From Vicinamibacteria bacterium (lineage in GTDB: Bacteria; Acidobacteriota; Vicinamibacteria; Fen-336; JAGNNV01): a DNA stretch of 64,000 bases. Of this stretch, positions 1-64,000 are shown piece after piece. How positions within the stretch are numbered: position 1 is the stretch's first letter; each line of letters starts with the position of its first letter. Below the pieces are notes generated by a model. It saw nothing but the letters and a program-made list of their open reading frames with translations. It was not told where the DNA came from and made no database searches. The stretch is taken from contig JAIBCN010000021.1 in NCBI GenBank assembly GCA_019694155.1, forward strand, positions 1-64,000. Direction: 5' to 3'. The position numbers were made by a program, and so were the translations under genes.

Positions 1-1590
1 GGGCGTGATCGACTGCCCGACCGCGAAACCGAGCGATTCGGCCTGCGCGCGCGACCTCGCCCCCGTGTCGAGAAGGAGGGCCGAGAGCTCGGGCTCGAGG
101 GAGGTGGACGAGGCGTAGTTGCGTCGAGGCGCCAGCACGGCTTCGCGAGGGCCATTGACGGTGTGAACCATGACCGGATGCGCCTCGTAGAGCGAGAAGT
201 ACATGCCGCCCTGCGGTCGAACGGTCGCGGTGCCATTGTCGTTGATGGACGCGATTTCGAAGCCGACTTCGTCGGTGTGGGCGACGAACAAGACCCGCTT
301 TCCGCCCTGGCCGAAGCGCACGATCACGTTGCCCTTCTTGTCGACCTCGGACTTCGCCCACGCGGGCAGCCGGCGCAGAACTTCGGCGCGCACGGGCTCC
401 TCGTGATTCGCGACTCCGTAGGCGCGAACGAGGCCGGCGAGCAGGCGAAGGTCGGGCTCGGCGAACGTGGCGGCCGGAGGTTCGGGCGAGGGCGGGAGGG
501 GAGTCATGACCCCGAGCGCGCCCAGACCGGCGGCCTCGGCGACAAGCCGCGCCGCCGCTTCCACGTCCTGCGCATCGACGATCTCCGCGGGCGTCTGGGC
601 GTAGCGCGACGGAATCGCGATGACATGCGTCTCGAGACCGCGCGGGGAGGCATGGGGCAGCTCGGCGCTTGTCCGCTTCTGGAGCCTCGTGCTGAGCGTC
701 GCCGCCGAAGCGGCGAACAAAGTGTCGTCCTCCCGAACCAGCGGACCACCGCCCGTTTCTCCCGTGGAACCGGCCCCGTCTTTCCCGGGAGGGAGCGCTC
801 CGGTGAAGGCGATGAGTCGATCCGGCTTCTCCGACTCTACGAGGCGTTGGAGGCCGCGCTGGCCGAAGAACGCCTGAGCGGTCCAGGCCAGCGTGAGCGT
901 GCCTTGCGGCCGCGTAGCTCCCAGTCGATTGGCGATTTCGACGAGGGCGACGGCGCCCGCCCGTGCGGACGTGGTGATGCCGGCGACCTCGGTCCCCGCG
1001 AGCTTCGCCACGCGCTCTCGCAGCGTGACTGCATCCAGCAAGCGTATGCCCCGGGCCGCGACTTCCTCACTCGAGGCCGCGCCCACGTCCACGAAGAGGT
1101 CATCGACGGAGCGCGGCGCCGAATCTGTTCCCGGAAGACGCGTGCTTCGAAGGTGCGTGGAGGGCGTCGCCGTGACGCCGTTCACGTAGGCGCCGCTCGC
1201 GGTGCGGATCAGCACGGGCTGGCCCACGTGATACTCGTGAGCGAGCGGATGCGTGAGCCCGGTGGTGTGCCGATGCAGGCGCAGATAGCCCTCGTCCGTG
1301 ATCCCCGAGACGACGTAGCCAGGCTCGTCGAGGGGCGCGACCACGAGGGTGCGCGGCGAACCCGATCCCATGCGGATCACGAGGTTCCCGAGACTATCGG
1401 CCTCCGCGTGAAGGGACGCCGGCAGCATCGAGGCCACCGCTTTGCGGACATCGGCCTCGTGACCCGAGACGCCCGGCACCCGCGAGAGCCACAAGAGGCG
1501 CTCTGTTGGGGCGGGCGAAGCCGGCAGTTGTGCCTTCGCCGCCTGTGCGAGGCAAAGGAGAATCATGGCGGCGGGAATTCGTGGCGTCAT
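1..1590 (-). CDS. Secreted tandem M42-like aminopeptidase, C-terminus cut off
   Basis: The frame stays open to the window edge, so only the first 530 codons are seen. An N-terminal signal peptide (about residues 1-20, ending near AKAQ) precedes two M42/M28-type peptidase modules. Both start alike (SRVPGVSGHEADVRKAV; LVRAYGVANHEEPVRAEV). The second keeps the metal-binding core AHTDEVGF (H438, D440). In the first the matching site reads APLDEPGY, with P86 where the metal His should be, so that copy is probably inactive or structural. M42 enzymes are metal-dependent aminopeptidases; here export to the periplasm is inferred. The start at 1590 is chosen because GAGG lies 6 bases upstream and a TACACT hexamer (1618-1623) lies about 27 bases upstream. 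The exact substrate is unknown, and the remaining ligands of the second domain lie outside the window. Confidence 0.75.
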   Translation of the reverse strand, partial: MTPRIPAAMILLCLAQAAKAQLPASPAPTERLLWLSRVPGVSGHEADVRKAVASMLPASLHAEADSLGNLVIRMGSGSPRTLVVAPLDEPGYVVSGITDEGYLRLHRHTTGLTHPLAHEYHVGQPVLIRTASGAYVNGVTATPSTHLRSTRLPGTDSAPRSVDDLFVDVGAASSEEVAARGIRLLDAVTLRERVAKLAGTEVAGITTSARAGAVALVEIANRLGATRPQGTLTLAWTAQAFFGQRGLQRLVESEKPDRLIAFTGALPPGKDGAGSTGETGGGPLVREDDTLFAASAATLSTRLQKRTSAELPHASPRGLETHVIAIPSRYAQTPAEIVDAQDVEAAARLVAEAAGLGALGVMTPLPPSPEPPAATFAEPDLRLLAGLVRAYGVANHEEPVRAEVLRRLPAWAKSEVDKKGNVIVRFGQGGKRVLFVAHTDEVGFEIASINDNGTATVRPQGGMYFSLYEAHPVMVHTVNGPREAVLAPRRNYASSTSLEPELSALLLDTGARSRAQAESLGFAVGQSITP

Positions 1591-1641
1591 CTGAGACCTC
1601 GCTTCGAAGAAGGCCGGAGTGTATCGAAAGCGATATCGGGA

Positions 1642-2322
1642 TCAGTCCGGGATGCGCCGGAAGGTCGCTTCGTAGATCACCGGCCCCCTCGGCGTCTGGA
1701 GCTGCCCGGGCTGCGGCCGGTTGTATTCGGTGAGGGGCCCCAAAGGATCACGGATGAATCCGCCCTGTTCGAGTTCCGAGAGGATCTGCTCCCCGGTGAG
1801 AAAGCACTGAGGCTCGCCCGAGAACTGGGTGAAGACGAACGTCTCACCGGGAACGGGCTGTGTATTCGCGGGCAGCGTGTTCCGCGAGAACGTGAAAAGG
1901 AAGAGGCTCCCGCCCGGCCGGCACGCTCGGGCAGCTTCGCGCACCGCCTGTCTGAACTGGGTTCCGGAACGCGCAAGGTTCCAGATTCCGTGAGCCACCA
2001 CCGCGTCGACGCTCCGGTCGCGGAGCGGAAGAATCTCCATGGGGCAGAGGGCCAGGTGCAGACGCCCCCGGGTCGAACGCGGCCGGGAGCGCGCGGCCTG
2101 GAGCATGGGCCACGAGAGATCGGTCCCGATGACCTCCAGGCCCGAATCGGCGAGCGGCGCCGCGTTTCGTCCGGCTCCGCAACCGATGTCGAGCACGCGG
2201 CGAAGGGGCCGCCGTCTCCGCTCCTCCTCGATGAACCGCATCAGCACGGCGTTTGGGGGCGATTGCGAAAACCCCGCTACCGTCGCGGTGGAGCTCCAGT
2301 TCGAGCCGGCGAGTGGATCCAT
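1642..2322 (-). CDS. Class I SAM-dependent methyltransferase
   Basis: This 226-residue soluble protein carries the SAM-binding motif I LDIGCGAGRN (about residues 44-53), followed by VIGTDLS at the end of strand 2 and a post-motif region resembling the Methyltransf_11/25 families. No membrane segment or signal peptide is visible. The family transfers the methyl group of S-adenosylmethionine to small molecules, lipids or proteins; the substrate cannot be deduced. The adjacent VIT transporter gene is divergent and gives no functional hint. The start at 2322 is supported by a TACGTT hexamer six bases upstream and by the methyltransferase fold beginning soon after. Confidence 0.8.
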   Translation of the reverse strand: MDPLAGSNWSSTATVAGFSQSPPNAVLMRFIEEERRRRPLRRVLDIGCGAGRNAAPLADSGLEVIGTDLSWPMLQAARSRPRSTRGRLHLALCPMEILPLRDRSVDAVVAHGIWNLARSGTQFRQAVREAARACRPGGSLFLFTFSRNTLPANTQPVPGETFVFTQFSGEPQCFLTGEQILSELEQGGFIRDPLGPLTEYNRPQPGQLQTPRGPVIYEATFRRIPD

Positions 2323-2328
2323 GGAGTC

Positions 2329-2334
2329 AACGTA
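2329..2334 (-). promoter_or_regulatory. -10-like hexamer, leaderless start of methyltransferase
   Basis: TACGTT (minus strand) is followed by 6 bases and then the ATG at 2322. No Shine-Dalgarno sequence lies between. Transcription would begin at or next to the start codon. Confidence 0.5.
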
Positions 2335-2393
2335 GCACGTGTCCCGGCCGTTCGCGTCTCGATGCCGGGGCCGCCGGTTCGCCCCGCACGCCG

Positions 2394-2399
2394 TACACT
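2394..2399 (+). promoter_or_regulatory. -10-like hexamer, leaderless start of VIT transporter
   Basis: TACACT is followed by 7 bases and the ATG at 2407. An AGGG lies between but too close to the start to be a good ribosome site. It fits the leaderless pattern of the window. Confidence 0.5.
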
Positions 2400-2406
2400 A
2401 GGGCGC

Positions 2407-3105
2407 ATGGCCCGTCACACTCATCGCGAGACCCACCGTACCGAACGCATCGGATGGCTGCGCGCCGCCGTTCTCGGAGCGAATGATGGAATCGTCTCTA
2501 CGGCCAGCCTGCTCGTAGGCGTGGCTGCGGCCCAGGTCGATCGCGCCGAGCTTGTGACCGTGGGCATGGCGGGTTTGGTTGCGGGGGCGATGTCGATGGC
2601 CGCGGGCGAGTACGTCTCGGTCAGTTCCCAGGCCGACACGGAGGCGGCGGATCTCGCGCGCGAGCGCCACGAGCTTCTCACCGAGCCCGAGTCGGAGCAC
2701 CTGGAACTCGCGATGATCTACCAGTCCCGGGGGCTCACGCCCGAACTTGCCTCGCAGGTCGCCCACCAACTCACCGAGCATGACGCCCTCGGGGCGCACG
2801 CACGCGACGAACTGGGCATTTCCCAGATCACCACCGCACGGCCGGTCCAGGCCGCGCTGACTTCGGCCGCGACCTTCGCCATCGGAGCCGCGCTTCCCCT
2901 GGCTTCCGCCCTGCTGGCTCCAGCGGCGCGCGTGGCCGAGGTGGTGGCCGTGGCCTCGCTTCTTTCCCTTGCCGCGCTTGGGGTTGTGGCCGCGCGAACC
3001 GGCGGCGCTCCGGTGGGCAGGTCAGCAGCCCGCGTCCTCTTCTGGGGGGCGCTCGCCATGGCCGTCACCGCCTTCGTTGGAAAGGTCTTCGGCGCCGTCG
3101 TCTAG
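2407..3105 (+). CDS. VIT1/CCC1-family iron/manganese transporter
   Basis: A 232-residue membrane protein with the family hallmark near the N-terminus (GWLRAAVLGANDGIVSTASL), the second conserved block AGAMSMAAGEYVSVSSQ, a charged cytoplasmic segment (about residues 75-145) and hydrophobic segments in the C-terminal third. VIT/CCC1 proteins move Fe2+ or Mn2+ across membranes; in bacteria they are thought to lower cytosolic metal. About five membrane segments are expected. The frame extends far upstream, but residues before 2407 are antisense to two minus-strand genes and show no family similarity, so the ATG at 2407 is used. The stop overlaps the stop of the convergent permease gene by four bases. 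Confidence 0.9.
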   Translation: MARHTHRETHRTERIGWLRAAVLGANDGIVSTASLLVGVAAAQVDRAELVTVGMAGLVAGAMSMAAGEYVSVSSQADTEAADLARERHELLTEPESEHLELAMIYQSRGLTPELASQVAHQLTEHDALGAHARDELGISQITTARPVQAALTSAATFAIGAALPLASALLAPAARVAEVVAVASLLSLAALGVVAARTGGAPVGRSAARVLFWGALAMAVTAFVGKVFGAVV

Positions 3106-4433
3106 GTTGCGGCCGGCGCGTCGACCTTGCGCGGTCGGACGATCGCCCAGAAGGTGAGACCCGCGGCCAGAACCGCGCCGACCCAGATCAGGAGGCGGGT
3201 TGAGTCTTTGAACCCGAAGTAGAGCATGAACACCGATGAGCCCACGTGGATGGAGGCGGCCGCGAGGGTGAGCGCATTGGGCTTCTCCAGGCCGGCGTCG
3301 CGGGAAAGGGCGCGCCTGAAGATGGAGACGGAGACGAGGGCCGCGAAAAGAGTGAGGATGGCGCCGACATTCGCGAGAGCCTGCTGCAGCGTATGGGTGG
3401 CGAGGATCGAGAGCGCGACGATGCACTGCAACACGATGGCCTTCACCGGCACCGTCCCCTCCTCCACGCGAAGGAAGGCCGGCAGGTAGCCGTCCTGCGC
3501 CATGCTCGCGTACACGCGCGGGCCGACGACCGTCATGGCGCTCGCCGCGGAAACGAAGGCGACGAGCACCAGCAGCGACATGATGAAACCGCCGGTGGAG
3601 CCCAGGATCCGGCTCAGGATCACGTGGCCGAGGGTCACCTTGCTCTCGTCGTAGCCGAAGACCACCTTGAAGTCGTTGGGCGTGAGATTCGCCACGAACA
3701 CCCAGTTCACCGCGAGGTACAGGACGGCCACGAGCCCGCAGCCGATGAGCAGCGCGCGAGGCACGTCGCGCTTCGGATCACGGAACTCCGAGGCCGCGTA
3801 GGTCGCGGCATTCCATCCGGAAAACGCGAAAGCGATGAAGAACAGGCCGCGGGCGAAGGCCTCCTTCGGAAAAGTGGTCGAGGCGGAGGCGGTCGCCGGA
3901 ACCCAGGTGGGCCAGTTGTTCGACCCGAAGAAGAGGCCGGTGATCACGAAACCCGCGAGCAACAGGCCGTTGCCGATGAAGAGGAGGTTGTGGCCGTGCT
4001 TGGAGGCATGCCGGCCCATCGCGTGCACAAACCCGAGAACGACGATCATTCCCGCGCCGAAAACCGCGGGAGAGAGCGGAACGCCGAGCGTCCGCGCGAA
4101 CTCGCCGGCGGCCAGGGCATCCACCGCGATGGGCGCTGAGAAGCCCACCAGAAGCGAACCCCACCCCGCGAGACAGCCAAGCGCCGGGTGCAGGAGGTCC
4201 GAGAGGTAGCGGTACTCACCCCCCGAACGCGGCACCCAGGTGGCGACCGTGGCGTAGGCGCGCGCCCCCGACATGGCGATGAGGGCGCCCAGGACCCAGG
4301 AGATGAGGATGAGGCCGGGGGTGAGGTCCTGGGCCATGAAGCCCGCGCTGATGAAGACTCCGGCGCCCACCATGTTGGAGACCACCAGGCCGATTCCGGA
4401 TCTGAGGCCCAGGTGGCCGCCGCTCGCTCTCAT
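3102..4433 (-). CDS. APC-superfamily amino-acid permease
   Basis: A 443-residue integral membrane protein with about 12 hydrophobic segments. The N-terminal GLVVSNMVGAGVFISAGF matches the first membrane helix of amino acid-polyamine-organocation permeases, with the unwound G-rich stretch that binds substrate. PRSGGEYRYLSDLLHPALG and AFSGWNAATYAASEFRDPKR are further family blocks. It probably imports or exchanges an amino acid across the inner membrane; the substrate is not predictable. An upstream in-frame extension to 4703 is rejected: it is antisense to the next gene and has low-complexity Ala/Arg content. The chosen ATG gives the usual short cytoplasmic N-terminus and has TAACAT ten bases upstream. 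Confidence 0.85.
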   Translation of the reverse strand: MRASGGHLGLRSGIGLVVSNMVGAGVFISAGFMAQDLTPGLILISWVLGALIAMSGARAYATVATWVPRSGGEYRYLSDLLHPALGCLAGWGSLLVGFSAPIAVDALAAGEFARTLGVPLSPAVFGAGMIVVLGFVHAMGRHASKHGHNLLFIGNGLLLAGFVITGLFFGSNNWPTWVPATASASTTFPKEAFARGLFFIAFAFSGWNAATYAASEFRDPKRDVPRALLIGCGLVAVLYLAVNWVFVANLTPNDFKVVFGYDESKVTLGHVILSRILGSTGGFIMSLLVLVAFVSAASAMTVVGPRVYASMAQDGYLPAFLRVEEGTVPVKAIVLQCIVALSILATHTLQQALANVGAILTLFAALVSVSIFRRALSRDAGLEKPNALTLAAASIHVGSSVFMLYFGFKDSTRLLIWVGAVLAAGLTFWAIVRPRKVDAPAAT

Positions 4434-4443
4434 GGGAGGGCGG

Positions 4444-4449
4444 ATGTTA
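4444..4449 (-). promoter_or_regulatory. -10-like hexamer inside a 31-base divergent intergenic region
   Basis: TAACAT (minus) lies 10 bases before the permease ATG at 4433. On the other strand TACTCT (4448-4453) lies 11 bases before the ATG at 4465. The two candidate -10 elements overlap, so the two divergent genes may compete for RNA polymerase. Confidence 0.4.
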
Positions 4450-4464
4450 CTCTCAGCGGCTGCA

Positions 4465-5736
4465 ATGCCTACGACCAGAACAACCAAGTCCCTGCCTGCC
4501 GTTCTCCTCGCTCTCCTGATTCCCGCTGGCGCGCAGGCCCAGTCCGCCGTCGTGCCCGCCGCGACACCCGCCCCCGCCACGGCATCCCCAGTGGCGCCAA
4601 GCGCACCGTCTGCCGCAGGCGCCGACCGGTCCTTGAGTTTCGACAAGGAACTGCGCCTGCTCTTCCGCATGGTGGCTTGCGCGGGCTCCGAGCCCGTCCC
4701 CAAGGAATACGAGGCGGTCGTGGCCGCCCATTGCGCCCTGTTCCAGAAAACGATGAACAGCTACCGGACCCGGTATGTGGCGATGGCGCAGCCCTTCCTG
4801 GTCGCACTGCAGCCCAAGGGGCTGCCCACCACGGTGGTTTACCCCTTCGGCGGCGGGGACCTGCTCTCGGCGCTCACGACCTACCCGAACCTCACCGAGG
4901 TCACCACACTCTCCCTCGAATACGCGGGCGATCCGCGCCGCATCATCGGCATCACCCCGGAGCGGCTGGAGTTCAGTCTGGCCCAGGTGAGGCGCCGGGT
5001 CAGCGGGCTGCTCATCTGGACCGAATCCACGAGCGAGAACATGATCCAGCTTCAGAAGGGGGACATCCCCGGGCAGCTCGCGTTCTTCCTCACCGGCCTC
5101 GCCGTACACGGGCAGGAACCAGTCGGCCTCCGCTTCTTCAATTTGAGTCCCGAGGGGGCCGTGGTGGGGCTTTCCAAGGACGACATCGCCGCCCTCGAGG
5201 GTTCGACCGCCACGAAGCTCAATCAGGTCTGGAAGTCGCCCGATTTCTCGGTGGCCTTCTCCAATTCGGAAATCACTTTCCGCAAGGCCTCCGACCCCAG
5301 GGCGCCGCTTCGCGTCCATCGCCACATCGCCGCCGATCTCTCCGACTCCGGTCTCCGCAAGGTCCCGGGGATTCTGAAGCACTTGGAAGCCAAGGGCCGG
5401 ATCACCGCCATCACCAAAGCGGCGAGCTATCTGATGTGGAACTCCGGCTTCTCGAAGATCCGCAACTATCTGCTCGGGAACATGGAGTTCATGCTCTCGG
5501 ATTCCACGGGGATTCCGCCCCGCTACGCGCAGAAGGCCGGGTTCGAGATGATCGCGTACGGCCAGTTCGACGCGCCTTTCCTGGCGGCGCCCGACGCCGA
5601 GACCCAGGACATGCTGGCCCTGTTCGCGGCGCAGCCGAAGCGCGAGTTGAAGTTCCGGTACGGGTATCCCGACAACCACAGCCATCATCACCTGCTGGTG
5701 ACCCGCAAACCCGAGGCCCCCAAGCCGGCGAAATGA
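4465..5736 (+). CDS. Secreted protein of unknown function
   Basis: A 423-residue protein with a clear signal peptide (PAVLLALLIPAGAQAQ, cleavage near residue 26), an Ala/Pro-rich linker (about 27-50) and a soluble domain that I cannot assign. Noticeable features are the block VYPFGGGDLLSALTTYPNLTEVTTLSLEYAGDP cut into FGGGDLLSAL and LEYAGD, and a His-rich end (DNHSHHHLLV) that could bind metal. The start is ambiguous: an ATG at 4444 has GGGAGG just upstream, but it would put MLLSAAAM before the basic n-region of the signal peptide, so 4465 is preferred. It ends 13 bases before the next gene, so the two are probably co-transcribed. Confidence 0.7.
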   Translation: MPTTRTTKSLPAVLLALLIPAGAQAQSAVVPAATPAPATASPVAPSAPSAAGADRSLSFDKELRLLFRMVACAGSEPVPKEYEAVVAAHCALFQKTMNSYRTRYVAMAQPFLVALQPKGLPTTVVYPFGGGDLLSALTTYPNLTEVTTLSLEYAGDPRRIIGITPERLEFSLAQVRRRVSGLLIWTESTSENMIQLQKGDIPGQLAFFLTGLAVHGQEPVGLRFFNLSPEGAVVGLSKDDIAALEGSTATKLNQVWKSPDFSVAFSNSEITFRKASDPRAPLRVHRHIAADLSDSGLRKVPGILKHLEAKGRITAITKAASYLMWNSGFSKIRNYLLGNMEFMLSDSTGIPPRYAQKAGFEMIAYGQFDAPFLAAPDAETQDMLALFAAQPKRELKFRYGYPDNHSHHHLLVTRKPEAPKPAK

Positions 5737-5749
5737 CCGCCCCGCGACC

Positions 5750-7174
5750 TTGAGCGCGTGCCGGCTCGTCGGGCTTCCTTCGATCGGTCTCCTGCTGGCC
5801 GCGTTCGCCACGCGGGCCGGCCAGAGCCTTGGATACGACGAACTCTTCACGGTGTGGGCGGCGTCTCGGCCGCTCGCGGATCTGATTCACCAGGCGAACG
5901 TGGATGGCTTCACCCCGCCCGCTTTCTACTTGCTGGTGAAACTCTTCGCGCTCGCGGGCCTGTCCAACGAGGGCCTGCGTGTCGTGCCCGTGGCCTTCGG
6001 CGGCCTTGCCGCGTGCTTCGGCCTTCTGGCCTCCGAACGCCTCTTTGGTGCGCGGGCGCGCTGGCCGGCCCTCTGCCTGATTCCGGGATCGGCCCATCTC
6101 TTCACCTTCGCCCACGAGCTCCGTCCCTACTCGGCGCTCCTCTGCTGTGCCTTCTTCTTTCTCGGCCGAATGGGCGGGACCACGGACGAGAGGAGCGATT
6201 TTCGGGCCGCGATTGCCGCCCTCATCGCGACCGCGTTCTCCTACCTCGGCCTTTCCCTGGTGGCGATATGGCTTTTCGAGTGCCGGCGGCGGTGTTCGTG
6301 GGCCCGCCTGGCCCTCGTGGGCCTGCTGGCGCTGTTGCTGTGCGCGCCCGGCCTGCTCAAGGCCTCCGCTCTGGCCACGGCCAATGTCGGGTCGCGTATC
6401 AGCTGGTCCGCCTCCCCGCCCGCGCTCTCGACCGTCATCTTCGGACTGGCGCCCGTTCCCTTCGATGCGCGTGTGGAGTTCACGAGCCTGGTTCTCCTCG
6501 TAGCACTCCTCCTGAGCGTCCGATACCCTTCGCCTTCGCCCGCGTTGTCCTTTCTGTCCCGCGCCTTCATCGTCGTCACCGGCAGCGTGTTCCTTCTGGA
6601 CGCGATGGTTCCGATCGGCTTCGCTCCCCGCTACTTCGTCCTCTCCGTCGCCGCGTTGCTCCTGCTTCTGGTGGGAGTGTTGAGCCGGCTCCACCGCGCG
6701 GGACTACCCGTGGCGATCGCGCTGCTCGTGGCGAACGGCGTGGCGACGTTCCGATATCTGTCGGTCCAGCCCGCGGCCCGCGAGGACTGGCGGGGCGCCA
6801 TGAGCAGGATCGAGCGGCGACTGGGCCCTGATGGAGTGCTGCTCGCCTTCCCTTTTCATCACGCGGCGGCCGCTGCCCATGCCTATGCTCCGCGCGTGGC
6901 GGTGGGCGGGGGCTACACCGCACGCGGCGGTCCTCTTCTCTGGTACCCGCCCCCGGCTTCCTTTCAGGGCTACTCGTTCTCCGGCCTGACCAGGGTCGAT
7001 GATCCGGCCGACATATGGCGCGGCCTCGCTGGCGCCTCGACGCTGTGCCTCCTCAGCGACGAGCCGGACCCTCGCAAGACCGCGGCGCTCTTCGAGGCGT
7101 TCGAGGCCTTTGGCGGCGAGGCGTTCGATACCGGCGACCCGCGTCTGCGCGCCCTGTGCCGGCCGCGCGGCTGA
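5750..7174 (+). CDS. GT-C-type membrane glycosyltransferase-like protein
   Basis: A 474-residue multi-membrane protein. The first periplasmic loop holds GYDELFTVWA with adjacent acidic residues, then DGFTPPAFYLLVKLFALAG, the arrangement seen in GT-C enzymes of the ArnT/PMT (GT39/GT83) kind, where acidic loop residues bind the metal or polyprenyl donor. About 10-11 membrane helices are followed by a soluble C-terminal part from about residue 345. Such enzymes move a sugar from a lipid-linked donor to lipid, glycan or protein on the periplasmic face. The only in-frame start near the beginning is TTG at 5750, 13 bases after the previous stop; translational coupling with the upstream secreted protein is likely. 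The acceptor is unknown. Confidence 0.7.
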   Translation: MSACRLVGLPSIGLLLAAFATRAGQSLGYDELFTVWAASRPLADLIHQANVDGFTPPAFYLLVKLFALAGLSNEGLRVVPVAFGGLAACFGLLASERLFGARARWPALCLIPGSAHLFTFAHELRPYSALLCCAFFFLGRMGGTTDERSDFRAAIAALIATAFSYLGLSLVAIWLFECRRRCSWARLALVGLLALLLCAPGLLKASALATANVGSRISWSASPPALSTVIFGLAPVPFDARVEFTSLVLLVALLLSVRYPSPSPALSFLSRAFIVVTGSVFLLDAMVPIGFAPRYFVLSVAALLLLLVGVLSRLHRAGLPVAIALLVANGVATFRYLSVQPAAREDWRGAMSRIERRLGPDGVLLAFPFHHAAAAAHAYAPRVAVGGGYTARGGPLLWYPPPASFQGYSFSGLTRVDDPADIWRGLAGASTLCLLSDEPDPRKTAALFEAFEAFGGEAFDTGDPRLRALCRPRG

Positions 7175-7205
7175 GGCCGCGGTTCCTGGCCCGCGGGGGG
7201 CCGGG

Positions 7206-8351
7206 TCAGACGGTCTGCATGCGTTCGATGGATTCGAACAAGGCCCGGAAGTTGCCCGCACCGAAGCCCTCGTCGCCCTTGCGCTGAATGATCTCGAAAA
7301 AGAACGGACCGGCCGACGAGTCCTTGTAAAGACCGGAGGCCTCGCGCAGGAAGATCTGCAGGAGATACGAATTCGGTCCATCGCCGTCCACGAGGATCTC
7401 CAGATCGCGAAGGACGCTGAGGTCCTCGTCGATGGAACCGATGGAAAGCTGCTTCAGCCGGTCCGGCAGCATGTCGTAGTAGGTCGAAGGCGTCGGCATG
7501 AACTCGACCCTTCGCTCGCGCAGGCCGCGCACGCACGAGACGATGTCCTTCGCGGAAATGGCCAGGTGCTGGACGCCATCACCGCGGAGCTCTTCGTTGA
7601 AGATGTTGATCTGCGAGGCTTTGAAGAAGGGGCGCCACGGCTCGTTGTTCGCGAACTTCACCCCGGAGTGGCGGTCCCACATGACGACGGATCGCAGCCC
7701 CGACCCGTGCGTCTTGTCCTCCCTGCCCACGTCCGTGGTGTGGAACTCGACGCCCCAGAACCGCTCGAAGCCCATGACGTGCTCCATCCACAGCAGTGCG
7801 GGCTTCATGGTCTGGAAGTTCGACGTCGTGTGGTCGAAGCCCTGAAAGCCGAAGCGGTTCGTGCCGCCCTTCGGTGCGGCGTGCGCGACGAAGCCGGGGA
7901 AGAGAGCCTGATAACCCCGGCGCTCCACGAAGCGGAAGGTGGTGTCGCCGAAGGGTGTGGTGATGGAGAACCACGCGAGGGTCCCGCCATGGCCGTCTGT
8001 GGCGCGCTCGACGTCCTGGATCGGCGTCCCCCCCCTTTCCTCGAGCAGGCGGAAGGTGGTTTCGATGTTCGCGACCTCGAAGTTGAGGGTGCCGACGCCG
8101 TCGGGGTGCTTCTTCAGGAAGCGCGCTGCCCGCCCGCCTTCACCGTCGGGCGCGATGCAGACCACCACGCAGTTGCCGGCCATGAACGCGATCGATTTCT
8201 GCTTCCCTCGCTTCGTCAGCTCGTCCGAGCTCTGACCGATCTCCGCGAAGTCCATCATGTCGACGTAGAAACGCCGGGAGCGCTCCAGATCGTGGACATA
8301 GTAGTGGACGGATTCGAGGCGCTTGATGCCCAGCGGTTCGAGCTTGCTCAT
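7206..8351 (-). CDS. hpd: 4-hydroxyphenylpyruvate dioxygenase
   Basis: A 381-residue enzyme that converts 4-hydroxyphenylpyruvate and O2 to homogentisate in tyrosine degradation. Two vicinal-oxygen-chelate domains are visible. The iron ligands are H174 in GFDHTTSN, H262 in VQHLAISAKD and E353 in FFFEIIQRKG. The C-terminal GFGAGNFRALFESIE is the family signature that closes the active site. The length fits bacterial enzymes. The other genes of the homogentisate pathway are not in this window, so the gene stands alone here. The start is fixed by the ATG at 8351 with TAAGAT six bases upstream and no Shine-Dalgarno. Assignment is secure. Confidence 0.97.
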   Translation of the reverse strand: MSKLEPLGIKRLESVHYYVHDLERSRRFYVDMMDFAEIGQSSDELTKRGKQKSIAFMAGNCVVVCIAPDGEGGRAARFLKKHPDGVGTLNFEVANIETTFRLLEERGGTPIQDVERATDGHGGTLAWFSITTPFGDTTFRFVERRGYQALFPGFVAHAAPKGGTNRFGFQGFDHTTSNFQTMKPALLWMEHVMGFERFWGVEFHTTDVGREDKTHGSGLRSVVMWDRHSGVKFANNEPWRPFFKASQINIFNEELRGDGVQHLAISAKDIVSCVRGLRERRVEFMPTPSTYYDMLPDRLKQLSIGSIDEDLSVLRDLEILVDGDGPNSYLLQIFLREASGLYKDSSAGPFFFEIIQRKGDEGFGAGNFRALFESIERMQTV

Positions 8352-8357
8352 GCACGG

Positions 8358-8363
8358 ATCTTA
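8358..8363 (-). promoter_or_regulatory. -10-like hexamer, leaderless start of hpd
   Basis: TAAGAT (minus strand), then six bases (ccgtgc), then the ATG of hpd. No Shine-Dalgarno sequence is present, so a leaderless mRNA is predicted. Confidence 0.5.
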
Positions 8364-8405
8364 GTTGCTGGCCGCCGAAGACCGCGGATCGGCCCTGGAC
8401 CGCGG

Positions 8406-10325
8406 TCAGCCTCGGTCAGGGAGCCGCGAGTCACGCAGCGTCTTCATCGCCGCGATGGTCAGGACCAGGACGAGGGCCCCCTGGACGGCGAGACTCGAGA
8501 GGTCGGGATGAATGCCCAGCATGGGGAAGCTTGGAAACGCGATGGGGCGCGGCGCCAGGTAGCCCCCGGCGACGAAAGCCGAGATGCTCGAGCCGGCGAA
8601 GGCCACGGCAAGGAGGCTCAGAAGAAAGCCCGAAGCTCCGAAGAACACGGGCAGGGGTAATCGTTGGAATGCGTTCCGGATGACGACGGCGACGAGCAGC
8701 ACTCCGGCAAGCCCGGCGACCGCGCCCGCGAAGACGGGGAGGGGGGTTCCCGCTGCCTCGATCAGCAGCGCTTCCGTGAACAGGATGGTCTCCGCGCACT
8801 CCCGGTAGACGGCGAGAAACGCGACTCCCGCGAACGACCACACCCGCCCCGAGCCCAGCCCCCGGTTCATCTGGCCTTTGAGGAACGCCATCCACTTTCG
8901 CGACTCCGCCTTCGAGATCATCCAGAAGCTCACGCTGAAGAGCACCAGCGCGGCCACGAGGCCGATCACGGCTTCCACCAGTTCGCGCTGCGATGGCGCG
9001 ATGGCGATCAATCTGGAGAAGAGAAACCAGCTGATGCCGCCCGCGACGAGCGCCCAAATCCACCCCGCATGAATGGCTCGGCTGGCTTCGGGCCGCCCGA
9101 GCTTCCGGACCCCGCCCAGAAGCGCTCCTACCAGCAGAGCGGCCTCGACTCCCTCGCGGAAGTAGATGATGAAGGCCGCGACGAAAGGCAGACCGCCGGC
9201 GTCGCGCGAAACGGAGCGCGAGAGGAGTTCGTCGAGAAGCCGCGCCTGCTTCTGGATCAGCGCGGGGTTGTTCTCCACGAGAGCCGCGCGGAAGTCGCGG
9301 AACGCGATCTCGACGGACTGCGTCCGGTTCGGGTCGTGGGCGCTGATCTGCGCTTCCAGGGGTTCGAAGCCCTGAAGATAGGCGTCCAGAGCCACCCGGT
9401 CGGCCTCGGCGACACGGCCGGTTGCGCCGAGCGACGCCGCCCTTCGAACCATGGAACGGGTCTGGTCGACGCCGAGGCCGAGAGGCGCCTCCGCGAATGC
9501 CGCCTCGCGTCGCGCGAAGGCGAGCCCTTCGCGCGGCGAGGGGTGTCCGCTCGCCTGGAGCGCGGCGAGGACCTCGCCGTCCGACCGCACGGCGAGATCG
9601 GCGAGCGTCATGGAGACGGGTCCCGTTTCTTTCTCCCCCGCGTGGGCCAGCCGCAAGACGTAGAAAGCGAGGTCCCAGCGCTCCCCGGGGGAGAGGACCT
9701 CGAAAGCGGGCATGGCCGTGTTCTGAACACCCAGCGTCAGGGCGTTGTAAACGCGATAGGGCGACAAGGCCTGCCGTCTCGATGGATCCTGAAAGCTCGT
9801 GGGCCTCGGTGAGAGCGAGGCCGCCACTTCGGTCCGGCCGAGACCGTCGACCCCGTGACAGGTGGCGCACGACTGTGCGTACAGCGTCTCGGCGCTTTTG
9901 AGGCCCGGGCGCTTCCGCGGCGTGGTGGTGAGCCCGAGGCGGGACACGACATCTTCCCGCGCGGCGCGACCGAGCGCGGCCACGGCGCCGGGGTCTTTCT
10001 TGGCGCGCACGGCGGCGCGCAGGGCTTCGAGTCGAGCGGTGAGCGCGGCCTGGTCGTCCCCGGAGCGGCTGGTCCTGGGCACGAGGGAGAGAGCGGTTTC
10101 GAGGAAGCCGAGTTGCTCAGCGTACTCGTACTCGGATATCACGGCGCCGCCGGAAACCGCCCCGCCGTAATCAGCGGCGACATAGTCGATGAGGGAGACG
10201 AGCCGTGGCCCATTCTGGGCGTCGGTCGCCTCCTTCTCTTCACGGGATGGGGCCGGGTCGCTCGCGGGAGCGCATCCGGAGAGAAGAAGGCTCGCGTTCA
10301 ATACGAAAATGAACTTCGTTTTCAT
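8406..10325 (-). CDS. Lipoprotein cytochrome c-FTR1 iron permease fusion
   Basis: A 639-residue protein in three parts. Residues 1-18 are a lipoprotein signal with lipobox LLSGC. Then comes a periplasmic region with a c-type heme site CATCH (C153, C156, H157) and a helical domain. The C-terminal part, from about residue 380, is an FTR1/EfeU permease with both iron-transport motifs: REGVE (R390-E394) and RECAE (R508-E512). The second differs from the usual REGxE by Cys for Gly. FTR1 permeases take up iron coupled to ferrous oxidation; the attached cytochrome may carry the electrons. Related cytochrome-FTR1 fusions are known. The ATG at 10325 is chosen because it starts the lipoprotein signal; the frame upstream has no signal character. 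Confidence 0.85.
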   Translation of the reverse strand: MKTKFIFVLNASLLLSGCAPASDPAPSREEKEATDAQNGPRLVSLIDYVAADYGGAVSGGAVISEYEYAEQLGFLETALSLVPRTSRSGDDQAALTARLEALRAAVRAKKDPGAVAALGRAAREDVVSRLGLTTTPRKRPGLKSAETLYAQSCATCHGVDGLGRTEVAASLSPRPTSFQDPSRRQALSPYRVYNALTLGVQNTAMPAFEVLSPGERWDLAFYVLRLAHAGEKETGPVSMTLADLAVRSDGEVLAALQASGHPSPREGLAFARREAAFAEAPLGLGVDQTRSMVRRAASLGATGRVAEADRVALDAYLQGFEPLEAQISAHDPNRTQSVEIAFRDFRAALVENNPALIQKQARLLDELLSRSVSRDAGGLPFVAAFIIYFREGVEAALLVGALLGGVRKLGRPEASRAIHAGWIWALVAGGISWFLFSRLIAIAPSQRELVEAVIGLVAALVLFSVSFWMISKAESRKWMAFLKGQMNRGLGSGRVWSFAGVAFLAVYRECAETILFTEALLIEAAGTPLPVFAGAVAGLAGVLLVAVVIRNAFQRLPLPVFFGASGFLLSLLAVAFAGSSISAFVAGGYLAPRPIAFPSFPMLGIHPDLSSLAVQGALVLVLTIAAMKTLRDSRLPDRG

Positions 10326-10363
10326 TTCAGGCCGAGAACCATACCACGAACGAGTCGGACGAC

Positions 10364-10369
10364 TATGAT
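10364..10369 (+). promoter_or_regulatory. Probable -10 element of the lemA operon
   Basis: TATGAT lies 47 bases before the lemA start. The leader that follows carries a hairpin and the Shine-Dalgarno sequence GGTGGAG, so this unit is leadered, unlike many neighbours. Confidence 0.45.
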
Positions 10370-10377
10370 TGAGGCGC

Positions 10378-10397
10378 GGCCAGCCAGTCATCTGGCC
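10378..10397 (+). promoter_or_regulatory. Hairpin in the lemA leader
   Basis: GGCCAG and CTGGCC form a six-base-pair stem around an 8-base loop in the predicted 5' untranslated region, just upstream of the ribosome site. A role in translation or mRNA stability is possible but unproven. Confidence 0.3.
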
Positions 10398-10416
10398 CAA
10401 GGTGGAGACCAGAAAA

Positions 10417-11034
10417 ATGAAAGCCATGGGTTGTCTCGTAGCGGTTCTACTCGTCATCGGTGTGGTGGGGCTCGCCCTCATGGGGAGCTACAACAACCTG
10501 GTCGGGCTCGCTCAGGCCGTGGATGCCCAATGGGCGCAGGTGGAAAACGCCTACCAGCGTCGCGCCGACCTCATTCCCAATCTCGTGGCGACCGTCTCGG
10601 GCGCCGCGAACTTCGAGAAATCGACCCTGGAAGCGGTCACCCAGGCTCGCGCCAGCGTGGGCCAGGTCAAGGTGAATCCGGGAGACGCCGCTTCGCTCGC
10701 CGAATTCGAAAAGGCGCAGACCGGTCTGTCTTCCGCTCTCTCTCGCCTTCTCGTGGTTTCGGAGCAGTACCCTGATCTCAAGGCGAGCGCCAACTTCCGT
10801 GACCTCCAGGTCCAGCTCGAAGGCACGGAGAACCGCATCTCCGTGGAACGCGGCCGCTTCAACGAGAAGGCGCAGACCTACAACACCGCCATTCTCCAGA
10901 TGCCCGCCCGCCTCTTCGCGGGCCTCTTCGGCATGAAGGAGAAGCCCTATTTCAAGGCCGTCGCGGGAAGCGAGAAGGCGCCGAGCGTGAACTTCAACTT
11001 CGGTCCCTCGCCCGCTCCGGCTCCCACCAAGTAG
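10417..11034 (+). CDS. lemA: LemA family membrane protein
   Basis: A 205-residue protein with one N-terminal membrane helix (about residues 5-25, GCLVAVLLVIGVVGLALMG) and an external helical-bundle domain. The block SYNNLVGLAQAVDAQWAQVE, then NAYQRRADLIPNLVATV, is diagnostic for LemA, as is LQVQLEGTENRISVERGRFN. The function of LemA is unsettled; it commonly sits beside TPM-domain proteins, exactly as here, and such pairs are linked to envelope stress or membrane-protein quality control. The ATG at 10417 has GGTGGAG about 10 bases upstream. The next gene starts 8 bases after the stop, indicating one operon. Confidence 0.93.
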   Translation: MKAMGCLVAVLLVIGVVGLALMGSYNNLVGLAQAVDAQWAQVENAYQRRADLIPNLVATVSGAANFEKSTLEAVTQARASVGQVKVNPGDAASLAEFEKAQTGLSSALSRLLVVSEQYPDLKASANFRDLQVQLEGTENRISVERGRFNEKAQTYNTAILQMPARLFAGLFGMKEKPYFKAVAGSEKAPSVNFNFGPSPAPAPTK

Positions 11035-11041
11035 CCGCTCA

Positions 11042-11863
11042 TTGAGCCTCCTGGCCAGGGTCTTCGCGCGAGCCCTCCCGTCCCGGGCGCTGGCCGCCCT
11101 TGCCCTCGCTGGCCTCGCCGGGCTCGCCGGAGCCCAGCCGAAGGCCCCTCCTCCGCCGGCGAACTTCTTCACCGACACCGCCGGAGTGGTGCCAGCGGAT
11201 GCGGCGGTTCGCCTCGAACAGAGGCTGCGGGAGTTCGAGAAGGCCTCCTCGAATCAGGTCCTCGTGGTGGTGGCCGACCGCGTGCCCGAGGGCTACGCCT
11301 CGCTGGAGGAATACACGAACCGGACGGCCGAGGCCTGGCGCGTCGGCGACAAGAGCCGCGACAACGGGGTTGTCCTCTTTGTCTTCGTGGCCGATCGCAG
11401 GGTGCGGATCGAGGTGGGCTATGGGCTTGAAGGAGCCTTGCCCGACGCGCTGGCCTCGCGGATCATCAACGACGAGATCACCCCTCGCTTCCGTGAGGGC
11501 AAGTACGGAGACGGCCTGCTCGCGGGAGTCGACGCCATCATCCGCGCCACCAAGGGCGAGTACCAGCCGGTCGCGAAGAGCCGGGTTTCCTTCGAGACCC
11601 TCCTCATCGTCGCGGTGATCCTCGTCTTCGTCTTCACCGGAGTGGTCATCCCGATCCTCAGGATCCTCGGCGAAGTGAGCGGCTCCCGGACGTACTCGGG
11701 GCATGGAACCTCGCGCCGGCGAGGCACGAGCTGGGGTTCGGGGGGAGGCTTCTCCTCGGGGGGCGGCTGGTCTGGCGGGGGCGGCAGCTCGTGGGGTGGG
11801 GGCGGAGGCTTTTCAGGCGGCGGAGGATCTTTTGGCGGCGGCGGCGCCTCCGGAAGCTGGTGA
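11042..11863 (+). CDS. TPM-domain protein with Gly/Ser-rich tail (YgcG-like)
   Basis: A 273-residue secreted or membrane protein. It has a signal peptide (about 1-31), a TPM domain (about 40-165, with NQVLVVVADRVPEGYASLEEY and RVRIEVGYGLEGALPDA), a membrane helix (about 184-206) and a C-terminal tail made almost only of Gly, Ser and Trp, typical of YgcG-type proteins. The TPM domain faces the periplasm. TPM proteins occur with LemA and have been tied to photosystem repair in plants and to unknown envelope roles in bacteria. The start is TTG at 11042; no ATG would preserve the signal peptide. It ends 5 bases before the next TPM gene. Confidence 0.9.
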   Translation: MSLLARVFARALPSRALAALALAGLAGLAGAQPKAPPPPANFFTDTAGVVPADAAVRLEQRLREFEKASSNQVLVVVADRVPEGYASLEEYTNRTAEAWRVGDKSRDNGVVLFVFVADRRVRIEVGYGLEGALPDALASRIINDEITPRFREGKYGDGLLAGVDAIIRATKGEYQPVAKSRVSFETLLIVAVILVFVFTGVVIPILRILGEVSGSRTYSGHGTSRRRGTSWGSGGGFSSGGGWSGGGGSSWGGGGGFSGGGGSFGGGGASGSW

Positions 11864-11868
11864 AACGC

Positions 11869-12306
11869 ATGACCGACGACTTCTTCTCGAAGCTCGATGA
11901 GCCGCGGATCGTCGAATCGATTCGTCAGGCCGAACTGCGCTCCCGCGGCGAGATCCGGATTCACGCCACGCAGCAGATGGTTGCCGATGTGATGCAGGAA
12001 GCGGCCCGGACGTTCGAGCGCCTGGGCATGACTGCGACCGCCGAACGCAACGGCATCCTGATCTTCGTGGCGCCGAAGAGCCAGAAGTTCGCGGTCCTCG
12101 GCGATTCCGGCGTCACCTCACGGGTGGGGACAGGGCCTCTCGATGAGATGGCCTCTTCCATGGCGGCGGCCTTCCGCGAGGGTCGCTTCACCGACGGGCT
12201 CGTGGGAGCAGTGGAGCGGGCCGGGGCTCTGCTCTCCGTTCACTTCCCGCGCGTCGAGGGCGCCGCCGACCGCGACGAGCTTTCGAACACGATCAGCCGC
12301 GGCTGA
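11869..12306 (+). CDS. Short TPM-domain protein
   Basis: A 145-residue protein made of one TPM-like domain without signal peptide or membrane helix. The family pattern is seen in AELRSRGEIRIHATQQM, NGILIFVAPKSQKFAVLGD and MAAAFREGRFTDGLVGAVE. It is the third gene of the lemA cluster and probably acts with the preceding membrane-bound TPM protein, here on the cytoplasmic side. The ATG at 11869 begins 5 bases after the previous stop. An earlier in-frame start at 11791 lies inside the Gly-rich coding tail of the upstream gene and is rejected. The 3' end overlaps the convergent pyrF by 14 bases. Confidence 0.85.
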   Translation: MTDDFFSKLDEPRIVESIRQAELRSRGEIRIHATQQMVADVMQEAARTFERLGMTATAERNGILIFVAPKSQKFAVLGDSGVTSRVGTGPLDEMASSMAAAFREGRFTDGLVGAVERAGALLSVHFPRVEGAADRDELSNTISRG

Positions 12307-12988
12307 TCTCTTCGACGATCGCCTGGGCCGCGTCTTGCGGAGACGCCGCTTCCGTGATGGGCCGGCCCACGACCATGTAGTCGCAGCCAAGCCGCAAGGC
12401 CTCGCCCGGGGTCATCACCCGCGCCTGGTCGCCCTTCGCCGAGCCTCTTGGCCGAATCCCCGGGGTCACGATCACCATGTCGTCTCCCACGGTCTCGCGG
12501 ATCAGACCGATCTCGTGCGGGGAGCACACGACGCCGTCGATACCCGAGTCGCGGGCCAGGATGGCCAGTTGCCGGACGGTCTCCGCGACCGTCCCCCGCG
12601 CCCCGACCTCCCGCAGAGTTGCGTCGGTGTGCGAGGTCAGCACGGTGACGCCGAGGAGCTGCGTTCCTTCCGCGGGAAGCGCGGAGGCCGCCGCCTCCAG
12701 CATGGCCCGGCCCCCAGCGGTATGGACGGTGACGAAGAAGGCGCCCAGCCGCGACGCGGTGCCCACCGCCTTGGCCACGGTGTTCGGGATGTCATGGAAC
12801 TTCAAGTCGAGGAAGACCCGTCCGCCCGCGCTCACGATGGAACGGACCATCTCGGGGCCCTCCGCGGTGAACAGTTCCTTTCCGACCTTGAACATGCCGA
12901 CGTGCGGCGCGAGCTCGCCGACGAGCTCCTCCGCGCGGGCCCGCGAATCGACATCGAGGGCGACGATGAGACGGTCCTTCGCGTTCAT
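12293..12988 (-). CDS. pyrF: Orotidine 5'-phosphate decarboxylase
   Basis: A 231-residue enzyme that decarboxylates OMP to UMP, the last step of pyrimidine synthesis. It carries the catalytic block FLDLKFHDIPNT (D61, K63, D66), the substrate-binding LDVDS (D12) and VGKEL (K37), and the phosphate loop VTPGIRP followed by VVGRPITEA. Length and motif spacing fit the short bacterial form. A good Shine-Dalgarno (GGAGAAG) precedes the ATG at 12988. It follows the Nudix gene by 40 bases on the same strand, so the two may be co-transcribed. Another pyrimidine gene, upp, lies 40 kb away. Confidence 0.96.
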   Translation of the reverse strand: MNAKDRLIVALDVDSRARAEELVGELAPHVGMFKVGKELFTAEGPEMVRSIVSAGGRVFLDLKFHDIPNTVAKAVGTASRLGAFFVTVHTAGGRAMLEAAASALPAEGTQLLGVTVLTSHTDATLREVGARGTVAETVRQLAILARDSGIDGVVCSPHEIGLIRETVGDDMVIVTPGIRPRGSAKGDQARVMTPGEALRLGCDYMVVGRPITEAASPQDAAQAIVEEISRG

Positions 12989-13028
12989 TTCTTCTCCAGC
13001 TTCGGTTCCGATGGACCGCAATCTTGCC

Positions 13029-13622
13029 CTACAGCGAGGCTCCTGTCGCGTCGCCCGCGGCCAGGAGGGCGCGCGCCTTGCGGATCATCCTCTTGAGGCC
13101 GGGGTCCAGGTCCATGGCCAGGGCCTCGTCCGCCTCGAACCAGCGCAGCGTCGGGCCAGCCGGGTTGACGGCCGGCCCCTCCGAGGCCTCGGCGCGCAGC
13201 GGCTCGCCTGGATCCCCCACGAACAGGTAGCGAAGGTCCAGGTGCTCGTGCTGCGCGTCCTGTTTGCGCGCCGGGATGGTGTGGATGTCCACGTCGAAAG
13301 GCCGCGGCGCCGTCGGATGCAGTCTCGGCGTAAGGCCGGTCTCCTCGGCCACTTCCCGTCCCGCGACATCTTCGCCTCGCGTTTCGCCCGGCTCCGCGTG
13401 GCCTCCGGGCTGCAGCCATCGGTGCAGCTTGATGTGGTGGAGAAGCAGGACGGCGGAACCGTCCCCCGCCATGACCAGCCCCGAGCCCGTGAAATGGCCC
13501 TCCCCGATAGAGCGGTCGAACGGATCGGGGTGCGTTCTCGCAAACTCGATCATCCGAGCGCGATCTGCCTCCTCGCGTGTCTCCGACGTCACATGGCGCG
13601 AGAGGATCTCAACGAGGTTCAT
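13029..13622 (-). CDS. Nudix hydrolase
   Basis: A 197-residue protein with a Nudix box in the middle, GHAEPGETRGEDVAGREVAE followed by ETGL. Nudix enzymes cleave nucleoside diphosphates linked to another group; the exact substrate is not predictable. Compared with the canonical spacing G-x5-E-x7-REUxEExGU there is one extra residue between the first Glu and the REVAEE helix. The rest (RWLQPGGH, LRWFEADEAL) is ordinary. The ATG at 13622 is preceded by TACAAT seven bases upstream without Shine-Dalgarno. pyrF follows on the same strand. Confidence 0.88.
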   Translation of the reverse strand: MNLVEILSRHVTSETREEADRARMIEFARTHPDPFDRSIGEGHFTGSGLVMAGDGSAVLLLHHIKLHRWLQPGGHAEPGETRGEDVAGREVAEETGLTPRLHPTAPRPFDVDIHTIPARKQDAQHEHLDLRYLFVGDPGEPLRAEASEGPAVNPAGPTLRWFEADEALAMDLDPGLKRMIRKARALLAAGDATGASL

Positions 13623-13629
13623 CCGGAAG

Positions 13630-13635
13630 ATTGTA
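13630..13635 (-). promoter_or_regulatory. -10-like hexamer, leaderless start of Nudix gene
   Basis: TACAAT (minus strand) is followed by cttccgg and then the ATG at 13622. It is one of the best consensus matches in the window and predicts a leaderless transcript, possibly also covering pyrF. Confidence 0.55.
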
Positions 13636-13676
13636 TGGGCTCCACCCCCAGAACGAACCAGGCGGCGCGCGCGGGC

Positions 13677-13985
13677 CTAGCCGACGACGTAGGCCTGGGC
13701 CGGTCGCCGGGGGCGAATCAGGCGATAGAGGACCCAGGCACCCAAAGCCAGAATTGTGAGCGGGAACGCGATGATCGCCAGGGGAACCAGGAACAGAGCG
13801 AGCAGGAACATGCCCTTGATCGCTCCCCGGGTCAGTCCGCCGACAAAGGCGCCCAGGATCTTGAAGGGGATGATCACGAGCCCGACGACCAGGCCAAGGA
13901 CGACCTTCAGCAGGACGAGCGGAATCAGCACCAGCGAGAAGAGGGCGCCGAAGAACATCAGGCCGAGGATGAAGAGCGTGGTCAT
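13677..13985 (-). CDS. Small hydrophobic membrane protein
   Basis: A 102-residue protein that is almost entirely hydrophobic: two or three membrane segments (about 3-50 and 60-88) separated by GGLTRGAIKG, with a basic end (RLIRPRRPAQ). No family can be named. A strong Shine-Dalgarno (AGGAG) stands 7 bases before the ATG at 13985, supporting real translation. It lies just downstream of, and divergent from, the M20 peptidase gene. A structural or assembly-type inner-membrane role is only a guess. Confidence 0.7.
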   Translation of the reverse strand: MTTLFILGLMFFGALFSLVLIPLVLLKVVLGLVVGLVIIPFKILGAFVGGLTRGAIKGMFLLALFLVPLAIIAFPLTILALGAWVLYRLIRPRRPAQAYVVG

Positions 13986-14077
13986 GGATTTCTCCTGTCT
14001 ATTCCAGTAACGAAACGGGAGCCCTCGAGGTTCCCAGACGCGTCTTCTTGGGAACTCCGGCCGCCGGGCGCCGCAAA

Positions 14078-14083
14078 TATGAT
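14078..14083 (+). promoter_or_regulatory. -10-like hexamer that decides the M20 peptidase start
   Basis: TATGAT ends seven bases before the ATG at 14091. It covers two earlier in-frame ATGs (14079, 14082), which would then lie upstream of the transcript and could not be used. Confidence 0.45.
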
Positions 14084-14090
14084 GAGCTTC

Positions 14091-15197
14091 ATGGAAGAAG
14101 CCGATCGCGTCCTCGCGGACCTGCGCGAGCTGGTGACGCGCGAGTCGCCCTCCGACGATGCGGATCGCGTGACGGCGGTGGCGGAGTGGATCCGCGAGCG
14201 CCTGAACCGCCGGCAGCCGCCCGTCGCCAGGACCGTGCCCTGCCCGCCTCGGGGTCATGCCTTGCTCGCGACCGTTGGCTCCGATGAGGCCGGGCGCCCG
14301 AGCACCCTCCTTGTCGGGCACATCGACACCGTGTGGCCGGTGGGAACGCTCGAGGAGATTCCCTTCTCCAACGACGGGGCCGTTGTTCGCGGCCCCGGCG
14401 TCTTCGATATGAAGGCCGGCGCGGCCATCGCCTTGCGGGTCCTCGATCGCCTGCGCGAGCGTCCGACCTCGCCCCGCGTCACCCTGCTGCTGGCGCCCGA
14501 TGAGGAGGTCGGAAGCGAAGCCTCGAAGGCGCTCCTGATCGAACAGGCGAAGAAGCACGACCGCGTCCTGGTGCTCGAGCCCTCGGCGAAAGGGGGCGCT
14601 GCGAAGGTCGCCCGCAAGGGGACCGGCCTCTATCGGATCCGCTTCAAAGGCGTTTCCTCGCACGCCGGCCTGGATCCCGAAAAAGGGGTCTCCGCGCTCC
14701 AGGCGCTGGCCGAGTTCGTGCTCTATGCGCCGCGATTCGCGAACGTCGAAGCCGGCACCACCGTGACGCCCACCGTCGCGTCTGCCGGGACCAAGACGAA
14801 CGTGGTTCCCGAAAGCGCCGAGGTCATCCTCGACTGCCGGGTCTGGACGCCGTCGGAACCGGAGAGAGTGGATCGCGACTTGCGCGCCTGGCGTCCGAAG
14901 GACCCGCGGGTGGGCGTCGAGATCGAGGGGGGATTCGACCGGCCGCCGCTGGCCGAGACCGAGGCGTCTCGATCGCTGTTCGCGAGCGCCCAGCGCATCG
15001 CCAGGGATCTGGGGTTCGAACTCAGAGGCGAGCGCGTTGGAGGGGCGTCGGACGGCAACCTCACCGCGGCTGCCGGAGTTCCGACTCTCGACGGACTCGG
15101 GCCGATGGGGGACGGAGCCCACGCCAGGCACGAGCACGTCCTGGTGACGGACCTCGGCCTTAGAGTCGAACTGCTCGAGCGGCTGATTCTCGCCTAG
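14091..15197 (+). CDS. M20A-family zinc carboxypeptidase (CPG2-like)
   Basis: A 368-residue metallopeptidase of the glutamate-carboxypeptidase group. All expected residues are visible: H77 and D79 in GHIDTVW, the bridging D106 in FDMKAG, catalytic E138 and ligand E139 in APDEEVGS, E163 in LVLEPS, and H344 in DGAHARHE. The dimerisation domain sits at about residues 175-285 (GVSSHAG onward). No signal peptide is present, so it is cytoplasmic and probably trims peptides, folyl-glutamate or N-acyl amino acids. The start at 14091 is favoured over 14079 because of the promoter-like TATGAT overlapping the earlier codons. The end overlaps the convergent thioesterase gene by four bases. Confidence 0.9.
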   Translation: MEEADRVLADLRELVTRESPSDDADRVTAVAEWIRERLNRRQPPVARTVPCPPRGHALLATVGSDEAGRPSTLLVGHIDTVWPVGTLEEIPFSNDGAVVRGPGVFDMKAGAAIALRVLDRLRERPTSPRVTLLLAPDEEVGSEASKALLIEQAKKHDRVLVLEPSAKGGAAKVARKGTGLYRIRFKGVSSHAGLDPEKGVSALQALAEFVLYAPRFANVEAGTTVTPTVASAGTKTNVVPESAEVILDCRVWTPSEPERVDRDLRAWRPKDPRVGVEIEGGFDRPPLAETEASRSLFASAQRIARDLGFELRGERVGGASDGNLTAAAGVPTLDGLGPMGDGAHARHEHVLVTDLGLRVELLERLILA

Positions 15198-15646
15198 GGC
15201 TTCGGCTGGAGCGCCAGGAAGCGTCGGCGCAGACGCGCGCTCAAAGGCCGCGCGGTCATCGTCTTCAGGTTCACCACCACCACCACGTTCTTCGCGCGGA
15301 AGAGCACGGTCCGGCCTCGCCGGGCTTCGAACTCGAGGCCGATGGAGGTCCGCCCCACGCGGGCCACGCGCACGCCGATTTCGATGACATCGCCGTGGCG
15401 GATCGGTTTCATGAAGTCGATCTCGAAGTGCACGGAGGGAAAGCCCATGCCCCCTCCGATCACCCTGGCGTAGGAAGGGCCTATTCGCTCATTGAAGAGC
15501 GCCTCGAATGCGCAGTGACAGAAGTCGATGAGGCGGGGATAGTAGGCGGTTCCCGCCGCGTCCACGTCGTGGAACATGACAGGGAGCCGAAGCACGAAGG
15601 GCGGGTGCGGCGTCTCCTTCGACGACGTGGTTGCAGTGTTCTTCAT
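15194..15646 (-). CDS. HotDog-fold acyl-CoA thioesterase (4HBT type)
   Basis: A 150-residue protein of the 4-hydroxybenzoyl-CoA thioesterase group. The active-site region FHDVDAAGTAYYPRLIDFCH has the conserved Asp and the helix that follows it; the second half (GDVIEIGVRVARVGRTSIGLEF) is the typical HotDog strand block. It should hydrolyse an acyl- or aroyl-CoA. The nearby catabolic genes for threonine, tyrosine and fatty acids give no specific substrate. The ATG at 15646 is used; a TTG at 15670 would add eight residues. No clear Shine-Dalgarno or hexamer was found upstream. Confidence 0.85.
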   Translation of the reverse strand: MKNTATTSSKETPHPPFVLRLPVMFHDVDAAGTAYYPRLIDFCHCAFEALFNERIGPSYARVIGGGMGFPSVHFEIDFMKPIRHGDVIEIGVRVARVGRTSIGLEFEARRGRTVLFRAKNVVVVVNLKTMTARPLSARLRRRFLALQPKP

Positions 15647-15717
15647 GATGACGGCCCATTCTGACAACAAAGTGGCGATCCGCCGGCCCGCGTCGATGTC
15701 AGAATGCGCGGAACGTG

Positions 15718-17025
15718 ATGGGCTCGCTCCTTGGTCGGCTGGGACTCTCTCGCCCCGAACTTCGCGGGTGGGTGGCCTACGACTGGGCGAACTCCGTATT
15801 CATGACCTCGGTCATTCAGGTCTTTCAGAGCTACTTCCCGACGGTTCTGGCCCTGGGCCTGTCCAAAGCCGACTCGAGCGCGCGCTTCTACGCGGCCACC
15901 ACCATAGCGGCTCTCATCGTCGCCGTCCTCGGCCCCTTCTTCGGCGCCATGGCCGATTTCTCGGGCACCCGAAAGCGCATCATGGGGGTCGCCATCGCGA
16001 TCGGTGTGGCGGCGACACTGGGCCTTGCCTTCGTGGGGCCCGGCCACTGGCTCTCGGGGCTTCTCTGGTATGGCCTCGGGAACATCGCCATCGCCATGTC
16101 CTTCATCCTCTACGACTCCCTGCTGCCTCATGTGGCCCGGGCCGAGGAGGTCGACCTCGTTTCCTCCGCGGGCTACGCCTTCGGTTACCTCTCCGGAGGT
16201 GTGGTTCTCGCCCTGAATCTTCTCTGGATTTCCAATCCGCAGGCCTGGGGGTTCGCGGACGGCGGCGCTGCGGTTCGGGGCTCCTTCGCGTTCGCCGCGT
16301 TGTGGTGGGCCCTCTTCTCCATACCCCTCTTCCGGAACGTCCCCGAGCCCCCCGCGAGCGGGAACGGGAATGGCGAACGGCGATCGGTCTTCGCGGCGAC
16401 GATGGGCACGGTGAAGTCTCTGCGTGACACGTTTCACCATCTGAAGCGGTACCGCGAGGCTCTCCTGATGATGGTGGCGTTCCTCATCTACAACGACGGG
16501 GTCAACACGGTGATTCGGGTGGGCGCCACCTATGGCACCGAGATAGGAGTCCCCCAATCGCGTCTCCTCCTCGCCATCCTGGCCATCCAGTTCATCGGGC
16601 TGCCCTTCGCCTACTTCTACTCCCACCTGGCGGCGAAGATCGGCACCCGCATGGCCATCTACCTCGCCCTCGCGACGTACCTGTGCATCTGCGGCGTGGG
16701 CTTCGTGATGACCGAGACCTGGCAGTTCTTTCTCCTCGCCGGTCTGATCGGCTCGGCGCAAGGTGGAGCTCAGGCGCTCTCCCGCTCGCTGTTTGCGAGC
16801 CTCATTCCGAAAGAGAAGTCATCCGAGTTCTTTGGCTTCTACGGGGTGGGCGACCGCTTCGCGGGAATCATGGGGCCGGCCCTCTTCTGGGTCGCGGTCA
16901 CGGTGACCGGATCGAGTCGCGCGGGCCTGCTTGGGCTGGGGGTCTTCTTCGTGACCGGCGCCTACCTGCTGTCCCGGGTCGATGTCGAGGGAGGACGCGC
17001 GCTCGCCTCCTCCGCTCAGAAATAG
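15718..17025 (+). CDS. MFS transporter, UMF1/Atg22-like
   Basis: A 435-residue membrane protein with about 12 helices. The N-terminal GWVAYDWANSVFMTSVIQ is the hallmark of the UMF1 (Atg22-like) branch of the major facilitator superfamily, and GAMADFSGTRKR is the conserved MFS loop between helices 2 and 3. FFGFYGVGDRFAGIMGPALF is another UMF1 block. The family is thought to export small solutes such as amino acids; the substrate is unknown. Either GTG at 15715 or ATG at 15718 could start; they differ by one residue. It converges on the hydrolase gene that ends 7 bases downstream. Confidence 0.88.
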   Translation: MGSLLGRLGLSRPELRGWVAYDWANSVFMTSVIQVFQSYFPTVLALGLSKADSSARFYAATTIAALIVAVLGPFFGAMADFSGTRKRIMGVAIAIGVAATLGLAFVGPGHWLSGLLWYGLGNIAIAMSFILYDSLLPHVARAEEVDLVSSAGYAFGYLSGGVVLALNLLWISNPQAWGFADGGAAVRGSFAFAALWWALFSIPLFRNVPEPPASGNGNGERRSVFAATMGTVKSLRDTFHHLKRYREALLMMVAFLIYNDGVNTVIRVGATYGTEIGVPQSRLLLAILAIQFIGLPFAYFYSHLAAKIGTRMAIYLALATYLCICGVGFVMTETWQFFLLAGLIGSAQGGAQALSRSLFASLIPKEKSSEFFGFYGVGDRFAGIMGPALFWVAVTVTGSSRAGLLGLGVFFVTGAYLLSRVDVEGGRALASSAQK

Positions 17026-17032
17026 CCGGCGC

Positions 17033-18925
17033 TCAGGGCGCGCAGACCTCGCCCGAGGCGGGGGAGATGCGAAGGCCGGTCAGCAGGCCCGCCGCATCGA
17101 CGGTCAGCCGGGCGTCCAGGTTTCCGCGTTCGCACTTGAGGCGGACGGTCGCCGACTCGCCTCCGCCGCTCACCACATCGCCCTGAGCGCATGTTCCATA
17201 GGCGCGAGAGGCTTCGATCTGGCCGGCGACATCGGGCGGAGCGCTGAGCGAGATGAGCGACTCGCTGAGGCGGCCTCCCTCGTTGATCGACTGCAGGATC
17301 GCCCCCGCCACCCGGGTGAGCCCTTCGCTCGGCGGAAGGACGGAGGATGTTTCGAGGTACTGGACGGTGGGGGGAAGCGTGGGCGCGAGTGTGACGCTGA
17401 CCTTGACCTGGCCTCGCTCGCAGGTGAGCGCCCAACGCCCCCGAAGCGCGTTCTCGGCGTCGATGGGCGAAGTCGCCCGGCACTCGCCGTGCCTTTCGCG
17501 GAGCGCCTCGAATTCCCGCCGCCTGCGGTCCAGGGAACGGTCGAGGAGCAGGTTCATGGCTGCAATTTTCTGCAAACCGGCGTCGCTCCATTGAGCGATG
17601 AGGCCATCGACCGCCGCCTTGGTCTTCAGAAGTTCCGCCCCGGGTTGCGGCACCCGGGGATTCAGGGCGCCCGTCCGGGCGAGCGCCTCGAGCGCTTCGT
17701 TCACCGGCCGGCCGGGGCTCGCGTAGGTGCCGTTCGCGAGGGCCACGATTCCGACGCCGTATTCGGGAAGCCACCGCATCTGCGAGCCGTAGCCGGGCAG
17801 CCCGCCTCCGTGCGAGACCGAGTGCGCGAAACGACAGGTCTGGCTCGCCGCGAGGCCGAACGCGTAGCCGCCCGACGAGAGAGCGAGGGGTGAGTTAACG
17901 GTGGCGCGGAGGGCCGTGGAACGGTAGGGCGAATAGGGCATCTGCATTTCGCGCAGTGATGAACGCTTGATAGGCCCGTGGTCATCATCGTCACGGGGCG
18001 GGTAGGCGGAGAGATAGAGCGAGACGAGCCTCGCGAGATCGGGGACGCTGGAGTAGAGCCCGCCCATGGGACCGTAAGAGCCGTCGGAGAGCGGCTTCTC
18101 CGCGACCCATTCGTTGTCTATCCGCCCGTAGCCCCTGGCAATCCGGTCGCCGGGCACGGCGGACCCTTCCCATTTCGTCGAGGTCATGCCGAGGGGTTTC
18201 AGGATCTCCCGATCGATGTAGTCCCGCGCACGCATTCCGGTGACGCGCGTGATGATCTGGCCCAGGATGGCGAACCCGGTGTTCGAATACTCGTAGCCCA
18301 TTCCGGGCGCCTGGGAGAAGGGGAAGCCGGCTTTCATCCAGCGGGACAGCGTCTCATCCGTTTCCGCCAGCTGCCGGTCGCCCCAGGGGTTGTCCTCGGG
18401 GAATCCCGCGGAGTGGGTCAGAAGGTGCCGAACGGTGATGACGGCGGAATCGGCTGTTGGATAACGAATGCCCAGCAACTCCGGCACGTAACGGGCCGCC
18501 GGGGCGTCGAGCGAGAGTTTGCCCTGATCGCGGAGCTTGAGGATCGCCATCGCGGTGAAGTTCTTGGTCATCGAGGCGATGCGGAATACGCTGTCCGGCA
18601 TCGCCTTGGCGTTCGATGCGGTATCGCGCACGCCCGTGGCCCCCGAGTGAACCAGGGCGCCGTCGATGATGACGCCCCATGCGACCCCGGGAACGTTCGG
18701 GGCCTGGGCGAAGGCGAGGAACGCCTTGTCGATTTCGGGAAACGCCGCCGCCAGTCGCGACGCGCGGTCCGGGTCGGAAAATCGGGCGGGTGGTGTGCGA
18801 TCTCCGGCCGGCCGGGCAGCCGGCGTCGCGTTCCGGACCGGGCGCGACGATTGGGCGAAGACGCCCCCGGTTCCGGCCAGGAAGACGAGGCCAAAGGCGA
18901 GGAGACTTCGGTGGGCGGTCATCAT
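17033..18925 (-). CDS. Secreted beta-lactamase-fold serine hydrolase
   Basis: A 630-residue exported protein: signal peptide (about 1-24, ending VFAQ), a class C beta-lactamase-like domain (about 55-425) and a C-terminal domain of about 180 residues that I cannot name. The three catalytic elements are S118-M-T-K121, Y213-S-N215 and H372-G-G. The family includes D-aminopeptidases, esterases and penicillin-binding-like enzymes, so the substrate is open. In the C-terminal domain a CERGQVKVSV / CERGNLDARL pattern occurs twice, suggesting a duplicated beta unit. The start at 18925 (followed by a second ATG) is supported by TAGGAT eight bases upstream. Confidence 0.87.
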   Translation of the reverse strand: MMTAHRSLLAFGLVFLAGTGGVFAQSSRPVRNATPAARPAGDRTPPARFSDPDRASRLAAAFPEIDKAFLAFAQAPNVPGVAWGVIIDGALVHSGATGVRDTASNAKAMPDSVFRIASMTKNFTAMAILKLRDQGKLSLDAPAARYVPELLGIRYPTADSAVITVRHLLTHSAGFPEDNPWGDRQLAETDETLSRWMKAGFPFSQAPGMGYEYSNTGFAILGQIITRVTGMRARDYIDREILKPLGMTSTKWEGSAVPGDRIARGYGRIDNEWVAEKPLSDGSYGPMGGLYSSVPDLARLVSLYLSAYPPRDDDDHGPIKRSSLREMQMPYSPYRSTALRATVNSPLALSSGGYAFGLAASQTCRFAHSVSHGGGLPGYGSQMRWLPEYGVGIVALANGTYASPGRPVNEALEALARTGALNPRVPQPGAELLKTKAAVDGLIAQWSDAGLQKIAAMNLLLDRSLDRRRREFEALRERHGECRATSPIDAENALRGRWALTCERGQVKVSVTLAPTLPPTVQYLETSSVLPPSEGLTRVAGAILQSINEGGRLSESLISLSAPPDVAGQIEASRAYGTCAQGDVVSGGGESATVRLKCERGNLDARLTVDAAGLLTGLRISPASGEVCAP

Positions 18926-18933
18926 GGGACCGG

Positions 18934-18939
18934 ATCCTA
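18934..18939 (-). promoter_or_regulatory. -10-like hexamer, leaderless start of serine hydrolase
   Basis: TAGGAT (minus strand) is followed by eight bases and ATGATG. The embedded AGGA is ten bases from the ATG, rather far for a ribosome site, so the promoter reading is preferred. Confidence 0.4.
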
Positions 18940-18970
18940 CCCGCCCCGGGACCGAGGGGAAGCTGCGGGG

Positions 18971-20200
18971 TCAGCTGCCGAAGGACTTGAGCGCCTCGAG
19001 CACGCAGTCGATGTCCGCGGGAGTGTGATCGGCGGAAACCTGGAACCGGATCTCCTCGTCGCCCTTGGGGACCACCGGGTAGGAAAGGCCGGTCGCGAGA
19101 ATCCCCTTCGCGAAGAGGTGCTTCACCAGCGCCTGGGTCTTCGGGGTATCGCGCACCACGAGCGGGGTTACGGGGTGTTCGCCTCGAATGGTCTCGAAGC
19201 CCAGGTCTACGAGGCCTTTCTCGAACTTCGCGGTCATCGCGCGAAGATGCGTCAGGAGACCGAGGCCTTCGGGCGAATCGAGAATGTCAACCGCCACCTT
19301 GGCCGCCGCGGCTTCGGCGGGAGTGATGGGGTTTGAGTAGATGTACATCATCGACGTCTCGCGCAGGAAGTCGATCAGCGCGCGTGGTCCCGCGACGTAG
19401 CCGCCGTTCACGCCGAAGGCCTTGCCCAGGGTGCCCACGAGGATGTCGACGGGTTCACAGCCCGTGTACTCTTCAGTGCCGCGGCCGGTGGCGCCAAAGG
19501 CGCCGACCCCGTGCGAGTCGTCGACCACGAGGGCCGCGTTCTCCGGGAAGCGGTGGTCGAACTTCCGCACCGCGGCCTGGATCTCCACCAGCGGCGCATG
19601 GTCCCCGCGCATGCTGAAGATGCCGTCCGTTACCACCACCGCCCGCTTCGCGCCCATTGCCGCGGCTTTCTCGAGCGAGGTCTCGAGGTCGGCGACCTGA
19701 TTGTGCTTGTAGACGAACTTCTCCTTCGGCCGGGCCAGGCGCATCGCGTTGATGATGCAGTTGTGATTGAGCTCGTCGGAGATGAGCGCGGTCTCCGCGG
19801 TGATCAGGGGAACGATGGTGGAGACGATGGTGGCGTAAGCCGAGGAGAAGATCATCGCGGCTTCTCGAGCATGAAACGCGGCCAGGCGGGCCTCGAGAGC
19901 GACGTGGGGCTCATACGTGCCGCTGATGAAGCGCACGGCGCCCGGGCCGCAGCCGAAGCGACCGACCGCCTCCTCCTCGGCCTCGACCACCCGGCGCCGG
20001 AGGCCCATCCCGAGGTAGTTGTTCGAGTTCATCTTGAGGAAGGGCTTCTCCCCCTCGCCCCGGAGGAGATACCTGGGTCCATGACCGTCGCGCGGCGGCA
20101 CCACGTCGACGATGATGGCTTCACGGCGTTTGCTGGAGCCGCGGCCGTCGATGACGGCGATTTCCGCGCTCAGGGCTTGGGACAGGCGATTGAAGGACAT
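18971..20200 (-). CDS. kbl: 2-amino-3-ketobutyrate CoA ligase (glycine C-acetyltransferase)
   Basis: A 409-residue PLP enzyme of the alpha-oxoamine synthase family. The PLP lysine is K260 in GTLGKAFG; VVVDDSHGVGAFG holds the Asp and His that contact PLP; MNSNNYLGM is the N-terminal family block. It cleaves 2-amino-3-ketobutyrate with CoA into glycine and acetyl-CoA, the second step of threonine breakdown. The first-step enzyme, an SDR-type threonine dehydrogenase, is encoded just upstream (20726-21676) on the same strand, which favours Kbl over the related BioF. The ATG at 20200 has TATTCT ten bases upstream. Confidence 0.92.
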   Translation of the reverse strand: MSFNRLSQALSAEIAVIDGRGSSKRREAIIVDVVPPRDGHGPRYLLRGEGEKPFLKMNSNNYLGMGLRRRVVEAEEEAVGRFGCGPGAVRFISGTYEPHVALEARLAAFHAREAAMIFSSAYATIVSTIVPLITAETALISDELNHNCIINAMRLARPKEKFVYKHNQVADLETSLEKAAAMGAKRAVVVTDGIFSMRGDHAPLVEIQAAVRKFDHRFPENAALVVDDSHGVGAFGATGRGTEEYTGCEPVDILVGTLGKAFGVNGGYVAGPRALIDFLRETSMMYIYSNPITPAEAAAAKVAVDILDSPEGLGLLTHLRAMTAKFEKGLVDLGFETIRGEHPVTPLVVRDTPKTQALVKHLFAKGILATGLSYPVVPKGDEEIRFQVSADHTPADIDCVLEALKSFGS

Positions 20201-20210
20201 GGCATAGGGG

Positions 20211-20216
20211 AGAATA
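20211..20216 (-). promoter_or_regulatory. -10-like hexamer upstream of kbl
   Basis: TATTCT (minus strand) is followed by ten bases and the kbl ATG. It lies in the 29-base gap to the divergent gene at 20230, so kbl seems to have its own promoter rather than depending only on tdh. Confidence 0.4.
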
Positions 20217-20229
20217 TGCCCAGTCCACG

Positions 20230-20733
20230 ATGAATCGCCTCGAGCGTCTCCGCGAAGTTCCAGACGCCGCGTGGACGGCTTCCCCGCCGAGGCTCCCCAT
20301 GCGCATCGCGGGCGCCGCGCTGCGGGATCCGGCGCGCTTCTGGCTCATGGCCCGCATGGCCGCAGCGTATTTCGCGATCAGCGTCCTTGCACGCCTCCTG
20401 CCCTTACCGAGGGCATTCGCCTGGATGTCCCCGCGACTGCGCGGGAGCGATGGACGCCGGACGCATGTCATCGTGAACGCACTGGATACTCTGCTGACCG
20501 CGCGGGTTCCGTTCATTCGCCCCCAGTGCTGGCGCCGTGCCGCCGTGCTCCACCGTTTCCTGCGTGGCGCGGGCGTCGACACCGTGATCGTCTTCGGGGT
20601 CCGGACCGACGGCGCGCGGACCGTGGAGGCTCACGCCTGGGTCGAACGTTCCGGTCAGCCTTTCGCCGAAGCGGCCGACACCACGAGCTATCAGAGAGTC
20701 TTCGAGTTTCCGAGCGGCGGTTCGCCTAGCTGA
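20230..20733 (+). CDS. Orphan lasso-B2/transglutaminase-like protease domain protein
   Basis: A 167-residue protein resembling the Transglut_core3 domain (lasso-peptide biosynthesis B2 leader peptidase). The catalytic Cys is in RPQCWRRAAVLHRFLRGAG and the His in VEAHAWVERSGQPF, with VIVFGVRTDG between them, matching the C-H-D cysteine-protease layout of that family. A hydrophobic segment precedes it (about 48-62). No B1, cyclase or precursor gene is visible around it, so it is not part of a recognisable lasso cluster. It lies on the opposite strand between kbl and tdh, starting 29 bases from kbl and overlapping the 3' end of tdh by 8 bases. Function here is unknown. Confidence 0.7.
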   Translation: MNRLERLREVPDAAWTASPPRLPMRIAGAALRDPARFWLMARMAAAYFAISVLARLLPLPRAFAWMSPRLRGSDGRRTHVIVNALDTLLTARVPFIRPQCWRRAAVLHRFLRGAGVDTVIVFGVRTDGARTVEAHAWVERSGQPFAEAADTTSYQRVFEFPSGGSPS

Positions 20734-21676
20734 TCCGGGTTCGAAGCTTGGTCAGCATGTCCTCGACCATGGCGCTGAGGCTGTATCTGGGGGCGAATCC
20801 CCATTCGGCCCTGGCCGCCGAGCAATCGAGCGAGTTGGGCCACGAGTCCGCGATGCCCTGCCGAACCGCGTCGATCTCGTAACGGATCTCGAAGGACGGG
20901 ATGTGCTTCCGAATCTCATTCGCCAGCTCGGAGGGGGTGAAGTTCATCGCGGTGACGTTGAATGAGTTGCGGTGGATGAGCTTCGCCGGGTCCGCTTCCA
21001 TCAGCGAAATCAGAGCGGCGATGGCGTCCGGCATGTACATCATGTCGAGCCGGGTATCCGGCTTGAGGAAGCAGGTGTAGCGGCCGTAGCGGATCGCGTC
21101 GTAGAAGATCGCGACCGCATAGTCGGTGGTGCCGCCTCCCGGCGGCGCCGCATAGGAGATGAGGCCCGGAAATCTCATGCCGCGCGTGTCGACACCGAAC
21201 CGTCGGTTGTAGTAGTCGCAGAGCAGCTCGCCCGCGACCTTGGTGACGCCGTACATCGTGGTCGGCCGCTGGATCGTGTCCTGTGGCGTGTTGTCCTTGG
21301 GCGTTCCCGGGCCGAAGGCGCCGATGGAGCTCGGGAAGAACACCTTGCAGTCGTGCTGGCGGGCCACTTCGAGAACCTTGTACAGGCCGCCCATGTTGAG
21401 TTCCCAGGCGACGTGCGGCTTCTCTTCCGACGTGGCGGAGAGAAGGGCGGCCAGGTGGTAGATGGTTCCGACCTCGCCGTTGCGGACGATGTCCTGGATC
21501 TGGCGCGCGTTGGTCGAATCCAGGAACTCGAACCGTTCGCCCGGATGCAGCGTGTCGAGGGGAGGGAGCCGAATATCGGAGGCGATGACCGCTTCGCTCC
21601 CATAGCGCTCCCTGAGCGCGACGACGAGCTCGGACCCGATCTGTCCGAGCGCTCCGGTGACCAGGATTCTCCGCAT
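20726..21676 (-). CDS. tdh: L-threonine 3-dehydrogenase, short-chain dehydrogenase type
   Basis: A 316-residue NAD-dependent enzyme of the extended SDR (epimerase) family. The NAD-binding start is ILVTGALGQIGSELVVALRE followed by VIASDIRLPP; the catalytic pair is Y142 and K146 in YGVTKVAGE. FPGLISYAAPPGGGTTDYAV is diagnostic for SDR-type threonine dehydrogenases as opposed to sugar epimerases. It oxidises threonine to 2-amino-3-ketobutyrate, which the adjacent Kbl turns into glycine and acetyl-CoA. The ATG at 21676 has TATCTT six bases upstream and no Shine-Dalgarno. Confidence 0.93.
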   Translation of the reverse strand: MRRILVTGALGQIGSELVVALRERYGSEAVIASDIRLPPLDTLHPGERFEFLDSTNARQIQDIVRNGEVGTIYHLAALLSATSEEKPHVAWELNMGGLYKVLEVARQHDCKVFFPSSIGAFGPGTPKDNTPQDTIQRPTTMYGVTKVAGELLCDYYNRRFGVDTRGMRFPGLISYAAPPGGGTTDYAVAIFYDAIRYGRYTCFLKPDTRLDMMYMPDAIAALISLMEADPAKLIHRNSFNVTAMNFTPSELANEIRKHIPSFEIRYEIDAVRQGIADSWPNSLDCSAARAEWGFAPRYSLSAMVEDMLTKLRTRIS

Positions 21677-21682
21677 CGCGGG

Positions 21683-21688
21683 AAGATA
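21683..21688 (-). promoter_or_regulatory. -10-like hexamer, leaderless start of tdh
   Basis: TATCTT (minus strand), six bases (cccgcg), then the ATG of tdh. No Shine-Dalgarno sequence is present. Confidence 0.5.
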
Positions 21689-21721
21689 CCTTGGTTTCGG
21701 GAGACCTCGCCCTCTCCCTGC

Positions 21722-23632
21722 CTAGGCGACCGCTCGGGGCTGCGATCCCGGCTCCGCTTTCTTGTGCGCACCGGCCTCGGAGAGACCCATGAGGCCGTCT
21801 TCCATCCAGACGTGCTTTCCGTCGAGCACGTGCTTGGCGACCGCGTACTTGCGCACGTCATCGTTGCTCCAGAGCGCCTTGAACGCCGCGTCGACCCTAC
21901 GGCTCGCGTTGCGCGAGAACAGGTCGGCGAGCTCGACGGCCTCGCGCGCCTCCGGTTTGCCCGCGGCCACGAGCGCCTGAGCCCGGACGCAGGCCGCGGA
22001 GATGGCGAAGAGGTCGTTCACGATGTCGACCAGTCGGAAGAGGAACGCCTGCTTGTTCTGAAGTCCCGCCTGATAGAGCGCCATGCCGTGGAAGCTCGAG
22101 CGCGAGAGTTTGCGCGAGCGTCGATCCACGAACTGCACGTGCTTCGCGAGCGAGCCGAACTCTGAGAAGCGAGGCCAGTGGCCCCAGCCGAAGAAACGGG
22201 TCGGATACCACCACGCATAGAAGGCGGCGATCTTCGGCAGGGCGGCGATCTTCTCGCCCGTCGTGGACTTCGGATTCACGAGGGCGCCCGCGACGCCGAG
22301 GTGGGTGTCCACGGCTTCGCGGGCCATGAACAGATGCATGATCTCGCTGGAGCCCTCGAAGATCCGGTTGATCCGGAAATCGCGCATCAGGCGTTCGACG
22401 GGAATCGGCGTCTCGCCGCGGGACTCCAGTGAGAGCTCGGTCTCATAGCCGCGTCCGCCGCGGATCTGCATGAGATCGTCCACGATCTCCCAGCCTCGCG
22501 CGCTGTTCCACTCCTTGGCCGCCGCGGCCTCCAGGCGAATGTCGGCGCCGCCGCGATCCGACATCTGGGTCGCGAGTTCCACGAGCGCTTCCATGGCGAA
22601 GCCGGTGGCGGCCATGTCGGCGATCTTGTGCCCGACCGCCTCGTGCCGGCCGACCGGACGGCCCCACTGAACGCGTACGCTCGCCCAGTTGCGCACCGTC
22701 TCGAGCGCGGCCTTCACGGTGCCCGCCGAGATATTCGGAATGGAAAGGCGACCGTCGTTGAGCGTGGTGAGCGCGATCTTGAGACCGCGCCCCTCTCCGC
22801 CCACCAGGTTCTCGGCAGGAACACGCACGTTGTCGAAGTGGATGACGGCGTTCGACAGAGCCTTGAGCCCCATGAACCGGCAGCGGTGCTGGATGACGAC
22901 GCCCTTCCACTCCGTCTCCACGATGAACGCGGAGATCTTGTGGGTCTTGGGATCGCAGGCCATCACGACCAGGAGCTTCGCCAGCGTTCCGTTCGTGGTC
23001 CACAGCTTGGTGCCGTTGAGGATGTAGGCCGAGCCGTCTTCCGTCTTCTCCGCGGTGGTGGTCACGCGCGCCGGGTCGGAGCCCACGCCGAGTTCCGTGA
23101 GGGCAAAGGCCGAGATCTCGCCTCGAGCGCAGCGGGGAAGGTACTTCTTCTTCTGCTCCGGGGTTCCAAAGTTCTTCACCGGCTGCGGCACCCCGATCGA
23201 CTGGTGGGCCGACAGGAGAGCGCCGACGTTTCCGCAATACGTCCCAAGCAGCTTCATGACGCGGTTGTATTCGACATTCGTGAAGCCCAGACCGCCGTAC
23301 TCCTTCGGGATCTTCATGCCGAAGGCCCCCAGCTTCCGCAGGCCATCGAGGACGTGCTCGGGATACTCGCCCGTTCGGTCGATCTCCACCGGGTCGACCT
23401 CCTTCTTCAGGAACGCCTTGAACTTCTCGTAGAACTCCCTGAACTCCGGGCGCTCGTCCCCGGTGAGCGGGTAGGGGTGGATGAGATCGAGGCGGAAGTT
23501 GCCGAGGAACAGCTCCTTCACGAAGCTCGGGTGCTTCCACTGAGTCTCGCGCGCGGCCTCCGCGACCTGGCGGGCTTCGAGCTCGCTCACATTCTTGCCG
23601 TCAGCCTTCGCTTGCGTGTTGATTTCAGTCAC
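21722..23632 (-). CDS. Acyl-CoA dehydrogenase, large (VLCAD-like) form
   Basis: A 636-residue flavoenzyme for the first step of fatty-acid beta-oxidation. The acyl-CoA dehydrogenase core spans about residues 70-440: GMKIPKEYGGLGFTNVEY, AFALTELGVGSDPA (FAD contact), LWTTNG, IRGGRGYETE and the catalytic-base motif RIFEGSSEI with E426. A C-terminal helical extension of about 190 residues makes it resemble very-long-chain or ACAD9 enzymes, which bind membranes. The start is taken as GTG at 23632, with GAGG about 11 bases upstream; an ATG at 23695 would place the first residues inside the AT-rich palindrome. That palindrome suggests repressor control. Confidence 0.9.
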   Translation of the reverse strand: MTEINTQAKADGKNVSELEARQVAEAARETQWKHPSFVKELFLGNFRLDLIHPYPLTGDERPEFREFYEKFKAFLKKEVDPVEIDRTGEYPEHVLDGLRKLGAFGMKIPKEYGGLGFTNVEYNRVMKLLGTYCGNVGALLSAHQSIGVPQPVKNFGTPEQKKKYLPRCARGEISAFALTELGVGSDPARVTTTAEKTEDGSAYILNGTKLWTTNGTLAKLLVVMACDPKTHKISAFIVETEWKGVVIQHRCRFMGLKALSNAVIHFDNVRVPAENLVGGEGRGLKIALTTLNDGRLSIPNISAGTVKAALETVRNWASVRVQWGRPVGRHEAVGHKIADMAATGFAMEALVELATQMSDRGGADIRLEAAAAKEWNSARGWEIVDDLMQIRGGRGYETELSLESRGETPIPVERLMRDFRINRIFEGSSEIMHLFMAREAVDTHLGVAGALVNPKSTTGEKIAALPKIAAFYAWWYPTRFFGWGHWPRFSEFGSLAKHVQFVDRRSRKLSRSSFHGMALYQAGLQNKQAFLFRLVDIVNDLFAISAACVRAQALVAAGKPEAREAVELADLFSRNASRRVDAAFKALWSNDDVRKYAVAKHVLDGKHVWMEDGLMGLSEAGAHKKAEPGSQPRAVA

Positions 23633-23662
23633 GGGATTCTTGCCTCGGGATCGAGCGAACTG

Positions 23663-23686
23663 ATTAATGAATAACAACTCATTAAT
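23663..23686. promoter_or_regulatory. Perfect 8+8 palindrome, likely repressor operator
   Basis: ATTAATGA, an 8-base spacer, then TCATTAAT: a perfect inverted repeat of AT-rich half-sites in a GC-rich genome, 31 bases upstream of the acyl-CoA dehydrogenase GTG. The size and symmetry are those of a dimeric TetR/FadR- or MarR-type repressor site. Fatty-acid-oxidation genes are often controlled by acyl-CoA-sensing TetR proteins. No regulator gene is in the window. Confidence 0.6.
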
Positions 23687-23728
23687 ATATATCACACCGT
23701 CATTGGCCGCGCGAACCGGGCGCTGCGG

Positions 23729-24907
23729 TCAGCCGCGAAGGACCTTCCGAAGCATCGAGCGCATCGACGACTCGAAGGAAACCCGCGGCACGGCCATGGC
23801 CTTGCGGAGGTCGGAGTCCTTGAACTCGCTCCTGGCCCTTGCCGGCATTCTGGAGACGACCGCTTCCGCTCGGCTTCCGAGTCCCTGAACCATCCCGGCC
23901 GCGGCGCGCTGATAGCCGCGCTGACCCAGGATCTTCCGGCAGCCCATCACCAGCGCTTCGAGAATTTCGCTGCGGTCGGAGTCTTCGAGCCGCGGGTCCC
24001 TGGCGAGTCTTTCGCCCCAGTCGTCCAGGAAGGGCGCGGTCTCGATGAGGAAGTCGTGGGACTGACGCAGAGCACGAATGGGGCGGAGGGGATAGTTTCG
24101 GTGCCCTTCGGGCGCGAGCGTCGCTTTGTAGATCCTCGCGGCGAGCGCGAAGCTTCCATCCCACGGCCGCACGTTCTCGTGGGCCAGGCGCTTCAGATCC
24201 GCCGCGGCCGAAGTGTGGGCGGGCGACTGAGGCCAGAATGAAATCGCCTGGTCGATGTCCCCCGCGTTATGGGTCATGACCGCCGCCATGCGCAGGACAT
24301 CGAGTTCATCGCCGCCATTGAGCAGCGCTCTCAGGCCTTGCGACTCGCGCGCCAGTTCCGCCGTGATCTGGTCACGCATGCGCTCGGCCAGGTCAGCGCG
24401 GCCCAGATGAACAGCCCTCCCGAAGCCTGCTACAAGAACGGAGAGGCGTTCGCCGTGGTGTCCGGCGAAGATCCCAAGGCCCTTCACGTTGACCGTTCGC
24501 CGCGAAACACTCGCGACGTCCCAGTTGCAGAAGGCTTCGGTCAGGTCCATCATCGGATCGAGCTGGTCCGGGTCCTTGATGAGGCGCCACAAGAGGCCGC
24601 GAATCTTCGTGTCCACGTCGGTAGGAACGAACGTGGCCACCGTCGCGTGGTGGCACGCGAGGCAAAGGCCGAAGTAGTCGAGCGTCCGGTCGTGCGCGAG
24701 GGCGACCGTCGCGCCTCCCAGGCCGTACCCCGCAAGGACCCCGATAAAGCCCAGCGGTCCGCGGGCGAGGGTCAGGATGTCCCCGGCCGGGGTGTCCTTC
24801 GCCCTGGGGAGCCACGGCGCGGAGTTCTGCACCTCGTTCAGAAGCGTTTGCGGCGCCACGAACCCTCGGAGGGCGCGTGCATCATGAGCCTCGGCTTCGT
24901 CTCCCAT
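23729..24907 (-). CDS. Conserved-looking protein of unknown function
   Basis: A 392-residue protein I cannot assign. It has a short hydrophobic stretch (about 50-71, GPLGFIGVLAGYGLGGA), then LCLACHHATVATF, which contains a CxxCH pattern (C82, C85, H86), and a long mostly helical remainder with several WxxD/E and Arg-rich helices. No signal peptide precedes the CxxCH, so a c-type heme is unlikely; zinc binding is possible. The gene ends 96 bases before the acyl-CoA dehydrogenase start and is divergent from the YfcC-type transporter. The ATG at 24907 is supported by TAAGGT nine bases upstream. Confidence 0.6.
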   Translation of the reverse strand: MGDEAEAHDARALRGFVAPQTLLNEVQNSAPWLPRAKDTPAGDILTLARGPLGFIGVLAGYGLGGATVALAHDRTLDYFGLCLACHHATVATFVPTDVDTKIRGLLWRLIKDPDQLDPMMDLTEAFCNWDVASVSRRTVNVKGLGIFAGHHGERLSVLVAGFGRAVHLGRADLAERMRDQITAELARESQGLRALLNGGDELDVLRMAAVMTHNAGDIDQAISFWPQSPAHTSAAADLKRLAHENVRPWDGSFALAARIYKATLAPEGHRNYPLRPIRALRQSHDFLIETAPFLDDWGERLARDPRLEDSDRSEILEALVMGCRKILGQRGYQRAAAGMVQGLGSRAEAVVSRMPARARSEFKDSDLRKAMAVPRVSFESSMRSMLRKVLRG

Positions 24908-24916
24908 GTGCGGCGC

Positions 24917-24922
24917 ACCTTA
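24917..24922 (-). promoter_or_regulatory. -10-like hexamer upstream of the 392-residue protein
   Basis: TAAGGT (minus strand) with nine bases to the ATG at 24907 and no ribosome site between. Confidence 0.4.
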
Positions 24923-24982
24923 AACCAGCCGAAGCACCGACCTCGGCCGGGCGAACCGCGAATCGCGTCCCAACCACGAGGC

Positions 24983-24988
24983 TATAGT
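24983..24988 (+). promoter_or_regulatory. Probable -10 element of YfcC-type transporter
   Basis: TATAGT matches the consensus in five of six positions and ends 15 bases before the ATG at 25004. The leader would be under ten bases, and no Shine-Dalgarno sequence is present. Confidence 0.45.
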
Positions 24989-25003
24989 GCCCCACACGTC
25001 GCC

Positions 25004-26341
25004 ATGAAGTTCCCGCACCCGCTCTCCCTGCTCTTCGTCTGCGTCGCGGTCGCGGCGTGCCTGACCTGGATTCTTCCCGCCGGTCAGTACGATCGCCACA
25101 AAGATGAAGCCACGGGTCGCGACGTCGTGACCGCGGGCTCCTATGAGGCCACCCTGCCGAACCCGATCTCTCCCTTCGATGCCCTGGTCGCGATTCCCAA
25201 GGGAATGGCCGACGCGGGCTCGGTGATCTTCTTCGTGTTCCTGATCGGAGGTGCATTCACCGCGGTCGACAAGACGGGAGCGCTCAAGTCCATGGTCGAT
25301 GTGCTGGTCGAGAGGTCGCAAGGTCGTGGCCTGCTCGCGGTTCCCGTGGTGGCCATGCTTTTCGCCACTCTGGGCGCGCTCGAGAACATGCAGGAGGAGA
25401 TCATCGCCCTCATTCCGGTTCTCCTCCTCCTGACCCGGCGCCTGCGGCTCGATCCTCTGGTGGCGGTCGCCATGAGCGCGGGCGCGGCCGCCATCGGCGC
25501 CTCCTTCTCTCCGGTCAACCCCTTCCAGGTCCTGATCGCCCAGAAGCTCTCGCAGCTGTCCCCGGGCTCGGGCGCAGGATTTCGAACGGCGTTCCTGGCG
25601 CTTGCCGTCGCCGCCTGGATCGCCGCGACCCTCCGCTACGCACACCGGATGCGAGTCGAAGCGGCGCAAAACGGCGCCGAAGCCGAGCCTTCAGCGCCCC
25701 TGAATGGCCGGAACTTCGCGATCCTCCTGACTGTTGCCGCGACTTTTGCCGTGTTCGTGGTGGGGATCATGCAGTTCGGATGGGACTTCGACCAGCTTTC
25801 CGCGCCCTTCGTGGCCATGGGCATCGTCGCCGGGCTCATCGGCGGCCTGGGCGTCTCCGGCACCGCCATGGCCTTCGCGGAGGGCTTCGCCTCCATGGCC
25901 ACCGCCGCGATGCTCATCGGGATCGCCCGCGCGATCTCCTACGTCCTCGATCAGGGCCACGTCATCGACACCCTGGTTCACGCGATGGTGACGCCGCTCG
26001 AGTCGCTGCCCTCCTACGCTTCGGCGCTCGGCATGCTCGCGCTCCACGTCGGAATCCACGTTCCCGTTCCCAGCGTGAGCGGCCAGGCGGCCCTGACGAT
26101 GCCGGTGCTCATCCCTGTCGGCGATCTCGTCCACGTCTCCCGCCAGAGCGTCGTGCTCGCCTACCAATATGGAGCCGGGCTCACTGACGTGGTCACGCCC
26201 ACCAACGGCGGCATGATGGCCGTACTGGCCGCCGCCGGCGTTTCTTACGAGAAGTGGATCCGGTTCGCTCTGCCCTTGTTTGGAGGCCTGCTCGCTCTCG
26301 GCGCGGTGGCCCTGAGCCTCGCCATCGCGACCGGCTTCTGA
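25004..26341 (+). CDS. YfcC-family ion/C4-dicarboxylate-type transporter
   Basis: A 445-residue membrane protein with about 11-12 helices. The N-terminal LTWILPAGQYDR followed by a loop and FDALVAIPKGMADAGSVIFF is the YfcC/DcuC-like (ion transporter superfamily) signature; GASFSPVNPFQVLIAQ and GLTDVVTPTNGGMMAVLAAA are the two re-entrant-loop regions of its inverted repeats. The family takes up dicarboxylates or amino acids such as arginine; the substrate is uncertain. The divergent gene lies 96 bases away. The downstream M24 peptidase converges 8 bases after the stop. Confidence 0.85.
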   Translation: MKFPHPLSLLFVCVAVAACLTWILPAGQYDRHKDEATGRDVVTAGSYEATLPNPISPFDALVAIPKGMADAGSVIFFVFLIGGAFTAVDKTGALKSMVDVLVERSQGRGLLAVPVVAMLFATLGALENMQEEIIALIPVLLLLTRRLRLDPLVAVAMSAGAAAIGASFSPVNPFQVLIAQKLSQLSPGSGAGFRTAFLALAVAAWIAATLRYAHRMRVEAAQNGAEAEPSAPLNGRNFAILLTVAATFAVFVVGIMQFGWDFDQLSAPFVAMGIVAGLIGGLGVSGTAMAFAEGFASMATAAMLIGIARAISYVLDQGHVIDTLVHAMVTPLESLPSYASALGMLALHVGIHVPVPSVSGQAALTMPVLIPVGDLVHVSRQSVVLAYQYGAGLTDVVTPTNGGMMAVLAAAGVSYEKWIRFALPLFGGLLALGAVALSLAIATGF

Positions 26342-26349
26342 CCGGACGC

Positions 26350-27717
26350 CTACTTCACCAGGTGATACCTGGTCTGGCGGTTCAGCACCCACCGCATCTT
26401 CCCATCGGGGCCGAGGATGGCGTCTTCTTCCTGAGCTGAGCGCAGCTTCTGGCCACCCCACTCCGGTATCGGGGTGGAGGCCTGCAGCTCGATCGAGAAC
26501 CAGGTGCTCGGCAGAAGCATCACATCGCCCCGCCCGGGAACCCCCTCCTGACGGTCCCAGAGACCGATCAGGGGCCCGGCCCCGTGGCCGTAGTCGTTGA
26601 TGGGATGGGAGTACATCGAACCTTCGATGCCCTCCTTCTTCATCTGGGCCAGCATCGACGCGAGGACCTCGTTGCCGGTGCGGCCGGGGCGCATCTCTTC
26701 GAAGGCGATGTCCTGCATTCGATTCGAATTGGCGAGCGCTTTCTGCAGGCCCGCGGGAGCATCGGTCTCGCCTTCCTTCAGGACGTAGCCCACGTGCTGG
26801 GTGTCCGTGGCCAGGCCCATCGCGTAGATGCCGAAGTCGACATGCAGGTGATCGCCGCGCTGAATGACCTCCGCATCGGGCCGGGCAGTGGCCGCGAACT
26901 CGGTGGCCTTGCGGTCCGGCCGCTGGACCGACACGGTGGGCGGGAACCATTCTCCGAGGCCGAGGTCGTTGACGCTTTGCCGAAGCCACCACTCGACATC
27001 CTTCGATGTGGTCTTGCCCGGAGTGATCACCTCGTCGGAGAAGGCGCGGGCGATGAGCGCGTGGACGGTCTTCATCATGGCCACGTAGTGCGGCTCCATC
27101 TCGGGCAGTCGCAGGGAGATGTACTCGAGAGGAAGGTTCTCGGCGCGCACGATCTTCGATGTCCACGGCCCCAGAGCCGACTCGAGTTGCTCGCGCTCGC
27201 CCGCGGAAAGGCCGTCGGAAAACGCGTGGGTGTGCGAGACGTCGATGGCGATGGTGCTCGGCTGCCGCTGTTCGATGACCTTTCGGAGCGTCTGCCATTG
27301 CGAGTCGCCCATGATCTCCCGGCCCGCGTTGTCCGGATCACGGTACATCTCGTAAAGACCGCCGTTCGTTCCTCCTCCGAGGGCGAGTCGTTCGACGCCC
27401 TTGGCGCCGCCCCGGTCGAAAAAGACCAGGATGGTCCGGCGCCGCGCAAACATGACGGAGGGCGAGATCAGGGACCTGAACACAGGGTCCTCGTTGTATT
27501 CGCGGTTGATCACGAGCCACATCGAAACGCCGTGCCGCCGCATCAGGGTCGGCAGGAAGCGTTCGAGGCGCTGCTTCAGCCACTCCTGGCGGATGGTGTC
27601 CTGCTCCCGCAGGGGCGGAAGCTTCGGCGGCATCACGATGGCCGGAGCGGCGACTGCGTGCGACAGCGTCGCGGCGAGAAGCGAGAGTCCTAGAGCGGCC
27701 CTGATCACGATCTTCAT
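26350..27717 (-). CDS. Secreted M24-family (Xaa-Pro-type) metallopeptidase
   Basis: A 455-residue exported protein: signal peptide (about 1-23, ending AVAAP), an N-terminal creatinase-like domain (about 40-215) and a pita-bread catalytic domain. The five metal ligands of M24 are D294 in HVDFG, D305 in LATDTQH, H378 in YGHGAG, E410 in SIELQ and E430 or E431 in AQEEDAI. M24 enzymes remove N-terminal residues next to proline or act on related amides. The ATG at 27717 has GAGGA about 8 bases upstream; the upstream open frame has no signal character and is rejected. A TATCCT hexamer about 50 bases upstream may be its promoter. Confidence 0.88.
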   Translation of the reverse strand: MKIVIRAALGLSLLAATLSHAVAAPAIVMPPKLPPLREQDTIRQEWLKQRLERFLPTLMRRHGVSMWLVINREYNEDPVFRSLISPSVMFARRRTILVFFDRGGAKGVERLALGGGTNGGLYEMYRDPDNAGREIMGDSQWQTLRKVIEQRQPSTIAIDVSHTHAFSDGLSAGEREQLESALGPWTSKIVRAENLPLEYISLRLPEMEPHYVAMMKTVHALIARAFSDEVITPGKTTSKDVEWWLRQSVNDLGLGEWFPPTVSVQRPDRKATEFAATARPDAEVIQRGDHLHVDFGIYAMGLATDTQHVGYVLKEGETDAPAGLQKALANSNRMQDIAFEEMRPGRTGNEVLASMLAQMKKEGIEGSMYSHPINDYGHGAGPLIGLWDRQEGVPGRGDVMLLPSTWFSIELQASTPIPEWGGQKLRSAQEEDAILGPDGKMRWVLNRQTRYHLVK

Positions 27718-27784
27718 TGCGTGTTCCTCATTGTTCTTTCGGGAGCGCGGCGCCCGGAGTGCCGCGAAGGATAGCGGGATCGGC

Positions 27785-29731
27785 TCAGGGCTCGAAGGGA
27801 GTCCGGAGAGGGTCGTCACGATGCGCTTCGAAGCGGCTCTCCCGCTCGAGATCCCGCTTCATCTCCGGAGTCAGGCCGCCGAGGAACATCGGATTCTCGA
27901 GATTGAAGCGCAGGGCCATGCGGAACTGAAACCCAGGGTAGCCCCATGCGGACGACGTCTCAGCCGCCACCGGCCCGAATCTCAGGATGAGCAGAACAGC
28001 GAGCGCCATCGATCGCCAGAGGGCCTGCCGGACAACGATGGACGCGAATCCCGCGACCGCCAGTGCGAAGCCCACCGTGGGCGTGTGACCCAGTCGATAG
28101 ACATCCACGGCATCGTGGCCGCGGAAGGGGAGGACGACGAGCGCGGAAAAAGTGAGGCCAGCCGCCACGAGCCGCCAGGGAAGGGCCCGGGCGGCGTCGA
28201 TGAAGGAGGCGCCGAGCGCCGCCCCGCCGACGCCGACGGCGAGTCCGAACCACCACGCGGCCGGCAGCGAATCCCGAGTCGCCCGCCAGATCTCGAAACC
28301 GATCGGGTGGAAGAGCTGGCTGAACAAGCTGCCGAAGAGCGCCACCCATCCGCTCTGCTCCGACTGCAAGGTGGCCGCGGTGGCCTGGAGCCGCCCCACC
28401 GTCTTCTCCGGGAAGAGTGACACCCAGACAGCCACGTAGAGAACGACGAAGCCGATCAAAGCCCGGATGGTCGCGTGGCGCGCTCGCCACTGTTCGCGAT
28501 CCAGAGCCACGAGGCCAAGGAGAATGGCCAGGGCAGGCAGCATGACTGCGGTCTCCTTGCTCCACAGGGCCAACAGAGCGACGCCGAGAACCCGGAGTGG
28601 CCTCGTCCCTTTGGGCCCGAGGAACGCCATGAGCGTCGCCAGCATAAAGATGTCGGCGAGGGTGTCGGTTCGTTCGCTGATCCACCCGACGCTCGACGCC
28701 GCCATCGGGTGAGCGACAAGAGTCAGGCCGCCGAGGAACGCGGGCGCGCGCGGGAGGCCCAGCCGGATCAGCAGGGCGAAGAGCATGAGAGCCGAGAGAG
28801 CGTGCAGGGCCATGTTCGTGCCGTGGAAGGCGAAGGCGCTCGGTCCATAGATCGCGTGGTCCAAGGCGTGGGTGAGGCTCGGTATGGGTCGATATTGTTC
28901 GCCCGAAATGCCCCGCGGATCTTCCGATCCGGCGAAGGTCGAGGCGAGTTCAGCAAGGGTCCAGGGCCTCGCCCAGAGCCGGTCGTCGTAGACGAAACCC
29001 GAATGAACGGTCAGCACGTGGAGGCTCACCGTTCCTCCCGCCAGGGCCAGGGTTGCGGAGGTCCAACCCCGGCCGCGGACGCCAATCACTGCGAATCCGA
29101 GCGCGAGCAGGATCGGCGCCCACCGCATCGTGTCCGGCGCGAGACTCAGCGCCCGCGACGGTTCAGAAGCGACGAGGATCAGAAAGGCCGCCGCCACAAT
29201 CGTGAAGACGCCCACGGCTCCTGGCCTGCCGTCCTCCTCCCGCCGGGTCAACAAAGCGACGGCGACCCCGAGGAGCAGTGGCAGCAGGGAGAGGCCGAGC
29301 ATTCCCGTTGTGAATTCCCGATACAAACGAAGGCCCGACAGAACGATGGGCCGGGGATTCGTGGCCGCAGTGGCTGCGATCCTCAACTCGAGGTCGCGCG
29401 CGCGCCCGAACGGCATCTCGACCTCGACCGGTGTCGCTCCAAGCGCCACACGCTTCACGTCAGAGGAGCTGCGGATGTCGACCGCGACGGCGTCGCCGCT
29501 GATTCGCGGCGTCAGGGTGAACCGGATCCACCCCCCGCGCCCGTCGAGGCCGTGAAAGTGAATCAGTGCGTTCGCAGCGCCGATGAAGTCGCCCGTTTCC
29601 TTCTGAAGCTGGAAGCCCGCGAGAGCCTTCCGCCAGTCCCCGTTGCGGTCGATCGAAAACTCAGGCCAGGCGAGGAAGACCGCCGCCGCGAGCCCGGCCA
29701 GCCCGATGGCGAGGCGGGACCTCGCCATCAT
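27785..29731 (-). CDS. GT-C-like membrane protein, last gene of glycan operon
   Basis: A 648-residue membrane protein. A first helix (about 7-22) is followed by a periplasmic beta-rich domain of about 110 residues (WIRFTLTPRISGDAVAVDIR region) and then about 12 helices. GFVYDDRLWARPWTLAEL and YRPIPSLTHALDHAIYG after helix 4 recall the acidic first loop of TMTC/GT-C glycosyltransferases, and VGWISERTDTLADIFML supports this. The likely role is sugar transfer on the outer face of the inner membrane. The first ATG overlaps the TGA of the upstream GT2-CapK gene (TGATG), so translation is coupled. The C-terminus (from about 610) is a soluble charged tail. Confidence 0.68.
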   Translation of the reverse strand: MMARSRLAIGLAGLAAAVFLAWPEFSIDRNGDWRKALAGFQLQKETGDFIGAANALIHFHGLDGRGGWIRFTLTPRISGDAVAVDIRSSSDVKRVALGATPVEVEMPFGRARDLELRIAATAATNPRPIVLSGLRLYREFTTGMLGLSLLPLLLGVAVALLTRREEDGRPGAVGVFTIVAAAFLILVASEPSRALSLAPDTMRWAPILLALGFAVIGVRGRGWTSATLALAGGTVSLHVLTVHSGFVYDDRLWARPWTLAELASTFAGSEDPRGISGEQYRPIPSLTHALDHAIYGPSAFAFHGTNMALHALSALMLFALLIRLGLPRAPAFLGGLTLVAHPMAASSVGWISERTDTLADIFMLATLMAFLGPKGTRPLRVLGVALLALWSKETAVMLPALAILLGLVALDREQWRARHATIRALIGFVVLYVAVWVSLFPEKTVGRLQATAATLQSEQSGWVALFGSLFSQLFHPIGFEIWRATRDSLPAAWWFGLAVGVGGAALGASFIDAARALPWRLVAAGLTFSALVVLPFRGHDAVDVYRLGHTPTVGFALAVAGFASIVVRQALWRSMALAVLLILRFGPVAAETSSAWGYPGFQFRMALRFNLENPMFLGGLTPEMKRDLERESRFEAHRDDPLRTPFEP

Positions 29732-31929
29732 CAGGCCTTCGGACTCTCGGGGTACTGGAGCTTTTGGAAGTCGAGACTCAGTTTCGAGATCACGGCCTGA
29801 CGCTTGCCCGTGCGCACCAGCGGGATGAGATCCACGAACTGCACATCGATACGCGTCTCTTCACCGAGATATTGCCGCAGCACCGTGAGGATTTCCCTCT
29901 CGAAGAGGTCGGGCGCGAATCTGCTGCCCTTCACCACCTTCAGGACGATCGCGCCGCGCTCCTCCTGCACCACCTGGTACTGACGAACGAGGTAGTCGTA
30001 GTCCTTGAAAAGGTGGGAGAAGAAGGTGCCCGGCATCACCCGACCGTGAGCACCGATCACCAGCGACTGGACGCGGCCCTCGATCCGTCCTACCCGAGGC
30101 AGGCCGCGACCGCACGGACAGGGCTTCGTTTCGTCCATCGCCTCGGCCAGATCGCCCACGCGATAGCGGATGAAGGGCAGGCAGAGATTGTTGAGATCGG
30201 TGATGACGACTTCGCCCACTTCGCCCGGCGCGGCGCGGCGCCCGTCCTTGAGGATCTCCACCACGTAGCTCTCGGCCATGACGTGATGGCCTTCGTGCGC
30301 GTCGCACTCGTAGGCGATGCCCGAGAACTCGCGGCTGCCGTACTTGTCGAACACCCGCGCTCCGAAAGCCTCCTCGATGATCCGGCGGCTCTCCTCGGGC
30401 AGCGCCTGGGCGGACGAGATGATGCCGCGCGGCTTCAGATCGGGCCGGCTCTTCGCCGAACCGAGATGCCCGGCGAGATAGTTGAAGGACTCCGCATAGC
30501 CGTCGATGAGGACGGGTTTGAACGAGGCGAGCCGCCCGAGGAAGGCGGCCATCGCGCCCTCCGACATCTCGAAGGCCGGCACGAACAGCCGCCGCAACAG
30601 CCAGGCGTCGAGTCTTTCGCGCGCGACCTGTGATGGGCTCATTCCGAGGGTCTGGTGCCACAGCCGGGCCTGCCGATCGCCGAACTTCCATCCTGCCCAC
30701 TCCATGGCGCGCAGCGTGGACGCGAGGCGGATTTCGAGCTGATGCTGGTCGGCGTAGCAGACGAAAGGCTCGCCGGTGGAGCCCGATGTCGCGATCCGGA
30801 GGATGCGGTCGTTGTCGTGATTGTCGGAGAGAAGATCGAAGTGGAGGTTCTCGCGCACGTCGGCCTTGCTCAGGAGCGGCAGCTTCGCGAGATCGTCCAG
30901 GGTCTTGATGTCCTCGGGGCCGAGGCCGAGCGCGTCCATGCGCTCGCGGTAGTAGCCCACGTGGTGATACGCGTGCCGGATCAGGCGTCGCAGCTTCTCC
31001 TCCTGGAGGAGGCGCATCTCGGCGAGGGACAGCCACTGGCTCCGCTTCAGCTCGCGGTAGTAGAGCTCGGTTCGGCGGGTGAGGAGCCACGCGTGCAGGG
31101 GCATGGTCCGGAAATACACGGCGCGGCGCAGCCGGCGCGGCCACGAGAGCTCGTCGTCGGCGCGCGCGGGCGTGTGCCGCTTCAGGAAATCGGCCACCAG
31201 GCTTTCCTGTTTGGGGGCGAGCCGGAATTCCACGAAGCCCTTCACGAGGTCCGCGAGGACCCGCACGATCAGCCGCATGGGGAAGCTCGGGATGAAGCTC
31301 TGGCCCACGAGGCGCGTCTCGAACACGGTCTCGATCTCGCGGATCGAATACCCCTTGGCATGCGCGGAGACCGCGATGAAGGTCTGGAAGTACGCGTACG
31401 TCATCCGTCGATGCAGGATGTCGGCGAGGGTCTCGCGGCGCGCGATGACGAACCCCGACTTGTTGTCGCGCAGCCTCATCCCGAAGAGAGTGTTGAGCAG
31501 CGTGTTCAGGCCCTTCGAAAGGTGGTACCTCGAATCGCGCTGGCGTCCGATCGAGCTGCGGTAGCCCTGGACCATATCGACGCGCGTGTGCAACAGTTCG
31601 CGGTGGAGGCGGGCCACGTCTTCGGGCTGATACTGGAGGTCCGCATCGATGAGGCAGACGTACGTGCCCACGGCCTTCGCCACGCCCGAATCCCACCCCG
31701 CGGCGAGACCGCGGTTCTTCTCGTGATGGACGGGCACGACCTCGGGATGCGTCTTCGCCAGCGACTCGATGACCGCGCCGGTCTCGTCACGGCTGCCATC
31801 GTTGACGAGGACGATCTCACCTTTGACCTTCCGCTTGCCGAACACGCTCAGCAGCCGGGCCACGAGCTCGGGCAGGTTCCCGGCTTCGTTGTAGCAGGGG
31901 ACGACGACCGAGAGTTCGACCGAACTCAC
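29731..31929 (-). CDS. Fusion of family 2 glycosyltransferase and CapK/PaaK-like adenylate-forming domain
   Basis: A 732-residue protein with two enzyme domains. Residues 1-230 are a GT2 transferase: LSVVVPCYNEAGNLPELV, LVNDGSRDET and the metal site LIDADLQYQPED. From about 315 onward it resembles CapK/phenylacetate-CoA ligase proteins: ATSGSTGEPFVCY (phosphate loop), FDKYGSREFSG, RYRVGDLAEA and a Cys pair CPCGRGLPRVGRIEGR. GT2 adds a sugar, often to a lipid carrier; CapK-like domains activate carboxylates. The start is set at GTG 31929, whose GTGA overlaps the epimerase stop; a GTG at 31950 would add seven residues. I infer a glycan-building enzyme that also attaches an acyl or amino-acyl group. 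Confidence 0.8.
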   Translation of the reverse strand: MSSVELSVVVPCYNEAGNLPELVARLLSVFGKRKVKGEIVLVNDGSRDETGAVIESLAKTHPEVVPVHHEKNRGLAAGWDSGVAKAVGTYVCLIDADLQYQPEDVARLHRELLHTRVDMVQGYRSSIGRQRDSRYHLSKGLNTLLNTLFGMRLRDNKSGFVIARRETLADILHRRMTYAYFQTFIAVSAHAKGYSIREIETVFETRLVGQSFIPSFPMRLIVRVLADLVKGFVEFRLAPKQESLVADFLKRHTPARADDELSWPRRLRRAVYFRTMPLHAWLLTRRTELYYRELKRSQWLSLAEMRLLQEEKLRRLIRHAYHHVGYYRERMDALGLGPEDIKTLDDLAKLPLLSKADVRENLHFDLLSDNHDNDRILRIATSGSTGEPFVCYADQHQLEIRLASTLRAMEWAGWKFGDRQARLWHQTLGMSPSQVARERLDAWLLRRLFVPAFEMSEGAMAAFLGRLASFKPVLIDGYAESFNYLAGHLGSAKSRPDLKPRGIISSAQALPEESRRIIEEAFGARVFDKYGSREFSGIAYECDAHEGHHVMAESYVVEILKDGRRAAPGEVGEVVITDLNNLCLPFIRYRVGDLAEAMDETKPCPCGRGLPRVGRIEGRVQSLVIGAHGRVMPGTFFSHLFKDYDYLVRQYQVVQEERGAIVLKVVKGSRFAPDLFEREILTVLRQYLGEETRIDVQFVDLIPLVRTGKRQAVISKLSLDFQKLQYPESPKA

Positions 31930-32885
31930 AGGGGCTGGCTGCGGATCCACTCCCAGGTGGACCGAAGGCCGTCTTCGAGCGGCACGTGGGAGCGGAAACC
32001 GAGCAGGCTCTCGGCGTGGCCGGTATTCGCGACCCGGCAGCTTCCCGCCGTGCCATCGGCCTCGTCGAAGACGGGCTCGAAGCGGACTCCCGCCGCCGTC
32101 ATCATGGCCTCCGTCAGCTCATTCACGGAAAGGGCGCGGCCGGAACCCACGTTCAGGACCTTGCCGTTCACTTCGCGGGACATGGCGAGCAGAGTCGCGT
32201 GCGCGATGTCATCGACGTGGGAGTAGTCGAGCGCCTGCTCTCCATCGCCGTGGACGAGCGGGGGCTCGTTCCGGCGCATCCGTTCGAAGTTCGCCACGAC
32301 CACGCTTTTGTACCCGGTTCCCACGTACTGTCGCGGCCCGTACACGAAGAAGTAGCGAAGGGAGACCGCGGCGAACGTCCCCGCGCGGTAGGCCGCTTCG
32401 ACCAGGTTCTCGCCCGCGAGCTTCGTGGTGCCGTAGAGGGTGTGCGGGTGACAGGGCTCGGTCTCCACCATCGGGGGGCCGGACATCCGTCCATAGGCGT
32501 AAAGAGACGACGAAAAAACGAGCTTCCGGATTCCCGCCTTCTTTCCGGCTTCGATGACGTCGCGGGTGCCGAGGACGTTGGTGAGCACCAGTTCCCGAGG
32601 CGAGTCGAGCGACGGCCGGTGCTTCTCGGCGGCCAGATGAAAGACGCCGTCGACTCCATGCAGCAACTCCGTGAGCTTCTCCACCGGCGCCTCGCCCAGA
32701 GTCGTCTCCACGAAAACGATCCGGGCGTCCTGGGGAAGGCGCTCGCGGCGTCCCGCCTTCAGCGAATCGAGGACGAGGACCCGGCTCGCGCCCTGATCGA
32801 GCAGCTGCTGGACGACGTTGGCCCCGATGAAACCACACCCTCCGGTGACGGCAAACGAGGCGTTGGGAATGTGGACGGCAGGCAT
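31926..32885 (-). CDS. NAD-dependent sugar-nucleotide epimerase/dehydratase
   Basis: A 319-residue extended short-chain dehydrogenase. The NAD site is VTGGCGFIGANVVQQLLDQG; the catalytic YGTTK sits in HTLYGTTKLAGENLVEAAYR; SSSLYAYG provides the Ser. Together with YFFVYGPRQYVGTGYKSVV this is typical of UDP-glucose/GlcNAc 4-epimerases and their relatives. It probably supplies the sugar nucleotide used by the glycosyltransferases of this operon. The exact reaction cannot be fixed. It lies 15 bases after the upstream membrane gene and overlaps the next gene by four bases. Confidence 0.87.
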   Translation of the reverse strand: MPAVHIPNASFAVTGGCGFIGANVVQQLLDQGASRVLVLDSLKAGRRERLPQDARIVFVETTLGEAPVEKLTELLHGVDGVFHLAAEKHRPSLDSPRELVLTNVLGTRDVIEAGKKAGIRKLVFSSSLYAYGRMSGPPMVETEPCHPHTLYGTTKLAGENLVEAAYRAGTFAAVSLRYFFVYGPRQYVGTGYKSVVVANFERMRRNEPPLVHGDGEQALDYSHVDDIAHATLLAMSREVNGKVLNVGSGRALSVNELTEAMMTAAGVRFEPVFDEADGTAGSCRVANTGHAESLLGFRSHVPLEDGLRSTWEWIRSQPL

Positions 32886-32900
32886 GGGACCATTCGAACT

Positions 32901-34775
32901 CTACCGAAGAACGAGGCGACTCCAGGTTTCGAAGTGCCCGTACTGCATCCAGACTCCGGTGACGACGAGCCCGATCGCGACCAGCCAGCGCGTCGCCGGT
33001 CGGTCGATCCGGTCGAGGGCGACGGCGCTCAGGATTGCGAAGGCCGGGCCCCCGTATTCGATCTCCTTGAGATCCTTGAAAAGGCCGAAGGACAGCCCGC
33101 GAAGCAGGACCAGGCTCACGAAGGCCATGGCGTAGGCCTTGACCACGGTGGCGACAGGGTCGCGACGCCGCGCGATCACGAAGAGGCCGGCAAGAGCGAA
33201 CAGCGGAAAGCCGTATCCGGAGAAGAGGACGATTCTCGAAAGTGCTCCGATGACGGCCCCGCGTTCACCCGAGGGGGCACTCGACGCCTCGGCCGCGGGA
33301 TGCCCCGATCCGGTGAGGATCGCGGGCAGGATCTCGCGGACGAAGGTCAGCGTGAAATCACCGTACAGACCGAAGACCACGGTCGTGGCCGCCGCGATCC
33401 ACAGGGCGATCACCCGCCAGCGGACAGCGGCCGCGAGGAGAGCCAGGATCACCAGGAATGCGCTGGTGTTGAAGAGACTCGAGACATAGGTCAGGAACGT
33501 AGCCAGGGTGGCGGCGAGGACGAGCGCCGTGGCTTTCGGGTCTTTCGGCCGCTCGACCATCCGCACCGCGGCCACCACCACGAGCAGATCGAGGGCGTGA
33601 CCGGCGAGGGTCGACCACATCGCGTAGAGCATCCGGCTCGTGAGTATGGGGAACGCGAATGTGAACCACGCGGCGGCTCCGGCGGAAACGGGCAGAAGCA
33701 GGCGCGCGAGCACGCAGGCGAGCCCCACCTCGACCACTGTCGAGAAGAGAGCGACGTGCTTGATCGCGCGAACCACGAGATCGCGATCGGGAGGCAGCTG
33801 CGTGAAGGGGAGATAGAAGACCGGCGAGTAGGGAAACGCGTACTTCTTCCCGGCCACGATGCGGGGATATCCGACCCCGAGATCGACCTGAGCCTTCCTC
33901 GACCTCTCCATGAGCGAGCCTTCGTAACTGCGAAGTGCCCCGACGTAACGATCGTTCTGACGGACGTCGTTGTAGAAGTAGCTCGGATGGAAGAGAAAGC
34001 CGCCCTTGAGGAGGACGGTGAAGGTGATGGCCAGAACGACCGCAGCCCGGCCGCGGAAAAGACGGGCCGCGATAAGCGAGAAGAGGACGGTCGGCGGCCC
34101 GACGTCCCGCATGCTGTGAACGAAACCGAACGGATCCGCCGCCGCCACGGCGGCCAGGGCCAGGAGGATGATGGCCGTGGCCCCGGCGGTGAAGGCCATG
34201 GACGCTCCGGACAGGAAAAGCGCGCCACAAATGCCGAGCGGCAGGATCCACACCGTCCATTCGCTCGCGGGAATGCTCCAGCGCGCTCCGTCGATGCGGA
34301 TCCAATCGAGCGCCATGCCGAGTTTCGGGTCTTCACTGGTGAGCCCGAGGTCGAGCCGGCCCTCCGGCAACGGCGCCTCGATCTCCTGGATACGCTGGCG
34401 TCCCCGGGGTTGCTCGAAGGACGCGAAGGGCTTCCCGGCGACGGTGACGGTGATGTGGGTGGGCTCGTCCAGATACCGTGCCGCCCGAACCGAGAAGCGG
34501 GCCATCGAGGCGTCCACTTCGAGGGGAATGTCGAACTCGGCCTTCTGGCGCGTCCAGCGAGAAGTGGTGGGCGGCGTCTCCTCGCTGTCCTCGAATCCGG
34601 AGCCGTAGCGGCCGGTGGAGGGTCCGATGTCGACGATGATCGGCTGGCGGAGCCGTCCCGCTGCATCGAGCAGGACGAAGAAGAGGGCGAGGAGGCCCGT
34701 TGCGACCAGAGCCTGGCGTCCGAGCCTGAGTCCGACGGCCGGAGCCATCACGTCGTTCCCGGTCTGCTCTGTCAC
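32901..34775 (-). CDS. Membrane protein with periplasmic beta-domain, GT-C-like, first gene of glycan operon
   Basis: A 624-residue protein with a first helix (about 20-37), a periplasmic beta-rich domain (about 40-165, containing ITVTVAGKPFASFEQPRGR and LDWIRIDGARWSIP) and roughly 12 further helices. FLFHPSYFYNDVRQNDRYVG is the kind of Asp-bearing loop found in GT-C enzymes, and FPYSPVFYLPFTQLPPDR follows. It probably transfers a sugar or moves a lipid-linked glycan. The overall plan, helix-beta domain-helices, is shared with the last gene of the operon. The start GTG at 34775 is preferred because TAGCAT lies eight bases upstream; an ATG at 34748 is the alternative. Confidence 0.62.
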   Translation of the reverse strand: MTEQTGNDVMAPAVGLRLGRQALVATGLLALFFVLLDAAGRLRQPIIVDIGPSTGRYGSGFEDSEETPPTTSRWTRQKAEFDIPLEVDASMARFSVRAARYLDEPTHITVTVAGKPFASFEQPRGRQRIQEIEAPLPEGRLDLGLTSEDPKLGMALDWIRIDGARWSIPASEWTVWILPLGICGALFLSGASMAFTAGATAIILLALAAVAAADPFGFVHSMRDVGPPTVLFSLIAARLFRGRAAVVLAITFTVLLKGGFLFHPSYFYNDVRQNDRYVGALRSYEGSLMERSRKAQVDLGVGYPRIVAGKKYAFPYSPVFYLPFTQLPPDRDLVVRAIKHVALFSTVVEVGLACVLARLLLPVSAGAAAWFTFAFPILTSRMLYAMWSTLAGHALDLLVVVAAVRMVERPKDPKATALVLAATLATFLTYVSSLFNTSAFLVILALLAAAVRWRVIALWIAAATTVVFGLYGDFTLTFVREILPAILTGSGHPAAEASSAPSGERGAVIGALSRIVLFSGYGFPLFALAGLFVIARRRDPVATVVKAYAMAFVSLVLLRGLSFGLFKDLKEIEYGGPAFAILSAVALDRIDRPATRWLVAIGLVVTGVWMQYGHFETWSRLVLR

Positions 34776-34783
34776 GCGAAGCG

Positions 34784-34789
34784 ATGCTA
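34784..34789 (-). promoter_or_regulatory. -10-like hexamer, leaderless start of glycan operon
   Basis: TAGCAT (minus strand), eight bases, then GTG at 34775, without Shine-Dalgarno. It argues for the GTG rather than the ATG 27 bases further in. Confidence 0.45.
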
Positions 34790-34823
34790 AACTGATTCCA
34801 TCCGCGGCCCGCTTCGAAGGTGC

Positions 34824-34829
34824 TACCCT
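34824..34829 (+). promoter_or_regulatory. -10-like hexamer heading the envelope operon
   Basis: TACCCT is followed by nine bases and the ATG at 34839. It faces the glycan-operon hexamer in a 63-base divergent region. Confidence 0.4.
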
Positions 34830-34838
34830 CCGTGGCCC

Positions 34839-36752
34839 ATGTCCAGCGTTTCGGAGGTCCGCCTGCCTCCAGGAAGACTCGCCCGCCTCACGCTCCTGGC
34901 GATCCTGGTGGCGGCGCTGATCGCGACCGCCATCATCAACCGGAGGGTCGATCGAGCGCTGGACGCGCCGGTCTCGGCCGAGCAGGCCGTGGAGTTCGTG
35001 CCCCTCATTGCCGGCTCGCCGCTTCCGTTCTGGGGCGGCGAGGACGTGGAATCCGTGGTGTCCGTACAAGGAGGCCTGTATGCCGCGGGCGCTTTCGGTG
35101 TCGCCCGTCTCGAGACCCCCAAAGACGCGCCCGGAAAAGGGCTCGACCGTGTGGATATTTCCGAAGCCCTGCCCACGCGTCGCGCGAGCGCCCTGACAGC
35201 ATGGCGTACCGGTCTCGCGGTCGGCCTCGAGCTCGAGGGACTGTTCGTCTACCGCGATGGAGACTGGTCGGAGGTGCGGTCCGGTTTCGGACCTCTTCAC
35301 GTTCGAGCCCTCGCGGAAACGCCTTCCGGTGAACTGTGGATCGGCGCGCGCGAGGGTTTGTTTCGAATGGGCTTCGCGGAGCGGGTGATGTCGCGCCTTC
35401 ACAAGTCTCCGGTTCGCGCGGTTCTGGTTGCGGAGGGAGGGCGGGTGGTGAGCGGCGGAGAAACGGGTCTTCTCGTGACCCGGGGCGGGGCCACGACCTC
35501 CATGCGGGTTGAAGGCGCAGACACGCCGTGGGTCGAGGATCTGGTCCTGTTCGACTCGCGGGTTTTCGCGGTGACCCCGACGGGGCTCTTTGGCGAAGGC
35601 CCGGATGGCGTCCTGAGGGCCATCGCCGGAGGGGGGAATCTCGGCTCCATCGCGGTTCAGGGCGATCACCTCTTCGCCACTGCGGATCCTCCGGATTCAT
35701 CGGTTCGCCTCTTCGATCGCGCGCTGCGCCCACAGAGCGAGCAAGTTCCGTCCCCGGCGCGCCGGGTGTTCGTCATGGGCGAAAGCCTCGTCGCCGATAC
35801 GGCGAAGGGACTTGTCGAGCGTGTGAAGGACGCCTGGCGTCCGCTGTCACGGCGTCGCGATCAGGAAGGTTTTGGCAACACGCACGTCGGAGCACTCGCT
35901 GCGTATCGGGATCGACTCTTCGTGGGATTCTTCGATGGCGGCCTCGCCGAACTCGCACCGATTCCACCCTCGGGTCCCGCTCTGCAAAGCGGCGCGAAAC
36001 AGGACCCGCCGATGATGCTTCGCGCCCTCACCAATGTCGGCTCGTCGCCGATCTGGGCGGTGAACGCGCTGCTGGACGCGGGCGGAGTCCTGCATGTTGC
36101 GAGTCTTCGCGGCGCTTTTCGATTCGACGGCTCGCGCGTCACGCCGGTCGACGGTTCGGGGGCGGCGTTTTCCCTCGCCCGCACCGGGGGTGGCGTCGCC
36201 ATCGGCTATGGCGAGGGCGTCTTGCTGCCCGAGCGGAAACTGCTTTCCGCGTTCCACGGCCTTCCCGGCAATCAGGCTACCGCTCTGGCGCCCAATGAAG
36301 GAGGGCTCCTTGTGGGCACGCCGTCCGGCCTCGGGTACGTCGAGGGCCTCAAGGTCCGCTGGCGCGTGGCTTCGGGCGAAGGAAAGCTGCCTCATCCCTG
36401 GGTCACCGCCATTCTGCCGGTCGAAGGAAGCGTTCTGATCGGAACCTACGGCGGGGGCGTGGTCCGGCGAGCTGGCCGAATGTTGGACAAGGGCGAGTGG
36501 AATCCTTTCCCCGAAACCGAGGGTCTCAAAGTGAACACAGGATGCCTGGTGGAGGCCTTTGGCCGGGTCTACGCGGGCACCGATGGGACCGGCCTCTTTC
36601 GACTATCGAAAGACGGAACGCGCTTCGAACGGCTTAAGCTATCGCTTCCATCTCAGCGGGTCACCGCGCTTTTCGAGATGGGCGGCTTTCTTTACATCGG
36701 GACGGACGAGGGGTTGACACGATGGTCGGTCGAGCGAGACGTTCAGCCGTAG
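34839..36752 (+). CDS. Membrane-anchored beta-propeller protein
   Basis: A 637-residue protein with an N-terminal membrane anchor (about 13-33, LARLTLLAILVAALIATAII) and a periplasmic region made of repeats of the two-component-regulator propeller kind: GELWIGAREGLFRMG, GLLVGTPSGLGYVEG, SVLIGTYGGGVVRR, RVYAGTDGTGLFRLS and FLYIGTDEGLTRWS. At least ten blades can be counted loosely, enough for one or two propellers. It has no output domain, so it probably acts as a binding platform rather than a sensor kinase. It heads a five-gene run; the next gene starts inside its last 31 bases. Confidence 0.75.
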   Translation: MSSVSEVRLPPGRLARLTLLAILVAALIATAIINRRVDRALDAPVSAEQAVEFVPLIAGSPLPFWGGEDVESVVSVQGGLYAAGAFGVARLETPKDAPGKGLDRVDISEALPTRRASALTAWRTGLAVGLELEGLFVYRDGDWSEVRSGFGPLHVRALAETPSGELWIGAREGLFRMGFAERVMSRLHKSPVRAVLVAEGGRVVSGGETGLLVTRGGATTSMRVEGADTPWVEDLVLFDSRVFAVTPTGLFGEGPDGVLRAIAGGGNLGSIAVQGDHLFATADPPDSSVRLFDRALRPQSEQVPSPARRVFVMGESLVADTAKGLVERVKDAWRPLSRRRDQEGFGNTHVGALAAYRDRLFVGFFDGGLAELAPIPPSGPALQSGAKQDPPMMLRALTNVGSSPIWAVNALLDAGGVLHVASLRGAFRFDGSRVTPVDGSGAAFSLARTGGGVAIGYGEGVLLPERKLLSAFHGLPGNQATALAPNEGGLLVGTPSGLGYVEGLKVRWRVASGEGKLPHPWVTAILPVEGSVLIGTYGGGVVRRAGRMLDKGEWNPFPETEGLKVNTGCLVEAFGRVYAGTDGTGLFRLSKDGTRFERLKLSLPSQRVTALFEMGGFLYIGTDEGLTRWSVERDVQP

Positions 36753-39127
36753 CCGGGCGGGCGATTCGCCTGCTGTCCGGGCTGGCGCTCGCGATGAGCG
36801 GGGCCGCCGCGCACGCCCAGTCCGGCATGCTCGTTCCCACGAGCACGGGCCGGCAGGACCCCGCCGTCTTGTCCCTGCGCGAAATGACGATCGATGCGGC
36901 CATTGCTCGCGGCTATGCCCGCGTGAACGTGCGGCAGATCTTCGAGAACCACACCGATCAGATCCAGGAGGGCACCTACCGTTTCGCGCTCGCGCCCAGC
37001 GCGGCCGTGGGGGACTTCGCGGTGTGGGATGGACTCGTCCGCATTCCCGGCGTCATTCTGGAGAAGCGTCGCGCTCGCGCGATCTACGAGGCTCTCACCA
37101 CCCAGCGCATCGATCCTGGCCTCCTCCAGCAGGGCGAGGAAGAGGATCGCGAGCCCGGCTCGGGCCCCTCCACCTCGTCGCCCTCCGGCTCCGCGCCCTT
37201 CTCAGTGAAGGTGGCGCCCATTCCCGCCCGGGCGACCAAGCGGCTCGAGCTTCAGTTCCAGCAGGACGTCAACGTCGTGGGCCTCAAGGGCGAGTTCCGG
37301 ATGCTCCTCGCCCCGGTGGACGGCGAGCCGCTTGTCGCGCGCACCCTGCGTATCCGCGTGGGCCTGAACAGTCTCATCTACGAAGCGATCGCGAATGGTC
37401 TGCCGCTTCAGCCCACGGCCGACGGCGTCTCGTTCGAAGGCACGAACGTGAAGCTCGACCGCGATCTCGTCGTGCGCTTCAAGCTGCGCGACGAGGCGCC
37501 GCTCAGGTTCTCCGCGTTTCGAAACCCCGACGGCCGCATGCCCGACGGACTGGCTCTCGCACCCTGGGAGCGCCCCGCGGATATTCCTCCCGAGAAGGAT
37601 GGCTTCTTCCTGATGGAAGTCCTTCCTCCCGCGGCGGCGGCCCAGGCCGCGGCTGGTGCGGGCGGCGGCAAACCCCTCACGCCGGCGAAACGGGCCCCGC
37701 TTTCGGTCGCCGTCCTCTTCGATACCTCCCTCTCGCATCGCTTCTCCGGTCTCGAGATGTCCTATCAACGGCTCGTTCGCCTCTTCGGCGCTCTGACTCC
37801 GGAGGACAAGTTCGCTCTCGTGCCCTTCGATGCGACCGTGGACGCGCCCCCGGCCCTCGCAAACGCCATCGATCTCGTGAAGACCACGTCGCTCCAGCGC
37901 CTTCGCGCCCGCGCCCTCTCGCCCGGCACCAACATCCTCGACGCCCTGACCGCCGCGCAGAAGCTCGTCGGCGACGGCGACAAGGGTCGCCTCGTCCTCT
38001 TCACGGACGGGGTCGCCATGCCGGGCTCGAAGGACCTGAACGCCGCGCGCCGAAGAACTCCTCTTTACGTGAGTGTCGCTACCCCCGACGCCGGCGCCGC
38101 CCTTCGCGGAACCGCGGAGGGAGTCGTGACGGCACTCTCCTCCGAGCCGGAGACGGATCTTTTCTTCGATCGGATTCTCAGTCCCACGAAGGCCCAGGCG
38201 CCCGGACCGGCCCCCGCCGCCAACGAGGGCTCGCTTCGGGTCACCCTCGGAGATCCCGGTCTGCGCGACGTCTATCCGGTGATGGTGCAGCCGCCGACTC
38301 CTCTCTCCCTTTCCGGTTTCGTTGGCCGATACTCGAAACCCGCGACCGGGGTCCGCATGGCCGTGGCCGCAGGGATCCTCCCGAAGGACGCCAGCACACT
38401 GACCGTCGCCTTTCCTGCGAAGGCCCTCGAGGCCCGCGACCTGCCGAGACGATGGGCGCGCGCACGGGTCGACGATCTGCTTCGACGCATCGAGGAAGAG
38501 GGCGAGAGACGCGAATGGGTCGACGAGATCATCGAGCTTTCGCGCCGCTACAAGTTCGTGACGCCCTACACCGCGTTCCTCGCCGCCCCGCGATCCCTGT
38601 TGCGCCCGCGCCGTATTCAACCCGGCGACCCTGTGCTCCGGGTCGAGTGCGACGAGGGCACGGTGATGGCGACCGCCCTCTTCCCGTTCGGTTTGAAACT
38701 GCCGCTCGTAAAGCGCCCGCAGTCCAATGTCTTCGAGGGACGCTTCCTCGTGCCCGACTCCCTGAAGGACGGCCGTTATTCCGTCCAGATCGTGATGCGC
38801 GATCGCAGCGGCCGCACAGCCACCGAATCGAAGACCTTCGTCATCGACGGCCAGGCCCCGAGGATTTCGCCGAAGGTGCAGAAGCTCGCGCGCGTGGGTG
38901 ACGACATCATCCTCGCCGCCTCGACCGACGACGACGTGATCTTCCTCTCGGCGCGCGTTGGCAATCTCCCGCCCGTGCCGCTGAGATGGGACAAGACCGC
39001 GCAGGCCTCGATTGGCCGGCTCCACCTGCCCGCGTCGTCTGTGGGAATGCAGGAGGTCGTGTTCGAAGCCGTCGATCTTGCGAAGAACGTGGGCTTCTCC
39101 CGCGCCACGCTGGAGGTGCGCCAGTGA
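36722..39127 (+). CDS. Secreted VIT-vWA protein (inter-alpha-trypsin-inhibitor heavy-chain-like)
   Basis: An 801-residue exported protein. It has a signal peptide (about 1-33, ending AAAHAQ), a VIT domain (about 45-190, with ARVNVRQIFENHTDQIQEG and ILEKRRARAIYEAL), a vWA domain (about 325-500) with an intact metal-ion site (D334-T-S-L-S338, T403 in SPGTNI, D429 in FTDG), the usual post-vWA helical block ending YKFVTPYTAFLAAP, and a C-terminal Ig-like domain (about 700-801). VIT-vWA proteins mediate protein-protein contacts outside cells. It overlaps the propeller gene by 31 bases and the next gene by GTGA, so all three are translationally linked. Confidence 0.88.
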   Translation: MVGRARRSAVAGRAIRLLSGLALAMSGAAAHAQSGMLVPTSTGRQDPAVLSLREMTIDAAIARGYARVNVRQIFENHTDQIQEGTYRFALAPSAAVGDFAVWDGLVRIPGVILEKRRARAIYEALTTQRIDPGLLQQGEEEDREPGSGPSTSSPSGSAPFSVKVAPIPARATKRLELQFQQDVNVVGLKGEFRMLLAPVDGEPLVARTLRIRVGLNSLIYEAIANGLPLQPTADGVSFEGTNVKLDRDLVVRFKLRDEAPLRFSAFRNPDGRMPDGLALAPWERPADIPPEKDGFFLMEVLPPAAAAQAAAGAGGGKPLTPAKRAPLSVAVLFDTSLSHRFSGLEMSYQRLVRLFGALTPEDKFALVPFDATVDAPPALANAIDLVKTTSLQRLRARALSPGTNILDALTAAQKLVGDGDKGRLVLFTDGVAMPGSKDLNAARRRTPLYVSVATPDAGAALRGTAEGVVTALSSEPETDLFFDRILSPTKAQAPGPAPAANEGSLRVTLGDPGLRDVYPVMVQPPTPLSLSGFVGRYSKPATGVRMAVAAGILPKDASTLTVAFPAKALEARDLPRRWARARVDDLLRRIEEEGERREWVDEIIELSRRYKFVTPYTAFLAAPRSLLRPRRIQPGDPVLRVECDEGTVMATALFPFGLKLPLVKRPQSNVFEGRFLVPDSLKDGRYSVQIVMRDRSGRTATESKTFVIDGQAPRISPKVQKLARVGDDIILAASTDDDVIFLSARVGNLPPVPLRWDKTAQASIGRLHLPASSVGMQEVVFEAVDLAKNVGFSRATLEVRQ

Positions 39128-42100
39128 CGCCGCGGGTGCGACCGTTCGCTCGCATCGGCGCGCTCAGCCTGGCCGGCGCCGTGTTCCTGGCCGCGTCACC
39201 CCGGCCCGTCATTCCCTGGGAAGACCTGACCGAAGTCGACTGGCTCTATGAACTCGCCACCCGCTTCTCTTTGGTCGACTCCCATCGCGTTCACTACAAG
39301 ACCCCAACCGCCGAGCTGGCGACCCTTCTCGAGGCGCGGCCCGAGCCCGAGGCCCTGCGCCATCTCGCCCAGGCGCAGATGGATCTCGGCCAGCGCGAAA
39401 AAGCGCTCGCCACCATCGAGAAATGGGCGGCCGCGTGGGCCTCGGCGAACGCCGATGCCGCGGGCGCCGGCTGGGATGAAGCAGCGCGCTGGGCGTGGTC
39501 CTATGGCGCGCACGCGCAGGCGTTTGTTTTCGCGGACAAGGCGATTCCCCTGCTCAAGGGCGAAGCGCAGCGCGCGGTCGCGAACCAGCGTGTGGAATGG
39601 GCGGAGTTGCAGCCGGCGCTTCGCGACAAGCGCGAGATGCAGCGCGCGGCCCTCGAACTCAACTCCACCGACTGGGCGACCGCGTACACCTGGGTCGACA
39701 GCGATATCTCCTCGGAGCATCTCCTCGAAGCCGACAAGGGCCTCGCGAACCTTCCGAAGAACACGCCCGAGGAACCCGCTCTCGTCCTGCGCGCCCGTCT
39801 GCGCGTCGCTCAACTGCGCGCCGCGGAGGTTCTGCCCGCTCTCGATGCCGCCCTCGACTCGAACCCTCGCCGCGGCCGGCTCTTCGCTTCCGTGTACGTG
39901 CGCGCCATCGATCAGGGCGCAAAGTCGCGACCGGACGAGTGGCGGCAGTCGCTCGATTCGAGGTTCGAAGCCCCGACCCTCGCTCGCCTCTTCACGTACT
40001 TCAAGGGTCAGGAGCGGGGTGACGCGTGCCTCGCCCTGTTGCAGCAGATCGATCGCCGGTACCAGAAGAGCCTGGATCGGGCCGGCTGGTCGCTTCTCTC
40101 TTCTCTCTACTCCGAGATCGACGCGGTGCCGGAGGCCTTCCGCGCCCGGCTTGCCGCGGCCACGTTCGCGGATGCGAAGGCAGCCGAGGGCGACCTGGTC
40201 GAACTCACCCGGCTTTCCCTTCGCGCCGGTGGGCGTCCACTCGCCTGGGGCAACTACGCGGACGCCGACTATGCGTGGGTGGCACGCATGGATCCAACAC
40301 CGGGGTTCTGGACGGGCGGCCTGTCCCTGCTCCTCACCGGACAGGACTGGAGCGAGGCGCTTCGGCGACTCGAGGCCGAGTCCATTCCTGAGCGCACGTT
40401 CGGCGCGGCCCGCGCCCTTCTCGCCGAGCTCGTCAAGCGCAATCCCGCGCACCCCGACATCCCGGGCCTCAAGGTCGACATCATGCAGCGGCACGTGGAC
40501 CGCGGCGAGGGCAGGGAAGCGCTGGCCCTCCTCAAGGAGATCGAGGCCGCGCCCGACGCGGGCGCCAGGCAGCGCGCGCAGGCTCTCGGAATCCTGGCCC
40601 TTCGGCAGACGAAGGGCGCGCTCGCCGAAGAGACGCGGCTCTACAAAGCCCAGCTCCGGTTCCTCGCCGTGGATGGTTCTTCGCCGGTGGTCGCGGATCA
40701 CGAGAGCGAGCCCACGCGGCGATTCCAGACCGGCGACTTCGGCGAGGCCGGCGCTTCGGTGAACGACACCGTCGAGTCGCGCCAGCAGCGCTACAAGCCT
40801 CTGCTCGACGAGGCCATCAGCCGTCTTGAAGAACGCGACAAGACGCATCGCAGTTCGATCGCCCTGATCCTGGCCGAGATGGATCGTCTGCCCGGCGCGG
40901 AAGGCCTGTGGCTCCAGCTCGCCTCCCGCCTCGACGCCTGGAACCTCGATGACGAACTCGCCCCCCGCTACGAGGCGGCCCTTTCGCGGTTCGACGATCC
41001 TTCATGGTGGAACCGGCTGGCCCGCCTCCTCACCCGGCAGAAGCGCCAGGTCGAGCTTCGGTCTCTGGCCGAGAAGATCGCGGCCACCTTCCGCGGCGCC
41101 GCCCTGTTCGAGCGTTCGTCCGACAACAATGTGCGCCTGGAGATTCCCGAGCAGCCGAAGGTCGGTGTCCGCACGCGCCTCGTACCCTGGGGCGACTGGG
41201 TCGCGCTCAAGGCCCTCGAACGCTTCCCGCATTCCCCGGTGGTGCTGCACGCCGCCGAAGGGCGCCTCGTCACCTCGTCCGCGTGGGCGCGAAGGAGCGT
41301 CCGTGCCACCGACCCGAAGCAGCCCGCGGTGGTCGAAGACACCCTGCTCGCGGAACGGCGGTGGGCCATCTTCGCGGCCGATGCGGGAGTCCGCGAGCAG
41401 TACTTCGCTTCGCTCATGAAGACCAACGCTCTCGAGGCGAAGCTCCAGGCCCTCGATCGCGCGGCCTCGCGCACTCCGGTGGACGACCTCGTTCTGCTCG
41501 AGGGTTACACGCGATTGTCCCTCTTCGAGAAGGCGGCCGACGCGGCCTCGCGCCTGTCTGCCGTGTACCCCGGTGACGAGAGCGTGGCTCGTCAGGCCCT
41601 GCAGATCCATCGTTCGCTTGCCGGCCTCGATCTGTCCCATGAAGCGCCCGCGAAGGCCGTGGTCGATCGCGCGGTTCCCGCGCTGGTCGACCCGAATCCC
41701 TTCATCACCGAACTCGGTGAGCTCTACGAGGAAACCGGGCGTCCCGAGATCGCGCTCAATATCTGGAAGGGGCTTCTTGCCCGCGACCCGCGGCAGGAGG
41801 AGCGCATCAAGGAGGCGGCCACTCTCCTCTGGGACTACGGCCACATCAGGGAAGCCCTCGATGTCATCGAAACCGGCCGGAAGGAACTGAACCGGCCGCG
41901 CATGCTCGCGTTCGAGGCGGGCGTCCTGCGCGAGGGCGTGAAGGACGTCGACGGCGCGATTCGCGAGTATCTCGACGCGGTGCGACCCGATGCCGATACC
42001 GATGCCTGTTACTGCTCCGGCTTCGAGAACGATCAGCGCTCGCTGCGCCGGCTCGCCCAGTGGATGGGCCGCGACCGCGTCCTGAAGCGCGTGCTCGGAA

Positions 42101-45100
42101 CGGTCGAGTCGCTCAAACCCGGGAACGAAGCCGACGAGAAGACGCTGCTCGCGTTGTGGCCGCTGGGTTCGATCTACGCGCCTACCCCCGGCCTCGATTG
42201 GGACGCGGACGACTGGATCGACGCCATGGATCAGCCGAACGATCCGGTGGGCCGCGAAGAGCGCGAAGCGAAGCGGCTCGCCGCCCGCGGCAGCGAGAAC
42301 GCCGGCATCGCGAGGGTGGCGCTCGCCCTCGTCAATCGCGCAGTCCTCATGACGCCCGCGGCCACGAACGGGAAATTCCTGAGCGCGCTCGAGAGCGCCG
42401 CCGCGGCCTATCGCGCGAGTGCGTTCGCCGATGCCCAGGCACGAGACCGCTTCTTCACCGGCATCGTGGCCCGGCAGGCGGAACTCGCGCCCACGGTCGA
42501 GGAGCGTCTGCGTCTGGAGATCGATCTCGCGCAGCGCCTCGCGAGCAGCGGCCGCGTCGCCGAGGCCAACGCGCTGTGGAACACGCTCGGTGCTCGCGTC
42601 GAGGCCCTCCCCGACAGCGCGTCGAAGCTCAAGGCCCTGGTGTCGCGCGCCGCCTTCATCGAGCGGAACTCCGGCTACGAGCCGGCGCGAGCCTCGTGGG
42701 ACGGCCTGATCGCGAAGTATCCGTGGAGCCTCGGCGTGATCGAGGATCGCGCTTTCTTCCTTCGTCGCAACGGACGCGCCGAAGAGGCGCGGCAGGCGAT
42801 CGAAGACGCGAGCAACCGTGCGGCCGAGGGTCACCTCGTCCCCCTGCTCACGCGTCTCGTCTCGGAATCGCTCGGCGAGAAGGACCTCCCGCGCGCCTCG
42901 CGAGCTCTCGATCGCCTGCTCAAGACCGCGACCCTCACCGACGACCAGCGCCTCGGCGCGGTCTCGCTTCAGGCGAGACTCCGGTTCCAGCAGGATCCGG
43001 GCTTCGGCGCGGTGGCGTTCGCGATCGCGGAGGCTCCGAAGTTCAAGCCGGAGCTGCGGGCGCAGGTGTTCGCCGAAGTGGCGCGCGCCGCCTTCGTCGA
43101 GAAGGTGTACGCGACCTCGGTGTCCGCCTGGATCGAGGCGCTCAATCGCAGCACCCAGCGCGACTGGCTCAAGGAGGCCGCGCGAGCGGCCAGAAAGACG
43201 GGGAAGCCCGAGGTTCTGGTCTCGTTCTTCGAGAAGCAGCAGCAGCGTTCGCCGCGCGACGTGCGCTGGGCGGTAGCCGCGAGAGAACTGCGGGTGGCGA
43301 CCGACAATCTTCCGGGCGGCATCGAGATGGCGCGCACGGCCGCGCAGGTCCGGCCCGAGCGCCAGGTGCTGTGGGACGAGGCGGTCGAACTGATGGAACG
43401 CGACTATCGCTTCCTCGAAGCCGCGGACTTCCTCGAGGGGTGGAACGTCCAGCGGCCCGACGATCCTTCGGTTGCGGGCAAGCGGAGCGAGCTGTACATC
43501 CGTGCCGGCGATTTGAAGAAGGCGGTAGCGGTCGAGCGCGCCGCGGTGGACGCGTTCGAGAAGACCGGCCCGTCGGAGGAGGACCTTTCGAACCGCGCCG
43601 CAGACGCCGCCCGGCGGCTCTGGCGCCAGGGCCAGCCGCAACTGGCCTGGCGCTTCCTGGCGCCCCAGGGGACTCCCGAGGAGATCGAAGCCTCCGGGCT
43701 GTCGGTTGAGGAGGAATTCCAGCTCGCCCTCCTCAACAACGCCTATGTGCCTCTGCTCGAGCTCGACGTCGATGACGCGGAACGCCTGATCTCGGCCGCG
43801 GGTGTGCTCGGTCAATACGGACGCATCGAGAACCGCGAACAGGTGCTCTCGTGGCTCCTTGCGAAGATCTTCCCGGCCGCTCGCGCCGACGATGCCTTCC
43901 TCAACAAGTGGTGGTCGTTCATCGAGAACGCCCGCCTCGAGGCTCCGCTCCGCTTCAAGCTCGCGCAGCGTTTCGCCGCTCAGGTCGCCGGCCCCTGGAC
44001 GCGCGATACGCCCGCCGATCTCCTGGACGGGGCCGCGGAGTCCGTGGTGGCGAGCGTCCCCACCGCGAAGGAAGGCGAGACCCAGCGGAAAGTCCGGACG
44101 CCCGATTTCGACGCGCTGTGGACCGCGCACCTCGTTCGCTTCGATCAGGCCGAGGACCTCGCGAAGTTCCTGGCTCCGCGGCTCACCGCTCTCATCGAGG
44201 CGGCGCGCGGCAACGCCGTCATCACCTCCGACAGCAAGCGCGAGCCGTGGACCCTGTGGCTCGACTCCGCGCCCGCGATCCAGACCTTCGCCCGCGGTTT
44301 GCGGACGCAGCCCGAACTCATCGCGAGCCTGTCCGCGGTGTTCGAGAACCGCAGGCTGTGGGATCGCTTCTGGGCGATCGGCGCGCGAGGCTGGGAGGCG
44401 TCGCACCTGTTGTCCGAACTGCGCCCGACCGCGCGGGTGACGTGGCTCTCGTTCTGGGAGCGGCCGGTGTTGAACGCCGCGAATCTCGAAGACCCGGTGC
44501 TGGTGGGCCGCCGCAACACCATCAACGAGACCTCGCTCTCCCTCGGCGAGTTCCTGGCCGATGCCGAGCCCAAGGCCTCGCCCGCCCGCACCGCCTTCGC
44601 CGAGCGTCTGCTCGGCCCCTCTATCCTGGGCGAGATCCTCGGCGACGATCCGAAGTTCACCTGGCCCATGTTCAAACCGAGGACGAACGTGCAGGGCGAC
44701 ATCATCGAGACCGGTGACGACCGGGTTGCGGGTCGCGGCATCGACACCCTCCGCTTCCCGGGCGCCCTGTGGGGCGAGCGACCGGGCGTCGCGTGGTTCG
44801 CGCTTCAGGCTTACTCGAGGTATCGCGCGCAGGATCCCTCCGCGATCGACGTGCCCGCCGAGTGGCCGGAGGCGGGAGGCGAGACTGAACGCGCGCTCCT
44901 CACCGCGCGCCTCGCCCTGGCCCTCAAGGGGCCAGCCGAGGCCCTCGCGCGCGTGGAGCGGATGGGCCTCCGCACGAACGACGCCGATCTCTTCCGGTTC
45001 CGGCTGGGTCTCCTGGTCGAGGCCGGCAGGAGACCGGAGGCGGTCGAAGCGCTCAAGCGGCGGATCAACACCGACCAGAAGAAGCTCTCCGAGGACGGCC

Positions 45101-46884
45101 TGCGCGCGTACGCCGCCATGGCCGAGGATCTCGATCTCGGCGCTCCGCTATCTCTCCTCGACCCCGCCGTTCCCATTCAGCCCGCCCTGCTCGCGTCGAT
45201 ATACGACACTCAAGGAGCGGAGGCGGGGCGACGGTTCAAGACCGAGGACGTGGTCGGCTTCCGCGCCGCTCTCTCCGCGCGATGGAGCGAGAAGGCGGCC
45301 GCATTGAAGGCGCCGGAGCTTCGCGTGTGGCTCTCCGATCTTTGGGCGAACGAATCCATCGGGCTCCCGCTGCGCGGCCTGAGCCGGCTTGGAGACTTCT
45401 GGCCGGTGGCGTCGTCGTGGGCGGAAAGCGTTCCCGTGAACGACCGGCTCAAGGCCATCGCCGCCATTGACGCGCTTCCGAACACCGCGCTGCTCGACGC
45501 TCTCCCCGAGACGGTCGGGGACGCCTGGGCCCGCCGCTTCCTCATGATCCGAGTGCGGCTCGCGCGCAGTGAGGACGATCTCGCGGTCACGCTGTTCCGG
45601 AACGCCCTCGCTTCGCTCCAGACTCCGCAGTCGCTCGTCTTCCAGCCCATCGCGGTGGCCACGGCCGAGGCCGAATCCGGCGAATCGGAGGGCGATGTTG
45701 CGAACGTGCGGACGGGCTACGGGGAAGGCGAGGGCGGTGAAACGGAGGAGGCGAACCCCCGGGTCAAGACCTTCAAGGCCTTGCGCGCGCCGTTCGCCCT
45801 CGCCCGGAAGAGCGCTCTCGTTCAATCGGAATCCGCGGCCTGGCTCGATCAGCAGATCGAAGACTCTCCCGAATCGCTCGACTACTGGGGCGTGAGGCTC
45901 GAGGTCGCCCCGGCCGCAGAACGGGCCGACGTCGTGGAGAAACTCTCCCGCGCCTATCGCCGCGGCGACATCGCGACCTATCGCCATGGCGAGATCGCGG
46001 CCCTGCTCGTCAAGAACGCGAAGGAACTCGCCGCCCCCTGGGTTCAGCACACGGCGCCTTCGTGGGATTCATTCCCCGTGGTCGAGCGTCACGCGGGCTG
46101 GCTCGCCGACACCGGCGCGACCCGCGAGGCCGCTTCCTACCTCGTGGAGGCTCGTGGCAAGGCGCTCTTCGAGAGGGCCGAGGAGATTCGCGCCTTCGAC
46201 AAGTGGCGTCGATGGATCGATGCGGGCGCTTCCGGTCCGGAGACCTGGAAGCAGGCGCTACGGTTCTGGCGCGAGAACCCCGAGGCCATTGCCGAGCCGC
46301 TTCAGGCCCGACTGAAGGATCACACCTTCGACGTCCTTTCCGCGCGCGCCGCCCTGCGGCGGCCCACCGCGGTCTCGCCCCAGCTCGCGTTCCTCGCCAC
46401 CCGCGCGCTGCGCGACGTCGATGACCTCGGCTTCATCGAGGTGTCGAACGACGAGGCCTTCCTCCGCCTGCGCGCGGCCCGGTCGCTTCTCGCGAAGCCC
46501 CGCGCGGCCCGGACCATGGCGGGGTATCTCTCCGCGGACTCGGTGGCCCTGGACCTCACACGTCGTCATTTCAAGGCTGCCGATGTCGATTCGGCCCTCG
46601 CCGATCTCGCGCGGATCGCCGCCGCCCTGGGCGATCGCAACGAGCTTGGTCGATCGCTCGATGTCCTGACCGACCGGAAGTGGGCCGGCGCCAGGGCTCT
46701 GCGCGCCGAGCTTGCGGCGGCACTCGTCGAGCCCCCCATGGTCTCGCACCGCGTGGTCTCGGGCCGCTCTCTTCTCTATCGGCCGCGCGATCTCAACTTC
46801 GGGCTCGTGTCGCAGATCGTCCAGGCCGACCTTTCTCGGCGCGCGCAGAGTCCCGCGCCGTCCGCGACTTCGGGGGCACGATGA
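39124..46884 (+). CDS. Giant 2,586-residue helical-repeat (TPR-like) periplasmic protein
   Basis: One uninterrupted frame of 2,587 codons. A hydrophobic signal or anchor (about 12-28) is followed by hundreds of amphipathic helix pairs of TPR/SEL type, for example AEVLPALDAALDSNPRRGRL, PEIALNIWKGLLARDPRQEE, ARASWDGLIAKYPWSLGVIE and AVAVERAAVDAFEKTGPSEE. An acidic Gly/Glu linker (about 2184-2213) separates a C-terminal part of about 370 residues. Cys is nearly absent (I count three). No catalytic motif and no alpha-2-macroglobulin thioester was seen. Such solenoids are scaffolds. The GTG start overlaps the preceding TGA (GTGA), and the stop overlaps the next ATG (ATGA). It is unusually large and sits centrally in the operon. 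Confidence 0.82.
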   Translation: MTPRVRPFARIGALSLAGAVFLAASPRPVIPWEDLTEVDWLYELATRFSLVDSHRVHYKTPTAELATLLEARPEPEALRHLAQAQMDLGQREKALATIEKWAAAWASANADAAGAGWDEAARWAWSYGAHAQAFVFADKAIPLLKGEAQRAVANQRVEWAELQPALRDKREMQRAALELNSTDWATAYTWVDSDISSEHLLEADKGLANLPKNTPEEPALVLRARLRVAQLRAAEVLPALDAALDSNPRRGRLFASVYVRAIDQGAKSRPDEWRQSLDSRFEAPTLARLFTYFKGQERGDACLALLQQIDRRYQKSLDRAGWSLLSSLYSEIDAVPEAFRARLAAATFADAKAAEGDLVELTRLSLRAGGRPLAWGNYADADYAWVARMDPTPGFWTGGLSLLLTGQDWSEALRRLEAESIPERTFGAARALLAELVKRNPAHPDIPGLKVDIMQRHVDRGEGREALALLKEIEAAPDAGARQRAQALGILALRQTKGALAEETRLYKAQLRFLAVDGSSPVVADHESEPTRRFQTGDFGEAGASVNDTVESRQQRYKPLLDEAISRLEERDKTHRSSIALILAEMDRLPGAEGLWLQLASRLDAWNLDDELAPRYEAALSRFDDPSWWNRLARLLTRQKRQVELRSLAEKIAATFRGAALFERSSDNNVRLEIPEQPKVGVRTRLVPWGDWVALKALERFPHSPVVLHAAEGRLVTSSAWARRSVRATDPKQPAVVEDTLLAERRWAIFAADAGVREQYFASLMKTNALEAKLQALDRAASRTPVDDLVLLEGYTRLSLFEKAADAASRLSAVYPGDESVARQALQIHRSLAGLDLSHEAPAKAVVDRAVPALVDPNPFITELGELYEETGRPEIALNIWKGLLARDPRQEERIKEAATLLWDYGHIREALDVIETGRKELNRPRMLAFEAGVLREGVKDVDGAIREYLDAVRPDADTDACYCSGFENDQRSLRRLAQWMGRDRVLKRVLGTVESLKPGNEADEKTLLALWPLGSIYAPTPGLDWDADDWIDAMDQPNDPVGREEREAKRLAARGSENAGIARVALALVNRAVLMTPAATNGKFLSALESAAAAYRASAFADAQARDRFFTGIVARQAELAPTVEERLRLEIDLAQRLASSGRVAEANALWNTLGARVEALPDSASKLKALVSRAAFIERNSGYEPARASWDGLIAKYPWSLGVIEDRAFFLRRNGRAEEARQAIEDASNRAAEGHLVPLLTRLVSESLGEKDLPRASRALDRLLKTATLTDDQRLGAVSLQARLRFQQDPGFGAVAFAIAEAPKFKPELRAQVFAEVARAAFVEKVYATSVSAWIEALNRSTQRDWLKEAARAARKTGKPEVLVSFFEKQQQRSPRDVRWAVAARELRVATDNLPGGIEMARTAAQVRPERQVLWDEAVELMERDYRFLEAADFLEGWNVQRPDDPSVAGKRSELYIRAGDLKKAVAVERAAVDAFEKTGPSEEDLSNRAADAARRLWRQGQPQLAWRFLAPQGTPEEIEASGLSVEEEFQLALLNNAYVPLLELDVDDAERLISAAGVLGQYGRIENREQVLSWLLAKIFPAARADDAFLNKWWSFIENARLEAPLRFKLAQRFAAQVAGPWTRDTPADLLDGAAESVVASVPTAKEGETQRKVRTPDFDALWTAHLVRFDQAEDLAKFLAPRLTALIEAARGNAVITSDSKREPWTLWLDSAPAIQTFARGLRTQPELIASLSAVFENRRLWDRFWAIGARGWEASHLLSELRPTARVTWLSFWERPVLNAANLEDPVLVGRRNTINETSLSLGEFLADAEPKASPARTAFAERLLGPSILGEILGDDPKFTWPMFKPRTNVQGDIIETGDDRVAGRGIDTLRFPGALWGERPGVAWFALQAYSRYRAQDPSAIDVPAEWPEAGGETERALLTARLALALKGPAEALARVERMGLRTNDADLFRFRLGLLVEAGRRPEAVEALKRRINTDQKKLSEDGLRAYAAMAEDLDLGAPLSLLDPAVPIQPALLASIYDTQGAEAGRRFKTEDVVGFRAALSARWSEKAAALKAPELRVWLSDLWANESIGLPLRGLSRLGDFWPVASSWAESVPVNDRLKAIAAIDALPNTALLDALPETVGDAWARRFLMIRVRLARSEDDLAVTLFRNALASLQTPQSLVFQPIAVATAEAESGESEGDVANVRTGYGEGEGGETEEANPRVKTFKALRAPFALARKSALVQSESAAWLDQQIEDSPESLDYWGVRLEVAPAAERADVVEKLSRAYRRGDIATYRHGEIAALLVKNAKELAAPWVQHTAPSWDSFPVVERHAGWLADTGATREAASYLVEARGKALFERAEEIRAFDKWRRWIDAGASGPETWKQALRFWRENPEAIAEPLQARLKDHTFDVLSARAALRRPTAVSPQLAFLATRALRDVDDLGFIEVSNDEAFLRLRAARSLLAKPRAARTMAGYLSADSVALDLTRRHFKAADVDSALADLARIAAALGDRNELGRSLDVLTDRKWAGARALRAELAAALVEPPMVSHRVVSGRSLLYRPRDLNFGLVSQIVQADLSRRAQSPAPSATSGAR

Positions 46885-48518
46885 TGAAACCGATCCGCCT
46901 CCTTCACCTGCCTCTGAGCCTGTTGGCCGCGTTCTCGCTGACGCCCGCCTGGGCCCAGGAGGCGCCGGCTCCCACAGCCCCCGCCACGGCCGGTCTGCCT
47001 CTTCCCGCCGCGATGATCCGGCTCGCCATTCCGGACGTGCGCGCCTTCGATACGGCCCTCGGGGGCGGATTCAGGAAAGCGCTCTACGGCACGCTTCCTG
47101 AAGACGATGGCGTGGCGCGCGGCTTCGCGCAGAGCCAGGTGGGGGCCAAGCTCCACGATCAGTGGACGCGTTTCCGCGGCGATGCTGCTCTCTCCTTCCA
47201 GACCCTCGTTGAACTGCAGGCTTCTTCCGCGGCCCTGGCCGTTCTCAATATAGGCCACATGGAGATGGTCCTTGTTCTCGAGACGCCGCTCGCCGCCCTT
47301 CCCGACATTTTCGAAGCGGGGACGTCGCGGATCGAATCGGGAAGGACCTATCACCTCGTCCGCACCGGGGCCGCCGATGAAGGAGCTTCCGGGGAAACGC
47401 GGATGGGCCTCGCCTGGTCGATGGATCGAGGTCTGCTCGTGATCACCACGTCGGAGCGCGCGATGAAGCTCGCCCTTGCGGCGGTGGCGAGGGGGGAGCG
47501 CTTCACGCCGAAGCTTGCGGGCCTCGCGGGTCTTGAACTCGATCTCGACGCTCTTCGCGACGATCTCTACTTCAAACGCGACTTCCTGTTCGGGTCCCTG
47601 CCCGGCGCCTCCGACTCGCGCGGGAAGATGAGCGCGGCTTTGCGTCTCGAATCGGGCCGTCTCGTCGAAGTGCGCGAAGGCGCCACCTCCGCGACCGGGC
47701 AGCGGGGCGCTCTCTTCGAAGCGAAGGACGCGGTCGCGAGCGGCTGGATCGGCGACGCCTCGAACCTTCTCACCGAGCTGCGCCGCGGGGTTCTCGAGCC
47801 TGTTCCGAACCCCGTCGCGCGCCCTCAACTTTCGATCGCGCCGCTTCCCGCCGCCAGGGCCGCGAGCGCTGAGGATCGGTACGCGATCAGCGTCGAGGTT
47901 CCTGCCACCTCCCAGGGCGGTTCGTCCAGCGAGGCGGCGGAGGTCGAGGCCTGGAGCGCGCTGCTCTCCGCGCAGCCCGTGGCCGGCTTCGGCTATCTCG
48001 TGACGCCGTCGAGGGCCAGGCTTCTCGCCGTTCCCTGGCCGAAGGAAAAGGACGCGGATCTTTCCGCTCTGCTGGAGGCCACCCTCACCCGAAGGGGCGC
48101 GCGCCTCGTGCCGGCTTCGGCGACCGGCGACTCGCGGCAGTACGTGCTCGGCCCCGGACTGCCGGTCCTGGCGTACCGGCGCATGGGTGACTTCGTCTGG
48201 CTGGCGCCTTCGGCGGCCGACCTTCGCTCCGCGCCCGCGATCGCCTGGAGCAACGAAGTAACCCGCTTCTCGAAGCTGAACCTCCAGGCCGCGCGAGACG
48301 AGGGCCGACGCTGGGCCCGCATCGAAGGGCCCCGTTCGTCGGAGAACGTGCGCCCGCTCGCGGACCGTGTCCTCGGCCTGCTGGGCTGGATGCCCGCGGT
48401 TCGCACGCTCGAAGTCGAGCGGCGCGTCACGGGCACGAGCTTCAGGGAGCGTGTGGTGTTCGGTGTGGCTCCTCCCGCCGCGCCGCCGGCCGCGTCTCCG
48501 ACTCCCGCGACGAAGTAG
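46881..48518 (+). CDS. Secreted protein of unknown function, fourth gene of envelope operon
   Basis: A 545-residue exported protein with a signal peptide (about 2-23, ending AWAQ) and a Pro/Ala linker. The body contains repeated alpha/beta units such as AALPDIFEAGTSRIESGRTY and GLLVITTSERAMKLALAAVA, loosely like DUF3352-type or DUF2138-type secreted proteins, but I cannot confirm either. No catalytic residues stand out. A Pro/Ala tail closes it. The ATG overlaps the stop of the giant protein by ATGA and the next gene follows after 9 bases, so it must be made together with them. Confidence 0.65.
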   Translation: MMKPIRLLHLPLSLLAAFSLTPAWAQEAPAPTAPATAGLPLPAAMIRLAIPDVRAFDTALGGGFRKALYGTLPEDDGVARGFAQSQVGAKLHDQWTRFRGDAALSFQTLVELQASSAALAVLNIGHMEMVLVLETPLAALPDIFEAGTSRIESGRTYHLVRTGAADEGASGETRMGLAWSMDRGLLVITTSERAMKLALAAVARGERFTPKLAGLAGLELDLDALRDDLYFKRDFLFGSLPGASDSRGKMSAALRLESGRLVEVREGATSATGQRGALFEAKDAVASGWIGDASNLLTELRRGVLEPVPNPVARPQLSIAPLPAARAASAEDRYAISVEVPATSQGGSSSEAAEVEAWSALLSAQPVAGFGYLVTPSRARLLAVPWPKEKDADLSALLEATLTRRGARLVPASATGDSRQYVLGPGLPVLAYRRMGDFVWLAPSAADLRSAPAIAWSNEVTRFSKLNLQAARDEGRRWARIEGPRSSENVRPLADRVLGLLGWMPAVRTLEVERRVTGTSFRERVVFGVAPPAAPPAASPTPATK

Positions 48519-48527
48519 GCCTCGTCC

Positions 48528-50324
48528 ATGCGGACGCCTCCGGCCGCCGCGTTCGCTTTCCTTCTGAGCGCCGTTGCGCCCGTGTCCGCGGATGATTTCG
48601 ACGCCTGGATCCTGAGTCGCGGCCAGGTCCAGACCCTCGGACATCCCGGGGAGGAGCCGCTCCCCGTCGGCTCCCTGCAGAAGCCCTTCATCGCGCGGGC
48701 CTGGGCGCGCTCGCACCCGGCCGGCGCCATGCCGCGATTCACGTGCACCAGGAATTCGGGCTGCTGGCGTCCGTCGGGTCACGGGACGCTCGACCTGCGG
48801 GGAGCCATTCGCGAATCGTGCAACACCTACTTCCGCCTGCTCGCACGCGACACGCCGCCGGAGGCGATCCGCGCCTCGTTCGAAGGGGCGGGCTTCGCGT
48901 GGGCGGGGGAGATGAGCAACGCCGAGGCCATCGGCATCAAGGGCCCGGCCGGAGTGCGGGTGGCCCCCGAGCGCCTCATCGAAAGCTACGTGGACCTCGT
49001 GCGCACTCCGTGGACGGCGCGCGAGGATGTGCGGCGCGAGATGCTCGCGGGCCTCAAGGACGCGGCCGAGGATGGCACCGCCGCGGGGCTGCGACTGTGG
49101 GGCTTCATGGCGAAGACCGGCACCGTCCCCGCGCTCGATGGCGCGGCGCTCAAGACGTCGGGCTTCGCGATGATTCTCGACGACCAGGGCTTCGCGTTCC
49201 TCGGTCTTCTGCGTCGAGGCACGGGACGCGAAGCGGCCATTCGTGCGGGAGCGGAGATCGCCAGACTTCGACCGGGGTCCATCGTGCGCGCGCCCGCGAC
49301 CTCTCCAGCACAATCAAAGCCAAGGCCGCTCGCGAGGAAACGCGCCCTCGAGGATCCGGTCCGGGTGGAGATGCTCGACGAGCTTCGGCTCACTGGCTTC
49401 CGACTGAAGAATCTCGGTTCGAGCCCGGTGGATTCATCGCACGGCTACGTAGGGCCGGGCGCCGCGGTCGAAGCCGGGCCCGGCGACCTCTTCTCCGAAG
49501 GCGATTGGGAGATCCGGGCGGTGAAGCCGGCGTTCGAGAGGCGCGTCCACGCCTCTCTCGAAGTCGAAAGGCGCGAGGGCCCCCGCCGCCTCATCGCGAC
49601 CATGACCGCCCGCGACTACGCGAACGGAATCCTGAAGGCAGAGCTTGGAACCGCGCCCGGCCCACTCCGCGTGCAACTGGCTGCCGCGGTTCTCCGCTTC
49701 GCGGCGCGAGGACCGCGACACCCCAATGCGGACGCATGCGATTCGACTCACTGCGCCTGGTTCGTAGGCGAGGGTCCCGTGCCGCGCTGGCTGAGACCGG
49801 ACGCCGCTCGCAACGAGACCGACGTGGCGCCGGACCTCACCGACGAGGAGTGGGTGCGGGCGGTGGGCGAGGCGCGCGCCGAACCGAGAGGTCCGGACTC
49901 GTGGACGGCCGATTGCGGCGGAGAACCGCTGTCGCCGCACTTCATCTGGGGCGGGGGCGATCGCCGCGTCGTCGCGTGCCCGCGCCATCCGAAAGGCAGC
50001 GGTCGAGTGTGGCGTCGTGAATGGCCGGAGGCCGAGCTCATCGCCGTCTTCGGCTCGAAGCCACAGGCGATCGACGTCACGACCATCGACGGACAGTGGA
50101 TGCTGAGGATGAAACTCGCGCCGCGCTCGGCCGGCGGCCTTTCGACAACGATCGCCCTCCCCTACGACGAAGCCCATCGCCGCCTTGCTCAGAGGTTGGG
50201 ATGGGACGCCATGCCCGCGCCGGCCGCGCGCGTGTCGCGGAACGCCGGGGGATTCGTCGCCGAGGGCGTCGGCTTCGGCCATCGCGCCGGCCTGTGCCTC
50301 GGATCACCGGCAACCGCGCGATAG
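48528..50324 (+). CDS. Fusion of penicillin-binding-like transpeptidase domain and SpoIID-like domain
   Basis: A 598-residue exported protein. After a signal peptide (about 1-22) the N-terminal domain has the three serine-transpeptidase motifs in order: S49-L-Q-K52, S97-C-N99 and K196-T-G-T. From about residue 340 it resembles SpoIID/LytB: DYANGILKAELG with catalytic-type E372, DACDSTHCAWFVG (C404, H408, C409), ADCGGEPLSP and the closing GVGFGHRAGLCL. SpoIID cleaves denuded peptidoglycan glycan strands. The pairing suggests one protein acting on both peptides and glycans of the cell wall. The Cys-rich N-terminal half also recalls, from memory only, DUF2300 proteins of bacterial alpha-2-macroglobulin operons. 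It is last of the five-gene run. Confidence 0.75.
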   Translation: MRTPPAAAFAFLLSAVAPVSADDFDAWILSRGQVQTLGHPGEEPLPVGSLQKPFIARAWARSHPAGAMPRFTCTRNSGCWRPSGHGTLDLRGAIRESCNTYFRLLARDTPPEAIRASFEGAGFAWAGEMSNAEAIGIKGPAGVRVAPERLIESYVDLVRTPWTAREDVRREMLAGLKDAAEDGTAAGLRLWGFMAKTGTVPALDGAALKTSGFAMILDDQGFAFLGLLRRGTGREAAIRAGAEIARLRPGSIVRAPATSPAQSKPRPLARKRALEDPVRVEMLDELRLTGFRLKNLGSSPVDSSHGYVGPGAAVEAGPGDLFSEGDWEIRAVKPAFERRVHASLEVERREGPRRLIATMTARDYANGILKAELGTAPGPLRVQLAAAVLRFAARGPRHPNADACDSTHCAWFVGEGPVPRWLRPDAARNETDVAPDLTDEEWVRAVGEARAEPRGPDSWTADCGGEPLSPHFIWGGGDRRVVACPRHPKGSGRVWRREWPEAELIAVFGSKPQAIDVTTIDGQWMLRMKLAPRSAGGLSTTIALPYDEAHRRLAQRLGWDAMPAPAARVSRNAGGFVAEGVGFGHRAGLCLGSPATAR

Positions 50325-50332
50325 GATCCCGA

Positions 50333-50740
50333 ATGAACTTTCTACAAATCACGCCGTTCATGCACGTCGACGACCTCGATCGCGCGGTCGCTTTCTTCAC
50401 CGAGGTGCTCGGGTTCAGGACTCTGGTGCGGTACGCCGACTACGCCTACGTCCATCGCGAGACCGCCGGTATCCGCCTGTTGCAGAACCACGGGAACGAC
50501 GGAGCCCCGCCTGGAAACCGCCGGTTCGCCTACTACGTTGACGTCCGGGACGTCGACGCACTCTACGCCGAGCTGAAACCGAAGCTGGACACGCTCCCGA
50601 CCGAGGACGTTCACGGGCCGGCCGATAAACCCTACGGGCAGCGTGAACTCCTCGTCCTCGCGCCGGACGGAAACCTCATCGCCTTCGGCCACGCCATTGA
50701 TCCCGCCGATTCCGTCGAGCACATCCGGCCCGCATCCTGA
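50333..50740 (+). CDS. VOC-family (glyoxalase/bleomycin-resistance-like) protein
   Basis: A 135-residue single-module vicinal-oxygen-chelate protein. It starts LQITPFMHVDDLDRAVAFFT, followed by LGFRTLVRYADYAYV and RELLVLAPDGNLIAFG, the standard beta-alpha-beta-beta-beta repeats. Two such modules form an active unit, so a homodimer is expected. Members bind drugs or act as lyases, isomerases or dioxygenases; no specific role is deducible. The ATG at 50333 has AGGA six bases upstream, a good ribosome site that overlaps the stop of the preceding gene region, so it may be read with the envelope operon although it shows no functional link. Confidence 0.85.
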   Translation: MNFLQITPFMHVDDLDRAVAFFTEVLGFRTLVRYADYAYVHRETAGIRLLQNHGNDGAPPGNRRFAYYVDVRDVDALYAELKPKLDTLPTEDVHGPADKPYGQRELLVLAPDGNLIAFGHAIDPADSVEHIRPAS

Positions 50741-51005
50741 CCGCCTTCGTGGGAGCGTCGGTGCAGTTGCGCGATGGGACGAGCGTGCCGCCGGACCGCT
50801 CTGAAGACGGGCGAGTCCGCGTGCGGCGCGGACGGCCAGGAGGCGCCACTCAAACCGCTGCGTCGAGTCGTGAAGGGAAGCGCGCCGTGGCTTGTCGCGG
50901 GCGAGCGCGCGTCGCCTGAGAGGCCTCTCTCCGGCCTTCAAAGCACGAAGCCCGGCATCATGAGCGGACACGAGATCGGTCGCAGGTCCCGGCGATGCCT
51001 CGCGG

Positions 51006-51011
51006 TAGGAT
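51006..51011 (+). promoter_or_regulatory. -10-like hexamer upstream of MutS-like gene
   Basis: TAGGAT ends ten bases before GTG 51022. It lies downstream of the alternative ATG at 50995 and therefore favours the GTG start. Confidence 0.4.
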
Positions 51012-51021
51012 CCCACGCGGA

Positions 51022-52806
51022 GTGACGCAGGAACCGCAGGCTGCCTACGAGATCCGCGTCGAAGCGCGCCGCGCGGAGCTTCGGCGCCTCGAAGAGCGCG
51101 ATCGCCGACTGTCGCTCGCTCGTGCCATTGTCGCGTCGCTGGCCCTGATCGCGCTGATCGTCACCGCGTCTCGTCCGATCGCGGTCGTGGGCCTTGGCCT
51201 CGCCGCGCTCGTCTTCGTCGTCCTCGTGATCATCCACGAGAAGCTGGCCCGGCGCCTTTCCCGGGCCCGTCGTCGGGTGGCCTTCTACGACACGGCGCTC
51301 GCGCGCACCCGGGGCGAATGGATCGGAAAAGGCGAACCCGGAACGGAGTTCCTGGATCCCGCGCATCCAAACGCCATCGACCTCGACCTCTTCGGACGCG
51401 GTTCGCTCTTCGAGCGCCTCTGCACCGCCCGCACCCACGCGGGCCAGGAACGACTCGCAAACTGGCTCCGGAATGGATCGTCCATCGCGGAACTGCGCGA
51501 GAGGCAGCGGGCGGTCGCCGAGCTCGCCCCGCGCGTCGAACTGCGCGAGGATCTCGCGGTGCTCGGCGCGGAGGCGCGCCGCGCCGTCGATTCGAGGCCG
51601 CTTCTTCAGTGGGCGAAGGTGGCGCCCATCGAGGTTCCTCAGGGCCTCCGCCTGGCCGCGATGACATCTTCCGTCGCGGTCGGGATAGCGCTTACCGGCT
51701 GGGCCCTCGGCTTCTGGGAGGCCGTGCCCTTTCAACTGGCCACGATCGCGATCATGGTCTGCACCTGGCAGGGGCGTTCGTTCAGCCATCGTGTTCTCGA
51801 CGGCATGGGCCGCCCTGTTCATGACCTGCAGACGCTCACCGAGATCTTCGATCGTCTGGAGACCGAGCGCTTCGAGGCGCCCCGCCTGACCGAGCTGCAC
51901 GCGGCCCTTTCCGCGGACGGTCATTCGCCCAAAGAGCCCATCGCCCGCCTGGGTCGCTGGCTCGAGATCCACGAATCGAAGGGAAACGTCTTCTTCGCGA
52001 TCCTGGCCTTCTTCTTGTGCTGGGATCTGCAGCTTGCGGCCGCGGTGGAGGGGTGGCGCCGCCGCTACGGGCGGAGCGTGGCGGTCTGGATCGGATCGCT
52101 CGGAGAGATCGAAGCCCTGATCAGCATCGGGACGTATGCGTTCGAAAACCCCGCGGACCCCAATCCCACGTTCGAGGAATCGGGACCCTGCTTCCATGCC
52201 GAGGGTGTCGCCCACCCGTTGTTGCCACGGAGCCGCGCGGTGCCCAACGACCTGACCCTCGATCGGGAAAGGCAGATGCTGGTGATCACCGGGTCCAACA
52301 TGTCGGGCAAGAGCACGCTTCTCCGCACGGTCGGGATCAACACCGTCCTCGCCCTGGCCGGCGCCCCCGTGCGCGCGTCCGCCCTTCGTCTCTCGCCCCT
52401 GGCGGTGGGCGCGTCGATCCGGATCCAGGATTCGCTGCAGGACGGCGAGTCGCGCTTCTACGCGGAGATCAAGCGCGTCCGTCAGATTCTCGACATCGCG
52501 AAGGGCGAGACGCCGCTGCTCTTCGTCCTCGACGAGATCTTCGACGGCACCAACTCCGCGGAAAGGCGCATCGGCGCGGAGGCCGTGGTGCGATCGCTTC
52601 TGGCGCGGAGCGCGATCGGGCTCGTGACCTCACACGACCTCGCCCTGGCCGAGATCGCGGTGAGCCTCGCCCCGCGCGCGCAAAACGTCCACTTCGAGGA
52701 CCATCTCGAAGGGGATCGCATGGCCTTCGACTACAAGATCAAGCCTGGCCCCGTGCAGCGCGGCAACGCTCTTGGCCTGATGCGGGCGGTGGGCCTGGAG
52801 GTGTAA
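51022..52806 (+). CDS. Membrane-anchored MutS-like ATPase
   Basis: A 594-residue protein combining membrane helices with a MutS-type ATPase. Two hydrophobic pairs lie at about 33-75 and 210-250; a MutS III-like helical core lies between and after them. The C-terminal ATPase has Walker A GSNMSGKST (G424-T432, K430), the MutS block IQDSLQDGESRFYAEIKRV, Walker B LLFVLDEIF (D504, E505), and VTSHDLALAE. The mismatch-recognition and connector domains of true MutS are absent, so mismatch repair is unlikely. Similar membrane MutS-like proteins are known but unexplained. The start is GTG 51022; ATG 50995 is the alternative. It is single-gene by context. Confidence 0.85.
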   Translation: MTQEPQAAYEIRVEARRAELRRLEERDRRLSLARAIVASLALIALIVTASRPIAVVGLGLAALVFVVLVIIHEKLARRLSRARRRVAFYDTALARTRGEWIGKGEPGTEFLDPAHPNAIDLDLFGRGSLFERLCTARTHAGQERLANWLRNGSSIAELRERQRAVAELAPRVELREDLAVLGAEARRAVDSRPLLQWAKVAPIEVPQGLRLAAMTSSVAVGIALTGWALGFWEAVPFQLATIAIMVCTWQGRSFSHRVLDGMGRPVHDLQTLTEIFDRLETERFEAPRLTELHAALSADGHSPKEPIARLGRWLEIHESKGNVFFAILAFFLCWDLQLAAAVEGWRRRYGRSVAVWIGSLGEIEALISIGTYAFENPADPNPTFEESGPCFHAEGVAHPLLPRSRAVPNDLTLDRERQMLVITGSNMSGKSTLLRTVGINTVLALAGAPVRASALRLSPLAVGASIRIQDSLQDGESRFYAEIKRVRQILDIAKGETPLLFVLDEIFDGTNSAERRIGAEAVVRSLLARSAIGLVTSHDLALAEIAVSLAPRAQNVHFEDHLEGDRMAFDYKIKPGPVQRGNALGLMRAVGLEV

Positions 52807-52839
52807 CGGGTACCAAGCGCTCTCGATCGCCCGGCTTGC

Positions 52840-53283
52840 TCACCGCGGGTGAACGACGCTGATCGTGTAGGTGATGGGTGGAGTGGGAAGCGAACCCGGG
52901 CCGCCGCAGCCCTCGGGATAGAGGGTAACGATCTGGGTCCGGCCGCCCTTCACCGTGGCGGAGAGGCCCTGTCCGGGGGCGAGGATCGAAAAAGGGGGCA
53001 CGGTGCAGAGGGTGTGGTTCGCTTCGCCCACGGCGCATACCTGGACCATGAGTCGCGGCGCTGAGGCCTCCACCAGCATCAGCGTGATCATTCCCGACCC
53101 CGTATTGAATACGTTCGCGGGGGTGAGGGAGGAGCATCCGCCGTTCTCGGCAATCCGTATGGTCCCCGTGAAAGTGCGCGTGACCTCTCCCGACTCCGCG
53201 GAGGGCGCCGCCGGCTCCCCTCCGCAAGCGAGCAGGTGTAGCAGCGGGAGGAATCCAGCGAATCGAAGAGGTGGCCGCAGCAT
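52840..53283 (-). CDS. Small lipoprotein of unknown function
   Basis: A 147-residue protein with a lipoprotein signal (lipobox HLLAC, C20) and a mature domain of beta-type composition containing four further Cys (in GGCSSL, VQVCAVG, HTLCTV and EGCGGP) that could form two disulfides. No family recognised. It may sit in the outer or inner membrane leaflet facing the periplasm. The upstream frame continues but is antisense to upp, so the ATG at 53283, preceded by TAGTCT seven bases away, is used. Confidence 0.72.
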
Positions 53284-53290
53284 TCCGCGA

Positions 53291-53296
53291 AGACTA
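53291..53296 (-). promoter_or_regulatory. -10-like hexamer, leaderless start of small lipoprotein
   Basis: TAGTCT (minus strand), seven bases (tcgcgga), then the ATG at 53283. No ribosome site is present. Confidence 0.45.
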
Positions 53297-53361
53297 GGCA
53301 AGGGAGGACGCAGGCCGCTATCAGAATCCTGCGGCCTCCTCCTCCTGTGCCGATTGAGCGG

Positions 53362-53367
53362 TATTGT
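53362..53367 (+). promoter_or_regulatory. -10-like hexamer, leaderless start of upp
   Basis: TATTGT, six bases (tccgcc), then the ATG of upp. It excludes the upstream GTG at 53347 as a start for the same transcript. Confidence 0.5.
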
Positions 53368-53373
53368 TCCGCC

Positions 53374-54006
53374 ATGCACCCCAACCTGGTCGTCGTCGAT
53401 CACCCCCTGGTCAAGCACAAGCTCACGCTGATGCGTCAGAAGGAGACGAGCACCGCCCAGTTCCGGGCCCTCCTCTCCGAGATCGCGCTCCTCCTCGGCT
53501 ACGAGGCCATGCGCAACCTGAAGCTCACCGACGAGATGATCGAGACGCCGCTCATGCCCATGAAGGCGCAGAAGCTCGAGGGCAAGAAGCTCGTGCTCAT
53601 CACGATCATGCGCGCCGGCCAGGGCCTGGTGGACGGCATGCTCCAGCTCGTGCCCTCGGCGCGCGTGGGCCATGTGGGCCTGTACCGCGACCCGAAGACG
53701 CTGCAGGCCGTCGAGTACTACTACAAGGTGCCTCAGCAGCTCGAGGACCGCGACGTGTTCGTGTGCGATCCTATGCTCGCGACCGGCAACTCGGCGATCG
53801 CGGCTCTCGACCGCCTGAAGAAGAGCAAGCCGGGTTCCCTGCGGCTGGTCTGCCTCCTCGCCTGCCCCGAAGGGATCGCGAACCTCGCGAAGGCTCATCC
53901 CGACGTCCCCATCGTCACCGCCGCGGTCGATGAGAAGCTCAACGACCACGGCTACATCCTGCCCGGCCTGGGCGATGCGGGGGATCGTCTCTTCGGGACG
54001 AAGTAG
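53374..54006 (+). CDS. upp: Uracil phosphoribosyltransferase
   Basis: A 210-residue salvage enzyme joining uracil and PRPP to UMP. The PRPP-binding loop reads [10 protein letters not shown] (132-141), close to the canonical [25 protein letters not shown] (about 76-90) and the uracil-binding C-terminal [17 protein letters not shown] are fully typical. [20 protein letters not shown] is another family block. A GTG nine codons upstream is possible, but the ATG at 53374 matches the usual N-terminus and the promoter-like hexamer. It complements pyrF in UMP supply. Confidence 0.97.
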
Positions 54007-54073
54007 GGACCCCCCTCGGCTGCCTTTGCGGCCGGCCGCACGCGACCTCTAACGTCCCTCGAACACGACTGGA

Positions 54074-54595
54074 ATGCCCTTCTCCTATTTCGACCGCCTT
54101 TCGGCATCGGCGAAGAAGGTCTACCTCGCGAGCGATGCCATCCGGGAAGTGGCCCTTCCCAACGCCGCCATGCTCCAGCCGCTCCTGCCGATTCTCCGGG
54201 AGGCCCTGCTCAAGGACGACCACCGCGCGGTTTCCGCGGCCGCCGACGCCCTGGTCCTCGGAATCACGAAGCTCATGCGGGTTTCCGAGGTGAGCGTGGT
54301 GGTCCTGGCCGAGAGGCCCCGGCGGCGCGGCAGCGAGCTCCACGGCCTCTACACCGTGGCCCCGGGCCGCAAGCCGCAGATCAAGGTCTGGATGCGGACT
54401 GCTCAGCTCGGCAAGGTCGTGGCCTTCAAGACCTTTCTGCGGACGCTGCTCCACGAGGTCCTGCATCACCTCGACTATTCACACTACAAACTGCGCGATT
54501 CCTTCCACACCTCCGGGTTCTACTCGCGGGAGTCGAGCCTGGTGCGCCAGCTCATGGGAGACATGAGAAAACCGACTGCGTCAATCGAACCCTGA
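54074..54595 (+). CDS. Predicted small zinc metallopeptidase (HEVLHH)
   Basis: A 173-residue protein with a zinc-protease motif H127-E128-V-L-H131 followed by HLDYSHYKLRDSFHTSGFY; H145 in SFHTSGF is the likely third metal ligand. The upstream half is helical, with a strand block VSVVVLAE and IKVWMRTA before the active-site helix, as in mini-gluzincin/SprT-like folds. No signal peptide is seen, so it would act in the cytoplasm. Substrate unknown. It starts 67 bases after upp on the same strand; a TAACGT hexamer (54050-54055) lies 18 bases before the ATG. Confidence 0.75.
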   Translation: MPFSYFDRLSASAKKVYLASDAIREVALPNAAMLQPLLPILREALLKDDHRAVSAAADALVLGITKLMRVSEVSVVVLAERPRRRGSELHGLYTVAPGRKPQIKVWMRTAQLGKVVAFKTFLRTLLHEVLHHLDYSHYKLRDSFHTSGFYSRESSLVRQLMGDMRKPTASIEP

Positions 54596-54633
54596 ACTGC
54601 GGACGTCGAAAGCACCCGCGCGGAACCGGCCCC

Positions 54634-54639
54634 TATACT
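54634..54639 (+). promoter_or_regulatory. Probable -10 element of the DUF1592-DUF1552-ankyrin operon
   Basis: TATACT lies 71 bases before the ATG at 54711. It matches the consensus in five of six positions; no good -35 is seen. The resulting leader carries a hairpin and a Shine-Dalgarno sequence. Confidence 0.5.
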
Positions 54640-54665
54640 GATTGGATAACCCCACACCTGAGGGG

Positions 54666-54690
54666 TCGATCGTCAGTCTCGGACGATCGA
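54666..54690 (+). promoter_or_regulatory. Nine-pair hairpin in the 5' leader
   Basis: TCGATCGTC and GACGATCGA pair perfectly around a 7-base loop, 20 bases before the ATG and just upstream of the ribosome site GGGGAAGA. It could be a protein- or RNA-binding leader element controlling this secreted-protein operon. Confidence 0.45.
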
Positions 54691-54710
54691 GAAGCGAAGG
54701 GGAAGACGTC

Positions 54711-57191
54711 ATGAAGAGTGCTGTTGTCGCGATCCTCGCCATCGCGTCCGCCGTTCCTGTCGCATCGGCCGCACCCCAGACGGCGCGGCCTGCCTCCGCG
54801 TCGAAAGCGGCGGCGCCCGCGCCGGCCGCTACCGCCGCTCAGGCCAATGAACTGATCAGCGACTACTGCTCGAGCTGCCACCACGACGGCAAGAAGTCGG
54901 GCGGGGTCTCGCTGGAGACGTTCGACGTCGCCAAGGTGACCGCGGATGCCGATCTGGGCGAGCGGATGATCAAGAAGCTGCGCACCGGGCTGATGCCGCC
55001 CCCGAACTCCAAGCGCCCCGAAGCCGACGAGGCGAAGGTGATGGTGGAGTCGATGGAGCAGCGCCTCGACCGCGCGGCGGCCCTCAAACCGAACCCGGGC
55101 TTCCGGCCCTTCCAGCGATTGAACCGCCCGGAATACGCGCGCTCGGTCAAGGACCTTCTCGGCATCGAAGTCGACGTGAACGCTTTCCTGCCTCCGGACA
55201 CCATGTCCCACGGCTTCGACAACGTGGCCGATGCCCAGATGTTCTCGCCCACGCTGATGGAGGGCTACCTCCGCGCTGCCAGCAAGGTGAGCGCGCTCGC
55301 CATCGGCGACCGGAGCGCTTCTCCATCGGAGACGACATACAAGACGGATCGCACCGCGGCCCAGCTCGACCACGTGGAGGGCGCACCCTTCGGCACGCGC
55401 GGAGGCATCTCCGTCATCCACAACTTCCCCGCGGACGGCGACTACAGCTTCCGCATGATGCTGCACTCCGTTCCCACCGGGCAGCTCTATGGCAGCACAG
55501 TCAAGGGGGAGCAGATCGAGGTTTCGATCGACGGCGTGCGCGTGTCCCTTCTCCCCATCAACACGCGGATGAGCGAGACGGATCCCAACGGGATGAATCT
55601 GCAGACGCTCCGCGTCTATGTCACTGCGGGACCGCATCGCGTCTCCGCTGCGTTCATCCAGAAGTTCGAAGCGCCGGTCGACGACCTCCTCACCCCCATC
55701 GATTACACCCTTGCGGACACCCAGATCGGCAGCGGCTACGGCATCACCGCCCTGCCGCACCTTCGCGATTTCGCGATCACGGGACCGCTCAAGGTCACCG
55801 GCATCTCAGATACGCCCAGCCGCCGGCGCGTATTCACCTGCCGTCCCACCCAGCCCTCCGAGGAAGCGGGCTGCGCCCGGGTGATCATCCAGAATCTGGC
55901 GGCCACGGCCTACCGCGGGAACGTGAATGCCGATGACGTGGCGGGGCTCATGGGTTTGTACGAGAAGGGTCGCGCCAAGGACGGCTTCGAGGCGGGCGTA
56001 AAGATGGCCCTTCAGGCGATCCTCGCGAGTCCCAAGTTCCTCTTCCGCATCGAAGAGACGCCGACCATCGTCAAGGCGGGCGAGGTCTACCGCATCTCCG
56101 ATCTCGAGCTGGCGACGCGCCTCTCGTTCTTCCTGTGGGGCAGCGGCCCCGACGCGGAGCTCCTGAAGGCCGCGAAGGCGCAGACGCTCTCGAGCCCTCT
56201 GGTTCTCGACAAGCAGGTGAAGAGGATGCTCCTCGATCCCCGCGCCGAGGCGCTCTCGACCCGGTTCGCGTCGCAGTGGCTCCGCCTTCAGGACCTCGAC
56301 AAGATCCGGCCTGACGCCCTTCTTTATCCTTTCTACGACGCGACCCTCGCCGATGGCCTTCGACGGGAAACCCAGCTTCTCTTCAACAGCATCGTCCGCG
56401 AAGACCGCAGCGTCCTCGATCTGCTGAATGCCGACTACACGTTCGTGAACGAGCGCGTGGCGCGCCACTACGGCATTCCGAACGTCACCGGCCCGCAGTT
56501 CCGCCGCGTCGACCTGAAGGGCACGCCCCGCCGCGGCCTCCTCGGACAGGGCTCCATCCTGGCCCTGACGTCCGTGGCCGACCGGACCTCCCCGGTGCAG
56601 CGCGGCAAGTGGGTGCTCGAAGTCATTCTCGGCTCGCAGGCTCCCGCACCCCCGCCCAACGTTCCGGCGCTGGAGGATACGAGGGCGGTGGTCGAGGGCG
56701 GGAAGGTCCTGACAGTCCGTCAGCGACTCGAGGAACATCGCAAGAACCCCGCCTGCAACTCCTGCCACCGCGTGATCGACCCGCTCGGTCTCGCCCTCGA
56801 GAACTACGATGTCGACGGCCGGTGGAGGATCAAGGACAGCGGAGCGGCGGTGGATTCCGTGGGCATGCTCTACGACGGCACCCCTCTCGACGGGCCCGAT
56901 GGCCTCCGCAAGGCGCTGCTCGGCCATTCCGAGGCGGTGCTGCGCGGTTTCACCGAGTACCTCATGACCTACGCTCTCGGCCGCCGCATCGAGCCGAGCG
57001 ACGGTCCGACCATCCGCGCCATCGTGCGCGATGCGTCGAAGAACGGGTATCGGTTCTCGTCGTTCGCGCTCGGCGTCGCGAAGAGCGCGCCCTTTACCCG
57101 CGGCAAGGCCATGCCGGCGCCCACTCAGCGGGCCGTCGACATGGCGTCCGCCGCGACGAAGCCGGTTTCCGATACCGCGGTTTCGCGCTAG
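54711..57191 (+). CDS. Exported DUF1592-type multidomain cytochrome (PSCyt/DUF1587/1595/1592/1588/1585)
   Basis: An 826-residue exported protein: signal peptide (about 1-21), a cytochrome-like start with CSSCH (C53, C56, H57), then the domain string DUF1587 (FQRLNRPEYARSVKDLLGIE), DUF1595, DUF1592 (ISDLELATRLSFFLWGSGPD), DUF1588 (RRGLLGQGSILALTSVADRT, SPVQRGKWVLE) and DUF1585 near the end. A second CxxCH (C682, C685, H686 in CNSCHRVIDPLGLALENYD) lies inside DUF1588. These proteins are numerous in Planctomycetota and Acidobacteriota and pair with DUF1552; their reaction is unknown, though periplasmic electron transfer is implied. The start at 54711 has GGGGAAGA about 6 bases upstream. Confidence 0.9.
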   Translation: MKSAVVAILAIASAVPVASAAPQTARPASASKAAAPAPAATAAQANELISDYCSSCHHDGKKSGGVSLETFDVAKVTADADLGERMIKKLRTGLMPPPNSKRPEADEAKVMVESMEQRLDRAAALKPNPGFRPFQRLNRPEYARSVKDLLGIEVDVNAFLPPDTMSHGFDNVADAQMFSPTLMEGYLRAASKVSALAIGDRSASPSETTYKTDRTAAQLDHVEGAPFGTRGGISVIHNFPADGDYSFRMMLHSVPTGQLYGSTVKGEQIEVSIDGVRVSLLPINTRMSETDPNGMNLQTLRVYVTAGPHRVSAAFIQKFEAPVDDLLTPIDYTLADTQIGSGYGITALPHLRDFAITGPLKVTGISDTPSRRRVFTCRPTQPSEEAGCARVIIQNLAATAYRGNVNADDVAGLMGLYEKGRAKDGFEAGVKMALQAILASPKFLFRIEETPTIVKAGEVYRISDLELATRLSFFLWGSGPDAELLKAAKAQTLSSPLVLDKQVKRMLLDPRAEALSTRFASQWLRLQDLDKIRPDALLYPFYDATLADGLRRETQLLFNSIVREDRSVLDLLNADYTFVNERVARHYGIPNVTGPQFRRVDLKGTPRRGLLGQGSILALTSVADRTSPVQRGKWVLEVILGSQAPAPPPNVPALEDTRAVVEGGKVLTVRQRLEEHRKNPACNSCHRVIDPLGLALENYDVDGRWRIKDSGAAVDSVGMLYDGTPLDGPDGLRKALLGHSEAVLRGFTEYLMTYALGRRIEPSDGPTIRAIVRDASKNGYRFSSFALGVAKSAPFTRGKAMPAPTQRAVDMASAATKPVSDTAVSR

Positions 57192-57253
57192 ATTTTCGAC
57201 AACTCGCACCCAGGTCCCAGAAGAGAGACGGTCTCCAGAAGGAGCAAAAGCTC

Positions 57254-58642
57254 ATGTTCATCAAGAAGTCGCATATCTCCCGCCGTGCCGCCCTTCGCGG
57301 ACTCGGGGCCACCGTGGCCCTGCCCTTCCTCGACGCCATGATCCCCGCGCGCACCGCCTTCGCGAAGACAGGCCTTGGCAAGGTCCGCCTGTCCGCGATC
57401 GAGATGGTGCATGGCTCGGCGGGCAGCACCGCCATCGGCATCGAGAAGAACCTGTGGGCCCCCGCCGCGGTCGGGCGCGACTTCGATCTCTCGCCCTCGT
57501 CGCTCCAGCCCCTCGAGCCCTACCGCCAGCACCTCACCATCGTCAGCAACACGGACGTGCGGAACGCCGAGGCCTTCAATCCGCCCGAGATCGGCGGCGA
57601 CCACTTCCGTTCGAGCGCCACCTTCCTCACCCAGATGCACGTGAAACAGACGCAGGGATCGGACATTCTCGCCGGGACCTCCCTCGACCAGCTCTACGCG
57701 CAGCGGGTGGGCCAGGACACCGCGATCCCGTCGATGCAGCTCTCCATCGAGAACGTCGACCAGGCGGGCGGGTGCGCTTACGGTTACGCCTGCGTGTATA
57801 CCGACACCATCAGCTGGGCCGCTCCCACCAAGCCCCTGCCCATGATCCGCGATCCGCGCGCCGCCTTCGACCAGCTCTTCGGGGTGGGCGCCACCGCGGC
57901 GGAACGCGCGGCCCAGCGCAACGCCGACAAGAGCATCCTCGACTGGATCACTGTGGAAGCGGGGCGCCTGAAGAAGACGCTGGGCGCCACCGATCAGGCC
58001 CGCCTCTCCGACTATCTCGACAACATCCGTGAGATCGAGCGCCGCATCCAGAAGGTCGAGGCCTTCAACACGAGCGGCGAGATCCGCGAGATGCCCGAGG
58101 CCCCCATCGGCGTGCCCGACTCCTTCAAGGAGCACGTGCGCCTGATGTTCGACCTCCAGGTCGTGGCCTTCGCGTCCGACGTCACCCGCGTCTTCTCCTT
58201 CAAGATGGCGCGTGACGGCTCGTCCCGCGCCTATCCGGAGAGCGGTCACCCTGGTCCTTTCCATCCAACCTCGCATCACCAGGACAAGGAAGAAAAGATC
58301 CGGGACTTCGCCAAGATCAACAAGTACCACGTCAGCATGCTTCCGTATTTCCTCGACAAGCTGAAGGCGACGCCGGACGGCGAGGGCAACCTCCTCGACA
58401 ACACCATGGTCCTCTACGGATCGCCGATGGGGAACTCGAACCTGCACAACCATCGTCGCTGTCCGCTGATCCTGCTCGGCCACGCCGGCGGGAAGCTGAA
58501 GGGCGGGCTGCATCTGCGGGCCAAGGACGAGACACCGATGGCGAACGTGATGCTCAGCATGCTCCATACCCTCGGCCTCGACGACATGAAGTCGTTCGGA
58601 GACAGCACCGCTCCTTTCGACCTCAACGCCGTCTCCGCGTAG
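57254..58642 (+). CDS. Tat-exported DUF1552 protein
   Basis: A 462-residue protein with a twin-arginine signal, SRRAALRGLGATVALPFLDA (residues 9-28), so it is exported folded, perhaps with a cofactor. The mature part is DUF1552: LDAMIPARTAFA, SNTDVRNAEAF, GGDHFRSSATFLT, DYLDNIREIERRIQK and VLYGSPMGNSNLHNHRRCP, with many His/Asp that could bind metals, as in the related sulfatase-like DUF1501 proteins. It always partners DUF1592 proteins in Acidobacteriota and Planctomycetota. AGAAGGAGC precedes the ATG at 57254. It lies 62 bases after the DUF1592 gene and 24 before the ankyrin gene. Confidence 0.9.
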   Translation: MFIKKSHISRRAALRGLGATVALPFLDAMIPARTAFAKTGLGKVRLSAIEMVHGSAGSTAIGIEKNLWAPAAVGRDFDLSPSSLQPLEPYRQHLTIVSNTDVRNAEAFNPPEIGGDHFRSSATFLTQMHVKQTQGSDILAGTSLDQLYAQRVGQDTAIPSMQLSIENVDQAGGCAYGYACVYTDTISWAAPTKPLPMIRDPRAAFDQLFGVGATAAERAAQRNADKSILDWITVEAGRLKKTLGATDQARLSDYLDNIREIERRIQKVEAFNTSGEIREMPEAPIGVPDSFKEHVRLMFDLQVVAFASDVTRVFSFKMARDGSSRAYPESGHPGPFHPTSHHQDKEEKIRDFAKINKYHVSMLPYFLDKLKATPDGEGNLLDNTMVLYGSPMGNSNLHNHRRCPLILLGHAGGKLKGGLHLRAKDETPMANVMLSMLHTLGLDDMKSFGDSTAPFDLNAVSA

Positions 58643-58666
58643 GTCCAGGGCACCGGAAAGGCATCC

Positions 58667-60769
58667 ATGATGACCCTGCGAAGAAACCCGGGGGCGTGGT
58701 CCATGGCCCTCGTCGCCCTTGCCCTCGGCGCTCTCGCCGGCGCCGGGGTTTCGACCTCCGTCCTCGACGCCGTGGCCTCGAAGGACAAGGCGGCTCTCCG
58801 CTCCCTTCTCAAGAGCGGGGCGGACGTGAACGCGGCCATGGGCGATGGACTGACCGCCATCCACCAGGTGGCGATCGACGGGGACACCGAGCTCGCCCAG
58901 CTCCTCATCTATGCGGGCGCCAATCTCAAGGCGACGACCCGCCTAGGCGGCTATACGCCCCTGCTGCTCGCCGCGAAGAACGGCGATGCGGCCATGATCG
59001 AGACTCTGCTCAAGGGCGGAGCCGATCCAAACCAGGCCACCACGAATGGCACTTCGCCCCTCATGTTCGCGGCCGCTTCCGGAAACGTGGCCGCGGTGAA
59101 GGTCCTCCTCGACAAGGGCGCCGACATCGCCGCGAAGGAGAAGGCGATGGGCCAGACTCCGCTCATGTTCGCGGCGGCGAACGGCCGGGTCGATGTCGTG
59201 AACCTGCTCGTGAGCCGGGGCGCTGACGTGAAGGCCGCCACGAAGGTCGTCGACCTCTGGGCGTTCACCAAGGAAGCCGAGGAGGCCTTTGCTGCCGCGG
59301 TTGCGACTGCCGCTCCCGCGGCCAAGAAGCCCGCCGAGGGCGAGGCCAAGGCAGAGGACGCTGCGGCGCCCGAGGCGGCGGCGAAGCCTGATGCGGCTAC
59401 CGAAGCGGCCAAAGCCGCGGGCCTGGGAGGAGCCACCACGCTGAGCGCCCCCGCGAATGCGCCCGCCGCGAAGACTGCCGAGAAGGCCGACAGCAAGGCG
59501 AGCAAGGACAAGGCGGACAAGGAGAAGGCCGAGAGGGAAAAGAAAGAGGCCGCGAAGGCAGCCAAGGCGGAGAAGAAGACTCCCGAAATGAAGGACGGGC
59601 CGCCGAAAGTCGCCCTCGCCCAGCCGCCTGCCGCAAAGCCTGCCCCCGATGCGAAGACGGCTCCAGCCCCGGCTGCCGCGGAGCCCGCGAAGACCGCCGA
59701 GGCTCCCAAGCCCAAGAAGCCCCTGGTTGGGGGAGTGGATCGTCCCTACCTCTACAACGAACTCGTCGCGGCCACCGGGGGCATGACCCCGCTGCACCTT
59801 GCCATTCGTCAGGGGCAGACCGCGACGGTGAAGGCCCTCGTCGAAGCCGGGGCCGACGTGAATCTCGTGAGCGCTGGAGACAAGACGAGCCCGCTCCTCA
59901 TGGCCATCGTGAACGGCCAGTTCGACATCGCTCTCTACCTCCTCGACAAGGGCGCCAATCCCAACCTCGCGAGCGAGAACGGCGCCGCTCCGCTCTACGC
60001 CGTGGTCAACGTGCAATGGGCTCCGAAGGCGGGATATCCGCAGCCGCGCGCGTACCTGCAGCAGAAGGCCTCCTATCTCGACGTGATGAAGGCGCTGCTC
60101 GACAAGGGCGCTGTGGTGGATGCCCGCCTCAAGAAGAAGATCTGGTACCAGGGCTACAACTTCGACCTCTCCGGCGTCGATGAAACCGGCGCTACCGCGT
60201 TCTGGCGCGCGGCCTACGCGTCCGACATCGACGCCATGAAGCTCCTCGTCGCCCACGGCGCCGATCCGAACCTTCGCACCACGAAGATCGCGGGCCGTCC
60301 TCCCACCGGTGACGCCCGGCGCGAGGTGAAAGATGTCTCGGGTCTGCCTCCCGTTCCCGTGGGCGGCCCCGCCATCACCGCGCTCCAGGCCGCGGCCGGG
60401 GTCGGCTACGGCGAGGGCTTCGCGGCGAACTCGCATCGGTTCGCCCCGTCGGGCATGCTGGCGGCGGTCAAGTACCTGGTCGAGGAACTTCACGCGGACG
60501 TGAACGCCGCCGATCACGAAGGCAACACGGCGCTTCATCACGCGGCGGCGCGCGGCGACAACGAGATGATCAAGTACCTCGTGTCGAAGGGCGCCAACGT
60601 CATGGCGGTGAGCCGCGAGGGGAAGACCACGGTCGACATGGCGAACTCTCCGGTCTCCCGAATCGAGCCTTTCCCGGCCACCATCGCCCTGCTCGAGAGC
60701 ATGGGCGCCAAGAACAATCACAAGTGCGTCTCGTGCGATACGGGCGCCGTGAAGACTGGCGCGAAGTAG
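58667..60769 (+). CDS. Exported ankyrin-repeat protein
   Basis: A 700-residue protein with an N-terminal signal or anchor (about 13-28). Ankyrin repeats form two arrays, about 30-195 (GDGLTAIHQVAIDGDTELAQ, GTSPLMFAAASGNVAAVKVL) and about 372-670 (GMTPLHLAIRQGQTATVKAL, GNTALHHAAARGDNEMIKYL). Between them is a long Ala/Lys/Glu/Pro-rich linker (about 200-365), likely flexible. The end carries HKCVSCDTGAV, a CxxC lacking the heme His. Ankyrin proteins accompany DUF1592/DUF1552 pairs in Acidobacteriota, probably as a docking partner. A ribosome site GGAAAGG precedes the ATG. Same operon. Confidence 0.87.
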   Translation: MMTLRRNPGAWSMALVALALGALAGAGVSTSVLDAVASKDKAALRSLLKSGADVNAAMGDGLTAIHQVAIDGDTELAQLLIYAGANLKATTRLGGYTPLLLAAKNGDAAMIETLLKGGADPNQATTNGTSPLMFAAASGNVAAVKVLLDKGADIAAKEKAMGQTPLMFAAANGRVDVVNLLVSRGADVKAATKVVDLWAFTKEAEEAFAAAVATAAPAAKKPAEGEAKAEDAAAPEAAAKPDAATEAAKAAGLGGATTLSAPANAPAAKTAEKADSKASKDKADKEKAEREKKEAAKAAKAEKKTPEMKDGPPKVALAQPPAAKPAPDAKTAPAPAAAEPAKTAEAPKPKKPLVGGVDRPYLYNELVAATGGMTPLHLAIRQGQTATVKALVEAGADVNLVSAGDKTSPLLMAIVNGQFDIALYLLDKGANPNLASENGAAPLYAVVNVQWAPKAGYPQPRAYLQQKASYLDVMKALLDKGAVVDARLKKKIWYQGYNFDLSGVDETGATAFWRAAYASDIDAMKLLVAHGADPNLRTTKIAGRPPTGDARREVKDVSGLPPVPVGGPAITALQAAAGVGYGEGFAANSHRFAPSGMLAAVKYLVEELHADVNAADHEGNTALHHAAARGDNEMIKYLVSKGANVMAVSREGKTTVDMANSPVSRIEPFPATIALLESMGAKNNHKCVSCDTGAVKTGAK

Positions 60770-60784
60770 GCGAAGCCGTTAACA

Positions 60785-60810
60785 ATGGAGTCCTTTCGAA
60801 AGGACTCCAT
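60785..60810 (+). promoter_or_regulatory. 26-base perfect palindrome hiding a ribosome-binding site
   Basis: ATGGAGTCCTTTC followed directly by its reverse complement. In RNA this gives an 11-pair stem with a 4-base loop. The 3' arm contains AAAGGA, the Shine-Dalgarno sequence for the ATG at 60809, whose AU is also paired. It begins 16 bases after the ankyrin stop. It is either a translational switch or coupling device, or a terminator without U-tract. Confidence 0.55.
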
Positions 60811-61325
60811 GCCATCTCTTCGTTCCGCCCGCCTTCTTCTCGTCGTCTGTTTCGTCCTCCCCTCCGGCCTTCGGGCTGAAGAGCCGCGAAGGAGCGCTTT
60901 CTTCCTGCGCGGCTATTCCGAAGCCGGCCTGATGACGCCGCGCAACGAGATGGATCTCAACCTGCGCCGGCCCGACCGGCTCGAGACCAACGGCTTCGGG
61001 GACAACTTCGCGCGCTACGCCGTGCGCGGCCAGATCTTCTTCGGCCGGAAGTTCGCGACCGGCCCGATCCGCGAAGCGTTCCTTCTGGTCAAGCCCGAGC
61101 TCGTCATGGGCCGCACCATTCCCCAGATCGAATACACCTGGTCGGCCCGGCCCATCGGGTACGTGAAGGACTTCGGAGCCGGGATTTCACTCGGCGGAGA
61201 CTGGTCGATCTATTTCGAGAGCCCACCGCTGGAGTTTCTCCGACAAGATAGCGATCACCGGCGATGGACCCTACGGCTTCCACAACATCATCATCGTGAG
61301 GAAGTCGTTCGACCTGACCTTCTGA
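60809..61325 (+). pseudogene. Small outer-membrane beta-barrel protein, frameshifted
   Basis: The frame from ATG 60809 gives a signal peptide (about 1-22, RLLLVVCFVLPSGLRAE) and barrel-like alternating strands (YAVRGQIFFGRKFATG, AFLLVKPELVMGRTIPQ, GAGISLGGDWSIYFES). After codon 138 (base 61222) it turns into unrelated sequence and runs into the opposite gene. Removing one base in the run CCC at 61222-61224 restores HRWSFSDKIAITGDGPYGFH and a natural end, VRKSFDLTF, with the terminal Phe typical of outer-membrane barrels and a stop at 61323-61325. The corrected protein is 171 residues. The shift may be a mutation, an assembly error or phase variation. The gene is preceded by the hairpin at 60785-60810. 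Confidence 0.75.
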
Positions 61326-61338
61326 GCGGTCCCGCGGA

Positions 61339-61824
61339 TCAGCCCTGGTGCTCCTCGGCCCGAAAGCCCGCGCTGCCGCAGAGCTTGCAGCGGCAGGCTT
61401 CGACGCGGGTGTCCACCACGCTCAGGACCAGGCCGCGGCGCACCAGCACCTCGCACTCGGCGCCGTCCTTGTCCTTTCCCGTGAACGTGAACCAGACGCT
61501 CGGCTGAAACGCACGGGGACCTGCCCACCATCGCAATGAGGCCAGGGGAAAGATGAAGCCCGGCTCGCGCTCGTGGGCGCAGGCGTACTTGGATCTCGCG
61601 AAGACCCACCCGCACGCGCGGCAGCGATCCGAAGGCATGGGGATAGGAAAAGGGTAGTAGTCGTTGCGGCCCATGGTGGCCGAGGGGAAGGCCGGGCCCG
61701 GCTGGAGAAAGAAGGTCGGCTCGGGGTTCCAGTAGACCGCGCTGCTCACCAGGACGACGCCCTCTTCCAATGGCTGGCGGCAGCGTTCGCAGGCGCCTGG
61801 CCCCTTGTTCTGTTCGTCTGGCAT
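61339..61824 (-). CDS. Zinc-ribbon-type protein of unknown function
   Basis: A 161-residue protein with Cys pairs at C12/C15 (ACERCRQP), C68/C71 (DRCRACGW) and C144/C146/C149 (EACRCKLCG). The first two pairs, about 53 residues apart, form a likely treble- or ribbon-type zinc site, resembling DUF6487-like small proteins (from memory). No signal peptide is present. The role is unknown. The ATG at 61824 has TACATT seven bases upstream. It converges on the frameshifted barrel gene with 13 bases between, and its promoter faces that of lolA. Confidence 0.68.
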   Translation of the reverse strand: MPDEQNKGPGACERCRQPLEEGVVLVSSAVYWNPEPTFFLQPGPAFPSATMGRNDYYPFPIPMPSDRCRACGWVFARSKYACAHEREPGFIFPLASLRWWAGPRAFQPSVWFTFTGKDKDGAECEVLVRRGLVLSVVDTRVEACRCKLCGSAGFRAEEHQG

Positions 61825-61831
61825 GACGCCA

Positions 61832-61837
61832 AATGTA
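61832..61837 (-). promoter_or_regulatory. -10-like hexamer, leaderless start of zinc-ribbon gene
   Basis: TACATT (minus strand), seven bases (tggcgtc), then the ATG at 61824. No ribosome site. Confidence 0.5.
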
Positions 61838-61909
61838 CAGACACCGGCCCCAGGATCCAAGCCCGAACGGCAGGAACCCCGTGGCTCCGGCTCCCCTTGT
61901 TCCCTCGTC

Positions 61910-61915
61910 TATCAT
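61910..61915 (+). promoter_or_regulatory. -10-like hexamer, leaderless GTG start of lolA
   Basis: TATCAT, six bases (ctcccg), then GTG 61922. It decides between this GTG and upstream ATGs at 61805 and 61823, which lie before the predicted transcript. Confidence 0.5.
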
Positions 61916-61921
61916 CTCCCG

Positions 61922-62560
61922 GTGATCCTGACTCTGGCTTTGGCCGCCGCCCTTGCGGTCTCCGCCCAAGGCGCGCCGCCGAAGGCGTCGGCCCCGCCCC
62001 AGGATGCGGAGGCCGTCCTTTCCAGGTTCGATGCCCGGTCCCGCAGCGTCAGCGATTTCACCGCGAAGTTCACCCAGACCTGGCGTTCGGGGGCGCTCGG
62101 TCGGGCGATCGTCGAGACGGGTGTCGTGAAGGTGAAGCGCCCTTCCCGCATGCTCTTCGAGTACGTCACACCCGACCGGAAACTCTTCGTGGCCGACGGC
62201 GACACGTACTACTTCTACGTGCCTCGCGACAAGCAGGTGATGATCCAGAACCAGCGGGGCGACCGGCGGGCCACCGCGAGGATTCTGGCCGAGGGCCGCC
62301 TCCTCGAGCACTTCAAGTGCGCGGGCGAAGAGAAGGACGACCTCGGCCGCAAATTGATCCTCGTTCCCATCGAGAAGGACCCGAATGTCACGCGCATCAG
62401 CGTGGTGCTCGACCCGCAGCTGCGCCTCCTCGCCCTGGAAATACAGGACGCGGAAGGCTCCACCTCGCGCATGGTCTTCAGCGGTTTCAAGGAGAATGTG
62501 GGGCTCAAGGATTCGGAGTTCCGTTTCGAGGTTCCCAAGGGCGTCGAGGTGATTTCATGA
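61922..62560 (+). CDS. lolA: Outer-membrane lipoprotein carrier LolA
   Basis: A 212-residue periplasmic carrier. The signal peptide starts directly (ILTLALAAALAVSAQG). LSRFDARSRSVSDFTAKFTQ, GVVKVKRPSRMLFEYVTPDR and LFVADGDTYYFYVPRDKQV are the LolA strand blocks forming the lipid-binding half-barrel. It would take lipoproteins from LolCDE to the outer membrane. The start is GTG 61922, supported by TATCAT six bases upstream. Its TGA overlaps the ATG of the secretin lipoprotein (ATGA), so lolA and a lipoprotein likely to need it are translationally coupled. Confidence 0.88.
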   Translation: MILTLALAAALAVSAQGAPPKASAPPQDAEAVLSRFDARSRSVSDFTAKFTQTWRSGALGRAIVETGVVKVKRPSRMLFEYVTPDRKLFVADGDTYYFYVPRDKQVMIQNQRGDRRATARILAEGRLLEHFKCAGEEKDDLGRKLILVPIEKDPNVTRISVVLDPQLRLLALEIQDAEGSTSRMVFSGFKENVGLKDSEFRFEVPKGVEVIS

Positions 62561-64000
62561 TCAGACGGGCGACCCTCCTGGGCCTGTGCGGCCTGCTCGC
62601 GGCCGCGACGGGCTGCGCCACCTCGTCCGCGTTCCGGGCGGGCGAGAAAGCCGAACGCCTGGGCGACTTCGATCGCGCCACTCTCGAGTATTCCAAGGCC
62701 GTGAAGGAGAACCCAGATTCCCTCGACGCCCGCCTGGCTCTTCAGCGGGCGAGGCGGCGCTCCGCCGAGGAACACCTGACCCAGGGCCGGCGGATGGCCG
62801 CGCGCGGCCTCTTCAAGGACGCGCTCGACGAGTACCAGCTCGCTCTCGATCTCGATGGAGCCCAGCCCGGCGTCGCCGAGGAGATGCAGGGTGTGCGCCG
62901 CAGCCGGGATGCCGGGCTCATGCCGAAGTCCGTGGCCGCGATCAAGCAGTCGGCCCGCGAGCGGAGCCTGCCCGGGCTCGAGATCGAACCGTCTCTCGAT
63001 ACCCCCATGGGCTTCAAGTTCGAAGGCGCGGACGTCAAGGAGGCCTACAAGACGCTGGGGCTCGTGGTCGGTGTGAACTTCGTCTTCGAGTCCGGCGTCG
63101 CCGCATCCCCCGTGACTCTCGAGCTCAAGGACGCTCCTTTCGAACAGGCGCTCAAGGCCGTCTCCATGGCCAGCAAGACCTTCACCCGCGTCATCGGGCC
63201 CAAGCTCATCCAGGTCATACCGGACACGCCGAGCAAGCGGCGCGACTTTGAAGACCAGATCGTGAAGACCTTCTACCTGTCGAGCGCCGACCTCAAGGAG
63301 GTGGTGGACGTCCTTCGCATCTCTCTGGGCGCGCGGCGAGTGGCGCCGCTCCCGGGGGGGAACGCGCTCACCATCAACGACACTCCGGAGAAAGTCGCGG
63401 CGGCCGAGCGCATCATCGAGTCACTCGACAAGCGGCATGGTGAAGTGGTGGTCGAGGTCGAGATTCTCGAGGTGAACAGGAAGAAGCTGCTCGATTACGG
63501 AATCGAGATCAACTCGATCAGCGCCGCCGGCGCCCTGACCCCCGGCGTTTCGGGCGGCGCGGTTCCCGATCCCACCAAGGTCACCACCCTGGAGAGCCAG
63601 CCCTACAAGAAGAGCAACATCATCGTCTCGGGCCTGCCCGGCGTCGTGTACCGGCTCCTCCGGACCGACGGCTCTTCGCGCCTGCTCGCGAACCCCCAGC
63701 TGCGGGTCAGCGAGGGGCAGACCGCGACCGCGCGTTTCGGCGACCAGGTCCCCGTCCCCGTGACCACGTTCGCCGCCATCGCCACCGGCGGCGTGGCCCA
63801 GCAGCCGATCACCTCGTTCGAGTACAAGAACGTGGGCATCAACATCGACGTCACTCCCCGGGTGCACCAGGATGGAGACATCACTCTCCAGCTCAAGCTC
63901 GAGATCTCCTCCGTCGGCGCCGCCGGGTACGCCGGGCTGCCGACCTTCAGCAACCGCACCGTCACCTCCGTCCTTCGCCTGCGGGACGGGGAGACCAACA
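62557..64000 (+). CDS. TPR-secretin lipoprotein (GspD/PilQ-like), 3' end cut off
   Basis: The first 481 codons of a secretin. A lipoprotein signal (lipobox AATGC, C20) is followed by TPR-like helices (about 27-100, RLGDFDRATLEYSKAVKENP), an STN/N0-like domain (about 145-220), an N-domain (about 230-300, VVDVLRISLGARRVAPLPGG) and the start of the secretin barrel domain (VVVEVEILEVNRKKLLDYGI, LLANPQLRVSEGQTATARFG, VGINIDVTPRV). Secretins form the outer-membrane ring of type II secretion or type IV pili. Acidobacteriota carry such TPR-secretins. No other secretion gene is inside the window; they may follow beyond 64000. Confidence 0.9.
   Translation, partial: MIRRATLLGLCGLLAAATGCATSSAFRAGEKAERLGDFDRATLEYSKAVKENPDSLDARLALQRARRRSAEEHLTQGRRMAARGLFKDALDEYQLALDLDGAQPGVAEEMQGVRRSRDAGLMPKSVAAIKQSARERSLPGLEIEPSLDTPMGFKFEGADVKEAYKTLGLVVGVNFVFESGVAASPVTLELKDAPFEQALKAVSMASKTFTRVIGPKLIQVIPDTPSKRRDFEDQIVKTFYLSSADLKEVVDVLRISLGARRVAPLPGGNALTINDTPEKVAAAERIIESLDKRHGEVVVEVEILEVNRKKLLDYGIEINSISAAGALTPGVSGGAVPDPTKVTTLESQPYKKSNIIVSGLPGVVYRLLRTDGSSRLLANPQLRVSEGQTATARFGDQVPVPVTTFAAIATGGVAQQPITSFEYKNVGINIDVTPRVHQDGDITLQLKLEISSVGAAGYAGLPTFSNRTVTSVLRLRDGETN

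Follow-up and report, generated by a model that had tools for sequence, protein, structure and literature searches.

A tightly packed operon of five genes (g1 to g5) was identified in the window, which is the whole stretch of 64,000 nucleotides that was analysed, from a host genome of 5.27 Mb. The first four genes (g1-g2-g3-g4) form a conserved unit that recurs in the same order across the phylum Acidobacteriota. Genes for predicted peptidoglycan enzymes, namely an SxxK transpeptidase and a SpoIID lytic transglycosylase that are fused as g5 in the window, are joined to this core in many families. The domain types of g1, g2, g3, and g5 can be recognised and the catalytic motifs are intact. We infer from these features, with about even confidence, that the operon encodes a trans-envelope complex with a TPR scaffold and that some lineages couple this complex to a bifunctional enzyme for wall remodelling. 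It is also possible, with a chance slightly short of even, that the operon represents an undescribed trans-envelope machine of much of Acidobacteriota where the scaffold, the propeller, and the VIT-vWA protein position an enzyme that cuts glycan and joins peptides, and that YfaQ of the macroglobulin operons is a catalytically degenerate cousin of this enzyme.

The five genes are listed in Table 1. The junctions consist of overlaps of 31, 4, and 4 bases followed by a 9-base gap before g5, where g3 overlaps both g2 and g4 by 4 bases. The coordinates of the open reading frames agree with the five genes, sizes, overlaps, and gap given in an earlier sequence-only reading of this DNA. That reading also assigned export signals to all five genes, and N-terminal hydrophobic export sequences were seen by eye in all five translations. 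In g1 this sequence has the look of a membrane anchor that is not cleaved. Among named genomes, the nearest relatives of g5 come from MAGs with the label Vicinamibacteria (phylum Acidobacteriota).

Table 1. Genes of the operon, with their positions in the window and the basis of each assignment.
Gene	Product	Position	Strand	Basis
g1	Beta-propeller protein with N-terminal hydrophobic anchor, 637 aa	34839-36752	+	Reg_prop, 33 bits; anchor read from sequence
g2	Exported VIT-vWA protein with possible Ig-like C-terminus, 801 aa	36722-39127	+	VIT, 63 bits; ITIH4 profile match; MIDAS motifs
g3	Giant TPR solenoid (predicted) with GTG start, 2,586 aa	39124-46884	+	Strong TPR matches in orthologues; sub-threshold here
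g4	Exported protein of a family without name, 545 aa	46881-48518	+	No family match; 3' of g3 in relatives
g5	Exported fusion of SxxK transpeptidase-type and SpoIID-type domains, 598 aa	48528-50324	+	Motifs; split homologues; PBP3 fold; YfaQ homology

The taxonomic distribution of the operon was searched in 396 genomes drawn across Acidobacteriota using a profile of the middle of g3. The solenoid is present in 39 of these genomes from about 18 families. Thirty solenoid loci were fetched and they consist of 26 operon-type loci and four paralogous solenoids, the latter all from family f47. The paralogues (L185, L188, L191, and L192) are also giant solenoids and have no VIT-vWA or g4 neighbours. 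All 26 operon-type loci have a g4-like gene 3' of g3. The g2 gene is upstream of g3 in 24 of the 26 and a g1 orthologue is upstream of g2 in 21, where some of the absent g1 and g2 cases are ends of fetched stretches. The SxxK and/or SpoIID genes are found at 11 of the 26 loci. The same order (propeller, VIT-vWA, TPR solenoid of about 2,300-2,700 aa, g4, and then peptidoglycan enzymes) is exhibited by Vicinamibacteria, Holophagaceae, and many other acidobacterial families. All five genes in this order are found in closer relatives, which are G001 from the same genus, Holophagaceae MAGs, and family f48. The flanking genes 5' of g1 and 3' of g5 are unrelated or different among these closer loci, and the unit is thus taken to span g1 to g5. 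The junctions with 1-4 base overlaps also recur among the operon loci. Chance is excluded, as many genomes of the phylum that have diverged from one another keep the same order of genes. The sequence-only reading had staked its proposal on the genes occurring together elsewhere, and they do so in the same order.

The pairwise protein distances of g1 to g4 correlate with one another (r 0.95-0.98), which fits co-inheritance of the four genes and, taken alone, plain vertical descent as well. The solenoid is present in only four of 192 genomes of the window's class, all four from the window's own taxonomic order, and the operon is patchy within this class. The operon has so far been seen only in Acidobacteriota, where the profile searches were centred on genomes of that phylum and named genomes were scanned once, by exact peptide patterns only. 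The plasmid collection gave no match to g3, and the search with g2 gave one remote VIT-type match, in Nonomuraea. An apparent natural fusion of g2 and g3 in G001 was rejected as the join is a scaffold gap of N. The SpoIID-like matches in G056 and G047 were rejected as distant operons as tblastn gave no companion genes.

The g5 protein consists of an SxxK transpeptidase-type domain (approximately residues 23-250) and a SpoIID-type domain (approximately residues 320-595). The SxxK half has S49-L-Q-K52, S97-C-N99, and K196-T-G198, which are conserved in orthologues and match the SxxK, SxN, and KTG motifs expected of an SxxK transpeptidase, in order. The SpoIID half has E372, C404, and C409 conserved in orthologues, where both cysteines belong to a CDSTHC motif. 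The conserved GHRxGLC corresponds to the C-terminal GHxxG motif. E372 and GHRxGLC align with the motifs of the SpoIID structure 4rwr, and g5 thus carries both the catalytic glutamate and the C-terminal GHxxG that characterise SpoIID/LytB proteins. For g5, the AlphaFold model (pLDDT 73) has a fold match to the PBP3 transpeptidase domain.

The HMM match of g5 to Transpeptidase is sub-threshold and the SpoIID half is visible in Pfam in only five of 14 g5 orthologues. Separate SxxK and SpoIID genes are found after g4 in families f26, f34, and f44, and one of the two enzyme genes is found in families f39, f49, and f70. These split homologues pass the cut-offs of PF00905, PF08486, and TIGR02669. The split SpoIID homologues, which hold the same operon position, score 144 and 115 bits against the TIGR02669 cut-off of 83 and are found by the g5 profile at 1e-12 to 1e-25. 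The separate proteins pass these cut-offs, which we take to settle the nature of both g5 halves. The transpeptidase-SpoIID fusion named in the sequence-only reading is hence borne out by neighbouring genes that encode its halves elsewhere. In the SpoIID family search proposed with it, the split homologues are over and the g5 of the window is under the curated SpoIID cut-offs of Pfam and NCBIfam. Since the motifs are conserved, the model matches the PBP3 fold, and the split homologues are over the cut-offs, g5 is likely an active bifunctional wall enzyme.

The g5 protein and its split homologues have domain types and catalytic motifs like those of SpoIID/LytB lytic transglycosylases and SxxK transpeptidases of the PBP type. 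However, g5 has both in one exported chain, and it is found in a VIT-TPR operon of Gram-negatives outside a sporulation or division cluster. All loci with fused g5 form one group in the g3 tree (SH-aLRT 100), which includes two members where g5 is absent or off the contig. The tree was built with a quick method and has some long branches outside this group. As the fused loci form one supported group, the tree points to a single fusion event. Two Holophagaceae loci have a sixth gene after g5 (L128:17027-17857 and L080:6134-6241) that resembles the SxxK half of g5. In the L128 protein (276 aa), SCN is replaced by DCN and a KTG motif was not found, and this gene may be an inactive copy.

The TPR matches of g3 in the window are all sub-threshold. 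However, its orthologues L142, L180, and L198 are over the TPR cut-offs, with L142 reaching 108.6 bits for TPR_19, and the g3 core profile matches designed TPR superhelices with an E-value of 1.2e-33. Because of both results, g3 is identified by profile as a diverged TPR solenoid, and the TPR search suggested in the sequence-only reading gives matches over the cut-offs in these orthologues and not in the g3 of the window. A repeat search within the g3 profile of the window's own family gave one off-diagonal match below 1e-3, and the repeats in this family are too diverged for self-comparison. The length of g3 implies a very long superhelix, which would span the periplasm. A TPR scaffold that organises wall hydrolases has a precedent in LbcA of P. 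aeruginosa (PMC6050968, PMC8764530). Compared with LbcA (PA4667), the g3 core profile gives a match at 8.8e-10 that runs through the TPR repeats, and a role in holding wall enzymes is proposed for g3, which like LbcA is an exported TPR protein. In contrast to LbcA, g3 is about five times longer, its gene set is different, and its operon has no CtpA-type protease. The g3 protein resembles LbcA in repeat type and, by analogy, in function, but the two do not belong to one family.

The g1 protein has Reg_prop repeats that score over the cut-off of 20.4 bits. The VIT domain of g2 is also over its cut-off, as the sequence-only reading had anticipated, and its vWA domain is just under (24.5 against 27). 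The g2 profile matches inter-alpha-trypsin inhibitor heavy chain H4 with an E-value of 3.5e-25. The MIDAS residues are present in the g2 of the window in the motifs DTSLS, GTN, and TDG, and g2 is hence predicted to have a VIT domain followed by a vWA domain with MIDAS. This domain architecture is like that of other VIT-vWA proteins, namely inter-alpha-trypsin inhibitor heavy chains and the marine sortase target proteins (TIGR03788). However, g2 is far under the TIGR03788 cut-off (77 against 552 bits) and the unit has no sortase gene. The bacterial VIT-vWA proteins are, to our knowledge, a class mostly without known function. Two MIDAS positions are altered in the g2 of Holophagaceae (L128, L129, L135, and L210), which have GAN for GTN and TSG for TDG, and metal-dependent binding may therefore be lost there.

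The g4 protein has no sequence match in Pfam, NCBIfam, or PDB. Its AF2 model (pLDDT 68.5, pTM 0.65) has its best fold match to the treponemal lipoprotein TP0453, with an E-value of 1.1e-3 and a TM of about 0.4 to the target, and far lower fold matches to the structures of TM1622, LppA, and DcrB. This match is a hint only, from a model of modest confidence, and gives no function. A UB2H-like assignment was rejected as only two of 17 members match, with a best E-value of 0.012.

In the proposed complex, g1 would be anchored in the inner membrane and its propeller would lie on the periplasmic side, and g3 would serve as the scaffold in the form of a long TPR superhelix. The g2 and g4 proteins would bind along g3 as ligand-binding and adaptor subunits. 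The g5 protein would be held by the g3 scaffold, where its SpoIID half would cut glycan strands and its SxxK half would rearrange or trim peptide stems, which would confine wall remodelling to the sites of the complex. Where a family has no enzyme genes at the locus, its core would work with other wall enzymes or with none at all. The sequence-only reading is supported in describing several exported gene products, among them a huge scaffold, here of the TPR type, and an enzyme of the cell wall.

At 15 of the 26 operon-type loci the core is not accompanied by an SxxK or SpoIID gene, and it may therefore serve something other than wall chemistry. Surface assembly is one such purpose, in which the enzymes would only assist. 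In this alternative, the core would be a machine for surface assembly, adhesion, or secretion. The VIT-vWA protein and the propeller would be modules of the surface or of the cargo, with the TPR protein as a conveyor or chaperone, and the wall enzymes would merely make room for the machine in the sacculus. The loci without wall enzymes are consistent with such a machine, vWA-type and VIT proteins often bind other proteins, and one g1 orthologue weakly matches the propeller of PorZ, a component of type IX secretion. However, the unit has no gene for a translocase, outer-membrane channel, secretin, sortase, or ATPase, and the SxxK and SpoIID genes became part of this very unit before their fusion. 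We consider a surface or secretion machine unlikely, with a minor but real probability. The five genes could also encode co-regulated exported proteins that each act on their own, outside any complex, as most of the domains are generic binding modules. This is improbable, as co-regulation alone would hardly account for the tight junctions, the order fixed across the phylum, and the fusion of the enzyme genes.

The sequence-only reading had also suggested a distant kinship with the yfa/mag operons, which are type II bacterial alpha-2-macroglobulin operons represented by yfaA-T-S-Q-P in E. coli and magA-F in P. aeruginosa (PMC5764988). Both systems are exported multi-gene sets around one giant protein. 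The g5 protein is by profile comparison a remote homologue of YfaQ (DUF2300). The hhalign comparison between profiles of 14 (g5) and two (YfaQ) sequences gave an E-value of 3.8e-9 over 305 columns and a score of 76.6, where 30 column shuffles gave no more than 24.4. An earlier comparison of a four-sequence g5 profile with the single YfaQ sequence was not significant. The DUF2300 HMM (PF10062), for which the sequence-only reading had proposed a search, has no match to g5 and stays under the cut-off throughout the window's genome. In the alignment, YfaQ keeps SLWK and has SCG and KTW where g5 has SCN and KTG. YfaQ looks derived rather than ancestral because the SxN and KTG motifs that it has lost are intact in g5.

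The other parts of the yfa/mag operons are missing. DUF2138 (PF09909), which the sequence-only reading had also proposed, has no match in the window's genome, and the assignment of g4 as YfaA was rejected as the hhalign score is at the level of noise (17 against a shuffled mean of 16). No DUF1175, DUF2135, or A2M domain was found in g1 to g5, which have a propeller, a VIT-vWA protein, and a TPR solenoid in place of the macroglobulin, DUF2138, DUF1175, and DUF2135. The A2M bait-region family (PF07703) is absent from the window's genome and from seven of nine operon-bearing genomes tested. The L147 genome has an A2M-type gene (G004:C55:11650-12039) on the opposite strand, some 9 kb upstream of g1. 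In the other operon-bearing genomes such a gene is absent or lies on a different contig. Judged from these comparisons, the kinship is limited to a single gene of remote common descent, and this does not make the operon a mag operon in which one part was swapped. We do not file it as a mag operon because only g5 is common, with YfaA, DUF1175, DUF2135, and A2M all missing. A yfa/mag derivative that acts as a periplasmic protease-defence complex, with the TPR solenoid replacing the macroglobulin, is very doubtful, since the YfaQ homology and the giant exported protein adjoining g5 or YfaQ in both systems are outweighed by a single common part out of five, the absence of A2M, and the intact motifs of g5.

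A literature search, with most subscription papers outside its reach, found no description of this gene set. We rate the domains as known and the system as new, with a putative function, as it is not a variant of any system that can be named. The trans-envelope complex that we favour would provide a conserved envelope system for a phylum of abundant and poorly understood bacteria. It offers handles for experiments in catalytic motifs that are intact, in subunits that can be separated, and in an enzyme that occurs in nature both fused and split. YfaQ has been an unexplained member of the macroglobulin operons, and a relative with intact penicillin-binding motifs suggests its descent from a wall enzyme. 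A bacterial VIT-vWA protein is also now placed in a defined operon.

Two other genes were observed in the window. The reverse strand at 29731-31950 has an open reading frame of 739 aa with a family 2 glycosyltransferase domain followed by a CapK/PaaK-like adenylate-forming domain, which by eye is an unusual fusion. Downstream of the operon, the forward strand at 54642-57191 encodes a PSD-type cytochrome c protein (DUF1587, DUF1592, DUF1588, DUF1585, and DUF1595).
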